DNA of 64,000 bases from Mesostigma viride (lineage: Eukaryota > Streptophyta > Mesostigmatophyceae > Mesostigmatales > Mesostigmataceae), in contig RPFO01000312.1 in NCBI GenBank assembly GCA_009746045.1, positions 1,032,323-1,096,322 on the forward strand, in the 5' to 3' direction. The position numbers and the translations under genes were made by a program. Positions 1-64,000 of the stretch are shown in pieces (the first letter of the stretch is position 1; the number at the start of each line of letters is the position of its first letter). The notes under the pieces are model-generated. The model did not search any database. It worked only from the letters and a program-made list of their open reading frames with translations, and was not told the origin of the DNA.

Positions 1-559
1 CACAGTCTCCCTGTCCCATGCACACAGCGAAACATGGTGTTGTTCTAAGTCAGTTGCATCGTTTTTCCTGTCTTTGTTCTTATCGTGTCAATTTCATCAC
101 GACTCTTGTTGAGCTCTTGCATCGTTTGTTGGTCAAAGACTATGACCAAGACACTAAATTGCCGGCTCCGTCAAGTCCGCTGTTTTTTGCAACGTCACCC
201 ACATCGATCTGTGATTGGTGCTGCCCCTTGGCACAAACTCTACCAACAGGTCGTGGACTGGCTGGATCGCGTAGTATCTCCGAGCATCTGAACCCTGTGA
301 CGCCAGATCTCCTTTGCGGCGCCGTTCCGAGCTTGGCACTGGATACGTTGTCCCCACCATCACGTCGATACAGTATACATAATGTTTTCTGGCATGCGTG
401 GGCGTTTGGTTCACGCCGCCGGCCGCACATTGGAAAGTGATGTCCTCCGGAGTTTTGCCTTTGCACAGTCATGCAGTTCTTGGACGTACGTTTGGCATGG
501 CATGGCTAACGTAATGACTGACTAGCTAGTCCTTTTCGGTGTTTTTCCATTTCATGCAG

Positions 560-826
560 GTATTTCCTCGTAAGTGGTGGGAGAGCGATCGCAGCAATGG
601 TGCTCACCACTAGACACTCCCGGTCAGTTAGCCTCGACACACACGCCCTGATCAAGCTGTTTCTGGCCCCACCGTCTAGGTCATCTAGTCGCTCGTCACA
701 TTCGTAACTAGGACCTAGATAGCTTACACCATCCATTCCATCCCATGTTCCCCTCCCACTGAGGACTTTATGCTCACGTGACGCAGTCACGTGTCTAATT
801 TATTAATCAATTAAGCACATGTCCAT
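560..826 (+). mobile_element. 5'-truncated LINE-like 3' end, copy 1
   Basis: The last part (about 727-815) is nearly identical to 36020-36110: both contain TCCCATGTTCCCCTCCCACT, then CTGAGGACTT, then a near-perfect hairpin around TCACGTGACGCAGTCACGTG, then an AT-rich tail built from TTAAT/ATTAA. The same hairpin half plus tail recurs at 35496-35615. I infer the 3' end of a non-LTR retrotransposon or its non-autonomous derivative. No reverse transcriptase remains in this copy, and the left boundary is a guess. Confidence 0.45.
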
Positions 827-864
827 GCCGAGTCTATCACGAAAAGTCCACGGGTGGCCGCCCT

Positions 865-1400
865 GATGCGCGCGGCCTGGGGCACGCCTGGCGCCTCACC
901 TCAGTGACACTGAGGTGAGGACATAACGCCCAGGCTGGGCGGGCTTGGTGCCAGCTAATCTATCTGATGTGTCTACTACCTGATCTGTGCGGGCCAGCTG
1001 GCCGGCTAGGCCCAGGCGCCTGTGCCTAAGAATGTGGGAAACATATGGCAAATCAGCGTACAAATCCTCATAATACTAATGTGCAAACCAAAGGGGATGT
1101 TAAGGGCCTTGCGCAGCATCTTGGTGACGTTGCCGTCGAGTCGTTGCTCCAGCTCCTGCGTCAGTGTCCAGGTCTCGGCGCCGTAGTAGGTCAGGATCGT
1201 CAGAATGACGACCTTGAAGAGGTCACGCTTGACGATCCGGGGTACGGCCTGCGGGGTTGCTCCACCAGCGGCGGTGGTCATGGAGGTGCGCCCACGCCAT
1301 GCCGATCCGTGTCGTCAGGTCGTTCTCGCAGTCGGGAAGCCAACTGCCGAGCAGCTTGAAGCGGCCGGAAGTAGGGTAGTTGACCTCGGTGTCATCTAAG
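865..1400 (-). mobile_element. LINE remnant (reverse transcriptase C-terminal part), minus strand
   Basis: On the minus strand about 1006-1281 reads as the end of a LINE reverse transcriptase, with the core YGAETWTLTQELEQRLDGNV followed by a Leu/Met-rich stretch. The same protein is encoded on the plus strand at 30691-31005 (SETWTLTQEREKRLDGNVTK) and a diverged relative at 31860-31960. The non-coding sequence beyond the ORF (865-1000) also matches the sequence downstream of the 30.7-31.1 kb copy, including GCCCCAGGCCGCGCGC. It carries an extra 11-bp-stem palindrome at 897-923. The copy is 5'-truncated and lacks the catalytic YADD box. Confidence 0.75.
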
Positions 1401-3437
1401 AGACGGACGTATGCATGACAGGCACTACCATAAAAGACCTAAAGCAAAGTGTGTTTGTGGATTCCAGAACAAGTACGCCAGGCATTTCCCGGTTAAACGA
1501 TGTGGATGGCGCATACGTTGTTTGTCTCATCGAGAACTCTCAGTCTGCAGCTCAGCGGTCACTATAACATAAGAATTTAACTTCTGGCCAATGGTCATCA
1601 ATAACACAACCATACTGCTGCCGTGTAGCAAAATACACTTACATCAAGCTTTGATGGCTAACCATGTCAAGATTTGTCACCCATGTCAGGTAATTTGCTA
1701 TTTCCACCAAAGTATGACCTGCCAGGACAACAGCCAGACTTATAATTGCGTAGTGCACGGGTCACGGGACAAAGACTTGTGAGAGCGCCATATAGCTTGG
1801 CAGGGGCAAGTGATTCGTAATTAGGTGGTGTTCTTAGATCTAAACGCTGGTAATTTAGCACACCACACATGCCATGCCACGACGTCACCGACCTTAAATA
1901 ATTAACATGGTGACGTTCATGGTATTGAAGTCCGTGCTTCACAGTCGTCTACCCGATAACCACGAAACGTAAGAGAAAGGATTATTGCGAGCAAAAATCC
2001 TGCGTTTTTTTCTCACGGTTCCGTTCGTGCATCACAAGTGATCTTGTCAAAGGCCTATGCTGTCATAAAACGTTCTTCTAATCATACGACGGTGATTCCG
2101 GCCATGGCTGAGCACACCGGCCGGCCCGATTCACAACGGTGCCGGCCCCCGAAACCTTCGGTTGTCTTTACTGTGTCGGCAAAAATTGAAACCCGGATAT
2201 GAGGATACCTATGTAAATTTCTCTATCAAGATGGGGATAGGGTCTTAGGGTTGCCGGGGTGGTTTTTGAGTCTGGGGCGCGGGGCTCGGCCAGGCCGGCA
2301 ACTGACTGACTCCTATGAGGGCGACTTCTATGTTCCGTCTGGCGGGCCGGAGCGGTGTTCAGTGGACAGCGTTGGCGAGTTTTCGATGTATCTCCACCGA
2401 TTGGTTACATATCTTATGGTTTCGGACTGCCTGTCCCACGTCCAGCGCTTCCTCTTCTCACCTGTTTGCCACCCCTTAAGGTCGGACCAGCCTATGGATC
2501 CACCGCCGGTAACCCTGCCGGGCCACCGGCGCGGGAATAAACTCAACTCAAACTCAACGTCCAGCGTCCAGCGCTGGCAGCATCACCAGACTTGCACCTC
2601 ACCGTCAACGCACACGTGCACGTGGCTCCGCGCGCGCGAGTATCCCAAATTTGACTGTTATGGTCGAAGCTGGTCGAACGTGCACCAACGCCGATCCTGG
2701 GATGAACTGCTTCAAATAATAAGGAAATCACCGCCAAGCTCATTCTTTGGTTAACTTTTGTTTTATGTCAAGAGCGTAGATAAAATGTAAAGAAGAGTTC
2801 TATGGCGTTACTGGAGAATAGCATTGTAATCGTAGCCATAGTGCCCTTCATGGCGGCACGGACTTCGTCATGGCGGATGGGAGGCATTTTGTGTAATATT
2901 TTGAAGTGGAATATATAAGTATGGTAAGCTTCATGCGTCGTCTCCTACGATACTAACAAGTCGGTCAATTCAGCACCCCTCAGCTCTAGCTTGTAAATGT
3001 CGGCAAATTAACATATCTCTCAGGACGCCTCCATTCCGACGTGCCGTGCTTCGCAGGGTAATCGCGTGGGTAATGGTGTCGAAGGTAGACCTTTCCATTC
3101 GCCCTCGGTCGGGTGCAAGCTCTCAGCGTTTTGGAACAGGGGCGGAGGCGGCATGGCTAAGGGTAATGCCTTTTTGGTGGGGGAGGAGTTTACTATACAT
3201 ATTAGCACAGGGGCATCGACAGAATGACGTCCATGTTCTTAGCAGCACGTTACGCTGCTTCCTTGTGAGCTTTGACAACATACAAACACGAGATAAAGCT
3301 TCCCTTAAGGATGATACCGAGCGGCCATTTGGTCTACCCTTCTTTGCTGCCAATTCTTTCTAGTATCTTAGACAATGTTTTTGAGGCTTTAAAGTGTCTG
3401 TCTAGCAACACACAGCGTTATCATGTACTGAGCGCAT
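1401..3437. other. Intergenic, no gene recognised
   Basis: The stretch contains short ORFs only. The longest (2251-2754, +) opens at a TTG, has low-complexity composition and no domain I recognise. There are no splice-linked exons, repeats or mobile-element motifs that I can support. The part just upstream of 3438 is where the promoter of the next gene should lie. Confidence 0.4.
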
Positions 3438-6108
3438 ATGGCTGTCAGTCCACAGACCTCCCCAGCAGCGCTTATCCCCTCTCACCCTGCTGGGCCTGCA
3501 TCGCCCTCGTGTGCCCACGCATGGCGCGCGCGGCCTCAGCGGATGGTCGCTGACGAGAGCTACGTGGCGCCACCGCCGACAGGGCCGGCAGCCAGCACAG
3601 CCCCAACAGCCGGCGGCAGGGCCGAGGGGTCCTCCAGTGCGCATCCCGGCTACGTTCCCTTCCGGTTCTGTGACAGCGCAGGCCTGCCCCCCTCCGAGGT
3701 GCGCACACCCGCCCACGCCCCCTCGCACGCGCTGCTGCCCTCAAGCAACCTGGATGGTGTGCAGCCCAGCAGGCCGCACGTGATGACCCTGGACGTGGCG
3801 GCCGCCGTAGGCAACAGGGAGCCAAGCGGCTGCCGGCCCGCACTGGCCGGCCACGTGCGTCGCCACAAGTCGCTGCGCGCCCCGCTCGACGCTTCGCCCG
3901 CACCGAGGCAGGCCCAGGGGCCCCGGGACAACCTGGTCGTTGCGCCCAGTGGGAGGGTGGACAACGCAAAGCAACTGCAAGAGCTGTCGTGGAGGGCAAG
4001 GGAGCCCAGGGACGCACTGGGTGCGTCCCCTGTCGAACGCCACGCCCCTCCCTCCCTCCGAGCGGTGCGCGAGGTGTCGCCCTCGTCTCTGCCCCTTCAG
4101 CCGTGTGTGGCGGACCGCTCCGCTGCTGGTTTCCGCGGCAAGGTGAGGGGCAGTCCCCGCAAGCGCAGCGCCCACGTGGGGGGGGACAGCAGCCCGGAGC
4201 GAGGGGCATCCCAGGTTGTTACGTCCCCTCCCCGTGGGGGGGTTGTGTCCCCTCCCCGTGGGGGCGCACCTGACGGTGGCGCGTCCCCTCCCCTGTTCCA
4301 GCTGGCGCCATCTCATTCGTCATCGTGCCGGAGAGGGCACTCAGGACGGCGCGACCCTCTTGAGGAAGGTGGGTGGGCCTCCCCTTCTCCCTTTGCGTTG
4401 GCTGCCACGACAGCTGTCCAGTCGTGCCTGGCGCTGTGGCCGCTGAGTTTGCGCCTGTTCACCTCGTGCCACCACTCCACAGCGCACCCATTGCTACGCG
4501 CCACCGCGCTACCTGTGCCATCTGATCGTCTCCACACCCATGTTGCAGCGTTTTGACGTACCAGCTCTCTGGCGGCTTGCCCTACTCTCCCATCTGGCTG
4601 CGCTGTTGCTGCGGTCGTACTGCCGTGGCCTTGCCCACCACATGCCTGTTGACACCCTGCCAACACCCTGCAATCGCCCTGTCGCCATCGCTGTCATGCC
4701 AGCGGAGCGTTTGCTAGAGGAGCTGAGGGGCAGGGATGGCGCAGCGCAAGGGCGCGACACGGAGGAGGGGCGGGGGGGGGCGAGGGGCGCGCGAGGACAG
4801 ATCACCGCCAGGGGCCCTGCCGAGAAGCCATCCCGTCTCGATGAGTCGATCGGGGGGGAGGAAGACGAGGGGCCGTCCAAGTGGCAGTATCCTGACACAT
4901 GTCGCCACCTGTACTGGTGGCTTTCTTGCGCCGTGACAATGTGGTCCTTTCCTGACTAACGGTGTCTTCTACCCTCTCAGACAGTAGCCGTTTCCAGCCC
5001 TCTTTCTCCCCTTTTCGCCTAATACATAGTAGCGATCAACGAAAATGAGCTTGTGCGGGTGGCGTGCTGGCGTTGTCCGGTCGCTGAGGATCCGCCACCA
5101 CCTGATGGGGGCCACAGCTTAAGGGCGTGTGGGTGGCATTACGGCAGGTGTGGCGAGATTGTACGTACTGGCCGCTGCTCGTGGTGGTGGTCTCCAGGCA
5201 TGAATGGGGCTGCTGCCATGGAGCATGCCAAGCCTGGTTGTCGCATGAATCTGGGCCCATGGCGGGCTGGGTGATGAGCGGCCGCTTCATGGGGAGTGCG
5301 GGCGGTGTCTGCGAAGGCCACCACGTGAATCTGGCTGCACCGCATCTATCGCTGCCGACAGCCAATCCAGGGGTGCCACATCGTGTGCAATCTCGCCACG
5401 GCGTGTGTCTTGGTGCCAAGGCAGTGAGCTTGTGGGACTGGCTAGGCGCCACGTGGCAGCAACGCCTGGTGCTGTGACCGCACTGGCAACCCCCCCCTTC
5501 TTTCGAACAGCCTAGCCTGATCAGCGCGTTTGACTTTTCAGCAGTTTCTTTTGGTATGACGTCTGCATGTAGAACACTTGCGCGGGCTCTTTTGTTCCCG
5601 TTCCCACATGCAACAAGGATCCTTGACTATCAAGCAAACCCTCGCAAATCATCCTGTGTTGTGGGGCAATGGGTGCGCTGCGTGCTACCTCTGCACTATG
5701 TCCTGCATGCACGGTCTGCAATGCTGGCTCCTCTCCTGCGAACGGGCGCACACCCACCCCACCTGCCGTATGCTTGCGCACGACAACAGGGCCATCCGGC
5801 AGCGATCAGAGACGCAGGGTGCACTGTGGAAGTCCCTGGTGTGGGATGGCAGCAGTCGGGCCCCTGGCAGGCAACCAGGGGGGTATGCGGGGCCAAGCGG
5901 CTCGCAAGCGGCCACGGAGCAGGGTCCGCCATTCTCAGAGTGGCTGGCTTCCGCAACCACAAGTGCATCTGCGACTGCAACCGCAACCATGCGGGGCGTG
6001 TCGGCGGGGCGTCGAGCGCAGGAGGGGGTGCATGATGGTGCAGCGGATGTGCTGCCGCTGCCTGTTCGAGGGGGTGACGCACCTCTCTGGGACGCGCCTG
6101 CTGCGTCG
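3438..6108 (+). CDS. 5' exons of a Pro/Ser-rich coiled-coil gene, probably the N-terminus of the Sfi1-like gene
   Basis: Three exons fit together with matching phases: 3438-4368 (ATG start, 310 codons plus one base), 4703-4880 and 6022-6108. The donors are GTGGGT, GTGGCA and GTACGT; the acceptors end CCAG and GCAG. Exon 1 encodes a disordered Pro/Ala/Ser/Arg-rich segment beginning MAVSPQTSPAAL, with SPPRGG repeats near its end. Exon 2 encodes a charged helical segment starting AERLLEELRGRDG; exon 3 encodes a Cys/Arg-rich helix containing MVQRMCCRCLFEG, similar in pattern to the Trp-repeat exons downstream. Exon 3 ends in phase 2 while the next secure exon (12108) starts in phase 0. A linking exon between 6109 and 12107 is therefore missing from my model, or this is a separate gene. 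No family assignment is possible from this part alone. Confidence 0.5.
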
Positions 6109-6299
6109 GTACGTGGCGGCAGACAGAATCCATCAGTAGTGGCGCTGGTTGGCAGAGGGACCTGCCCCCACTGTTCCCCCCTGTCCTGTTCTCGGCTCTT
6201 ATGCTTGGACCCTCGCCTGCAGCCAGCAGCCCTGGTGGATGCACCGTATGGCCCGCATGTGGTAGGCACGCTTGTGCATCGTGGCGGTTGCCTGGTTGG

Positions 6300-6485
6300 C
6301 ACTCAGATACGTCCCCCCCCTACCCCCCACCAACACACCGGCGTCTCCCCCCCACCCCCCACCCCCCACCAACACACCGGCGTCTCCCCCCCTACCCCCC
6401 ACCAACACACCGGCGTCTCCCCCCCTACCCCCTACCAACACACCGGCGTCTCCCTCCTAACCCCCACCAACACACGGCACTTCAC
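6300..6485. repeat. Minisatellite, CCCCCACCAACACACCGGCG unit
   Basis: Four to five imperfect copies of a C-rich unit containing CACCAACACACCGGCGTCTC lie immediately upstream of the 41-bp array. They sit in the putative intron after the exon ending at 6108. The long reading frames through it are a composition effect. Confidence 0.85.
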
Positions 6486-6565
6486 CCCCTGCTGGGTCAT
6501 GCGGGGCACGATGAGCCAGCATTGCTGCCACCGCCACGATGGAGGTGTTCTCCCCCCCGGCCTTG

Positions 6566-9500
6566 CTTCCCGTGTCCCTCGTGGACATGGGTGGAGGCAG
6601 GCCTTGGTTCCCGTGTCCCTCGTGGACATGGGTGGAGGCAGGCCCTGGTACCCGTGTCCCTCGTGGACATGGGTGGAGGCAGGCCTTGGTTCCCGTGTCC
6701 CTCGTGGACATGGGTGGAGGCAGGCCCTGGTTCCCGTGTCCCTCGTGGACATGGGTGGAGGCAGGCCTTGGTTCCCGTGTCCCTCGTGGACATGGGTGGA
6801 GGCAGGCCCTGGTACCCGTGTCCCTCGTGGACATGGGTGGAGGCAGGCCTTGGTTCCCGTGTCCCTCGTGGACATGGGTGGAGGCAGGCCTTGGTTCCCC
6901 TCGTGGACATGGGTGGAGGCAGGCCCTGGTTCCCGTGTCCCTCGTGGACATGGGTGGAGGCAGGCCCTGGTTCCCGTGTCCCTCGTGGACATGGGTGGAG
7001 GCAGGCCTTGGTTCCCGTGTCCCTCGTGGACATGGGTGGAGGCAGGCCCTGGTTCCCGTGTCCCTCGTGGACATGGGTGGAGGCAGGCCCTGGTTCCCGT
7101 GTCCCTCGTGGACATGGGTGGAGGCAGGCCTTGGTTCCCGTGTCCCTCGTGGACATGGGTGGAGGCAGGCCCTGGTTCCCGTGTCCCTCGTGGACATGGG
7201 TGGAGGCAGGCCTTGGTTCCCGTGTCCCTCGTGGACATGGGTGGAGGCAGGCCTTGGTTCCCGTGTCCCTCGTGGACATGGGTGGAGGCAGGCCTTGGTT
7301 CCCGTGTCCCTCGTGGACATGGGTGGAGGCAGGCCCTGGTTCCCGTGTCCCTCGTGGACATGGGTGGAGGCAGGCCTTGGTTCCCGTGTCCCTCGTGGAC
7401 ATGGGTGGAGGCAGGCCCTGGTTCCCGTGTCCCTCGTGGACATGGGTGGAGGCAGGCCTTGGTTCCCGTGTCCCTCGTGGACATGGGTGGAGGCAGGCCT
7501 TGGTTCCCGTGTCCCTCGTGGACATGGGTGGAGGCAGGCCTTGGTTCCCGTGTCCCTCGTGGACATGGGTGGAGGCAGGCCCTGGTTCCCGTGTCCCTCG
7601 TGGACATGGGTGGAGGCAGGCCCTGGTTCCCGTGTCCCTCGTGGACATGGGTGGAGGCAGGCCTTGGTTCCCGTGTCCCTCGTGGACATGGGTGGAGGCA
7701 GGCCCTGGTTCCCGTGTCCCTCGTGGACATGGGTGGAGGCAGGCCCTGGTTCCCGTGTCCCTCGTGGACATGGGTGGAGGCAGGCCCTGGTTCCCGTGTC
7801 CCTCGTGGACATGGGTGGAGGCAGGCCCTGGTTCCCGTGTCCCTCGTGGACATGGGTGGAGGCAGGCCTTGGTTCCCGTGTCCCTCGTGGACATGGGTGG
7901 AGGCAGGCCCTGGTTCCCGTGTCCCTCGTGGACATGGGTGGAGGCAGGCCTTGGTTCCCGTGTCCCTCGTGGACATGGGTGGAGGCAGGCCTTGGTTCCC
8001 GTGTCCCTCGTGGACATGGGTGGAGGCAGGCCTTGGTTCCCGTGTCCCTCGTGGACATGGGTGGAGGCAGGCCCTGGTTCCCGTGTCCCTCGTGGACATG
8101 GGTGGAGGCAGGCCTTGGTTCCCGTGTCCCTCGTGGACATGGGTGGAGGCAGGCCTTGGTTCCCGTGTCCCTCGTGGACATGGGTGGAGGCAGGCCCTGG
8201 TTCCCGTGTCCCTCGTGGACATGGGTGGAGGCAGGCCCTGGTTCCCGTGTCCCTCGTGGACATGGGTGGAGGCAGGCCTTGGTTCCCGTGTCCCTCGTGG
8301 ACATGGGTGGAGGCAGGCCTTGGTTCCCGTGTCCCTCGTGGACATGGGTGGAGGCAGGCCTTGGTTCCCGTGTCCCTCGTGGACATGGGTGGAGGCAGGC
8401 CTTGGTTCCCGTGTCCCTCGTGGACATGGGTGGAGGCAGGCCTTGGTTCCCCTCGTGGACATGGGTGGAGGCAGGCCCTGGTTCCCGTGTCCCTCGTGGA
8501 CATGGGTGGAGGCAGGCCCTGGTTCCCGTGTCCCTCGTGGACATGGGTGGAGGCAGGCCTTGGTTCCCGTGTCCCTCGTGGACATGGGTGGAGGCAGGCC
8601 TTGGTTCCCGTGTCCCTCGTGGACATGGGTGGAGGCAGGCCTTGGTTCCCGTGTCCCTCGTGGACATGGGTGGAGGCAGGCCTTGGTTCCCGTGTCCCTC
8701 GTGGACATGGGTGGAGGCAGGCCTTGGTTCCCGTGTCCCTCGTGGACATGGGTGGAGGCAGGCCTTGGTTCCCGTGTCCCTCGTGGACATGGGTGGAGGC
8801 AGGCCTTGGTTCCCGTGTCCCTCGTGGACATGGGTGGAGGCAGGCCCTGGTTCCCGTGTCCCTCGTGGACATGGGTGGAGGCAGGCCCTGGTTCCCCTCG
8901 TGGACATGGGTGGAGGCAGGCCTTGGTTCCCGTGTCCCTCGTGGACATGGGTGGAGGCAGGCCTTGGTTCCCGTGTCCCTCGTGGACATGGGTGGAGGCA
9001 GGCCTTGGTTCCCGTGTCCCTCGTGGACATGGGTGGAGGCAGGCCCTGGTTCCCGTGTCCCTCGTGGACATGGGTGGAGGCAGGCCCTGGTTCCCCTCGT
9101 GGACATGGGTGGAGGCAGGCCTTGGTTCCCGTGTCCCTCGTGGACATGGGTGGAGGCAGGCCCTGGTTCCCGTGTCCCTCGTGGACATGGGTGGAGGCAG
9201 GCCTTGGTTCCCGTGTCCCTCGTGGACATGGGTGGAGGCAGGCCTTGGTTCCCGTGTCCCTCGTGGACATGGGTGGAGGCAGGCCCTGGTTCCCGTGTCC
9301 CTCGTGGACATGGGTGGAGGCAGGCCTTGGTTCCCGTGTCCCTCGTGGACATGGGTGGAGGCAGGCCCTGGTTCCCGTGTCCCTCGTGGACATGGGTGGA
9401 GGCAGGCCTTGGTTCCCGTGTCCCTCGTGGACATGGGTGGAGGCAGGCCTTGGTTCCCGTGTCCCTCGTGGACATGGGTGGAGGCAGGCCTTGGTTCCCG

Positions 9501-11300
9501 TGTCCCTCGTGGACATGGGTGGAGGCAGGCCCTGGTTCCCGTGTCCCTCGTGGACATGGGTGGAGGCAGGCCTTGGTTCCCGTGTCCCTCGTGGACATGG
9601 GTGGAGGCAGGCCTTGGTTCCCCTCGTGGACATGGGTGGAGGCAGGCCTTGGTTCCCGTGTCCCTCGTGGACATGGGTGGAGGCAGGCCCTGGTTCCCCT
9701 CGTGGACATGGGTGGAGGCAGGCCTTGGTTCCCGTGTCCCTCGTGGACATGGGTGGAGGCAGGCCTTGGTTCCCGTGTCCCTCGTGGACATGGGTGGAGG
9801 CAGGCCCTGGTTCCCCTCGTGGACATGGGTGGAGGCAGGCCTTGGTTCCCGTGTCCCTCGTGGACATGGGTGGAGGCAGGCCCTGGTTCCCGTGTCCCTC
9901 GTGGACATGGGTGGAGGCAGGCCTTGGTTCCCGTGTCCCTCGCGGACATGGGTGGAGGCAGGCCCTGGTTCCCGTGTCCCTCGTGGACATGGGTGGAGGC
10001 AGGCCTTGGTTCCCGTGTCCCTCGTGGACATGGGTGGAGGCAGGCCCTGGTTCCCGTGTCCCTCGTGGACATGGGTGGAGGCAGGCCTTGGTTCCCGTGT
10101 CCCTCGTGGACATGGGTGGAGGCAGGCCCTGGTTCCCGTGTCCCTCGTGGACATGGGTGGAGGCAGGCCTTGGTTCCCGTGTCCCTCGTGGACATGGGTG
10201 GAGGCAGGCCTTGGTTCCCGTGTCCCTCGTGGACATGGGTGGAGGCAGGCCTTGGTTCCCGTGTCCCTCGTGGACATGGGTGGAGGCAGGCCTTGGTTCC
10301 CGTGTCCCTCGTGGACATGGGTGGAGGCAGGCCCTGGTTCCCGTGTCCCTCGTGGACATGGGTGGAGGCAGGCCTTGGTTCCCGTGTCCCTCGTGGACAT
10401 GGGTGGAGGCAGGCCCTGGTTCCCGTGTCCCTCGTGGACATGGGTGGAGGCAGGCCTTGGTTCCCGTGTCCCTCGTGGACATGGGTGGAGGCAGGCCCTG
10501 GTTCCCGTGTCCCTCGTGGACATGGGTGGAGGCAGGCCTTGGTTCCCGTGTCCCTCGTGGACATGGGTGGAGGCAGGCCTTGGTTCCCGTGTCCCTCGTG
10601 GACATGGGTGGAGGCAGGCCTTGGTTCCCCTCGTGGACATGGGTGGAGGCAGGCCCTGGTTCCCGTGTCCCTCGTGGACATGGGTGGAGGCAGGCCCTGG
10701 TTCCCGTGTCCCTCGTGGACATGGGTGGAGGCAGGCCTTGGTTCCCGTGTCCCTCGTGGACATGGGTGGAGGCAGGCCCTGGTTCCCGTGTCCCTCGTGG
10801 ACATGGGTGGAGGCAGGCCCTGGTTCCCCTCGTGGACATGGGTGGAGGCAGGCCCTGGTTCCCGTGTCCCTCGTGGACATGGGTGGAGGCAGGCCCTGGT
10901 TCCCGTGTCCCTCGTGGACATGGGTGGAGGCAGGCCTTGGTTCCCGTGTCCCTCGTGGACATGGGTGGAGGCAGGCCCTGGTTCCCGTGTCCCTCGTGGA
11001 CATGGGTGGAGGCAGGCCCTGGTTCCCGTGTCCCTCGTGGACATGGGTGGAGGCAGGCCTTGGTTCCCGTGTCCCTCGTGGACATGGGTGGAGGCAGGCC
11101 CTGGTTCCCGTGTCCCTCGCGGACATGGGTGGAGGCAGGCCTTGGTTCCCGTGTCCCTCGTGGACATGGGTGGAGGCAGGCCTTGGTTCCCGTGTCCCTC
11201 GTGGACATGGGTGGAGGCAGGCCTTGGTTCCCGTGTCCCTCGTGGACATGGGTGGAGGCAGGCCTTGGTTCCCGTGTCCCTCGTGGACATGGCCCGTGGA
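6566..11300. repeat. 4.7-kb minisatellite of a 41-bp unit (about 115 copies)
   Basis: The array is a head-to-tail run of a 41-bp unit containing CCTCGTGGACATGGGTGG followed by AGGCAGGCC(T/C)TGGTTCCC. Copies are almost identical and differ mainly at one T/C position. A 36-bp variant lacks five bases (the GTGTC between TTCCC and CCTCG); I see it at about 6898, 8450, 8893, 9094, 9620, 9697, 9814, 10627 and 10826. Early copies at about 6646 and 6805 have GTACC instead of GTTCC. The unit has no stop codon in at least five frames and its length is not a multiple of three. Open frames of over 1,600 codons therefore run through it on both strands and cycle through all phases; they are not evidence of protein. 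It probably lies in an intron or between two genes. Confidence 0.95.
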
Positions 11301-11404
11301 GGCAGCTCGTGGACATGGCTCGTGGAGGCAGGGTCCTGGACAACCTGTGCAGAGGGATGGAGACCTGGGGGCATGTATGGGAGTAGGAGCGCAGTCCATG
11401 CGCT

Positions 11405-11600
11405 GGTGGAGGCTGCGCCGCTATCTATGGCATGAGGCTGCGCCAGTATCTATGGTTGGAGGCTGCGCCAGTATCTATGGTTGGAGGCTGCGCCGCTAGC
11501 TATGGTAGGAGGCTGCGCCGCTATCTATGGTTGGAGGCTGCGCCGCTAGCTATGGTTGGAGGCTGCGCCGCTATGTATGGTTGGAGGCTGCGCCATGGGC
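11405..11600. repeat. 24-bp minisatellite (GGTTGGAGGCTGCGCC unit)
   Basis: About eight tandem copies of a 24-bp unit containing TATGGTTGGAGGCTGCGCC alternate CTATCT and CTAGCT at one position. They follow directly after the 41-bp array. The short ORFs here are artefacts of the repeat. Confidence 0.85.
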
Positions 11601-12107
11601 AGGGGAGGCGTCCTGTGCCGCACAGACCAGCCACTCCGGTCGCTGGGGCCCGACCGATCCCGTCTATTTTGATTTTGACAGTGCGAGCCTGAGTGGTGTA
11701 GCCCATGACACGGCAAACTGCTGCTTGATGTGGCGTACGCCAGCATATCATCTCTTGGTGCTCCACTGTGTTGTCATCGTCCTGGCATGTTGTGGTCCCA
11801 GGCGTCGCGGGGGATCAACAGAATGGCTCTGCCGCGCTGCCATGGCTGTTTTCCTTGTTCTTTCTGTCTTGCTGATGCGGGTGGCGTCCCTTGTCCCCTT
11901 GTCCCTTTGTCCCCGTGTCCTGTCTTGCTGATGCGGGTCGCCTCACCCGGCTTGCCCCTCACTCATGGGTGTTGGTGGAGTGCGCTCGGGGCATGGCATG
12001 GGCTGGTGAAGGGAACACACCCACCGCTTCTATCCAGCTCTCAATGCTGCCATCCGCACTTACCCATCCCTTGTACTTGGGCTATTGCGGTGGCATCGGC
12101 GGTGCAG

Positions 12108-15100
12108 GGCATGCCTGGGGGCGGCCGCCCCACCCCCACCCTGGATAACGACACGCGCGCCATGTTGGAGGCACACGCGCGCGCGGCGGTGAGTCCCTGG
12201 GCTGACCTGTTGCACCAGTAACTCGCCTACCCAGCAGCTGGCCAAGGCAGGCCACCTTCCTGCATGGCTACTGAGCTGCTGCCTATCTAGTGTTGGGTGG
12301 TGCAGAGGCTTGCCACCCTTATCACACGCGTTCGTGCTCAAGCAAAGCCCTTTGATGTCACTGGGGGCCCCTGGCTGCACGGTGGTGGAACCCCCAGTAA
12401 ACCACCTGACACCCTGTGCCCCGTGTGTCTATGTTTGCTGCCTCGGAATGCCTTCTGGTTTTCCTCCCCTCCCCTCCCCCCCCAGTTGCACACGGCCCAG
12501 ATGGAGCTGCGCGCCGATGATAGTCCGCCGCACGCGACGACGGGGGAGGGCAGCGTGAACGCCGCGGTGCCAACGAGGGGCGGTGAGCTACGCCAGCTGT
12601 ACGGTGACCACGCGCTGGGGAGTAAGGGATGGAGCGATGGCAGTGGGGTTGACTCCCCCCTGGCGCTGGATAGTCTGACCGACACTAGCACAGAGATGAT
12701 GAGCCCACCTGCTGGACGCCGCCTGCCAGGGTCCCACCTGGCATCCCCCCACCATCCGACCAGTGGGCGTGCTATACCAGGAAGCGTGGCGCCGCCCTCC
12801 TACCGCGAGGCGCCAGCAGAAGCGGTCGAACAAAGAGCTAGGGGGGGGCATGGCCGGCAGGCAGCCCTCCACCCTTCTAGCACCACACACCAACAGAGAG
12901 CGATCCCTGAGGGCCGGTCTGCCCAGGGTGCTGTCGGCGTGCCAACACAAACTGAGGCATGGCCACGGCGCCCGTCCCTGAGCCAGCAGCAGCAGGTGCC
13001 GCGCAGGGAGCCCCTCGCGCGTGGTGATGCACATCCGCGGACAACATGGTACGTGGGGATGCTGCCGTAACGTGCCAGCTGGCAGTAGGGCAGCCTGTAG
13101 GGCGGCCAGCAAGCTGAGCGAGGGGAGATGAGAGAGAGGTAGGCAGAGCAAGGGGAAGTGTGTGGTGGGAGAGGCAGCGAGAGGGCGGTGGTGAGGGCAG
13201 GCGGTGGCATGTGCTTGCACATGCACACTCACGGTCTGGGCGCACGCGTGTGTTGTGTGGTGCATATGCTTGTGGGTTGTTGGTCCGCCCAGCCTGCCCC
13301 ACGGCTTACATGGGGTCTATTCCCCACCACCGTTACCAAGCATCGGCCAGGGGCCACATCGGATGATGAGGTCAGGCGGCCAGGCCCATCTCCCCATGTG
13401 GCCAGCGGTGGTACCCATTGGTGGGCATGGCGGGGGCAGATGACAGCAATGGCTCCTCGTCCCGGCTGCAATCACTTGTTGCCACCGTGTGGCGGACTGG
13501 GTGGGGGAAAGACGGACGCTTGCCGGTGGCCGGCAATGTCGTGGGAGATGATTGTTCTGTCGTCTACTGGATGCACGAGTGGTGCCCCAAGCAAAGGCAA
13601 GGATTCATCCATACTTGTCTTGTCGTTGGTGGATCAAAGCGCGCACGTCCTCGCGTTGGTCTCACTGCTTGCGTTGTGGCAGTAGCAACACAGTGGCTGT
13701 GGCACAACTTATGGATGGTGAAGGGTGCTGCCCCCGTTGTGTGCTGCCTGATGACCCGCCCCCGCCAGTGAGCCAACCCAACCGCCGGAGGCCAAGAAAG
13801 CGCCAGCACAGCAGCGGCCCGCAGCGCAGCAGCCACACAGGAGGCAGGCCAAGGCGGGCCCATCTTCCAAGGTGTCTGCCAGCAAGATTTTGGAGGATGA
13901 GGTGGAGCGATTGCGCCACTTCACGCGCGCGGTGAGTGCGCCCATGTGAGCGCGATGTATACGCGCCATGTGGCACCATCATGGGGCAGATGGTCGGAAG
14001 CATGACGCACCCACCTCAAACGACCTACCGCCTTGAACACTTTTCCTACTAAAAAACTATTATTCTCGCAAACTTATGTTCAGAAAGGCCCATCATCCTA
14101 CCATGCTGATCTGCAACTTGCATGCTGGCATAGAATATTGCGCATCCTGGCGCCAGAAAGCTCCTGTAATGCCACCAAGTACTCGGCTTACATGAGTTAA
14201 TCCGCATTTCTAACTCTTCTTCCGGTTTGACACCTTAAGTATCGAACGAGCTGAGTCTTGACTCTTGAGCGTGCCTTGTCTGCTAGCTACACCCCGCACA
14301 CATCACTCGATACGACGGCACTTGTCGTCGCGGGCGCTCGTGTTCCGATGTCACGCGCAGACATGCACGCCAACAGCAAGCGCGGAACTGTGTCATGCGG
14401 AGACATGCACGCCAACAGCAAGCACGGAACTGTGTCATGCGGAGACATGCACGCCAACAGCAAGCACGGAACTGTGTCATGCGGAGACATGCACGCCAAC
14501 AGCAAGCGCGGAACTGTGTCACGCGCAGACATGCACGCCAACAGCAAGCACGGAACTGTGTCATGCGGAGACATGCACGCCAACAGCAAGCGCGGAACTG
14601 TGTCATGCGGAGACATGCACGCCAACAGCAAGCGCGGAACTGTGTCATGCGGAGACATGCACGCCAACAGCAAGCACGGAACTGTGTCATGCGGAGACAT
14701 GCACGCCAACAGCAAGCGCGGAACTGTGTCATGCGGAGACATGCACGCCAACAGCAAGCGCGGAACTGTGTCATGCGGAGACATGCACGCCAACAGCAAG
14801 CACGGAACTGTGTCATGCGGAGACATGCACGCCAACAGCAAGCACGGAACTGTGTCATGCGGAGACATGCACGCCAACAGCAAGCGCGGAACTGTGTCAC
14901 GCGCAGACATGCACGCCAACAGCAAGCACGGAACTGTGTCATGCGGAGACATGCACGCCAACAGCAAGCACGGAACTGTGTCATGCGGAGACATGCACGC
15001 CAACAGCAAGCGCGGAACTGTGTCATGCGGAGACATGCACGCCAACAGCAAGCACGGAACTGTGTCATGCGGAGACATGCACGCCAACAGCAAGCACGGA

Positions 15101-18100
15101 ACTGTGTCATGCGGAGACATGCACGCCAACAGCAAGCACGGAACTGTGTCATGCGGAGACATGCACGCCAACAGCAAGCACGGAACTGTGTCATGCGGAG
15201 ACATGCACGCCAACAGCAAGCACGGAACTGTGTCATGCGGAGACATGCACGCCAACAGCAAGCACGGAACTGAAACGAGAAGATTGCGCACCAACAGCAA
15301 GCGCTAGACTAAAACAAGAACAAGATTGCGCACCAACACCAAGCACTAGACGAAAACAAGAACGACATCATGGCCTGCTCTGGGATTCATGGATGGGCGG
15401 CCAAATATAGGAGTCTCGCCGTGGTTCCTTGTGCCCAGGGTGCCAGCTCTATCTGGGACGAGGCACGCGGTGCCGACCGAGATTGTTTTCATCCCTCTTA
15501 GGGTCCTTACTAATGTGAAGTGAGTGGGCCCACAAGGTTGCCATTCCGGTGCTGTTGCCTGACCATGAATGGCATGCCCCTGCGCTACACGCGCATGCAT
15601 CTGGCAAGGCCCCACCCGCTCATGCTCACAGGTGCTGTGTGGCAAGAGGCAGCGCAGGCAGGCCGTAAAGACCTGGAGCATGTAGGCTGGGAGTAAGCGG
15701 ACGGGTGGCCTGCTTTCTGCTACCAGCAGCAGGCCAGCCTTCACCAGCGATAGCTTTGTGTGGCACGTGCTCACGCTGGTGCTCTTCTCTTACCAGGCTA
15801 CTTCCTAATGCCCACAAGACGATTCGTCGTCCCACCTGCCCTGTTCCGTGCAGCAGCAGGAGAAGAGGAGGCTAGAGGAAGCCAGCCGCGCCGCTGCCGC
15901 CACCGCCGCCGCTACTCCTGCTGCTGCCACCCCCGCCATCCTTCGGGTTGCGGGGCAAGAGGCCAGCATTGCGGCTGCCAGTGGCGATACGCATCCATCG
16001 TTGTACGTGGATGGTTGGCCATGACAATGCATGCCCTGCCCTGCATGCCACAACCTTGTCTTTGCCCTGCACATGTCGCAGCTGCCATGCGCGCAACCCA
16101 CCAAGAGTCAAGGGGCCTGTTTCGGCGCGAGTCCCAGGCACAGGCAACAACCACAGGCCACCTGGCGGTGGCAGTGGCGATGTGTTGGCGTGGCGTGGCG
16201 TGGCATGGCGTGGCGTGGCGTGGCGTGGCGTGGCGTGGCGTGGCGTGGCGTGGCGTGGCGTGGTGTGGTGTGTTGTAGTGTGGCGGGGCGGGGCGGGCGG
16301 GGCAGGGCGGGGCGGGGCGGGCGGGGCAGGGCGGGGCGGGGCGGGGCGGGGCGGGGCGGGGCGGGGCGGGGCGGGGCGGGGCGGGGCGGGGCGGGCGGGG
16401 CGGGGCGGGGCGGGGCGGGGCGGGGCGGCGGGGCGGGGCGGGGCGGGGCGGGGCGGGGCGGGGCGGGGCGGGGCGGGGCGGGGCGGGGCGGGGCGGGGCG
16501 GGGCGGGGCGGGGCGGGGCGGGGCGGGGCGGGGCGGGGCGGGGCGGGGCGGGCGGGCGGGGCGGGGGGCGGGGCGGGGCGGGGCGGGGCGGCGGGCGGGG
16601 CGGGCGGGCGGGGCGGGGCGGGGCGGGCGGGGCGGGGCGGGGCGGGGCGGGGCGGGGCGGGGCGGGGCGGGGCGGGGCGGGCGGGCGGGGCGGGCGGGGC
16701 GGGGCGGGGCGGGGCGGGGCGGGGCGGGGCGGGGCGGGGCGGGGCGGGGCGGGGCGGGGCGGGGCGGGGCGGGGCGGGCGGGCGGGGCGGGGCGGGGCGG
16801 GGCGGGGCGGGGCGGGGCGGGGCGGGCGGGGCGGGGCGGGGCGGGGCGGGGCGGGGCGGGGCGGGGCGGGGCGGGGCGGGGCGGGGCGGGGCGGGGCGGG
16901 GCGGGGCGGGGCAGGGCGCGGCGCGGCGCATGATGCCTCTGGTTGCCTCTGGTTGCCTCTGGTTGCTCCCATGCCATGTCCCACTCGCGTGCGCCATATC
17001 CCAACCTCCCTGCTGCTGCCACACGCACAGAACTGTGCGCTCGGCGCCGCATCTCTGCGCTAGTGCACGTGTCGATGCGTGCGACCTGTCGATGCGTGTG
17101 GCCTGTTGGCTCAACACACATGGCATGGACACCCCAGTTGTTGTCAGAGTGCACTTGCATGCCTGCCACATGTCTTTCTTGTTTGCCTCCTCGTTAGTCC
17201 ACATCCGAGCTGACACTGTCACAGGGGCCGCCTTCTGTTTGGACTGTGTGTTTGCCACGTTGCACCATCTGGCAGGGATGAGGTGGCCTCACCGCGCACT
17301 GATGAGCTGGCGCTGCGTGACGAGCGCGTGCTGGCCTTTGCCACGCGCATGGCCATGAGGGGCCTGCGACGGTGCCTGACGGTGCGCAGCCGCGGTCGGG
17401 TGGTTGCATAGTCATTAGTTTAAAAGGTCGCCTGGCGATGTGATAGGGGATGCGAGCTGGGCAGAGGGGTGTTTGGCCAGGACAGGTGGCAGCAATAGGT
17501 ATATCCAGCGAAGGGGGCGTGATCGATCGCGGTGCTGCCCGTGGCCTGTTCCCCCACAGGGGGCATGCCACGCATCAAGCCTCTCGTCGCCATCCGTTGG
17601 GTACTTTAATGAAGACATCTCCTGGGGGGCAGAGTGGGCGCAGCGCAAGACATGGGGGGGCCTTCCCGCGCACGCCTCGGTCCCACTGTCTCTGGCGTGC
17701 TTAGGCCATAAGCGCCACCTGCTGCACTGCCAGGTGGACACGTGGTTCCTCACGCATCTTTCCCTGAACACGCTCCTACCGTCTGCCACGGCACGCTCAC
17801 ATCCTCTGCATTGGTTCTTGTGATGCCTGCACGTAAAACTTGGCTTTCCACATGTCGCTCTTCCTTTCATTCCTGCCTCATGAGAAGCGGTCTGTCAAGA
17901 CAGTCCGTCAATAATCTCGCTCAGCCCATGGATGCAATCCCTGCCATCACCAGGCCGTCACCAAATAGTGTTTATTTTCAAATGGAGTATTCCCTGCACT
18001 ATCTTGTCCACACACCACCCGCAGGGGGCGTTCGCAATTTGGCGGGACCGCTGCCGACAAGCGCAGGCGGCGCAGAGAAAGGCCCAGGTGCGAGACAAGA

Positions 18101-21100
18101 GGCCTCGTGCTAGCACACGTCACCAGCAGACTCCACTCTCCTTCTTAAGTCCTTAGCACCAGCACTTCGTTGAGTTTTTTTTCCACAGGAGGCGCCGCGC
18201 CAGGAACAATTTCACATGGCCCGTGGCCGGCAAATGCCGGCCGGTTGCTACAACTACCACTTTTAAAGTAGGTCGTAATCTGCTGTTACTACAAGATTCG
18301 CCGCGCTGGCCCTGGGAGGGCCAACCGTCTGGCCGGAGCCGGGCCGGGCACTTTTCTACCTAGCCAGATCCGTGCGGATCCTGCTGCCGGAGCCTGCGGA
18401 TCCGGCTCTAAACGAAGCGCTGCTTAGCACGGCACCGGGGCTGGCCACAATTTTTTTATGCTGAGGTACCCCAGTAAACGCTTGCCCATCATGCGCAACC
18501 GACAGTGAGCTACTTATCGAAACAAAATCTGGGAGCACTGCCGCAAGGACAGTTGTGGGTAGGGAACAGGAAGTGTCCCAATACGTGTGGGAGACCACAG
18601 CGCCAGCTGGCAAGAAGAGGGTTGTCGTCAACAACATCGAGGTTCGCCAGGTGTGGTACGGGACGGCAGTTGCCCTCGGATCGTCCCTCGCTGATGTGCC
18701 TCTCTCGTAGCTGTTGCTGCTGTTGTTCCTGTTGATGTCGCTGATTCTAGTGCTGTCGCCGTTGCTGCTCTTTCTGCTGGCAGCCTTGGCCTTGCTTCTG
18801 CCATCTGCCTGGCTCGTGCCTTGGCCTTGCTTCTGCCATCTGCCTGGCAGATGGCTCGTGGAGAGACAGCCGCTGACCCTCCCGCGTTGGCTCGTGACGA
18901 TATTCCTGATGACGACACGATGAACCTATTTGCGCATGAGAGCTCTTGAATCCTGCACCCTCTGTCTGCTGTATCTCGCATCGCCATTGCAGTGGCCCTT
19001 ATGGCTCCATGACAGGCCTTGTGTCTGCCATGTGGTCCCAACCCCCCCCCAGGTGTTTGCGACGTGGACCTGCCAGATGCGCACTTGGCGCGAGTGGAAG
19101 CTCCACCACCAGCGCGCGCGGACCGAGAGGTGATGCGCGTGGGGGTGGAGGGGTGATGTGGTCGAGTTTCCACCGCGCGTAAACGAGCGCAACGCCTTCG
19201 CCGGCTATGCAAGCCAGGCATGCACACTCATGCGCGCTCACACTGACATGTAGTGGACACGCATACAGACACACAGGCACGCGCACGGTCACGCACACGG
19301 TCACGCAAATGCCCACAATAAACCCTAAACCCTAAACCCTGAATACAAACGCCCACGCCCACGTACACGAAGACAATGCAAGCTGCAAAGACATCAAAGC
19401 ACACAGCACCAGAGTTGGACCCAGTGCGCCCTGCCTTGACCCTCGTTCGTTACATGTGGGTGGGCCATGTGCGGTCACCTGGCGTGGGTGTGCGCATGCG
19501 CGATGGCCTGACGTGGGCGTGCAGGGAGAACCAGGCGTGGCTGCAACGGCTGCAGGAGGAAAAAGAGGCCGAGCGGCGCGCAGAGGCCCATCACGCCGCG
19601 CGCATGCTGTCGGTGGCACTCCTGCGGTGGCTGGCGCACTCCCGGCTCGCCCGTGAGTGCTTGTGCGCGTTACAGCGACCAGCATGCGTGCTTGTGCGCG
19701 TTACAGCGACCAGCGTGTGTTCTTGTGCGCGTTGCAGCGACCAGCGTGTGTTCTTGTGCGCGTTACAGGGACCAGCGTGCGTGCTTGTGCGCGTTACAGC
19801 GACCAGCGTGCGTGCTTTTGCGCGTTACAGCGACCAGCGTGTGTTCTTGTGCGCGTTACAGCGACCAGCGTGCGTGCTTGTGCGCGTTACAGCGAACCAG
19901 CGTGTGTTCTTGTGCGCGTTGCAGCGACCAGCGTGCGTGCTTGTGCGCGTTACAGCGACCAGCGTGTGTTCTTGTGCGCGTTGCAGCGACCAGCGTGCGT
20001 GCTTGTGCGCGTTACAGGAAACCAGCGTGTGTTCTTGTGCGCGTTACAGCGAACACCATGCCAGCCCAAGTGGAAGCGGGCCACACGGTGGCCTCGCACC
20101 CCGCCCTGATAGATGAGTGCCAGTGTGTGGGAGGCCAGGGTGTGGACCCAGCACCTTGAGGGAATGGGGGGCGTTAACAATGAGGCAGCCAGGTGGGGGA
20201 GGTATGCAGAATATAAACGGGGCAAAGTGCTGTGGGGCAGTGCGTGCGCGCGATGAATGGCGGCGCGTGCTGTGGGGCAGTGCATGCGCGCGATGAACGG
20301 CGGCGCGTGCTGTGGGGCAGTGCGTGCGCGCGATGAACGGCGGCGCGTGCTGTGGGGCAGTGCATGCGCGCGATGAACGGCGGCGCGTGCTGCTTTGGGG
20401 CAGTGCGTGCGCGCGATGAACGGCGGCGCGTGCTGTGGGGCAGTGCGCGATGAATGGCGGCGCGTGCTGTGGGGCAGTGCGTGTGCGCGATGAATGGCGG
20501 CGCGTGCTGCTGTGGGGCAGTGCGTGTGCGCGATGAATGGCGGCGCGTGCTGCTGTGGGGCAGTGCGTGCGCGCGATGAACGGCGGCGCGTGCTGCTGTG
20601 GGGCAGTGGGTATGCATGAGCGGATTGCTGCCTGATACTTCGGCGGCCCGCTTGGGGGACGGAGTGCACGTGACACGAATACGTGTTAGTACTATGTTTT
20701 TGCCTTCAAGTAATGATTCATCTATGTTAGCTTGTATCACTGTTTCATACAGTGTGGACGTTCGCTTTCCCCCACTCTTAGGCTCCCTTCCCTTTCCTTG
20801 CTAGGGAAGGCACAGCAAGGCCTCGAAATAGAGTGCGGATGCGGATGAGTCGTAGCCATAAAACCCTTTTGAATGCTTGCCTGGCCATCATGACTCGACA
20901 CCTTGTGGCCGGGGTGGCCCCTGGCAAGTGCAGGCAGCGAGAAGGAGGTCCAACGCCAGCACACGCTTCGGCAGGAAAAGATGCAGCGGCTGCTGTTGGC
21001 CAAGGCGGCAGCACAGGAGTTGGCGGCGGTGAACCAGCATCGTCAGCAACGTCAGCAACGCCACCAGAAGCAGCAGGCGGTGGCGCCGCCGCCAGGAACG

Positions 21101-23871
21101 AGGCCAGCCAGCGCTGCCACCTCAGCCGCGCTGCCGCCCTCAGCTGCGCATCGGGCTTTGGATGATGAGCACGATGGGTCCGTGGACAGTGATGACGGTG
21201 CGCTCGCGGTTGGCCATGTGCTGAGGGTGGCGGAAGCAGAGGGGGCAGCCGAGCGGGCATCCAGGGGGAGTGATGTGCCCAAGGACACAACCGGGAATAT
21301 GGAACAGTCGCAGGCAGCGGCGGCAGACGGGGGTGAACCGTCCGCATCGGCACCCTCCCAGCAGCGGTCACAAGCATCAGGCGGGGCCAGGGTGGTCCAC
21401 ACATCACCAGAAGGTGACCTGGCATCGGAGGTGGCGCTAGAAACGTCAGCGCCGCACGACGACGCGGCGGTTGGTCCACGAGAGGGCGGCGGGTCGCATG
21501 CGGACAGGGGTAGGCCAGCAGAAGTGTGCAATCTAGTCGCTTGCGTCGCAAGCATTATCTAGCAGCAACGGTATTGATGGTGGCGTGTTCCAAAGTAATG
21601 ATTGTTCCAAAGAAACTTTGCCAGGTCCCCCTGTTACGACGTCAGCGGTGGACTACGCAAAACAATTAGTCAGGAGCTGCCTTAGTACAAGAACCAAGAG
21701 CCCGTGGCCATGCTGCGGTACCCACACGCTAATGTAACAGGGGAAGTTGCGCTGACGCATGCCAAGTCCATTGCCTGTGTGATGGTGTCGGGGCAGGTCG
21801 ATCAGCTCCTCGCGCGTGCGGTATGCCTTTGGTTGGTGTTTCCCTCTGCCTACATGCTGCGCGATAGATGTGCGGCCACATGCTGCGTGATGCTCTTGCG
21901 GGCACATGCTGCCTGTGGTCACGCGGCCACCCGGCTGTTCCAGCCACGCGCACTGCGTTTGTGGCATCCGGCAGCGCACCCCTCTCATGCCCTTGGTTGC
22001 GTGTATTCTGGCCTCTCATAAAACTGCCCACGGCCTCCCCAACCCTCCCTGCAGGCAATCCTCTGGACACTTGGATGGAGGACGCGGCGTTCAACGCGCG
22101 CGTGGCGCTCATGCCGCCGGCAGAGGCCATGGCAGCCCGCGCAGAGCGGCGACGGCAGCGGCGGCAGCTGTTGCAGGACAAGTATGCGCGCGCCCAGCAG
22201 GCCAAGGAGGTGCGTTCGTGGTGGAGCGGCGGCAAGCGGGCCACGACGACAGGTGGATGGGGAGACATCTGCCCGTATTTTTGCTGTGTATTGGACTAGG
22301 CTTCTGCTGATCGTGCGCGCCTGTGCTGTTACCCGCCTACCGTCCCCTCTGCCTCCCTCCCTTTCCCCCTCCCTCCCCCCCCCCTCACCCTCTTGCCCTG
22401 CTATGCATCCCTCTTTCCCTCCGGACGCGCCCATCGGTGTAGGTTCGTAGCGAAAGTACTGCCAATGTCGGTGTTCATTGGTGTCCCTGGGTATCAATGT
22501 AGCTCACCATGATAAGCAGGGTGGTTTGTTTGGCCTCTGTGCACATTCAAAAGCGATGGGACACACCACCCTGCTCATGGCCGCTCATTGCCCCCCCCCG
22601 CAGCGCATCGCTTGCCCTTTGCCTCAACCAGGAGGCGGCGCGTCTCGCGGAACAGCAGGCAACGACGGAGGAGCTGCGGCAGCGGGCGGCACTGCGGGAG
22701 CAGAAGAAGGAGAAGGAGCGCGCAGAGGCGCAGGTGGTTGAGATGGTTGCGCGTGGTGCTGGATGGGTTAAATGATGTATTTGGTTCGGTAGCAAGCAAC
22801 ATGATTCGGTGCTTGGTGCTCGCAACAAGGCCGGCAAAGGAGCACACCAACGGGCTGCCTGGCAAGGGGGAACGGTGGGATTAATGGGTGAAAGTATAAA
22901 TGGCTTAAGAGATAAATGGCTTAAAGGAAGGGAAAACGCTACTCCTCCTGGCGGGTGGCCATTGGATCTTGCGCGTCTGCCGTGTCTTGGGGCCAAGCAC
23001 ACTTGGTCGCCCATGCGGGCACACCGTTCCTCATGGGTTGGATGGGGCCCCACCTGGGAGATGGCAGAGGTGGCTGTCCAAGGTTGCGAGCTGGCTTTGT
23101 AGATCGAATGTGTTAGACCTATATGGTTGCTCACTACAATAGCCCAACCAATCTTGTTTGGATGAGATGCAGCAAGATCAGTGCAAGGGCAAGCATTGCT
23201 TGGTCTTTTACCTGCTAGATGCTTCTTGTTCTGTATGAATGAGTGAGTATGGCTGGGTTCTTTGCCCTCTAGATGCTTGTTGTTCTCTATGGATGGCATG
23301 GGTGGATCATGTCATGCACACGTACAGACCACACGGGATGAAGTTGGAAGCTAATGGCTTTGAAGTGAGTTTCGCGCCCTCGGCAGTGACAGCTGGGGTG
23401 CCCAGCACGTGGGGTGGGATTGGCCGCTGCCCCTAAGCGCGGCCAACAACGTCCGCGCTTAAACCTCTCACTGCCACTCATCTCTCTTCGCCTGCGTGAA
23501 TCCATTGTGTGTTGGTGGCTCATTGTGGTGGCTCATCGCGCCATGCGGTGGTCCTATGCATGCCGGTGGGCCACCGCATCATATGATGTGGCGTTGCATC
23601 GTGTGATGTGGCGCTGCATCGTGTGATGTTCTCATGTGCCGTGCGGTGGAGACCCTACGTCCACCCACGCAGGCCAGGGAGCGAGCGGCCCAGCGTTCGC
23701 TCCTCGCGGCCCACCAGGCGCAGCTGGCCGACATGCACTATGCTCGCAGGGCGCTGCAGACGTACGCTTGGGCGCCCTGGAGCAAGCTGGTGGAGCAGAG
23801 CCGGTGGGTGGGGGCGCGGCGGATGACGCCGACCATCCCTGGGTTGGAGTGTCTGTGCTCGGGGTCTCTCT

Positions 23872-23970
<99 letters not shown>

Positions 23971-26900
23971 CGTGCGTGTGTGTGTGAGTGAGTGTGTGTG
24001 TGTGTCACAAACGCCTTCTTTGTTGCAGGCATGCTTTTTACAAAGAGGCGTGTGCACGACTGGGTGGCAGGAGGGCCCAGGCCTCGTGGCTCACAAGGGG
24101 GGGCTTGCGGATAAGGGGGGGCTTGTGGACAGGGGGGCTTGCGGACAGGGGGGAGATCAGCAAGCGGGACAAAAAACGAATACTGGGAGGGAGGGTGTTG
24201 TTGGAAGAAGCAAAGCTTATGTGGTGGTGGATCATAGGCAGCATAGCTTATGTGGTGGTGGATCACAGGCAGCAAAGCTTATGTGGTGTGGATCATAGGC
24301 AGCAAAGCTTATGTGGTGGTGGATCATAGGCAGCAAAGCTTATGTGGTGTGGATCACAGGCAGCAAAGCTTATGTGGTGGTGGACCATAGGCAGCATAGC
24401 TTATGTGGTGGTGGATCATAGGCAGCATAGCTTATGTGGTGGTGGATCACAGGCAGCATAGCTTATGTGGTGTGGACCATAGGCAGCATAGCTTATGTGG
24501 TGGTGGATCACAGGCAGCAAAGCTTATGTGGTGGTGGATCATAGGCAGCAAAGCTCATGTGGTGGTGGATCACAGGCAGCAAAGCTCATGTGGTGGTGGA
24601 TCACAGGCAGCAAAGCTTATGTGATGTGGATCATAGGCAGCAAAGCTTATGTGGTGGTGGATCACAGGCAGCATAGCTTATGTGGTGTGGATCATAGGCA
24701 GCAAAGCTTATGTGGTGGTGGATCATAGGCAGCAAAGCTTATGTGGTGTGGATCACAGGCAGCAAAGCTTATGTGCTGGTGGATCATAGGCAGCAAAGCT
24801 TATGTGGTGGTGGATCACAGGCAGCATAGCTTATGTGGTGGTGGATCATAGGCAGCAAAGCTTATGTGGTGGTGGATCACAGGCAGCAAAGCTTATGTGG
24901 TGGTGGATCATAGGCAGCATAGCTTATGTGGTGTGGACCATAGGCAGCATAGCTTATGTGGTGGTGGATCACAGGCAGCAAAGCTTATGTGGTGGTGGAT
25001 CATAGGCAGCAAAGCTTATGTGGTGGTGGATCACAGGCAGCATAGCTTATGTGGTGGTGGATCATGTGACATTCATCTGGCTGGCCATGCTCCCTATCCA
25101 CATCCCTCCCTCAAGCATCCTTTTCCAGCCCCTTCTCCCCCTCATGACACCTGGCGCTCGCAGGAACCGTGTCGCGGTTGCTGTGCTGGCGCGCACGGGA
25201 CGCTTGCTGCGGTGCTGGCAGCTTGCTGTGCGACAGGAGCGGCAGCAACAGGTGACGGCTGCCGGCAGGCAGCACGTGCGGTGGCTGCTGCGGCGCTGCC
25301 TGCGTGCGTGGAGCATGCTCACCGGTGCGCAGGCGCTCTACTGCAGCGCGCTTGTCCTGCGCGCATGGTCTGCCCTGGCCCAGGTGCGTGCGTGCGTGGG
25401 CATGGGGGGCCATGACCCAAGCGTGTGTGCGTGCGTGCGCCCATGTGTGTGGGAGGTGGGGAGCCATGGTGGATGCTGCGTAAGTGTGATATCTGGCTTG
25501 GGAATGCAGGTGGTCAAGGGGACGCATGCCTGGATGGTCGTGGTTGCGTTCTTGGATGTGGGTACAATGTGGGTGGGTGGGCGGACATAGGCCGGGGGCA
25601 TGGATGAGCAAGCACCCGCATGCCCGATGGTCTGCTGGGCCACATCTAGGTCCCGCAGCAAATGCCCAGTTGTCACTGTGGGGAGCGAGGCGCACAACAC
25701 GAGATGCAAAGTCTTGCTTGTGCCCCACCCGGTGGGCACCGCATCGTGCGGGCATGCCAACCTGGTGGTTGGAGGGTGAGCCCATTCTCTGTATCCTCCC
25801 TGCTCTCGTGCTCTCTCACGGCACCCATCCACTTCATATATAGAACCTCTGTGACTCTACATAGAAAGCTCGGTGATCCTCGGTGACTGTATTATTGGTG
25901 CTGCTGCCCGTGCGCACAACTCGTATAGCAGCGTCGCGATACCCACCTGGTGCACAGGGATGCACCCGCGCGTGCCACCTGTCTCAACTGCTGCATATGC
26001 CCTTCCGACACTGGTCCCCTCAACCCTTGCCCCTCCTTCCCCTTCCCCACCCACCACACATCGTCGCCCCCCGCAGGCCATCAGCAGCCGCCAGCGCGCG
26101 GAGGAGGAGGCGGCGACGCACCATGCGGGTTGGCAGGCACGGCGCGCGTGGGACGGCTGGTGCACCCTGTGGCTTGAGGGCAGGGACGCGCGCCTGCTGG
26201 CCGAGCTGGAGCAGCTGCATGCGGCGCGCGGCCACGCGACCAAGTGAGTGCTGCAGCCGGTGGTGGTGGCCAGGGCATGGGAAGGGTTGGTGCGTTTGCC
26301 TGACATGAGGGGGGGCACGGGGACGCGGTTGCCAACAACTTGGGATGTCCGTGGGAAGAGCACTGTGCCCCTTTGACTGTGAATGGTGGCTGGCGCTGCC
26401 TCTTGGTGTTCTCCCGTGCTCTCTTCCCGCACTCATGGTCTCATGGGCGAGTTGTTGAGGGGAGAGCTCGCGTGTGTCTAAGGACGGGTGCCTGGACAAT
26501 CTCGCTTGCTCAGCTGCAGCCGTTCCTGAGTTGCACGGATGGTGGTGGGACCTGTGGCCTCCTCCTTCCTTGGCCGCACCCTGCGTTGCCTCAATAAACT
26601 TTGTCGGGCTTGTGAAGCGGGGGTCTATCTAGCAAAGCTGGGCTGTGAAGCGGGGGTCTGTCTAGCAAAGTGAGACCAGCACAGGGCTTGTCTCCGCCAC
26701 GATGTGTGCTTGGGCGCACCTCACCAGCTAGATGTGTGCTTGGGCGCACCTTACCAGCTACATGTGTGCTTGGGCGCACCTTACCAGCTCGCTCCATCAC
26801 CTGCCTGGACCCACACAATGGTACCATGGTGCCCGCGTGCCCTTGGTGGGGTGGCGGTGTGGGGGGGGGGGACAAGGGCAGGTACCGGATGCGCGGCGTG

Positions 26901-27128
26901 CTGCGTGCTTGGCGGCAGCTGGCAGCAGACGGCACGCTCGAGCGTGAGAAGGAAGAGCGGCGCCAGGTGGTCTGGGGCAAGATCCAGGGGTGGCTGGAAG
27001 AGCGCAGCGTGGCGGTACGTGGCAGCCAGCGCGTGTGGGGTGGGAAGGCTGGATGGCGTGCCGGCGCCTGATGACTTGTAGCAAGGTGCGATTGCCTTGC
27101 CTTGCAGTGCTGTGTGTTTCACCGGTGA
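12108..27128 (+). CDS. Sfi1/CCDC191-like Trp-repeat coiled-coil protein (probable centrosome/basal-body protein), multi-exon
   Basis: Seventeen exons join with consistent phases: 12108-12188, 12486-13048, 13769-13931, 15854-16002, 17276-17381, 18025-18087, 19053-19129, 19525-19652, 20934-21509, 22055-22209, 22632-22733, 23673-23803, 24029-24049, 25164-25383, 26077-26243, 26882-27014 and a tentative last exon 27108-27128. All have GT donors (mostly GTGAGT, GTGCG or GTACGT) and AG acceptors, giving about 950 aa. The first third is disordered (QQQ, Pro/Ser-rich). The rest is Arg/Glu/Gln/Ala-rich helix with recurrent Trp motifs such as [61 protein letters not shown] and [10 protein letters not shown]. 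These resemble the Leu-Leu...Trp repeats of Sfi1-type centrin-binding proteins and of CCDC191. The three exons at 3438-6108 may be its N-terminus. An exon between 18088 and 19052 could be missed. The family is inferred from repeat pattern; a generic coiled-coil protein is the alternative. Confidence 0.65.
14348..15280. repeat. 42-bp minisatellite (about 22 copies) in the Sfi1-like gene
   Basis: The unit contains ATGCGGAGACATGCACGCC followed by AACAGCAAGC(A/G)CGGAACTG. Because 42 is a multiple of three and no stop occurs in five frames, the array reads as 14-residue repeats (for example [14 protein letters not shown]) on both strands. It lies between the exons ending 13931 and starting 15854. 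I treat it as an intronic repeat. An ATG-started frame (14258-15307) enters it, so a small repeat protein cannot be fully excluded. Confidence 0.9.
16186..16930. repeat. GTGGC then GGGGC pentanucleotide array
   Basis: A short GTGGC/GTGGCGTGGCAT run (16186-16265) passes into about 650 bp of almost pure GGGGC repeats with occasional GGGC, GGC or A interruptions. It lies in the intron between the exons ending 16002 and starting 17276. The G-strand is the coding strand, so the intron transcript would carry hundreds of GGGG runs. All Gly/Ala/Arg and Pro/Ala/Arg reading frames here are artefacts. Confidence 0.97.
18465..18710 (+). other. Unidentified open, protein-like stretch inside an intron
   Basis: Between the exons ending 18087 and starting 19053, one forward frame is open from after a TGA at about 18463 to a TAG at 18708. 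It reads as a normal-looking mixed-composition protein ([17 protein letters not shown] near its start, [17 protein letters not shown] near its end) unlike the low-complexity surroundings. It has no ATG near its start. The sequence before it (18300-18430) is full of GGATCC/GGCCGG inverted motifs. It could be a fragment of a mobile element or an extra exon; I do not recognise the family. Confidence 0.25.
19319..19341. repeat. Interstitial telomere-type repeat, three CCCTAAA units
   Basis: Three consecutive copies of CCCTAAA (plant/Arabidopsis-type telomere sequence, C-strand) sit in the intron between the exons ending 19129 and starting 19525. They follow a CACACGGTCACGC-rich stretch. Three units are too few for a telomere. 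They could be a scar of double-strand-break repair or chance. Confidence 0.7.
19653..20060. repeat. 31-bp minisatellite starting at a splice donor
   Basis: The unit contains GTGCTTGTGCGCGTTACAGC followed by GACCAGC, repeated about 13 times, with GTGCGTGC and GTGTGTTC versions alternating. The first copy is the donor site itself (exon end at 19652, then GTGAGTGCTTGTGCGCGTTACAG). Every unit therefore contains a donor-like GTGCGTG and an acceptor-like TTACAG. Confidence 0.9.
20225..20615. repeat. Minisatellite of about 40 bp (GGGGCAGTGCGTGCGCGCGA unit)
   Basis: About ten copies of a unit containing GCGCGATGAACGGCGGCGCG separated by TGCTGTGGGGCAGTG, with small length changes (TGCTGCTTTGGGG, TGCTGCTGTGGGG). 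It lies in the intron between the exons ending 19652 and starting 20934. Confidence 0.9.
23868..24006. repeat. Compound microsatellite (TG)n(AG)n(TG)n
   Basis: A TCTC/TGTG run is followed by about 65 bp of AG repeats and then GTGTGTGAGTG. It occupies the intron between the exon ending 23803 and the 21-nt exon at 24029. Confidence 0.95.
24215..25062. repeat. Minisatellite of about 31 bp (GGCAGCAAAGCTTATGTGGT unit)
   Basis: About 28 copies contain GGATCA(T/C)AGGCAGCA(A/T)AGCTTATGTGGTG, with 31-bp (GTGGTGGTGGATC) and 28-bp (GTGGTGTGGATC) versions. Each full copy carries a HindIII-like AAGCTT or its AGCTTA variant. It sits in the intron between the exons ending 24049 and starting 25164. Confidence 0.95.
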
Positions 27129-29084
27129 CATCGATGCGTAGGTTGTTTCCGGTATCTTCTGGTAGCTCTTGTGGTGGCACACATCATCCTCGTTTGCGGT
27201 ACGTATAGCTGTGCTTGATGCAAGAGGGGAGGCCTTCCACCAAGAGAGGATACGTCCACCTTGTACCTGCTGGCCGTGCCCAACATCAGCAGCGGTCGGA
27301 GCGGCTTCTTGGTCGCAGGCACAGCGAGGCAAGGACATCGTCGCCATCATTCGGATTTCTTTGAATTTAATATAGTGGTATGAGAGAGACGGCCGCAGGC
27401 TGTAAGTCACGCCGGCCGCGCAGATGGCAGGCTTAAGACAAGTCATAAATTAAACATGGGAAGTTTCGGGCTGGCTGCCTTAGGTCAGGACGCGCCACTA
27501 GTTTGGGGCTCTGGAATGGACGACATGGTTGAAAATCCAGCGTCGCAGGTTTGTTTCGTGACGGTCGCCACTTGTCAGTGGCCAAATGTTGTGATGAAAG
27601 AACTTTTCGTGGCAAGCCATAGTGGGATTTGGAACAAGGAGTAGGAGTAATGCATATCTAATACAAGTCGTAGAGTTTGTGACACAAGTGTGACGTTATA
27701 CAGAAATTTAAAGACGATTGTCAACGGCTGTCTTGCTTTTCCGAAGGGAAATATAGCCAAAACATAGTTTGTCGTATGGAGGTTTCTTTCACCCTCCCAC
27801 CCACCCCTTTCCTCAGCTCATCGGGGCATGCACTACGTGCTGAATTGTTTTGTTATTCGGTTACACCTTACCATTCTTTCATCATGGCTTATTTCACTAA
27901 TTGTACAATTAAGTCAGATGATTCTTGGGAGTAAATGGGTGTAAATGTGTATTTGGCAGTAACCAACCTCAGATTTTGTTTCAATTCGTTGCTCCGTTTG
28001 CATTCCTGCTCCCTGGGTCCAAGTCATTGGCTGACATTGGTTGAGCAAGAGCCACTTACACTGTATGGTCTGTTAGTAGCCTCCACAAGGCATCCATTTC
28101 ATGAACGAGAATGGTGGAATATTCTGTCTTTGGCATCGGGTGCTGTAAAAGATAGTGCATGTAGCAGCGCAATATTGATTGACAACACATTGCCTGGCCA
28201 CGTGGCTTTCTGTTGTATTTCCTCTTCTGTGCGGGTGTTCTTGTGTCCACAGTCAACGCTACCAAGTGAAGAAGATATCGTTGCAAATGTTCTTCAATTT
28301 CGAGCGGCGGCACCCTGAGCAACCCCAAGCTTGTTCTTACTTTCCCCACCCTGGGAGCATGGAGAAAAAGTGTACAAGCCCATCTACTTATCTCTCACTA
28401 ACCAAGCAGCAAAGGTCCAATATACAGCATGTTTCGTGCGCCACACGTGATGGAACTGCTTCAGTTGGTTGTACCATCAAGTTGCTGTAACTGTCAGGGC
28501 TTTGACATAAAGTCAATGCGCAATGCGCCGTACTATGATGGGATCCCAGGAGAATGTGAAAAGCTCTGTAAATACATCGGTACAAGACATCCAGGGAATC
28601 CTATGGACCAGTTGATGGCCTCATGACATAAACACACACATTTTGTATAGTTTAGCTAAGTGTACCCCAAGGTCACCCTCCCAAAGCTTTGTGTCTGCGC
28701 CGAGGGCCATGTGCCGTGTGGCACTCGGCAAGATCGATGCCGGCTCAGTAAAAGCACCATAATTTTGTTCTGTGAGGAAGATCTTCGATTTGGAGTTATC
28801 CCGTTTGTAGAGGCTTTGAACATTCAACAACTAACTAAGCTTGGATCAAGGTGCAGAGAGAAATTAGTTCTCCATTTGTTTATAGTGCCCGTCTCAGGGA
28901 AGAATACCACTCGGCCTATATCTTCAGTACAATGGCTACCATGGTCGTAGGGCGCGCCTTACTAATGCGGGCACCCCAATTTAGGCACAACTTGGCATTT
29001 TAGGCTATTTTTGGCATACCTGGGTGAACTTAACTGTTTTATGGAAATAAACTAACACCCATTTCACCGAAAATACCACTCGGC
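27129..29084. other. Intergenic, AT-richer island, no gene recognised
   Basis: Between the last Sfi1-like exon and the LINE cluster the sequence becomes clearly more AT-rich, especially 27660-29050. Several short ORFs occur on both strands (for example 27935-28318 and 28660-28950 on +) with normal-looking composition. None shows a domain I recognise or splice-linked neighbours. A degraded mobile element or an unrecognised gene is possible. Confidence 0.35.
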
Positions 29085-31150
29085 CATCCGGCAGGCGTCA
29101 TAGGAGCAGGAGGACTTCCATGTCCGCGAACACTTCGCCCACCTGGAGGACCAGCACGGCAAGCTAGTACGCCTGGATCCGCCTGCGCCACGCCCAACGG
29201 CCAGCCGGCGCCCCGCACGCTCTCTGGCTCACCGCAGCAGCAGCTGGACCGGTGGTATTCCTCCCAGTCCCGGCTGCTCGGCGCCCCCCCGCCGCCTCCG
29301 CCGCTCGGCCCTCTGGCGGCGGCCTGCCTGGCGCCTGCGGCGCAGGCGTGCCAGCTAGCGCTGCCGATGCCGCTGAGCAGGACTACACATACCCACCCCT
29401 GACGGAACCCCTAGCCGACCCTGACGAGCTACGGCCCCGTTCACTGAGAGTCACGGAGCTGCGCACCGCCGCCAAGCAACTCCGCTTCTACGCCGCCGTC
29501 GGACCTGACCAGTGACCAGCTCCCCGCCCCAGCCGGATATTAAACTGATGGCCCTAGTCATGTGTTTCCCAACTTGATGTCTGCAGCCGGACCCTGCTTG
29601 TCGACGCGCCGCCGATTCCTGAGTGGCAACACAGCTATACCGTATTGGTAGTATGCAAATATGGCAGCACAGCTACCGTATTATGTACAAATACATAGGG
29701 TATGTACAAATATGTACAAAGAAGGTTCCCCTGACAAGAGACGTCCCTGACAAGAGACGACGTCCCCGCCAACTACCGAGGAGTGTGCATCCAGAGCGCC
29801 GCACTCAAGTTGTTCATGCGCATGCAATCCTCCTCTGCCTTCTTTCTGCTCTCGACCGTCACCTTGGGAAGGGTCAAATGGGCTTTCGACCTCTGCTGGG
29901 TGCAACACCGTCGATGACCTGGCATCTTCGTCGCGCGCCGTCTCTTCGAGGAAATTGCGCTCCTGCATGCAACCTGACCAGTGAGTTTTCCGCCATCTTG
30001 ATCTTCATCGACTTTATCAAGGCTTTTGATTCTGTCCTCTGGGCCGCTCTCTGGGCTGACAGTCCTTGCTCGCGCTCGCCTCCCCACTCCCCTGATTACT
30101 GTCATCCGCATGACAGTAATCATGAGGGGTGCGCACTCCACCTCGGTGCACACTCAACACGGCATTACCCTGCCATGTCCACTGCAGACCGGCATATCTG
30201 GCACTGGTTTAATTGCGTCGACCTGTCACCGTACTTGTTTATGATTGTCCGCCGTCCGGTAGTGGATTATTTTATATGCGCCAGGCACGTGCCCGCTTTG
30301 CTCTGCTGGCTGGCCGCGCACCAAGCCTAGCTAGTGATCAAGAACGAGCTTGAGGAAGGGGGGCCGACCAGCCAGCAGAGTTTACTCGCTGACCTCATTA
30401 ATGCCGATGACATCACCGACGCTCATTGAGAAGCCGGAGTCTGCCCAACTTTGGCTGGACTGCCCGGCGCTCGAGGCTAGCGTGCTGTTGGTACGTACGC
30501 TAGAGATCAGCCCAAAAATGGAGGCCATGGCCCTCGGTTCGGCCGGGCTCCCGCCCCCACTCCACCTCTTAGATGACGCCGAGGTATAAATTACCCTACT
30601 TTACACCGCTTCAAGTTGCTAGGCAGCCTGTTGGCTTCCCCGCTGCGAGGATGACATGACGACCCGGATCCATAGCGTGGGCGCAACTCCATGACCACCG
30701 CCGCTGGTGGAGCAACCCCGCCCTACCCCGTCCCCGGATCCCCTGAAGCGCTACCTGTTCAAGGTCGTCATTCTGACCGGATCCTGACCTGCAACGGCTC
30801 TGAGACATGGACGCTGACGCAGGAGCGGGAGAAACGACTCGACGGCAACGTCACCAAGATGCTGCATAAGGCACTTAATACCCCCTTTGGTTTGCACATT
30901 AGCAATGAGGATTTGTACACTGATTTGCCATATGTTTCCCACATTCTTAGCCACAGGAGCCTAGGCCTAGCCGGGCACTCTGGCCCGCACAGCCGGATCA
31001 GGTAGACACATCAGATCGATAGACTAGCTTGCACCAAGCCCGCACAGCCCGAGTGTTTTGTCCTCACATGACGTGCCCCAGGCCGCGCGCGGCAGGGCCG
31101 CCATTAATTATAAATTAATTAATTAATTAATTAATTAATTAATTAATTAA
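29085..31150 (+). mobile_element. Decayed LINE (non-LTR retrotransposon), plus strand, with TTAA tail
   Basis: Fragments of one element occur in order but in different frames. First comes a linker segment at 29252-29515 (PPLTEPLADPDELRPRSLRV). Then a reverse-transcriptase start at about 29760-29830 (GVCIQSAALKLF), the RT palm segment AILIFIDFIKAFDSV at 29990-30040, and NADDITDA (a changed YADD box) at about 30400. Last is the C-terminal part at 30691-31005 (SETWTLTQEREKRLDGNVTK). The 3' end is a run of TTAAT repeats at 31107-31150. Multiple stops and frameshifts mean it is dead. The C-terminal part and 3' flank match the minus-strand copy at 865-1400. Confidence 0.8.
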
Positions 31151-31479
31151 GAACATAACTCCGGTTGGGAGTACATGTAGCACATATCCCTGAGAAGGGG
31201 CGTATGGCACATTCTGGGCAGTTACTTCCTTCAAGGGTATAGGGTGTAGACTACACCTGCTCTTGGTGCGCCAAGTGCACCTGCACCACCATGGTGTATG
31301 TATCAGAGCTCAATTTAAGGCATGGCATGGGGTGGAAGATCATCATGGCTAAACAATGGCTAGGGCATGGCTTCTCAGCAGTGAGAGTAGCTCTCTGCAT
31401 AGGCCGCAGAGCTTAGCTAAATTCTTAATGCATCATCCATGGGGGTTCCATTATAGGCAGGTGCGGACTCTGGCATGGC

Positions 31480-32532
31480 GGTGCGGACACGGAGATTCGG
31501 CTAGCAGACATCATTTACGCAGACGACACCACCCTCTTTGTGGACACTGAGCACGTGCAGACATGGCTTGACTGCCTGGCTCTCGAGGCCCGTGCAGTGG
31601 GGCTTGAGGTCAGCAAGAAGACAGAGGCCCTGGCGGTTGGGCTCACCACCTCAGCGCCGCCCCTCTATCTCCTAGACGGCTCTCGAGTCCTGTATCGGGA
31701 CCGCGTTAAGCTGCTGGGCAGCCTGCTCCCTAGCTGCGAGGTGGATGTGGACCACCGCATCTCCCTCGCCTGGCACGCTTTACGCCAGTACCAGGCCCTA
31801 TGGCGCAAGCCCCTGGGCAAGATCGAGAAACAGGACCTGTTCAAGGTCCTCGTCCTTCCTGTTCTCACGTATGGCGCCGAGACGTGGACCCTCACCGCCG
31901 ACCTGGCCCGCAAGCTGGACGGCGCGGTCACCAGCATGCTGCGTTCCATTTTCAGAGTAGGATATGCTGCTCATGTCCGCAATGAGGACCTGTACCAGGG
32001 CATGCCCTATATCACCAGCACAATTAAGCAACGCCGCCTGCAGCTAGTAGGGCACCTAGCTCGCACCAACCAGGTAGACACCTCACGTGGCCCCCCCGCA
32101 GGACTGCGACCAGCCCAGCCTGGCCGGCACCTCCTGACGTGGGCTGGGCCCAGTGATGTTAGACGCCGCAAGGCCCGCACCTTCAAAGAACAGCTAGTAG
32201 AGGACATGGGGGGCCTAGGCCTCTCCGTGATTTGGAAGAAGATGATGGACAAGGCCAAGTGGGCCCAGGTCATAGAGGACAACGAGCCCCCCCCAGTGGG
32301 GAAGCGCCCGCGTGTGCAATCCCGCGGGAGGCACGCTAGATAGCTCCCCCTAGGGCAGCGTGCGGCTGCCTAGATAGATGATGTAGTTAGAATGTTGTTA
32401 GATAGATGTAGTATGTAACCAATGTAGATAGATTAGACCGGTAGGAATGTGTGCACCCATCCATCCATTCATCGGGGTTAATGCTCCGTGACTCCCCAAC
32501 GGGAGCACGAGTCTAATTAATTAATTATAGGC
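31480..32532 (+). mobile_element. 5'-truncated LINE with intact reverse-transcriptase C-terminus and 3' hairpin
   Basis: One frame is open from about 31480 to the TAG at 32341. It starts in the RT catalytic region (LADIIYADDTTLFVDTEHV, YADD present). It continues through the thumb region (RVKLLGSLLPSCEVD), the segment VLTYGAETWTLTADLARKLD and a Gln/Arg-rich tail. Downstream is a 3' UTR ending in GCTCCGTGACTCCCCAACGG, which can fold as a hairpin with GGGAGC, and then a TTAATTAATTA tail at 32514-32530. The upstream RT fingers and endonuclease are absent, so it is a 5'-truncated, non-autonomous copy of a family related to but distinct from the 29.1-31.1 kb element. Confidence 0.85.
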
Positions 32533-32619
32533 AGGGCTTGGCTAAATTCTTATTGCACCATCCATGGAGAGTCCCATATAGGCGCACATGCGCGTATAAT
32601 ATACGTGAGTCACGTGCTA

Positions 32620-33740
32620 GGCTAAGCCAGTGACTAATCTACACTACTGTTCAACAACAAGCAATAGTATGCCTTCCCTAGACTGGATTTGCTGGGGTGG
32701 CAGGGGGCACGCCTGCCAGGCGGGGCTTGTGGTCGACGTGGATGACCGCCCCCCTCCAGTATACCGGTTCCCCCCCTGCGCTCTGCAGGAGCTAGCTGGA
32801 GGTAGGTCGGCCATAGCTCCCGTCCGGCCGCTGTTGCTGTGCACCAGAGTCAAGTCGTCGTCCAGCGTGTAGGAAGGGCCCCGAGAGCTTCTTGCATTTA
32901 AGAAACGACAGCTTATTATCCGCCATGTACAGGTGAGGAGCACGGGAGCCGGGCCAGCCTTACACCGCGCGCGGGGAAGGCGGACAGCCGACATCCCGGC
33001 ATGCAGCTCACCAGTGAGTTGCGTATGGGGGCAAGAATGCCGCGCTTAAACGCTATGGCAAGAGTCTCCGAGGTCTCACCTGCCGGCTGGTCGAAGTCGG
33101 CTTGATGATGACATTGTGGCTGCGCTGGGTGAGGTCGGCCTGAGTCCTCGCCGATCGAGGTCGAGCGTTTGTTGCTTGAGCTGTGCCGCGAGGGTGGACT
33201 CAGGCGGTGGAGGTGGTGTGGTGCTTAAGCAGGTCCGCCCAGGTCTGGGTCACTGGTAGGAGCATCACTGGCCGGGCCAGCAGTCATGCCAGCTGGGCGG
33301 CGATGTCCTTCACCCGGCCCGTGGGCGGTGAGGCGGCCCAGCTGCGGTGTTTTGCAGGCACTCAATGGCGATGGCGTTGTCCTTGAGGCGCTGGGCGATG
33401 TCGAGGAGCTGGGCTTTGATGTCGGCAGTGGAGGTGGAGGACGGGCAGTGGAGGTGGAGGCGAGGAGGGTGGAGGTGGAGGTGACGGTGGTGGAAAGGTG
33501 AGGGAGCTCAGCAGCCAGCGTGCCACCCAGTGCTGCCACATCGAGGGGAGTCACGTGCTGCTGGAGGGCTTCCGTACGGATGGAGCGGAGACTGTGGGGG
33601 GGCGGATCGAGATGGATGGAGCCCAGATCTCGCCATCTCCGCGCATGAGGAGGGAGCAGAGGCATAGGTGCTGAAGGGGGGGGCGCCGGGGCTGGGGGTG
33701 CATGGTTCGTCATATAGGCGAGGGGGCACCATTTGCCGTC
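32620..33740 (-). mobile_element. LINE ORF1 remnant, minus strand
   Basis: On the minus strand, 33713-33225 encodes a Pro/Ser/Thr-rich segment with Leu/Thr-rich helix (LDVAALGGTLAAELPHLSTT). Lower down, 32994-32644 contains APVLLT and YTLDDDLTLVHSNSGR. The second part is a diverged version of the ORF1-type protein at 49994-50422 (PPVLLTFPSP, WTLDDDLTPAQQQQRRDL), which supports an ORF1 nucleic-acid-binding protein of the same LINE superfamily. Frames are broken. Confidence 0.6.
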
Positions 33741-34272
33741 CTCGAACTGAAGATGCCGACGGTCGATGCTGTAGAGATGGACCGGGTCAGCTCGTACAGC
33801 GCGAAGCGTAGTCCCCGTAGAAGATGCGATGCATGGCAGTGCCTGCCGAGCATGTTGGTCCAGTCGTGATCGTCGACTTTAAAGGGTTGGGGCCGGAAGC
33901 TCGGTTTCTGTCCATGGGCGCAATTCTTCTGGGCGGCTGCGTTTGGGATCTGACAGGCGATGCCGATGGCGAGGCCGCAGGAGCCGAGTGCATGCACTAC
34001 TAATGCTTGCATGAGTAGTGTCACCGCTGCCTGGTAGGCCGGGCGGAACTACAGCCGGAGCTGCAGGCGAATTTTCTTGGCTCATCGCCGGCAGCCGCCA
34101 GGCTGCGTTGCGTATAAATAGTCGAGCGTTTTCTCGCCATAATATTGCGTTTTAGTCTCGGAAAAAGATATCAGCGTGTGCGTCTTAGAAAGACGAAGCG
34201 ATTGTGATATTCACAGCCGAATTTGGTGCCCAAACGTGAAAGTTATGAGCGCCGCCGTCAGCCATGGCTACT

Positions 34273-34425
34273 ACATCGTGGCTCGTGGCTCGTGGCTCGT
34301 GGCTCGTGGCTCGTGGCTCGTGGCTCGTGGCTCGTGGCTCGTGGCTCGTGGCTCGTGGCTCGTGGCTCGTGGCTCGTGGCTCGTGGCTCGTGGCTCGTGG
34401 CTCGTGGCTCGTGGCTCGTGGCTCC
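34273..34425. repeat. (GTGGCTC)n heptanucleotide array
   Basis: About 21 perfect copies of the 7-mer GTGGCTC lie in tandem. Seven is not a multiple of three, so all frames give repeats of the same seven residues. No gene context is recognised. Confidence 0.97.
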
Positions 34426-34839
34426 GGCGTGGCTCGTCTGTTCTAACAAATCTCTAGGGCCGCCATCCGTGGCCTTTCCGTGATAGGCTTTAGACATATG
34501 GAGATGTGAGCACTACCCTAGACGGGACGGACTCACGCCCCGCGCCGCGGGGGGTGAGAGTACAGACAAACCAGGACGGGCTGCCGGGCAGCCTCCTGGT
34601 TTGTCCGTATCATATGGAGGCAGATGGATCGCAAGTCAAGTAAGTTAAGTAAGTAATGGCGTGTCATGCGCTGCCACGGGCATGCCACCACGGAGTACTA
34701 TCAAGGAGACAACCAGCGCAGGCCAGAAATCGGGAGAATCCGGACCATGGTAGCTCGAGCCTGCCGTTATCTTGTCCGCGTGTTCGAGTCGGAGTACTAT
34801 GCTAATCTCATCAGAAAAATAGTTACATGAAAGTTACAA

Positions 34840-35770
34840 GTATCGTCTGCATCATCAGCCCCAACCAGTGATATAATACTAAGTCACTAGAGGGGGATAT
34901 AATCCTCATCTGAGCTGTCCGGCCTCTACTGTATAATGGCAGACGAGGCGGTAGTGTAGCGGCTATCCTCAGGGGCAAGGACCTCCACCTGCGGACTTCT
35001 ACCCTGCATTCTAGCAATGGGCCGGGGGCCCAGTGGGGAGAAAACCGGAGCATGCCCCTCATGAAGGCAGTGCATTCGCAGACGGGCAGCCCATTTCTCC
35101 TTGTCTATCATGCGGGCGCGGACGGTACAGATTATTAATCCCAGAAGCCCTGCATCCTCAAGCAATTGTGTCACATAGGTACGTCCGGGTCACGCCACGG
35201 CTGTGCGCGGGCGTGCGCAAGTTTGCCTGCAGCGGGTTGCGACGGGACAAGGGGACCCTGCCATATAGGAGGAGGCGTCTACCTGGTTGGCCAGTCCTGA
35301 CTTAAGCCCGCCCGCAGGGCCCACGTCGGTATTCACCTGGTCTGTGGGGCAAACTGAAGATTGATGGCCGGCAAATAGGAGGCGGTGGTGTCCGGATGGT
35401 ATGGGTGACAAGAGGGAGCGCGGAGCGATGAGCTAGGCCCGGGTGCGGCGCTCTTGGTAGCGGACGCCGAGGATGTGACGGAGCATTCGAGTGACACGCA
35501 GTCACGTGTCTATTAATTAATTAATTAATTAATTAATTAATTAATTAATTAATTAATTAATTAGTTAATTAATTAATTAATTAATTAATTAATTAATTAA
35601 TTAATTAATTAATTAATTCGAGTGACAGTGCCGTCAAGCTGCTTACTCAGCGCCTGGTCCAGGGTCCATGCCTCGCAGGCTCGCAGCCGTAAAGGAGGAT
35701 GCTGAGGACAAGGGCCTTGAACAGAATGCCCTTGCGCCGCTCACTTAGGTAGCGACATCGGTGTCCAGAA
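34840..35770 (-). mobile_element. LINE reverse-transcriptase remnant, minus strand, interrupted by a nested insertion
   Basis: On the minus strand the order is as follows. Positions 35760-35619 encode RYLSERRKGILFKALVLSIL then TWTLDQALSKQLDGTVT. After an interruption at 35496-35615, positions 35495-35430 continue with RMLRHILGVRYQERR. Then 35330-35180 matches the linker of the 31.5-kb element (QVDAS for QVDTS), and 35174-34925 gives TQLLEDAGLLGLI...MIDKEKWAARL, matching EQLVEDMGGLGLS...MMDKAKWAQVI of that element. This is one 5'-truncated LINE split by a younger insertion. Confidence 0.75.
35485..35626 (+). mobile_element. Nested, extremely 5'-truncated insertion with TTAA tail and target-site duplication
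   Basis: The insert (about 35496-35615) consists only of CGCAGTCACGTGTC followed by about 100 bp of TTAAT/AATTA repeat. It is flanked by ATTCGAGTGAC at 35485-35495 and again at 35616-35626 (both followed by A). Joining the flanks at the duplication restores a continuous minus-strand RT frame. The CGCAGTCACGTGTC sequence equals the 3' hairpin of the elements at 560-826 and 35880-36120, so the insert is the 3' tip of that family. Confidence 0.8.
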
Positions 35771-35879
35771 CCTGTCGAGGCCGCGGAGGGCCGCCCAGGC
35801 CTGGCCAGTGCGGGTGTCGATGTTGTCGGCCGTGGAGGGGCCGGAGCCAGCTGCTAATTAAGGAGATGGCTCGCAAGGA

Positions 35880-36120
35880 TAGGTGGCAAGTCGTGATGAA
35901 GGAGACCACCCTTAAGTCAGTGGGGCCGGCTCTGCGTGTGACTAAGTTTGGCATTCATAGTGATTCGGGCCGTGGTGCCCACAACCCTGTAACCAGGAGC
36001 TTCTGGATATCTAGCATAATCCATTCTATCCCATGTTCCCCTCCCACTGAGGACTTAAGATCACGTGTCGCAGTCACGTGAACATAATTAACTAACTAAC
36101 TAATTAATCAATAAATGTTT
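35880..36120 (+). mobile_element. LINE-like 3' end, copy 2
   Basis: This shares with 727-815 the block TCCCATGTTCCCCTCCCACT, CTGAGGACTT and the inverted repeat TCACGTGTCGCAGTCACGTG. It ends in AATTAACTAACTAACTAATT and TTAATC. No ORF is recognised. The left boundary is uncertain. Confidence 0.5.
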
Positions 36121-36998
36121 ATAGTGGCTATTTCAGGAGCATTTACAACTCCACACAGAAGTGCTGTAAACATGCCACAGGAAGCGGCGGTCCTTGACCT
36201 GAGCCTTGGGGGCCACCCATGCATAGAATGTGAGCCCTTCCCAGCTGCCGCATTTGCATGATCTCAGTGGGACAATTCACGCCAGCTGTCCAGCCTGTGC
36301 AAATGCGCGCATGTATGCACAGTAGGGAGTAACTAAACTATCGCGATTGCATTATCCAGCTCCGCGGCCCCCCAAGGCCGGGGACTGTGTGTTAGAAAAC
36401 AGTACCTAAAGCCAAACAGGAACTTGTAAATAAGGTCAGGAGGAAAACCCCTACAGAAAAAGTCAAGGTATGTGAGGTGTGAGAACGTAAGGAATTGACT
36501 TGGAGTCTGCAGGTAACGAAGTACCATCACCTGTTTACTAATGTAATCATTTTCGTTGCCTATAGTCTTTAGTCTATGTGGCCGCGGCAGGGCCCCGTTA
36601 CCATTGAACGTCTACCTGGCCATGCACCAAATAGCTCTGGTTCATATGGCCTTCAGTAGTGCTTTCGTGAGATATCCTGCATGCGGTAACAAATGCTGTA
36701 CAAAACTTTTGTGATTGTATTTACGATCACAAACGTTTTGTTGTTGTATATGTTTTGGCCCAGCATTCCAGGTGGGGACAAGAAGGAATTAATTTGAAGT
36801 ACTCCAGAATTCCAGCAAGATGGGAGCATGTACGTAAATCATTTATTGAAGGCTGGTCAATTGTGTGCCCGCTTAATGTAAGGCACATCCGTTTAATTAA
36901 TTAATTAATTCACCTAGGTTCCTACATGAGAAATGGTGCTTTCATCTTTCAGGCCGCCACTGCACTAGGCGCATGGGGCGCGGGAGGACAAGGTCCCC
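36121..36998. other. Intergenic, no gene recognised
   Basis: This is AT-richer sequence downstream of the uroporphyrinogen decarboxylase gene. It ends in a short TTAATTAATTAATT run at 36892-36910, probably another LINE tail. No coding or repeat feature is supported otherwise. The 3' UTR of the minus-strand gene should occupy the right end. Confidence 0.4.
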
Positions 36999-37209
36999 TT
37001 AGCGCTTGGCCGCGATGAGCCCACTCTCATGCGCCATCTTGCAGAACAGCCCAACGTTCTCCTCCGGGGTCCCGTTGACGACGCCGTGGCCCACGTTGAG
37101 GATGTGGCGCCGACCACCGCCGGCCTGCAGTACGGCCTTGGTCTCGCGCCGAATGGCCTCCTCGGTGCCAAAGAGAATCATTGGGTCCATGTTGCCCTGT
37201 CGTGCGCGC

Positions 37210-37291
<82 letters not shown>

Positions 37292-38973
37292 GTTACATGA
37301 GACAGCGCGGTTACGATGTGTGGGCACACGGGGCAAATACGTGCATGCACGCACACAAACAGGATCGGTGCATGCTTGTCAGTTACCCATGTGTGTGAGA
37401 TTAGACAGTCATCCACACGCGCATAGCCACTCGCGGGCTAGTTGGTGACTGCACAAACAACTGCAGCTGTGCTCTGAAGCCTGGCGTTATAATGCATCTC
37501 AAATGCAACCATCCGCCCATGATCATTGTTGGTGAGCTCAGTGCCGCCTGGTGGGGCTTTGCGCCGCGTGCACCAACCCAACACCCGGAGACATGTGCAA
37601 CCAGGACATGGCGCATGTGCTTCCTTCAGTACTTCCATGCACTCACGTACTGAAGGCATGGCGTTCAGGAGTCTTCGACCACGGTACCCCCCCCCGCTCC
37701 CTTCCCTGTGCATGGCAGCCAAGGCGCGGCACCCACCTGCACTCATCAATCACCCACCTGCACGACGACGTTGTGGCCCAGCAGGCCCCGCGCCGTCGCC
37801 AGGTCGCAGTTCCAGTCGAGGCCGATGACGTCCGCGGTGCACTTGGCCAGCTCTGCCTCCTTGCCCGTGCCGCCGTTGGCGTGGAAGATGAGGGGCACGC
37901 CCGGCCGCTGCGCGCGCACGGCCTTCATCACGCGCTCCGCGTAGGGGAGCGAGAACTCGCGGAACTGCGCCGGCGACAGGTGGTGCGCCCACGAATCAAA
38001 CAGCTGGACAACCTGCAGGGGGGGGGTGGCCAGGGGGGCATGGACAGGACCAGAGGATGCCGAGCCCAAGGGGATGCCCACGCCCACGTCCGGACGTCTC
38101 ACGGTAGCAGATGGTGAGCAGAACACCTCGATGCAGGCAAGGGGGTCGCCCCGGGGCGCCAAGATAGCCTCATTATTCTGCTTATGATTAAGGCCTCATT
38201 ATTCTGCTTAAGATCGCCTCATTATTCTGCTTATGATTAATGAAATCTAATTATTCTAGTCATGCCGAGGTCTTCTTCACCTCAAATAAATGCATGAGTG
38301 CACTCATGTGAGATGGTAGCTGGACCCCACAACGAGTGATGAGTGGGTGCCATGCTGCTTGGTTTCACAGCCAGGCGCACACCCTCTGGCCCGCCCGCCC
38401 GCCCGCCCGCCCGCCCGCCCGCCCGCCCGCCCGCCCGCCCGCCCGCCTGCCCGCCCCTGTGCTCCATCCAGATGCGCTCACCATCCTGTTGGAGCTCCCT
38501 TGCTGGCCTGCCACGCTGCTGGCATACGTTCCATACGAAGTTGGATAGGTCCTTGCACCAGTGCATGCTTTTGGGAGCTGTTGCGTGCGCATGCGGCGCA
38601 CTCTCCCCGAAGCAGATCGACAGCGGCATCTGACGATGAGGGCGGCTGCCAGGTGTCGGCTCACCCGCACGCGCCGCTGTCCACTTGCCAATCATTCGCG
38701 CGCCGTTCAATACTGCTATCGAGGTTGGCACATGCTAGTGTACGTGATGTATACGTATACTAATATAGTGTCCGTGATGAATACATATACTACTATAGCG
38801 TACGTGATGTATACATATACTAGTATAGTGTACGTGATGTATACATATACTAGTATACATCACACGCGCTGCCTACCTGCGCGCCGCTGTCGATCTGGTA
38901 GACGATGTACGTGGCCAGCGCGTCCGACAAGTGTGACAGGAAGGCATGGATGATCTCCGGGTCTGGGCGACCA

Positions 38974-39047
<74 letters not shown>

Positions 39048-42000
39048 GTGGGTGGTGGGTTATAGGGACGGGGCGGGGTGGGGGATACGCGGGGGTTGCA
39101 GGGGCGGCATGCATGTGTCAGGGTGTCCTGTGCACGCATGGCAAGACGTGGCAACGGGGGCAGCAGGGCAGGTCATGATGGCGGCCCAGCTGGGGTGCCC
39201 TCCCCCCCCGTGCCATGCTGGGGTAGTGACCAAGGCAAGGCTTGGCAAGGGGGTACACCCTTCACACGCGTGGATTGTCACCAAAAGCTGCTGTCAACAG
39301 CTCGCATCTTTGCTAACACCAACCATCCAACGGCCAGGGCCAAGCTTTTGCGCGACGCCACCTGCACGGCGATAGGCATGCGAGTCACCAATGTCCCCAC
39401 CACCTGGCTCTACTCACAGCTGCCTCTAATCACGGAGCTGCCATATACCGCGCCTCCACCCCATGCCCAGTTGTGCCTACACTGTGGCTCTACCCCACTC
39501 CCACTCACGGTGCCCCAGGGTCGTTTGGGCCCACCCCACTCATGCTGGCCCATCCTCACTCACTGTGGTACATGATAGTCTTGGTCTTCTGCAGGTTCTT
39601 CTCCGCCGCCCCCTCCATCGCGTACGCGCACAGCGTCCAGGGCGTGCCCACAAAACCCAGCAGGGTGGCCTCCGTGCCCTTGAGCTCCTTGCGCAGGGTG
39701 CTCAGGATCTCGCCCACAAACCCCAGCGACGCCGACGGGTCGTCCATGGGCCTGCCAGGGGGGGCATAACCATCCCAGGGGCGCGCACCACCGCAACACG
39801 GTTAATCATGTGCATCCCTGGACTTCTCTGCATCCTCCCCCCCCCCGGTCCCCGCCCCGACCCCCCCCCCGCCCAACCCCTTCCCCACTGGAAGCACGGC
39901 ATGGGTGGACGCCAACAAACTTCCGTGTCCCATGCCGCCACCTTCCCCCCTCCGACCTCTCGTGTACGGCGCCAGACAGACCTGCCAGCGGCGGCGGCAT
40001 GCCCCGCATGACCCAGACAAACGTCGATGGCCACCCATCACCCAGACCGATGACGTATGGACGGACATTCATATCATTTGCATCATCCACACGCGCGACC
40101 ATCCAAAACCAGCACACGGGGGGCAGCACCACGGAGCCTGACAAAGCCACAGAAGAGGCACAGGACCAGCGCACAGGACCAGCGCACAGGACCAGCGCAG
40201 GAGGAGCCTAGGACAGTCACAGCAACACGACGTACGCAAAGCACAATTCCCCCGACCAGCCCCTGCAGCACAACTAAAGCACCCTTGCGGGGGCCCCTGT
40301 CCCTCCGCGCCTATCCCTGATCGCCAGTTGGCGGCGCGGCAGCTCACCGCAGCTTCTTCACGTCCTCCATGGACCGCACGGGGTTGCTGATACGCGGGCC
40401 CTTGCCCTTGGCGATGTCAAAGTCCACTCCCAGCGCAGGCAGCGGCGTGAGGATGTCGGAGAACATGATGACGCCGTCGGGCCGGAACGCGCGCCAGGGC
40501 TGCATGGACAGCTCGATGGCGATGTCGGGCGTCTCGCTGCGCATGCGGAAGGGGTACTTGTCCGAGTACCTGTGGCGTGCGTCAGCACACGCAGGGTGGG
40601 TATAAGGGCAGGAGGGCGGGACAAGCACACGCAGGGTGGGTGCAAGTGTGGTGTGCCAGCACACAATGGGTCACACATAGGGGACTGTCAGCCACATGCA
40701 CGCGTACACTGTCAGCCACATGCACGCGTACACACACACACGCATACACACACAGAGACAGGCAGTCGGCCAAAAGACGCAAACCAGCAGGAGGCAGCAG
40801 GGTTTTCCGTGAATGGATAGAGGACGGCATCCTGGCAGGCGGGCAACCCGGCAGGTGGGCAGATGGGCAGGCGGGGGTGCATGCACAAGGACCATGCGAG
40901 CAAGCATTAGAAATGCAGCGGTTTTGGGATGGGTGTTTCACGGGTGGGTATGCTGCAGATCAGATGGGATGGGATGGGATGGGATGGGATGGGATGGGAT
41001 GGGATGGGATGGGATGGGATGGGATGGGATGGGATGGGATGGGATGGGATGGGATGGGATGGGATGGGATGGGATGGGATGGGATGGGATGGGATGGGAT
41101 GGGATGGGATGGGATGGGATGGGATGGGATGGGATGGGATGGGATGGGATGGGATGGGATGGGATGGGATGGGATGGGATGGGATGGGATGGGATGGGGG
41201 AACTCCTTCAGGTGGTGGCTGCCCCACCGCCCCATGCATCACCGCGCGCATGGCACATGGCGCATGGCACCGTGTCGGTCGGCGGATGGCCACGGCACGA
41301 GAACCGGAGCGCGCGCTCTGGGACGCGTCAGCCAGATCGGAAAATGTCTGTGCGTGTGTGTACGTGCGTGTGTGCTCTGTGTGCGTGTGTGTGTGTATGT
41401 GTCGACGCACAGGGTCCAGGTGTTACAATGACAGACTGGCAGCTGCATTCGGCCCAAATGGGGGTGGCCAGGGGAGGGGGGGGGGCCAGGTGGCAGCAGC
41501 ACAGCGCTACGCTTGCCTGGCACGGTGCACATTTCATCCGGTCACGCCAGGGTATGGGAACGGAACCACCATGCTGTACGACAGTCATACGATGAAGGGC
41601 CCCAGGGACAGCCTTGGGTGCTACCAACCATTCCGACGTGACATGTTCCCTGGCAATCATCGGCCATGCTTACTAGTAATTACCTGACACCACAACAACA
41701 TGCGTCACGTTTGCTGGGTTTACTGGTTCCACGCGACATATTTTTCCGGATGTAAAGACAGCTATTGGCATGTATGTTTCAAACTCGATGTAGAAACCTT
41801 ATTTTTTGAAAGTAATAATTTTAGATCGGTTATTAACTCTCGAGTGTGGTATCCCCGGATCCGCAACCTGAACCCTGGAGGGCATGCGAGTGGACCGTTC
41901 CCCCAAACCATGCTAGAAGGCGGAATGTGCTTGAACTTACTCCCGAAATGCAGCCATGTAGCGCCCTGCCTGCCTCATCAGCCACACGGGGGTCCTCTCG

Positions 42001-42434
42001 GCATCTGAATCCATACAGACCACCATAAAAGCGCACATGCATCGTCTTTAGTACCGGGTTACCTGCGCAACAAGCTGTAAAATTTGGCCAAATAAATATT
42101 CCCGCAGCGTTCCATAGTATTTGTGCAAATTTCGGAATTCGGTCGCACGCACAAGCATATAATTGGTAGATGGTCTTCGGTCCAAAAATGCATGGCACTG
42201 ATGCATTTATTGCAATGCAGCCCAGGAAAACGGACCTTCACCCCGTGCCACACGCAATAGAAGCGGGTCTTGGCTCGCTGAAATCGCTACCTTAGCCGCA
42301 TGCAGCTTCAACTTTTGAGAATTGGGCGCACGCAGCGGGCAGCCTCGGAAAGACGACGACAAAGCGCCGGTGTTACTGCTGGGGAGCTGAACATCGCTAT
42401 GGCAAAGCCCTCGGGAGGCTGCGGTAGAAAGCAT
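36999..42434 (-). CDS. UROD/hemE: Uroporphyrinogen decarboxylase, plastid type, complete (7 exons, 403 aa)
   Basis: The enzyme removes four carboxyls from uroporphyrinogen III to give coproporphyrinogen III in chloroplast heme/chlorophyll synthesis. Minus-strand exons are 42434-42236, 42004-41941, 40569-40348, 39751-39564, 38962-38877, 38012-37758 and 37196-36999. All introns are GT-AG, every phase agrees, and the stop is TAA at 37001-36999. The start is the ATG at 42434; the frame is open only to a TAG just beyond 42488, with no other ATG. Residues 1 to about 55 look like a plastid transit peptide ([13 protein letters not shown], Ser/Ala-rich, few acids). The mature domain starts near [11 protein letters not shown]. 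Key residues are present: RQAGRY at 77-82, the Asp in MFSDILTP (about 126), the Tyr in GTPWTLCAY (about 205) and HILNVGHG (His about 375). Introns carry TG, GGGAT and GCCC repeats. Length and motifs indicate a functional gene. Confidence 0.95.
37211..37290. repeat. (TG)n microsatellite in last UROD intron
   Basis: About 40 perfect TG dinucleotides lie 15 bp from the last exon of the minus-strand gene (CA on the coding strand), next to the acceptor at 37197-37198. Confidence 0.98.
38168..38262. repeat. Triplicated CCTCATTATTCTGCTTA motif
   Basis: Three imperfect copies of GCCTCATTATTCTGCTTA(T/A)GATTAA lie in UROD intron 5. A fourth, partial copy (TCTAATTATTCTAG) follows. Confidence 0.8.
38392..38452. 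repeat. (GCCC)n tetranucleotide array
   Basis: About 14 CCCG/GCCC units lie in UROD intron 5 (38013-38876). The Pro/Ala/Arg or Gly/Arg ORFs across it are artefacts. Confidence 0.97.
38743..38862. repeat. Four-copy repeat of about 31 bp (GTACGTGATGTATACATATA unit)
   Basis: Tandem copies contain GTGATG(T/A)ATAC(G/A)TATACTA(G/A)TATAG in UROD intron 5, just upstream of the exon at 38877-38962. The repeat is rich in self-complementary TATAC/GTATA. Confidence 0.85.
38976..39044. repeat. (TG)n microsatellite in UROD intron 4
   Basis: About 34 TG units begin 14 bp from the exon 38877-38962, on the acceptor side of the minus-strand intron. This mirrors the TG run next to the last exon. Confidence 0.98.
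40962..41197. repeat. (GGGAT)n pentanucleotide array in UROD intron 2
   Basis: About 47 near-perfect copies of GGGAT (ATCCC on the coding strand) lie between the exons at 40348-40569 and 41941-42004. All frames are open (GMGWD or PSHPI repeats) and meaningless. Confidence 0.98.
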
Positions 42435-43244
42435 CGTAGCGCGTACGAAGGCCAAATACGATGCCTTACACTTATGAAATAGAGTCACAAGCTATTCCCG
42501 TGTAAAAAATTGCAGCACCTCCCCGGTAAAAAAATGAAATATTGCCCCTTCCGTCGTTTTTGCCAATGGCGTCCCGTTTCATCGTTTTGGATGGATAAAT
42601 TGGATGATGCGCAGCCGCACGCTTGGGCCGCGCGCATCACTTCCCCGGCCGTGTAGTACCTTCGCGTACGGTCTTGATACGGCATGCTCATTGGTTCTCA
42701 ATAGTAATTCTCAATGGGGACACAACAACAACAACAACAACACCGGATCGCATTAATAATCAATTTCCTGCATCGTCACCTCCACACGTGTGTTGTGCCC
42801 ACCTTCAATTAGGATTCGCTGATACTCATTTCCCCTCTCACCTCTTTGGTCCATAATTGGCTAATAAAAAATATACCCATTTTCCTTGCCCATTTCCCCG
42901 AAATTAATTTCCTACATGCTTATGCTGCCCTCCCGGGAATGTGATACCCAAACGATTGCGGTTGTTCGTGCCTGGTCGCTGCGGTGCGTCATGCGAGCGT
43001 GATAACGTGCGAGCGTGACAAGGAGCGGTGATCTTGCTGCCCACAACAGATTGTAGACTGCATCACCCAGCAGTGTTGTGGTGTTTCTAGGGGCGACATG
43101 CCAGGTCTGGACGTCCAGATGAAATTCGAAGCTGTCTTCAGCACTGCCAGTGCAGCCATTAAAGCGATTTCCCCAAGGATTTAATAAATTGATAGGTAGA
43201 AGTTTGCACTAGTAAGGTTTTGGTTTATCATCTCATATATAGCA
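42435..43244. promoter_or_regulatory. Shared intergenic region between head-to-head genes (bidirectional promoter)
   Basis: This 810-bp region separates the UROD start (minus, 42434) from the acyltransferase start (plus, 43245), so both promoters and 5' UTRs must lie here. It is AT-richer than the coding sequence, contains a CAA run (42724-42743), and has CATATATAG just before the plus-strand ATG. I cannot place transcription start sites; that it works as one bidirectional promoter is inference. Confidence 0.55.
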
Positions 43245-46200
43245 ATGGAGGAATGGCTCGGCTTGCCCCTCGGTGTATGGAAGTTTATGCTATGCCTTTT
43301 GGGGTCCCTCCCAGCATCTTACGGCCTTCGTAAGGTTGAGGGTCGAGCGGGCAGAAATTCTTATGCCTTTTGGTCTGGAGCATTGCTCTGCGTCATGGCC
43401 TTCGACTTCTCGAGCGTCCTGCAGCTTCTCCTTCTGTCAGCTGTATCCTACATTATCATGAAAGTATGGAGAAGCCATTGCGGCATAGCCGTCTTCGTGG
43501 TCTCCTTCACGTACCTGATTTCATGGTACGTCGATTTGTGAGTGCTATTGGGGAGCATGGGTGGCGCCTTCTCCAGTTGATTGGAACGCTCCCATTTCTT
43601 TATTTAATAATTTTTCCATTAGGTCGCGAAGGTTATCGGAGGTTTAGCGAGATCGGGTATGGGGGGCCATCAATTTCATTTTTTGATTCCACGAAAAAGC
43701 CCGGGGTATCGTGCACCTCCCACAAATTTGCTGCACATTTGCCGGTGTTTTGCGGCGTACTCCGCGTAGTGACGAAGTAATTGCCATCGCATTACCGGCG
43801 GTGGTATTATGAGTGCCGTAGCGTGGAGTAGTATAACTGCATCAATGAGTTATAGCTCCTGATAATAAGCGAGCTAGGCATTGTGCATTGCATTCGGATG
43901 TGCAAATACAAGCTCACCGTAATTTTCAGTAGGAAAATGCAAGTTGAGGGTATCATTGGTGGGACAAGGAGTGATTGAGAAAGTTGCTTTTTTCTGAAAG
44001 GAATTTTGGTTCGCTGTACGCCCATGTGATGTATCAGGCTGTTCACTGTATGCCCATGTGATGTATCAGGCTGTTCACTGTACGCCCATGTGATGTATCA
44101 GGCTGTTCACTGTATGCCCATGTGATGTATCAGGCTGTTCACTGTATGCCCATGTGATGTATCAGGCTGTTCGCTGTATGCCCATGTGATGTATCAGGCT
44201 GTTAACTGTCTGCCCATGTGATGTATCAGGCTCTGCGCGTCCTCTGTGGGCAGTAGCGTGTCTTGTACATGTTTGCTTGTCGTACCCGGGTAGGGACCGT
44301 ACCCATGAAGCTGCTTCGGTCAACGTCAGCAGCGCCATCCCGCTCATGTACCCCACATTAGAGTCGAGGCATTCTAGCGTTCCATGCCTCACATGTGGAG
44401 GCTTTTGAGACTGTGCCTGTCTCCCCCCCCACCCCCGCTTCTCTCCCCTCTCCTAGTTCCTGCGATGGTCTTGTGCTGGGACACGTGGTGACCCCATCAA
44501 CGCATGATGTGGGCGTGATGTGGGCGGGGTTCCACCACCCCCTCCTCTTGCCCACCGCCCTTGCTCACCCTCCTTGCCCACCCCCCTTGCCCCACCCCTT
44601 CACCCATCCCCCTTGCCCACCCCCCTTCACCCCCCCCCCTGGCCGCCGCCCCTTGCTCACCCTCCTTGCCCACCCCCCTTAATGGCCCACCGCCACGGTA
44701 CACAGCCACTGGGTGTACGAGAGCGCATCTGCCTGGAAATCCGGTCGCATCGACTTCACCGGTGAGATAAAGGGCTCCCATGACACTGCGGTCTGCCACG
44801 CGTCCCCTTTCCAGTATCAGGAGCATGCGCACGTAGCAGAATGCGTGCGGTGAAGTGGGTCAAGTATGTCCCTGTGTTCGTGCGGACTAGGCAGGGAGCG
44901 TGGCGCCAACCACCTGCTGGCGGCACTTGATGCGGACATTGGTGGCTGCCCCTTGCGGGTGGGGGCTGGGATGTACTTATGTGTCCCTGTCTGGCGGTGA
45001 AGTAGAATGGATAAGAATAGCATAACGCCTTGCAGTTGGTACCCAGTGCGCATGCGGGTCCCTGTGGGCATCACACCCATGGAGCTTCGTTAGTCGGGTA
45101 GGGGCGGAGGGTAGGTGGCGGAGGGTAGGTGTAACTGGCGCAGCTGTGGTCGGGGACACCCACCTTGGAGGCGATGTGGGCATGCCAGCAAGTGGGTTCT
45201 GGGCACAATAGCCAGCTGGCATCGAGGACTTGCCAGGGGTGCATGCGGGTGGGGGGGCGGGGAGAGATGGGAGGATGTTTTTCCCTTCAATGATCGCTGT
45301 AGTCAAACTCTCGCACAGCGGCAACTCACCTCCGCACTGCCTGTTTGCCAACGTGCCACCCATTCTCCCCCCCCCCCCCCCACAGGGTCCCTGATGCTCC
45401 TCACCCTCAAGCTCATCTCGCTGGCCTTCAACTACCAGGATGGGGCCAACCCAGCCAAGGTGCGAGGGGGAAAGGGGGGGTGGGGGATGGGGCAAGGGGG
45501 CAAGGGGGCAAGGGGGCAAGGGGGTAAGGGGGCAAGGGGGCAAGGGGGCAAGGGGGCAAGGGGGCAAGGGGGCAAGGGGGCAAGGGGGCAAGGGGGCAAG
45601 GGGCACGGGGGCAAGGGGGCAAGGGGGCTGGGCGGAGACAGCCATGATGGGAATGCCATGATGAGGGTGGTTTGTCAACGATATCAAGGAGACAACCAGC
45701 GCAGGACAGAAAAGATATACCCATAGTCCAGCGCGATCCTTTGCCATCAAGTTACATCATCCAACATGCATTGCCGTCAAACATGACATCATCAAACATG
45801 CATTGCCATCAAACATGACATCATCCAACACGCATCGCCATCAAACATGACATCATCCAGCACGCATTGCCACCAAACACGACATCATCAAACATGCATT
45901 GCCATCAAACATAACATCATCCAACATGCATTGTCATCAAACATGACATCATCCACCATGCATTGCCATCAAACATGGCATCATCCAACATGCATTGCCA
46001 TCAAACATTACATCATCCAACACGCATTGCCATCAAACATTACATCATCAAACATGCATTGCCATCAAACATTACATCATCAAACATGCATAGCCATCAA
46101 ACATGACATAATCAAACATCCTCTGCCAACAAACATATACCTCATCAACATGCCTTGCCATCGTACAGCAGTTCCCGGTAGGGCAAGGATCGGGCAGGAG

Positions 46201-49200
46201 GTAGGGCAAGGATCGGGCAGGAGGTAGGGCAAGGATCGGGCAGGAGGTAGGGCAAGGATCGGGCAGGAGGTAGGGCAAGGATCGGGCAGGAGGTAGGGCA
46301 AGGATAGGGCAGGAGGTAGGGCAAGGATCGGGCAGGAGGTAGGGCAAGGATAGGGCAGGAGGTAGGGCAAGGATCGGGCAGGAGGTAGGGCAAGGATAGG
46401 GCAGGAGGTAGGGCAAGGGTAGCGCAGGAGGTAGGGCAAGGATGGCGCAGGAGGTAGGGCAAGGATAGCGCAGGAGGTAGGGCAAGGATAGGGCAGGAGG
46501 TAGGGCAAGGGTAGCGCAGGAGGTAGGGCAAGGGTAGCGCAGGAGGTAGGGCAACGATCGGGCAGGAGGTAGGGCAAGGATAGGGCAGGAGATAGGGCAA
46601 GGGTAGGGCAGGAGGTAGGGCAAGGATCGGGCAGGAGGTAGGGCAAGGATAGCGCAGGAGGTAGGGCAAGGATAGGGCAGGAGGTAGGGCAGGAGGTAGG
46701 GCAGGAGGTAGGGCAAGGATAGGGCAGGAGGTAGGGCAGGAGGTAGGGCAAGGATCGGGCAGGAGGTAGGGCAAGGATAGGGCAGGAGGTAGGGCAAGGA
46801 TAGGGCAGGAGGTAGGGCAAGGATAGGGCAGGAGGTAGGGCAAGGATAGGGCAGGAGGTAGGGCAAGGATCGGGCAGGAGGTAGGGCAAGGATAGCGCAG
46901 GAGGTAGGGCAAGGATAGCGCAGGAGGTAGGGCAAGGATAGGGCAGGAGGTAGGGCAAGGATAGCGCAGGAGGTAGGGTAAGGATAGGGCAGGAGGTAGG
47001 GCAAGGATAGGGCTGGAGGTAGGGCACGTTCTGGTGTTGGGATGTGGTGGCTGTGACCCTCATGCGGGTGCACGCGGTGGTCGTGTCACAGCTGCATTTG
47101 TTAATACGTGTTGCACCGCCTGAAGCGGCGATGCCTCCACCACAGGGCTACAGACCTCATGGGGGCCCATCACTGGGGCCAGGTAAAATGATGGAGCGGT
47201 GTAAAAGGATGGGCCACATATAGTAGCTGGCATGCATGCCGCGTACAATGACGGCCCCTCTCCCTTTATATCGCCCAAACTGCCCCTCCTTCACCCCCCT
47301 CCTTCTCGTCCCCCTCCCTCCCTCCCTCCCCACCCTTCCCACCCCTCGGTCTTATTGTCACCCCTCTTCCCTTTTCCCTTCACTTCCTTCCACCTCCTAT
47401 TCCCTCTCATCCCCCTCCCGCTCAAGCGCACATGCCTGCTGTGGCGCGTGGCGTGTCCACCGTGGTCAAGGCTCTACCTATATGTTCTCCCTCACCTCCC
47501 CCTCCCTCGTCTCCCACGCTTCTCCCACTATCTCGCTCCCCTCCCCTGTCCTTGTTCCCCCCCTCCCCTCCCCCCCCTTTCTGAGCGCTCGCAGGAGAGC
47601 CTGCAGGACGTGCATGTGCAGCACGCAGTGGCTGAGATGCCGCCGCTGATGGAGTTCCTGGGGTACCTCTTCTGCGGTGGCAGCCTGCTGGCGGGGCCTG
47701 TATACCAATTTGACATTTACCGTGCGTTCATCAACTATGAGCGGGTGAGTGGGCCATATGAGGCTGCCACTTGGATGGTGCCTGTTGCTACCGATTGGGT
47801 GAGTTGGCGGGCCTGCTTCGATGTTTCCAGCCACAAACTGACAAGTAGGGCCCCCCCAGCAGGGGGATAGGGTCATCAGCCAGGGGCGGTTTTCGGCACC
47901 TGGTCTAGCGAGGTATGTAATGGTCACATGCACCTCTTCGCTGATGCGTGCGTCCACCTTGCAACATGGAAGTGCGTACGAGTAGCCTACAACCAGGGTT
48001 GCTATCGGTGACGTGAGCCAGGCATAGCGTGGGTATGGCACCGGTGCACGCGGACATGCGTCAGGAGGCCATGCATTACAAGGACATACGTGATGTAGGC
48101 AATGGCACAGCTGATGTAAGCAATGGCACAGCTGATGTAAGCAATGGCACAGCTGATGTAAGCAATGGCACAGCTGATGTAAGCAATGGCACAGCTGACT
48201 CTGCGTGGTGGCTGGGCGGGCCAAGCTGTGGGGAATGTCATCCATAGGCTGCCAGACGTTGTCCGGCGGGCTGGGGGTGGCAGGAGGAAGGGGGACAGGC
48301 AGTCGCGAGGGGCTGTCAGCCGCGCATGCAACAAGGCACATACCCAGTAGCTTGTTGATGAATCGTCTGCCTGCTCACCAGGGCGAGCTGTTGCGTCACC
48401 GATGCTGGACCAAAAATCATACTTTCAACGTATGGCAGGGACTTTGTGCGTACCATGTGCGCGCTATGTGCGCGCTATGTGCGCGCTATGTGTGGACTGA
48501 TTTGCGGATTGATGTGCGGGCTGTGCGTGCATTATGCGTGCACCAACGTGTGCACTAACACAAGGGGCGGGGCGTGCATTATTTGTGCGTGCACGATGAC
48601 AGGAGTACGACCGAGACCAGTCGCGCCCCATGCCGCAGGAGCTCACGCCCGCTCTGCGGTCCCTGGGCGCGGCGCTCATCTTTGCCGTGCTGCACGTCCT
48701 GCTGGGCACTTACCTGCCCTACTCGGGTCTGCTGGCCGACGATTTTGGCGCGCGCAGCCTGCCTGCCAGGTAGCTGCAGGGGGTGTGGGGTCTGCTTGGG
48801 CGGCGCCAGCTGGTTTCCTTCCCCTGTCTGTGAGGGCCGCTTGTTGCTTGTGACGCGGTGGCGGGAGAACCCGAGGAGGGCACTAGGAGAGAGGGGAGAG
48901 CACCGCAGGCGCCGCCGGCGGTGTGGAAGGCAACCAGGTGGCCATGCTGCTCTTTGCTCGAGATTTGAGGGCGAATGGCTACCTGGTTGGGAATCTGTTT
49001 GCCATACCTAGGCACAGGGGTGGCGGGTGTCTCGTCGAGGATCGTATGAATCGTACCTGGTGGGACGTCCGTTGTTTGATCCAGTGTTTGTCGGGTATTA
49101 ATGTTGTTTCGCACAAGCTCTCTCTACCATGAGAGGTGGAGGCCCTACAAAACGCAGTTGGCAGCATCCGCAGGAGGATGATGCTGTGTCTGCGACAGAT

Positions 49201-52200
49201 GTCCGGCGCCAGGGTGGGGTGGGGCACCTGTGGGCACCGTATCCCCCAGCAGCACAGGGGGCTCATTACGGGACGAAGGACCATTGGGTGTGGACACCTG
49301 GGCACACCTGGGGACACTTTTCTTTCTGTTTCTGCCGGTTCAACGATCCAGTGCACAAGGGCTGGGTGGGAGGCAGGGTTTGGACCCTTTGCTTGCATAG
49401 ACTTGTGCCGCGCTGCATTGTGGCAATATTGGACCTGGCGTTGTGTGTATGATTTTTGTAGGCTGTCGCCTGCACCCCTCCATGCCATGGCGCACCATGA
49501 CACACCCTGGCCTACCCTGGTATGCCCCCCCCACACCACACACACACACACCGCGTATCCAGGCTGGGCTATATCTACGTAGTGGGGCTGACCGCGCGCT
49601 TCAAGTACTACTTTGGCTGGAAGACCGGCGAGGCGGGCATGAAGCTGTCAGGGCTTGCCTTTGATGGGTGGACGGAGGAGCGCATGCCGCGGCCCAGCTG
49701 GTGAGCGCTGATGAGGCGTGCTGGCGGTGGTGGTGGTGGTGGTGGTTGTGGTGAGAATGCTGCTGGCGGTGGGTGGGTGGGTGGGGTGGGGGTGGGGGTG
49801 TGTGTGGGGGGTAATGATGCTGGAGGTGGTGGTGGTGGTGGTGGTGGTGGTGGTGGGCATGATGATGGCGGTGGTGGTGTGTGGGTGGGGAATGAGACAG
49901 CACCTCAGCGCCGCCTAGCCGCTCTTATTTATACAGCACACGTGCCGTGGGGCAGGCCTGTGGAAGCCCAGGGGACCGCTGCCAGCTGTCACCATGTGGC
50001 TGCCAGTTGTTTGCCTGTTCTACAGGAGCCTGCGTCGTTTACCCCAGAAGCCAGGTGAGACGTCAACCTCTCTTGCTGACGAGCTCAAGAACCAGCTTCT
50101 TACCCTCATGGGCCTGGTAGGTGAGGTAGAATTGCGTGGGTGCCACCGCCTTCCCCACTCACGGAACAAGGCGGCTCCCCCACCAGTCCTGCTCACCTTC
50201 CCCTCCCCTGAGGACAAGCAGCGGTTCCTCTCTCGTCGCAAGAGGTTGCACGACCTCACCTGGACGCTGGATGACGACCTGACCCCCGCTCAGCAGCAGC
50301 AGCGACGTGACCTGTGGCCGGAATACCTCCGCCATAAGCAGGACCCCCAGAAGCCCAAGGTGTATTGGAGGGGCGGGGACCTGATGATCAACCACAAGAT
50401 GTGGACGCCCCCAGCGGGCTAGAATAGCAATAGCCCTAGCAACTGTAACCATTGGAGTCACTGCCGCTAAGGCAGCCATGCCTAGAATGTTTGCCTAGCT
50501 GTGCCAACATACCTAGTCACGTGCCGCCAACGCACGGTACACAACCAGCCATAGCCTTAGCCTAGTCCTAGTACAGCCATGCTACGCCCGGGTTATGGTC
50601 AGATTACTTGCCCACGCTATGCTTGTTATGCCACGCTTACATGGGTCTTATTGCACCCACAGTTTGCCGGATCGTTAGCCTGTCCTTTTAGCTAGCGCGC
50701 CCGATTGCAGCTGTGGCATGCCTTTGGCATGAAGGAGACTGGGGGTCTCTGCCCTTTCTCCTGTAGTGCACACACAGGGATTAAAAGCACTTCAGTGCTC
50801 CGTGACTCCCCAACGGGAGCACGTGTTTAATTAATTAATTACAGGAGCCTCCCTCTACTCCCTTCTCATGGTGGCGAAGCCTCTTTTGTTGTTGGTGGTG
50901 GTGAAGCCTCTTTTGTTGTTGGTGGTGGCGAAGCCTCTTTTGTTGGTGGTGGTGGCGAAGCCTCTTTTGTTGATGGTGGTGGCGAAGCCTCTTTTGTTGG
51001 TGGTGGTGGCGAAGCCTCTCGTGGGGTCTTGTGCTGGTGGTGAAGGAGTGCTCGTGGCTTCTGTGGCGGATGAGAGGACATGGAAGCACCAGGGACCATG
51101 GAGGGCCCAAGGGCGGCTACCGGGGTCATGGGCATGCCCTGTCCTTGTTCTAATACTACTAGCACTACTATTAGACATGGTACGAATGGTCGATGAGTTG
51201 GTCAACCTGCCTACTTCGGCGATACTAGAATATCGCGCAGGTCCGTGCGTAGTACTTCTGCACACTTAGGTCTAGTGGTGAGTCATCTTCTATAGATTCA
51301 GCAATATCGAACATATTGGCACCCCTCTCCGGTAAAGAGGTTTTTTGCAGTTGGGCTGTTTCGAAACGTTAAGTGAGATGCCTTCGGATCAGGAGACTCA
51401 CACAGCCGTGAAATCATGCCAAAGGTCCTATGTTCGATTCCTTGCTGGTAACTTCTGGGCTTTCTTACTTTCTGTGTTCCGCGGAATCTCAGATTTGGGC
51501 AGCTAGCGTTTTCACGTTTGTTGCTTTCTGAGGACAATGGTAGTTAGGTTAATATTGTGCAGAAACCTTTTGCCACTCGGCTTCTAAGGTTCCGCACAAT
51601 ATTACCAGCGATAACCACTCGCTGGTAATATTGTGTGGAACCTTAGACGCCGAGTGTCAAAAGGTTTCCGCACAATATTAACGTGCATTAACTTTGGTTG
51701 ACCAGCAAGTGGTTATCGCTGTTAACATTGTGCGGAACCTTAGAAGCCGAGCGGCAAAAGGGTTCCGCACAATATTAACCTAACTATGGTATCTAGTACC
51801 ATCTACTACTATTTGACATGGTACCTAGTACTATTTACTCCTACTAGACATGGTATCAAGCAAGTCCACTGTGGTCGTGGGAAACTTTGCATTGTTGTAA
51901 GATAAATCAGGGTGGGAAGGGTGGTAAAGCCCTGCCCACCCGCCTGCGATGGTTCTCATTCAGGTAGGTGGTGACAGCTGGCTGACCCCTGCTCCTGCCT
52001 GGGGGCTTACCAAATGGGTTGGTCACCCCATCGCTGGCTCGGCCCACCCTGGCGTGCCTGCAGGGAGCGCGGGGTGAACTGCCGCCCGTGGAAGGTGGAG
52101 TTTGCGTCCAGCGCGGCCACGTACCCCCTCAACTGGAACATCACGACCAGCGACTGGCTACGCTACTGTATCCTCGCGCCACCTGGCGTGGCTGCCACTC

Positions 52201-55200
52201 GCGCTGGCCTTGTTTGCTTCCCCCTTGCGCCCCCCCCCCGTTGTGCCCTTGTTGCCCTGGGTCCGCGTGTAGCTTAGAACGAAGGTTGCCCTTGAGAGGG
52301 CGGACATGCCACCGCGTGCTGTGCGCATCCAGCCTCGCCCTGTCATACATCCCTGCCAAGGGGCATGTCGATGTTGATGCTGCCACCACGTTATTGTATG
52401 CGCTTGCTCATGGCACCCGCCGCAGTGGCCGGTATCACTGCCCGCGCGTCGTTGTCTGCCGAGTGTGGCCACTCGTCCCTTGGGCTACCACCGCCCGGGG
52501 GGGGGTGTTACACCCATCATGCTTGTCCAGCAATTGCTGTTCTGTGGTCTGAAAACAGCACTGGCCTTTCTATTCCAGCCATGCATCCTTAACGGCTTCC
52601 CATGGGTTGTGTTGGGGGAGCAGACGTGTACTTGCGTCCGGTACCGCGCCACCGCACGCCCACCTTCCTCAACCTGGCTATGACGCAGGTGGTAGCGGGC
52701 GTATGGCATGTAAGTGGTCGGCAGTTGTTCCAGGGATTGTTTGAGCCAATCCATCAAGGGCATTAATAAATCAACGGAACATTTTTAGTTCCATGGAATA
52801 CGGAACATGGGTGTTAAATAATAGACAGCATGCCTAGTTGGAACATTTCTAGTTCCATGGAATACGGAACATGCGTGTTAAATAATAGACACCATGCCTA
52901 GTCCATCAACAACGTGAGGAAGCAAGGTGCCGGCCTTTGCGTGGGAGAGGGTGGGCGCGCAGGTGGCACTAGGATTCACCCGCCAGCGGAGGGCCACGTC
53001 CCAGCAATACGCGATGTGTGGCCACCGGCACGGTGCCACCTCGTGTGGGTGGTCTGGTGATGGTCTGCTGGCACCTGGGGTATAGCCCAGGGGGCGCCGA
53101 TGCATGCAGGCCCCCGCGCGTACAGGACACAGATGTGTCCAGTCGCCACTCGCGCCTCGTCTTCTTTGGACAGTAGAGAGCCAAGTTGACGTGAAAGTGG
53201 AGAGCCAAGTTGAGGTGAAAGTAGACAGCCAAGTCCATGGGAGTGCTTGTGACAAGGCGGTTGACCTGGAGATGCACCCGTGTGTGTGAGCAGGAACGCC
53301 TCAACACAGGATGGCTCCTGCTCATTGTCTTGCTGCTGCTTTGTGGTGCGGCTGCCAGCTGGCGTTCCTTCCTCCTATCGCATGCCTGATGCCACGTACC
53401 AGGCCGTGTTCCTGCGGCTGCGGCAACCAATCATCCTCCCCAGCTCCAGAAAAAGGGACTTTGCCAGCTGGGGGCCACCATGTGCAGTAACACAGTGGCT
53501 TGGAAAAAGGGCTCGCAATCATGGCAACAACTTCCCTTCTCGCCTCGCATGTGCCACACCGCTACCAGTATACCAAGCGCACAGATGCTGCTTCCCATCA
53601 ACATGGCGCAAGGTCCTTGGCTCTGGCGCGCTGACATTGCGGATGTGGCATGCTGCTCTCTTCTCTGCCTCTGCACCTGCCCCCCTCACGGCTCCCCCCC
53701 GCGCCCACCCCCCTGCAGGGCCTCTACCCAGGGTACTTGATGTTCTTCGTGTCCAGCTCCCTGATGATCGCCGCGTCCAAAAGTGAGCGGCGGCGTGTAG
53801 GCACATTCACGTTTCGCGCCACGCATCGCCGCTCACGATCGCACTTTTTGCTTGTTGGGTGGTGCTCATGGCCCACCAAGTGTGGAAGGGTGGTGTGTGG
53901 CGTGGCGTGCTGTGGGCATGGGCAGCGCCGCATGCTTCCTTTTTTGCCAGACACACGCCCATGCTAAACGAGCCATCCTGAGATCTTTTCCATGCTGCGC
54001 CATGCTGCTGACTGGTATAAAACCTAGAGGCCAAGTTATTGTAGTCATGCTGCTGACTGCTCTAGCTCTAGTCATGGTCCTTGCAAAGATCCTGCCCATT
54101 GTGCTACCGCTGCTGTCACTGTTGTCATCAACGCCTGCCTCCCTGCGTGTTCAGTGCTGCGGCGCCCGTGGATGCTGCTCCCCCAGCGCCATCGGTTTAC
54201 GCATCGGACGTACAAAAGCGACCCGCAGTATGTGTGGCTGGAGCCTGTCAGTGAACATTGCAGGCACCTGCCACCTGGCACCTCCGTGGTTCCCAGGCTT
54301 GGCGTATAGGGCACGCGTTTAACACAAAACACAAATGCTTTTTTGTGTAATTGGCCTTGTTCTTGTTCGTTCGTCCTGTGTTGCTTGGTTGGCTGATGAT
54401 GGCCTTTGCCCCCCCACAAGTAGACCCCCCTGCCAGCTTGCATCCCACCGTGAGGAAGAAGATTGTGGCACGTGTGGGTAGCCCTCCTTGCCCATTCTGC
54501 ATCCTTTTGTTCATAATCCCCTGCCTCTGTTGATGAATTCCCCCCCGCCCCCCTGGCCTCCCCCTGCAGCAATCTACCGGTACCGTCCTCTGGCGCGCGG
54601 TCGCTATGCGCTGCTCGCGTTTGACCTGGTGCACGGAGTGATGTCGTCCGTCATGCTCAACACCTTTGCGGTCGGCTTCATCGTGAGTGGGGCCAGGGGC
54701 CATAGGGGCAAGGGGCAGGGGGGGAATGGGGTACCAGCGATAACTGTGGACCGTGCTGCGATGGATAACAAGGTGAAGGGGGGCTAGTTTGGTGTCAGTT
54801 TTTGAAACAGGAATGGGGTACAGATAGGTGATATGTGGCGAATGGATACAACCCGGAACTCGGTGCAAACTTGAAAAAATGGGAAGCGGTTGTGAAATGG
54901 GGATTGTTGTTGATCATGTTCAGTAGTATTCTCCCCCCCCACATACTTGTGGGTGTCGGACTGTCGGTGTGCTGGCCTTTGGGCTGGTCCCCAGCCATTG
55001 TTGTCTGCGGTAGCAGTAGCTTGTGCGGACCAAGTGGGGGCCCCTCGTCCTTGACCATTGCCCTTGTTATACTGGTCTAATGTCACAGTGATATGCGCCA
55101 AATGCAACCGTATACTCTATTCAATGGTGGCCTGCACCTCGTTAGATCACCCTCGTATACTCCCGCCTACATGCAGCGTACAGTACATCCACGCCTACAT

Positions 55201-57266
55201 GCAGCGCTCAGTGCATCCCCCGCCTACATGCAGCGCACAGTGCACACCCGCCTACATGCAGCGTGCAGTGCATCCACGCCTACATGCACCGTGCAGTGCA
55301 TCCCCGCCTACTTGCCGCGCTCAGTGCACACCCGCCTACATGCAGCGCACAGTGCATCCACGCCTACTTGCAGCGTGCAGTGCATCCCCGCCTACATGCA
55401 GCGTACAGTACATCCACGCCTACACGCAGCGTGCAGTGCATCCCCGCCTACATGCAGCGCACTATGCATCCACGCCTACATGCCGCGTGCAGTACATCCC
55501 CGCCTGCATGCAGCGTGCAGTGTGCATCCCCGCCTACATGCCGCGTGCAGTGCACACCCGCCCACATGCAGCGTGCAGTGCATCGCTGTCTGCATGCAGC
55601 GCACAGTGCATTGCCGCCTACATGCAGCGTGCAGTGCATCCCCGCCTACATGCAGCGTGCAGTGCATCCACGCCTACATGCAGCGTGCAGTGCATCCCCG
55701 CCTACATGCAGCGTGCAGTGCACACCCTCCCACATGCAGCGCACAGTGCACACCCGCCCACATGCAGCGTGCAGTGCATCGCTGTCTACATGCAGCGCAC
55801 AGTGCATTGCCGCCTACATGCCGCGTGCAGTACATCCCCGCCTGCATGCAGCGTGCAGTGCACACCCGCCTACATGCAGCGTGCAGTGCATCCCCGCCTA
55901 CATGCAGCGCACAGTGCACACCCGCCCACATGCAGCGTGCAGTGCATCCCCGCCTACATGCAGCGTGCAGTGCATCCACGCCTACATGCAGCGTGCAGTG
56001 CATCCCCGCCTACATGCAGCGTGCAGTGCACACCCGCCCACATGCAGCGTGCAGTGCATCGCTGTCTACATGCAGCGCACAGTGCATTGCCGCCTACGTG
56101 CCGCGCACAGTGCACACCCGCCTACGTGCAGCGTGCAGTACATCCCCGCCTACATGCCGCGCACAGTGCACACCCGCCGACATGCAGCGCACAGTGCATT
56201 GCCGCCTACATGCAGCGTGCAGTGCATCCCCGCCTACATGCAGCGTACAGTACATCCCCGCCTACATGCCGCGCACAGTACATCCCCGCCTACAAGCAGC
56301 GTACAGTGAGGCCATCCCGGGAACACTTGGGGCGGTGGGCTGTGGGCCATGCGTCGGGTATGAGGACGTGCTGGGTGTTGCGAGGGGGGTTTCCCCCTGG
56401 CAGGTGTTGGCCCCGTGCTGACGCGGTCCCAGGCAGGGTGTCGCATGGTCTGGTTGCTTGGGGATGGCTTGGCGTTTGTGTGGGAAGATGCGAGCCTTCT
56501 GGGCCGGACGCAGGGTGGCCGCGGCCACACACCCTGTGCCCCCCTGGCTGGTGTATGCAGTAGCCGTATGCCACTAAACAAAACGCTCTATAGAGTCAGT
56601 CTAGTGGCAGGGGAGAGGTGCTTGAGTGACCCTGGGGTCAGGGAGAAGTAGCAGCCCCCTTGGTCGCGGTTGCAGAGTTAGCTGTGATCTACATCCTGGC
56701 TGTGGTAATGTTCTGGAGAGTCGTGGACTTTTGTTTTGTGGTCAGATGCACCACCCCGTGCTCTGCCCTCGCTGGTTGGGCGCTGCTTGCCGTCTCTTCC
56801 CCTGCCCCCTGCCAACAGTCCATGGCTGATGCTCGGGCTTGCATTTTGCACATGTTTCTCACTCCCGCTCAGCTCACAGCTGCCCTCTGCCTTGTGCACG
56901 TTTTGACTCTTCTCCCCCCCCCCTCCCTTAGCGTCCGTGCTCATCCCTCCCTCGCCCTCAACCCTCGCCTTTGTCCTTACCTCTGTCCCACTCCATGTTG
57001 CCCCCATCTTTCCCCGTCCCGCTCCCCATCTCACTCCCCATCCCACCACCTGTCACACGACGGCTCACTCTCCCACCAACCAACCCACACTCTTCACCCC
57101 GCTACGCGCGCAGCTGCTCCACTTCTGGGACACGGTGCACGTGCTGCACCTGTGCTACTACCCGGGCTACCTGGTGGCAGCGGCAGCCCTCCTACTGCCG
57201 TACATATACCGGCCCCCCAGCCGCACGCTCATGGCCCGCCCCGTGACCCGGCCAAAGACCATGTAA
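43245..57266 (+). CDS. MBOAT lysophospholipid acyltransferase (LPCAT/LPLAT type), complete (13 exons, 510 aa)
   Basis: A membrane-bound O-acyltransferase of the ER that re-acylates lysophospholipids with acyl-CoA (Lands cycle). Exons: 43245-43525, 44706-44761, 45386-45459, 47595-47744, 48603-48769, 49563-49700, 52064-52167, 52624-52709, 53719-53782, 54155-54250, 54421-54471, 54570-54682, 57114-57266. Phases agree throughout and the total is exactly 511 codons. Exons 10 and 11 are the least certain (donors at 54251 and 54472 chosen by phase). The protein is multi-pass from its N-terminus (VWKFMLCLLGSLPASYGL). It aligns by eye with plant LPLATs: LISCHWVYESASAWKSGRID, GSLMLLTLKLISLAFNYQDG, EFLGYLFCGGSLLAGPVYQF, FKYYFGWKTGEAGMKLSGLA, the PLNWNITTSDWLR motif (Asn about 314) and the catalytic-His motif VAGVWHGLYPGY (His 352). 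Substrate specificity cannot be told from sequence. The introns are filled with minisatellites and one LINE fragment. Confidence 0.93.
44014..44234. repeat. 32-bp minisatellite in acyltransferase intron 1
   Basis: Six to seven copies contain GCCCATGTGATGTATCAGGC followed by TGTTCACTGTA, in the intron 43526-44705. Confidence 0.93.
45480..45630. repeat. (GGGGGCAA)n octanucleotide array
   Basis: About 18 copies of GGGGGCAA start 20 bp after the donor of exon 3 (45459). Frequent GGGG runs lie on the transcribed strand. Confidence 0.95.
45755..46150. repeat. Minisatellite of about 32 bp (CATGCATTGCCATCAAACAT unit)
   Basis: About 12 copies of ATGCATTGCCATCAAACATGA followed by CATCATC(C/A)AA(C/A), with point changes, lie in acyltransferase intron 3. 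Confidence 0.93.
46175..47025. repeat. 23-bp minisatellite (GGGCAGGAGGTAGGGCAAGG unit)
   Basis: About 37 copies of a 23-bp unit GGCAGGAGGTAGGGCAAGGAT(A/C), with ATAGCG, ATCGGG and GGTAGC variants. A locally shortened 11-bp version (GGGCAGGAGGTA) occurs at about 46680-46750. It lies in acyltransferase intron 3 (45460-47594). The Leu/Pro/Cys ORFs on the minus strand are artefacts. Confidence 0.96.
48085..48205. repeat. 21-bp minisatellite (five to six copies)
   Basis: The unit GCAATGGCACAGCTGATGTAA is repeated in acyltransferase intron 4 (47745-48602). Each unit contains the palindrome CAGCTG. Confidence 0.93.
49715..49895. repeat. GGT/GTG-rich simple sequence
   Basis: An imperfect GGT trinucleotide run starts 15 bp after the exon-6 donor (49700). 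The Val/Gly/Cys frames are artefacts. Confidence 0.9.
49960..50842 (+). mobile_element. LINE ORF1 fragment with 3' hairpin and TTAA tail, inside acyltransferase intron 6
   Basis: The frame 49994-50422 (ATG start) encodes an ORF1-type nucleic-acid-binding protein. It has ETSTSLADELKNQLLTLMGL, a Lys/Arg-rich RRM-like core (PPVLLTFPSPEDKQRFLSRR), LTWTLDDDLTPAQQQQRRDL and a C-terminal YWRGGDLMI. A diverged minus-strand relative lies at 32644-32994. The element ends at 50794-50842 with CTCCGTGACTCCCCAACGGG followed by AGCACG and TTTAATTAATTAATT, the same 3' terminus as the RT-bearing copy at 32482-32530. ORF1 is followed directly by the 3' UTR and no RT is present. Confidence 0.75.
50870..51025. 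repeat. 27-30 bp minisatellite (GCGAAGCCTCTTTTGTTGNT unit)
   Basis: Five to six copies of AAGCCTCTTTTGTTG(G/T)TGGTGGTGG(C/T)G directly abut the LINE tail at 50842 in acyltransferase intron 6. Confidence 0.9.
51542..51785. mobile_element. Foldback/MITE element with long inverted repeats
   Basis: The element starts AGTTAGGTTAATATTGTGC and ends with the inverse, GCACAATATTAACCTAACT. About 80 bp at each end are near-perfect inverted repeats (both include the CTCGGCTTCTAAGGTTCCG motif or its complement). A further inverted copy of the CGCACAATATT/AATATTGTG module lies in the middle. It is flanked by ATGGT at 51537-51541 and 51786-51790, a likely 5-bp target-site duplication. It has no coding capacity. 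The family and the mobilising transposase are unknown. Confidence 0.75.
52776..52903. repeat. 64-bp tandem duplication
   Basis: Two adjacent 64-bp copies differ at few positions. Each contains AGTTCCATGGAATACGGAAC with internal GGAAC/GTTCC complementarity and GTTAAATAATAGACA. It lies in acyltransferase intron 8. Confidence 0.9.
55155..56312. repeat. 28-bp minisatellite (about 41 copies) in acyltransferase intron 12
   Basis: The unit contains CCGCCTACATGCAGCGTGCA followed by GTGCATCC, with CGCACAGTGCACACCCG, TTGCCGCC and GCTGTCTA variants interspersed in an irregular order. The array fills nearly half of the 2.4-kb intron 54683-57113. The unit length is not a multiple of three, so three forward Cys/Pro/His/Ala frames stay open for hundreds of codons. 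They are artefacts. Confidence 0.96.
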
Positions 57267-59370
57267 ACCGGTCACGCGTGCGCCGCGCGGCGACGCCACC
57301 TGGCACCAGGGAAGCATGGTTGCCTTGCAGAGATGTAGGACATGGGTCCCTGGTGCCCACGCTGGCGTCCGCCACGTGTCGCCCCCAGCAGGCACTGCCA
57401 GCCGGTTCCCTCTTCCCCCCCCATCCACACCCCAGGGCGCCTGCCAGGTGGGTGGGTGGACAAACCAGCAAGTGGCACGCCCGCGCAACAATTTTGATCG
57501 TTCAGCCATGCTGGCCTGGCAGAATGACCGTGGGCGGTGGCAGGGAGGCCATCGCGGGGCCTGCGACCATCTGTGGGTCGCCCTGGCACCATGCCAGGGA
57601 GTGTAGCGGAGAGCGTCCACACCTGCAGGTGTGGGTTCTGCTCCTGTCTGTGTGGCTGTTGCTCCCACACCATGGCCCCCTGGACCGAACGAGGCGGCAC
57701 ATCCATGGAAACCTCCGTGGGCACGTTTGTGGAATGTGCCTATTAGAGTCCCATTTGCCACGTGGCGGCTTGTGGTGACATGGGCGAGGGCCACACGCGC
57801 CGCTGGCCCCCCATGGTGCCTGGCCCCACAAGGGAAGGTGTGGCCGTGCCATTTGACAAGAGGGGCCCTGTAGCGTTGCCTTGCAGGGATGCAGACGCTG
57901 CTGGCACCTGGCTGTGGCCCATCACAGACCCTCCTTGCCTGCGCAGACTCGTGTGTTGGCAAGCTCCCATTTTTTCGTGTCACAGCGCATGCCAGCAAAG
58001 GCTATCTGCGAACGGCATTGACATGGGCTGGCCATGTTCAAGTCTGTCCCTGCACTGTGCAAGGGGATGGCTTGACCCGATTCATGAGGATGGGACATGA
58101 GCGCCCCTACTACATCGGCACCACATGTAAGCGGCCACCCTACGAATGCACGACACCGCCGACATGCCTGCATTTAAATGACTTGGACGGCATGTCATAG
58201 GGAGTGAATGCAAGTGATTTATGGCATGTCTGTAACCCTTACAGGGCAGGACAGCAATAACCAGCCTGCCCCAGTGAGCCCTTGACAGGGGCCGCACAGC
58301 ATTTGCTCCTTTTTGCCTATGGAGAGCGACCAAACTGCGCCCCATTAATCCAAAGCCTGACCTATGTCTATGTGGCTGTGAACTCCGGTTGGTTTGGGGA
58401 AATGGTGTCAAGCAAGCCGTTTTTCAGTCTACTAGGCCAGCATTTTTGTTTGATAAAACAGTGAAGCATGCATGTCCTCGTCCTTGGAGGGCTGCTTCAC
58501 CGACTTCCATGGTGAGATTGCAGTCAATAGTCGTCTCACTTAATGATCATCCGACGCCCAACTTTCCACTTTCTTCATCAATGCCGGTACTCCTAGACAG
58601 CCACGCGGCTCCTGCTGTCGTCGTGCCGGCCTTTTCTCTCGGACAACGACACCAGTCCTTACACAGCATCGTCTTGCCATGCACGCATCTAGGAATAGTA
58701 AAAATAAGTACTCTACAGGGACGTGCAACCATATGTTTCACTTTGTACAACCTATGTGTACTTATTGTTGTCTAACGAAAACTATTTCAACATTTATTTC
58801 GCAAACAGAATTACTGGCTACAACAGATTTGACTCATGTGTCACAAGGGGACGAACCCTTTTACACAATCAGCACCGTCTTATGCTAGCTCGCACGAGCT
58901 CCTCTCACTGCCGCAAGCAGGTAGGCCGGGCCATGTACAGACTATGAACGGCTCTCTGCAGCGCGGCACCTGACTGTGGACATCACCGACGTGAGGACAA
59001 ACCGGCAATGAACTGAAATGGTGCCCTCAGCCTGCCGTCAGATCAATCAATGCCCCTAGCATGGTGCAGACCAGACTCACTACGGCTTAGCTGAAGAGGC
59101 GGGGATGCCGCCTAAACATCACATCGCGGGTGTCACGGACGCGAGCTATGTCATCCGGGCACCCACTATGCACAAGACCGGTGACGTGCGCAAGGAATTT
59201 GTTTTCTGCGCATTTTCGACAAAGGCTAGTGACCGGGGGGGGGGACACTAGCACTTGCAGCATAAGAGCGGACGAAAGTGCACGTGCATGCGCGCCGGGC
59301 CAGGCACGGCTGGGCGCGCAGCACTGACGTACTTGAGCGGACGGCAGCACAAGTGCGCAGCGTCGAGAGG
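57267..59370. other. Intergenic after the acyltransferase gene, no gene recognised
   Basis: The acyltransferase stop codon lies within ATGTAA, which includes TGTAA, the polyadenylation signal common in green algae. Beyond it I find only short, unlinked ORFs and no domain. From about 58200 the sequence becomes more AT-rich. Confidence 0.35.
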
Positions 59371-59390
59371 ATCATACGCGAGTTAGTGGA

Positions 59391-59430
59391 CAGCTGGAGC
59401 TGGAGCTGGAGCTGGAGCTGGAGCTGGACT
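59391..59430. repeat. (GGAGCT)n hexanucleotide run
   Basis: Six to seven copies of GGAGCT (TGGAGC) occur in tandem in the intergenic region upstream of the retroelement. Confidence 0.9.
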
Positions 59431-60584
59431 GCTGGACTTCAACAGCGCCGAGGCTATTGACAGGCCAGGTGTCTTTGTGGTGTAGAATAGCGGGTCAACG
59501 TTATGAGGACTGGACAGAAAATGGAAAAGGACAATTTGCGGTGCGGAGCCAGATCGCTGGAATGAATGCGAAATCGCTGGCAGCCCTACAAAGGGATTTC
59601 TTCTAGAAAGGAAAGATTAGAAGCAATGTTTGCTGGGCCACTCACACGCAAGGTGTGAGCGTGCAGATTGTTTGAAGGATATTATGCTTCGACCTTGGTG
59701 GTCGTGACTCAATGCCGGACATTCCCAGGGACAGAAATGCCGGAGCCTCTAGGAGATGAGATCGGCAACAGGGTAGCAATTTAGATTTGTCGGGATGCCT
59801 TCCTGCTTTTGTTGGCATGTGTGGTAGTAAGCCAGGACGGCAACTGGAATGCGTTTCTATTTGCATGGTTCAGGCAGCAAGATAGTTTGGCATTCCTGGC
59901 TGGACTGACAAGTGTGGCGTGTGTCATGCGTGTGGCATGACGAATGGTTTGGTTCATAGTCGAAGAGGACTCTCACGTAGCGTGTAGTCTCTTCGAGTCT
60001 CTCGTTAGTGGCCTTCGTGTTTCTCCCTTTCCTTGGGAGCAAGGCCGGTAGCATGTCATGGAGCGCTGCCTAACTGCGGGCTCGTGAGCATGGAGTGCAT
60101 CGATATTGAGACTATCAACGTGTTGTAATTGTATTAACTTTCTCAATAAATTCCGCATGTGCGGCTTCATCATCAGACTGTGCAAAGTGTGTGTTGTGAA
60201 AGCATTTTCTATAGCAGGGGAGGCAATAAGGTGGTCATCAGGCACGAGGGACAGTTCCTTGTCCTCGGCTGAGAGCCCTCCTTTCGTTACTCGAAGAGAC
60301 TACCCGGTAGTCTGCTTCCTTCTGTTCGAAGCCAAGACGTTGGCTTTAGTGTTTATCAACCATCAGCAGTACAGGGAACGGCCTGGCTGACAGTTTGTAA
60401 AGGAAGTGTCTTGAGACAGATTTTAAGAAAATAGAACTAGCCAGAATTTGCTGGCTCTTGTCTTTTTCTGGCAGGCTAGTCGAGTCGTTATCCTTGACGC
60501 CTGTTATAAAGCCTTTGGTTGTTGCTTCTTCTCAGCGAAACCTAGGCTTGTTGGTTCTTGTTTTGCCCATCGGTCAGCTGGTGC
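59431..60584 (+). other. Probable 5' flank/LTR and leader of the retroelement
   Basis: This 1.1-kb AT-richer stretch precedes the Gag start codon and should contain the 5' LTR and primer-binding site if the element is complete. I could not define LTR ends (no second LTR is in the window) and saw no convincing tRNA-complementary primer site. No gene is recognised. Confidence 0.3.
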
Positions 60585-63500
60585 ATGCCACTGACGCGAG
60601 CGCAGACTCGAGCCATGGCGGATGCAAATAGAGCAGATGCCGACACGTCCGCTCCGGGGTCGAATGGCGGGATTCCTCCCGCCGTACCCGCAGTGGGTGA
60701 GAGTCGCGACCAAGAAGCGCCGCTGAGTATGGTGGCGCTGTTCGCGCAGATGCAAGCGCAGATGCAGCAACAGTCGCAACAGTTGCAGCAGCAACTGGCG
60801 CTGCAGATGCGGGAAGTGACCGACAGATTGGTGGCCGTAGAGGGTCGTCATCTGCAGTCCACACCATGGGACGGGCAGGCATCGATGCCGGGCCCAAGTG
60901 GTGTTGCCGCGGAGCCGAGGGAGCGGGACCAGCCGCCAACCTCAGGTAATGCGGCGGGAAGGGCTCCGATGGAACCGGGGGTTTTGGCTGGGTCGCTAAC
61001 CCAACACGACTTGCTTGGTGAGGCGGATGGTCAGCCACGGGGCGAGTATACGCTGGCGCCCAGGCGCCTGCCTTTCGATCAAGCGCGAGACGGATTGCAC
61101 GAGGAGAACGGGGCAGGGCTGGCGCGCGCGATGGACCCACGCAGGGGTGCACCAGGACGCATGCTGCCAGGCGGGGTCTCAATTCCGTTTGGGCGAGGCG
61201 GTGGGGCGCTGACCGGCGGGTCGACTGCACGGTGGTCAAGTGTGCCAATCGGGCGCATTCCGCCCATGGAGGACATAACCACGCCGCTGGCTTTCCGAGT
61301 ACGGGAGGCAGCACGCCCAAGCACGCTGGCGCAGGGACGCGCAGCTCAGCGACCGCCGGAGGATGCCGATGGGGTGCAGTACCCGCAAAGGGTGCGCCTC
61401 ATACCTGAAGGCGCGAAGATGCCCACCCTACCACGGGTGGACATGCGCGAGAAGTTCTCCACAACCGGCAATCTGGCCACGCTGGCGCAGGCCTACAACG
61501 CGTACAAGTCATGGATTGATCTGCAATACATGACTACGCAAGGCGCTGTAATGCATGAGTTTGTGATGAACAACATGCATTTCTTCTTTCACGGCCTTAC
61601 GCTGAGGCGAGTGGCTAGGCTGGTGGAGCAGTGGAGAGAGGTCTCGCTGTACACGCGTCACACGGACGTGTGGTTCGGCTTCGACGGGCGTGGCCAGCCC
61701 GACTATGACAACATCATGTATGGTGTCGACCCTGCCGAGGAACTGTGGGGCCTCCTTCGCCAGGAATACCCGGTGGAGACCATCAAGGCAGAGCGTGAGT
61801 GGCGCAGTTTCAAGATAGCCGAGGGTGAAACCCCGGAGCAATCTTACGAGCGCCTCATGGAGTTCGCCGGCGAAGTGGAGGACTGGTCCGAAAAGCTGGC
61901 GTGTCAGAAATGGCTGCAAGCGCTAGGCTCCAAGGAGATGGAGCTGCCCACGCCGCCCAACGGCCAGCCGTGGCGATTGCGGTCACTGTGCATTGAGGTC
62001 AGGGCCATGATGCGACGACACGCGCAAGGCCGGATCTCGGTAAGCACGGTGGTGGCCGAGCTGCAGGCCAAGGTCGACGCGCTGACCAAGGCCAAGTCGG
62101 GTGAGTCGTCTGCCACAAGACAAGCGCGCCCGCAAGGCGGCCACGGTGCTAGCAGGAACCAAGGGGGGTCTCGCAACGCCTCATCGCATGATGCAACCCA
62201 GGGTAACGCCGCTGGCGGCAACAAGGACGCTGCCGCTCCGCCGACGCGAGCTGGGGGGGGCACGTCCTCACAGACGGGTAGGACGGATGCGCGCAAATCG
62301 GGCTGCTTCCTGTGCGGTCAGGATGGGCACATCAAACGTGATTGTCCCAAGGCGTGTAAGAAGTCACACCCGGCAACGGTCCGCACCCATCTGGCGGGGC
62401 AGTGCCCAGCGCCGGGGGTGCACTTTGCGGACGTGGAGGACAAGAAGGTGGACGCGGGGGTGGTCATCATTCAGCCGACGGGCGAGGCGGGGGGACGTGA
62501 AAGGGAGGATGGGGGATCGCAGGTTCAATACAGGGACGAGGACTTCTGGCGGCCAGCCGACGTGATGGCGTTGGACATCCACGCAGTTGGCGCGCGAGGG
62601 AAGCAAGCACGTGCACCGCCGTCGTTTCAGGTGGGGCAGCCAAGTGAGACTGTGGGGCAGCTGCCTCAGTCCTTTCGCATGGCTCCCGCTCGGACCGGCT
62701 CCACCCTGGAACACGACAATCCTGCTGGGGCAGAGCAGCGGCGCAGGTTGTTGCCATTATACCCTATGCCGTCGGTCGTGGACACGCCTGCATACACTCC
62801 CCGGCAAGTGGTCGAGTGGTTCGGTCAGCGGGCCGTGGAGGTGCTCGGGTCGCATGCGTCAGAGGTACAGCGGTACGCTGACACAATGGACGCCCGTAGG
62901 TTGCACAACGCTGAGACAGCCACATTTGTCGGGCATCGCCCTGCATCGGCTTCGGTAATCGTGGGTCATGTCGCTCATGGTGTCTTGGACAACGCGCAGC
63001 GGGCGTGCGTAGTGCCTAGGGCACCCACTGTCACCTCATATCCGGATGGCGAGCCAGCAATGGCGTTTCAGGCGCAGGGGCACGGGGAGCCCCTGAGCAA
63101 CGTGGTCTACAGTACTGACCATGAATTGGTCGTGAAACTGGACAGCGGGGCCCAGCCACTCGTTATCAGTGCTCGGCTGGCCCAGTTGCTCAACCTAACC
63201 AGGGAGAATGGCGGGCTGCGGGACAGTCATGTGTCCGTGGCGGGCTGGCAGGGCCCTGCCGCTAAACCCTTTGCCATGACTGCGGTCCAGGTAATGGTCA
63301 TCCTCAACCCGCTCAGGCCATCCGACATGGCCTGCATCCCTGTGAATGCCCTTGTGACCGAGCAGTCATCGTATGACGTGCTGGTCGGCATGGAGGTCAT
63401 GTTTCCCATGCGGCTCGAGGTACGCATGTGGGAAGGCCGCGCGGTGTACATCGTTGACAGAGACGGTGACGCCATGCGCCAAGCAAGCATCCCGGTGAGC

Positions 63501-63878
63501 TGCTACAGCTCGGACACTGGGGCAGTGCGTGTCTCGACGGTCAACCGGGTCGAGGCTGGCTCGCACGACGCGGTGGTGGAGGTACGGATGGGGGAGGTCA
63601 CGGCAGCTGGGGGGGCTGTGCGTGATAAGCATCGGCCGTGCATCCCAACAGCGCTGGTGGGACGGGCCTCATTGCACAGCACGTGGGCGGCGCGACAGCA
63701 GCCGCAAGCGCGGCAGGCCCTTTTGCGTCAGCACGTCACCAACGCGGTGCGGCAGCAACAACTCTCTCATCTCCCGCGGCAATCGCAGTCCAAGTGGCTG
63801 TCGCGACAACCGAAGGTAACTTCTGTGCCGATGTTGTGGCAGAGTCGCGGGTCTTGTCCGAAGGGGTTGTATTGCTAG
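60585..63878 (+). CDS. Retrotransposon Gag-protease polyprotein
   Basis: The first real ATG is at 60585 (MPLTRAQTRAMADANRA); the frame is open slightly further upstream from a TTG. Order along about 1,097 residues: a Gln-rich coiled coil (MQAQMQQQSQQLQQQLALQM), a low-complexity linker, and a capsid-type Gag region (nt 61440-62100, with YNAYKSWIDLQYMTTQGAVM and AEREWRSFKIAEGETPEQSY). Next comes a CCHC zinc knuckle C-X2-C-X4-H-X4-C (CFLCGQDGHIKRDC, nt 62302-62343), then a retropepsin-like aspartic protease (VKLDSGAQPLVIS, catalytic DSGA at nt 63141-63152; SYDVLVGMEVMFP later). This layout is typical of LTR retrotransposons of the Ty3/Gypsy type. The last 80 or so codons (after about 63629) overlap another open frame and may not be the true C-terminus. 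No RT is in the window. Confidence 0.9.
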   Translation: MPLTRAQTRAMADANRADADTSAPGSNGGIPPAVPAVGESRDQEAPLSMVALFAQMQAQMQQQSQQLQQQLALQMREVTDRLVAVEGRHLQSTPWDGQASMPGPSGVAAEPRERDQPPTSGNAAGRAPMEPGVLAGSLTQHDLLGEADGQPRGEYTLAPRRLPFDQARDGLHEENGAGLARAMDPRRGAPGRMLPGGVSIPFGRGGGALTGGSTARWSSVPIGRIPPMEDITTPLAFRVREAARPSTLAQGRAAQRPPEDADGVQYPQRVRLIPEGAKMPTLPRVDMREKFSTTGNLATLAQAYNAYKSWIDLQYMTTQGAVMHEFVMNNMHFFFHGLTLRRVARLVEQWREVSLYTRHTDVWFGFDGRGQPDYDNIMYGVDPAEELWGLLRQEYPVETIKAEREWRSFKIAEGETPEQSYERLMEFAGEVEDWSEKLACQKWLQALGSKEMELPTPPNGQPWRLRSLCIEVRAMMRRHAQGRISVSTVVAELQAKVDALTKAKSGESSATRQARPQGGHGASRNQGGSRNASSHDATQGNAAGGNKDAAAPPTRAGGGTSSQTGRTDARKSGCFLCGQDGHIKRDCPKACKKSHPATVRTHLAGQCPAPGVHFADVEDKKVDAGVVIIQPTGEAGGREREDGGSQVQYRDEDFWRPADVMALDIHAVGARGKQARAPPSFQVGQPSETVGQLPQSFRMAPARTGSTLEHDNPAGAEQRRRLLPLYPMPSVVDTPAYTPRQVVEWFGQRAVEVLGSHASEVQRYADTMDARRLHNAETATFVGHRPASASVIVGHVAHGVLDNAQRACVVPRAPTVTSYPDGEPAMAFQAQGHGEPLSNVVYSTDHELVVKLDSGAQPLVISARLAQLLNLTRENGGLRDSHVSVAGWQGPAAKPFAMTAVQVMVILNPLRPSDMACIPVNALVTEQSSYDVLVGMEVMFPMRLEVRMWEGRAVYIVDRDGDAMRQASIPVSCYSSDTGAVRVSTVNRVEAGSHDAVVEVRMGEVTAAGGAVRDKHRPCIPTALVGRASLHSTWAARQQPQARQALLRQHVTNAVRQQQLSHLPRQSQSKWLSRQPKVTSVPMLWQSRGSCPKGLYC

Positions 63879-64000
63879 AATTGTTTGCTGGGATGGGAGG
63901 GGGGCTGGCTGGCTTTCTCGCTGCAGGCGGTACGTGCCACACGTTGATCGCCGTAGAGCCGTCTCCTACCGCTCGGGCAGTGTATAGGCATCACTGTGCC
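63629..64000 (+). CDS. Cytosine-5 DNA methyltransferase domain (N-terminal part, cut by window end), in -1 frame to Gag-protease
   Basis: In the frame -1 to Gag-protease, the sequence is open from after a TGA-TAA pair (63623-63628) to the window end. From 63866 it reads VVLLELFAGMGGGLAGFLAA, then TLIAVEPSPTARAVYRHHC. This is C5-methyltransferase motif I (the S-adenosylmethionine-binding FAGxGG loop) followed by motif II with its conserved acidic residue (VE). Motif IV (PC), the rest of the catalytic domain and the target-recognition domain would lie beyond 64000. There is no ATG in this frame before the Met inside motif I, so it must be reached from Gag-protease by frameshifting, or the shift is a mutation. 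The likely role is DNA cytosine methylation, possibly of the element's own copies; that role is inference. Confidence 0.8.

What the first reader, a model, noticed from the sequence alone, without database searches (positions are those of the whole stretch)
63629..64000. A retrotransposon that carries its own cytosine-5 DNA methyltransferase
Directly after a Gag-CCHC-protease ORF, the next frame encodes ELFAGMGGGLAGFLAAGG and later AVEPSPTARAVYRHHC, a textbook C5-methyltransferase motif I plus motif II. Methyltransferase capture by retrotransposons has been reported in only a few algal and dinoflagellate lineages; this looks like such an element with the enzyme placed between protease and the expected RT. 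It could methylate its own DNA and hide from or co-opt host silencing.
Basis: partly seen in the sequence, partly recalled or inferred. Interest (0 to 1): 0.88.

Follow-up and report, generated by a model that had tools for sequence, protein, structure and literature searches.

The report
Retroelement apparently carrying a cytosine methyltransferase
The end of this stretch of probable algal DNA holds what looks like the front part of a retrotransposon running straight into the beginning of a cytosine-methylating enzyme, a rare arrangement already described in two other groups of algae, but the sequence stops before the enzyme's active site and the reverse transcriptase can be checked.

Summary
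A 1,110-codon frame (60546-63878, +) carries a CCHC knuckle and a probable retropepsin. The -1 frame is open from 63629 to the window end and encodes ELFAGMGGGLAGFLAAGG (63878-63931) and AVEPSPTARAVYRHHC (63950-63997). That fragment matches methyltransferase profiles in four libraries at the same residues: PHROG 1.5e-5, PADLOC 0.0018, NCBIfam dcm 0.025, Pfam 0.083 (the last two below cut-off). The best solved structure is a plant DNA methyltransferase (15 of 43 identical, ungapped, E 0.06). Ten control frames gave nothing better than PHROG E 0.087. The gag stop codon overlaps the start of motif I, and codon usage weakly supports a frame switch there. A Gag-Pol with a methyltransferase directly after protease is the best reading. 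It is unproven: catalytic motif IV, RT, integrase and 3' LTR would lie beyond the window, no relative was found, and the own-genome search did not complete (16 tries). The kind is known (de Mendoza 2018: dinoflagellate LINE and DIRS, Klebsormidium Gypsy); this would be a further member. Host: probably a green photosynthetic eukaryote.

The parts
60546..63878 (+). Gag-protease open frame, 1110 codons stop to stop; in-frame ATGs at 60585 and 60615
   Evidence: codon usage highest in this frame in the windows starting 63300-63600. The name Gag rests on the knuckle, the protease and position: no Pfam gag family matched
62301..62351 (+). CCHC zinc knuckle
   Evidence: PF00098 E 1.2e-5 on the whole frame, 4.1e-7 on the 50-aa piece, above cut-off
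63120..63398 (+). Probable retropepsin-like aspartic protease with DSGA
   Evidence: PF13650 E 0.0045 on the whole frame, 1.9e-4 on the 164-aa piece; PF13975 6.5e-4; all below Pfam cut-offs; no PDB match
63629..64000 (+). Open -1 frame without an ATG before motif I; start of the presumed Pol
63878..63931 (+). Methyltransferase motif I, ELFAGMGGGLAGFLAAGG
63950..63997 (+). Methyltransferase motif II region, AVEPSPTARAVYRHHC
   Evidence: same phenylalanine-to-glutamate spacing (24) as the plant methyltransferase 4onq in an ungapped alignment

Best explanation
This is the 5' part of an LTR-type retrotransposon whose Pol begins with a captured C5 cytosine methyltransferase domain. Gag-CCHC-protease is translated from one frame. 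Pol is reached from it by a -1 shift, or some equivalent bypass, somewhere in 63629-63875. The methyltransferase is made as part of Gag-Pol, is released or retained next to protease, and is packaged with reverse transcriptase. The most likely role is to methylate the cDNA, so that a new copy looks like methylated host DNA or is set in a chosen chromatin state. Shown: the two frames, the CCHC, a protease-like domain and the N-terminal methyltransferase motifs. Inferred: the frameshift, the missing rest of the enzyme, the RT/integrase, activity and role.
For: Profiles of four libraries agree on a DNA methyltransferase, C5 where the base is named, at residues about 80-122 of the frame. The best PDB match is a plant DNA methyltransferase, ungapped with 15 of 43 identical and equal motif spacing. 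CCHC and retropepsin-like matches lie upstream in one long frame. Codon usage trained on gag scores the gag frame highest in all 11 windows starting 63300-63600; in the 5 windows starting 63630-63750 neither frame is clearly ahead (gag ahead in 3 of 5); in the 6 windows starting 63780 or later the methyltransferase frame is highest, and stops in the gag frame add to that; the best single switch point is 63835. The gag stop TAG lies across the codons that open motif I, leaving no room for a 3' LTR between the two. Precedents exist in print (PMC5890265, sections 6, 9-11).
Against: Only about 47 residues of the domain are in the window, so no catalytic PC motif has been seen. No RT, RNase H, integrase or LTR was found; a scan for tRNA-type primer sites in 58000-60700 found none. 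No canonical slippery heptamer lies in the right phase in the overlap: the one heptamer, CCCTTTT at 63718, is out of phase. The codon-usage score of 63879-64000 in the methyltransferase frame is small, 0.9, reached by 158 of 5000 shuffles. A single-sequence fold puts a strand where a helix is expected after motif II, but at mean pLDDT 58. Nothing similar to gag or to the fragment was found in the collections searched. Phage and plasmid tblastn of the fragment gave six rows at E 9 and none.
Confidence: 0.62

Rival explanations
1. A truncated or nested retroelement lies next to, or inserted into, a separate cytosine methyltransferase gene (host gene, pseudogene or viral insertion), so the enzyme is not part of the element.
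For: The window ends before any RT, so continuity of the element past the protease is not shown. Orphan DNMTs, some of viral origin, occur scattered in eukaryotic genomes (PMC12344493, section 5).
Against: The methyltransferase frame overlaps the gag-protease frame by 250 nt and motif I starts at the gag stop. No ATG precedes motif I in that frame. Codon usage weakly favours a frame switch within the overlap.
Confidence: 0.17
2. The element once had one continuous gag-pol frame with a methyltransferase, and this copy is broken by an indel or the contig has a sequencing error; the -1 relation is not a functional frameshift.
For: No slippery heptamer in phase in the overlap.
Against: The gag-protease frame is intact over 1110 codons. 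Gag-Pol in -1 register is common in LTR elements (general knowledge). This concerns the state of the copy, not the identity of the domain.
Confidence: 0.1
3. The match is to a different nucleotide-binding fold or is chance, and the region is a linker or an unknown Pol domain of the retroelement.
For: Pfam, NCBIfam and PDB E-values are weak (0.083 or 0.013, 0.025, 0.28 or 0.06), and the single-sequence fold is of low confidence, mean pLDDT 58.1.
Against: PHROG E 1.5e-5 and 6.6e-4 and most PADLOC rows name methyltransferases at the same residues, while 10 control frames gave no such match.
Confidence: 0.08
4. A DIRS-type element with the Dam-like adenine methyltransferase known from DIRS1 elements.
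For: DIRS1-like elements carry an RT-RNase H-methyltransferase Pol, and DIRS1-like or PAT-like families are listed for Chlamydomonas and Volvox (PMC3266345, passages).
Against: In DIRS1 elements the MT domain follows RT and RNase H; no RT or RNase H matched in the 1110 codons upstream at E up to 10, and the profiles that name a base name cytosine.
Confidence: 0.03

Closest known systems
KnitGypsy-Dnmt3 of Klebsormidium nitens (de Mendoza et al. 2018, PMC5890265)
   Same: C5 methyltransferase of DNMT3 kind carried in Pol of an LTR Gypsy retrotransposon of a green lineage; the fragment here is nearest, among solved structures, to a plant methyltransferase that I recall as tobacco DRM (a DNMT3 relative)
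   Different: Here the RT class is unknown. The methyltransferase starts right after a protease encoded in the Gag frame; the domain order in KnitGypsy is in a figure that I could not see. No sequence comparison was possible.
SymbioDIRS-Dnmt3 of Symbiodinium (PMC5890265)
   Same: DNMT in the Pol frame of a retrotransposon; de novo CG methylation in yeast reported for that enzyme
   Different: Tyrosine-recombinase element; here a protease-like domain argues for an LTR element
SymbioLINE-Dnmt of Symbiodinium (PMC5890265)
   Same: Retroelement-borne DNMT
   Different: LINE-type element with the DNMT mostly in an ORF upstream of the RT ORF; no CCHC-protease Gag in the sections read
DIRS1-like elements with a methyltransferase domain (PMC3266345)
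   Same: Methyltransferase domain in Pol of a retroelement
   Different: Domain placed after RT and RNase H; described as Dam-like adenine type in PMC5890265

Membership tests
LTR retrotransposon | Gag with CCHC zinc knuckle | tested here: met
   PF00098 4.1e-7, above cut-off; no Pfam gag family matched the rest
LTR retrotransposon | Aspartic protease | tested here: inconclusive
   Leans to met: PF13650 1.9e-4 on the cut piece and DSGA present, but below the Pfam cut-off, no PDB match, fold too poor to use
LTR retrotransposon | Reverse transcriptase, RNase H, integrase | not testable with these tools
   Would lie beyond the window end; own-genome search did not complete (16 tries)
LTR retrotransposon | Flanking LTRs and primer-binding site | tested here: inconclusive
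   No second copy in the window; no tRNA-type primer site in 58000-60700; the 3' LTR would lie outside
C5 cytosine methyltransferase (PF00145) | Motif I (FxGxG) and motif II | tested here: met
   Pfam and NCBIfam rows below cut-off
C5 cytosine methyltransferase (PF00145) | Catalytic PC of motif IV, ENV of motif VI, motifs VIII and X, TRD | not testable with these tools
   Beyond position 64000
DNMT3/DRM class | Class-specific similarity and motif spacing | tested here: inconclusive
   Best PDB match a plant DNA methyltransferase (recalled as DRM), equal spacing over 43 residues; E only 0.06; no tree possible from 47 residues
DNMT-carrying retrotransposon (de Mendoza 2018 sense) | DNMT inside retroelement coding region together with RT | tested here: inconclusive
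   Junction with Gag-protease seen; RT not in window
DIRS1-type element with adenine methyltransferase | Methyltransferase after RT and RNase H | tested here: not met
   No RT or RNase H row for the 1110-codon frame upstream at E up to 10

The most novel reading that the evidence does not exclude
A further, independent capture of a cytosine methyltransferase by a retrotransposon, in a green alga outside the charophytes, with the enzyme placed at the head of Pol between protease and RT so that it is made in every Gag-Pol and packaged with the replicating cDNA.
Probability: 0.25. Interest if true: 0.6.

Novelty: new member of a known kind. Interest (0 to 1): 0.42.

Why it matters
Retrotransposons are often silenced by cytosine methylation, so one that brings its own methyltransferase is a paradox. 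The two published lineages leave open whether the enzyme protects the cDNA, marks the insertion site, or limits copy number. A further lineage with the enzyme at a defined place in Gag-Pol would let that be tested by comparison. Until the downstream sequence is read, it is a promising fragment of a known kind.

Tried and rejected
Protein searches found nothing with gag-protease (7989 candidates scored, words from its first 500 residues only, E up to 1e-3), with the 124-aa frame (387 candidates, E up to 10), or with the last 80 residues of that frame under a longer length limit (505 candidates, E up to 10). Viral contigs gave no confirmed relatives for gag-protease, the 124-aa frame, the 54-aa piece, or the UROD exon; prokaryote genome contigs gave none for the 54-aa piece or gag-protease. 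Phage records: no match for gag-protease at E 1e-5, six rows at E 9 for the 54-aa piece. Plasmids: none for the 54-aa piece. The tools say that records of the window's own genome may be left out of these. Solved structures: no match for the protease piece. Single-sequence folds were too poor to compare with libraries: mean pLDDT 58.1 for the 66-residue methyltransferase piece, 35.5 for the protease piece, so no fold search was run. No LTR was recognised: no second copy of any part of 57001-64000 in the window. A 21-nt inverted pair at 59978-59998 / 60289-60309 was considered as LTR ends and left open, because no primer site was found after it. A canonical -1 slippery site was sought and not found in phase. 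A DIRS-type methyltransferase was rejected on order and on profile names. Papers on Chlamydomonas, Limnomonas and Symbiodiniaceae genomes and diatom DNMTs were searched for passages and gave no such green-algal element.

Full report
What is there. Searches show a 1,110-codon frame at 60546-63878 (+), with in-frame ATGs at 60585 and 60615. Pfam finds a CCHC knuckle (62301-62351; E 1.2e-5 on the whole frame, 4.1e-7 on the piece) and a retropepsin-like domain (63120-63398; PF13650 E 0.0045 on the whole frame, 1.9e-4 on the piece, below the curated cut-off). The PDB gave no match to the protease piece. No Pfam gag family matched the whole frame or the piece 61446-62085, so the name Gag rests on knuckle, protease and position.

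Is the methyltransferase real? Only about 47 residues of the domain are available. (PHROGs, 4 rows): PHROG_116 E 1.5e-5, PHROG_363 6.6e-4 and PHROG_5999 0.09, all named DNA methyltransferase, and one family of unknown function at 0.27. (PADLOC, 8 rows): MTase_II 0.0018 best; 7 of 8 rows are named methyltransferase or methylase, the other mads_2. (NCBIfam, 2 rows): dcm 0.025, and a precorrin methyltransferase at 0.65 that matches another part of the frame. (Pfam): PF00145, 0.083, or 0.013 for the last 54 residues. The methyltransferase rows match the same residues, mostly near the start of their profiles (PHROG_116 at 208-248 of 779). The NCBIfam and Pfam scores are below the curated cut-offs. 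As a control, 10 other open frames of this window, picked from the list, were scanned against PHROGs: 2 of 10 had any row, the best at E 0.087, all of unknown function. Among solved structures the first two of three rows are two entries of a plant DNA methyltransferase (4onq, 4onj; E 0.28-0.29 with the 124-aa frame, 0.06 with the last 54 residues; that it is tobacco DRM is recalled); the third row was an unrelated protein at 0.72 and 0.91. The alignment has no gap over 43 residues, 15 identities, and the same spacing between the motif I phenylalanine and the motif II glutamate. That points to the DNMT3/DRM class, but 47 residues cannot settle a class. From memory, not tested: this spacing is one or two residues shorter in DNMT1 and M.HhaI. 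In DRM the motifs are in rearranged order, VI-X before I-V (PMC9861306, passage); here nothing like motifs VI-X was seen before motif I. A single-sequence fold of 63803-64000 gave strand-helix-strand through motif I and then a strand where a helix is expected, at mean pLDDT 58.1, too low to count either way.

Is it part of the retroelement? The gag-protease stop (TAG, 63876-63878) overlaps the codons that open motif I, the two frames overlap by 250 nt, and the methyltransferase frame has no ATG before motif I. A codon-usage score trained on 60615-63600 is highest for the gag frame in all 11 windows starting 63300-63600. In the 5 windows starting 63630-63750 neither frame is clearly ahead (gag ahead in 3 of 5). 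In the 6 windows starting at 63780 or later the methyltransferase frame is highest (3.1 falling to -1.1; stops in the gag frame add to the contrast). The best single switch is at 63835. For 63879-64000 the score is only 0.9, reached by 158 of 5000 shuffles, so the coding signal is moderate. An open frame of 124 codons has a chance of about 0.023 at this composition, so openness alone says little. There is no canonical slippery heptamer in phase. How the ribosome, or the transcript, passes from one frame to the other is therefore unknown; a broken copy or a sequencing indel is possible.

What could not be seen. Catalytic motif IV, motifs VI, VIII, X and the target recognition domain, RT, RNase H, integrase and the 3' LTR would lie beyond 64000. 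No primer-binding site of tRNA type was found in 58000-60700 and no second copy in the window. No relative was found by word-based search of 5.8 billion proteins (one search drew words from the first 500 residues of gag only), in viral contigs, or in prokaryote genomes. Two of these three collections are viral or prokaryotic, and records of the window's own genome may be left out, so absence there says little. The own-genome search, which would have been decisive, did not complete (16 tries, listed under Tried and rejected).

Host. Pieces of a uroporphyrinogen decarboxylase lie at 37749-38195 and 39559-39801 (-) (Pfam E 2.4e-23 and 5.5e-13); that they are exons of one intron-split nuclear gene is inference. 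The best solved relative of the first is 1j93, by 19 bits over the next; that 1j93 is the tobacco enzyme is recalled. GC content of 49-73% per 2-kb window and many minisatellites fit a green alga, but the species was not identified. No tRNA and no Rfam family at its gathering score was found in the window.

Comparison. De Mendoza et al. 2018 (PMC5890265; abstract, introduction, sections 6, 9, 10, 11 and passages read) describe DNMTs in dinoflagellate LINE and DIRS elements and in a Klebsormidium LTR Gypsy Pol, under purifying selection, with CG methylation by the SymbioDIRS enzymes shown in yeast and the SymbioLINE and KnitGypsy results inconclusive. A 2025 survey of eukaryotic DNMTs (PMC12344493; section 5 and passages read) again names streptophytes and dinoflagellates for retrotransposon DNMTs, though it calls the LTR class Copia where the 2018 paper says Gypsy. 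A review reports, of a survey of 12 algal genomes, that DNMT3/DRM homologues were found only in a red alga and a charophyte (PMC9861306, passage); so, if the host here is a chlorophyte, a DNMT3-like domain would not be a simple capture from the host. In the rows that my paper searches listed (one search showed 20 of 75), judged by title and opening of the abstract and by passages of a few, I saw no report of such an element in a chlorophyte. Two more searches failed, and the older survey cited there for DNMTs linked to reverse transcriptase (Iyer 2011) is not held, so novelty of lineage is not established.

Mechanism. By analogy with the published elements, the enzyme would be synthesised in Gag-Pol, carried in the particle and act on the cDNA: masking it as methylated host DNA, protecting cytosines from editing, or affecting the chromatin state at the insertion site. 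These are proposals of the 2018 paper's discussion; nothing here tests them. Verdict: a well-founded fragment of a known, rare kind; a new member if the downstream sequence bears it out.

Noticed in passing
window 37749-38195 and 39559-39801 (-): Two pieces of a uroporphyrinogen decarboxylase, best solved relative of the first 1j93; suggests a photosynthetic eukaryote host with introns.
   Followed up: partly
window 6412 to about 11400: Tandem array with a 41-nt spacing (115 in-register matches to a 300-nt reference), open in all six frames.
   Followed up: no
window 14255-15410, 15872-17358, 40472-41687, 46072-47147, 55055-56563: Further stretches with long, repetitive open frames on one or both strands, which do not look like genes.
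   Followed up: no
window 31429-32340 (+), 30780-30977 and 999-1314 (-): Probable LINE-type remnants: a frame with YADD (RVT_1 E 0.22 only); just upstream of it 30780-30977 is 89-93% complementary to 999-1198 over 123 and 73 nt; the minus-strand frame 1009-1314 resembles the YADD frame by eye.
   Followed up: partly
window 59978-60309: Inverted pair of 21 nt, 290 nt apart, in the presumed leader or LTR region upstream of gag; meaning unknown.
   Followed up: no
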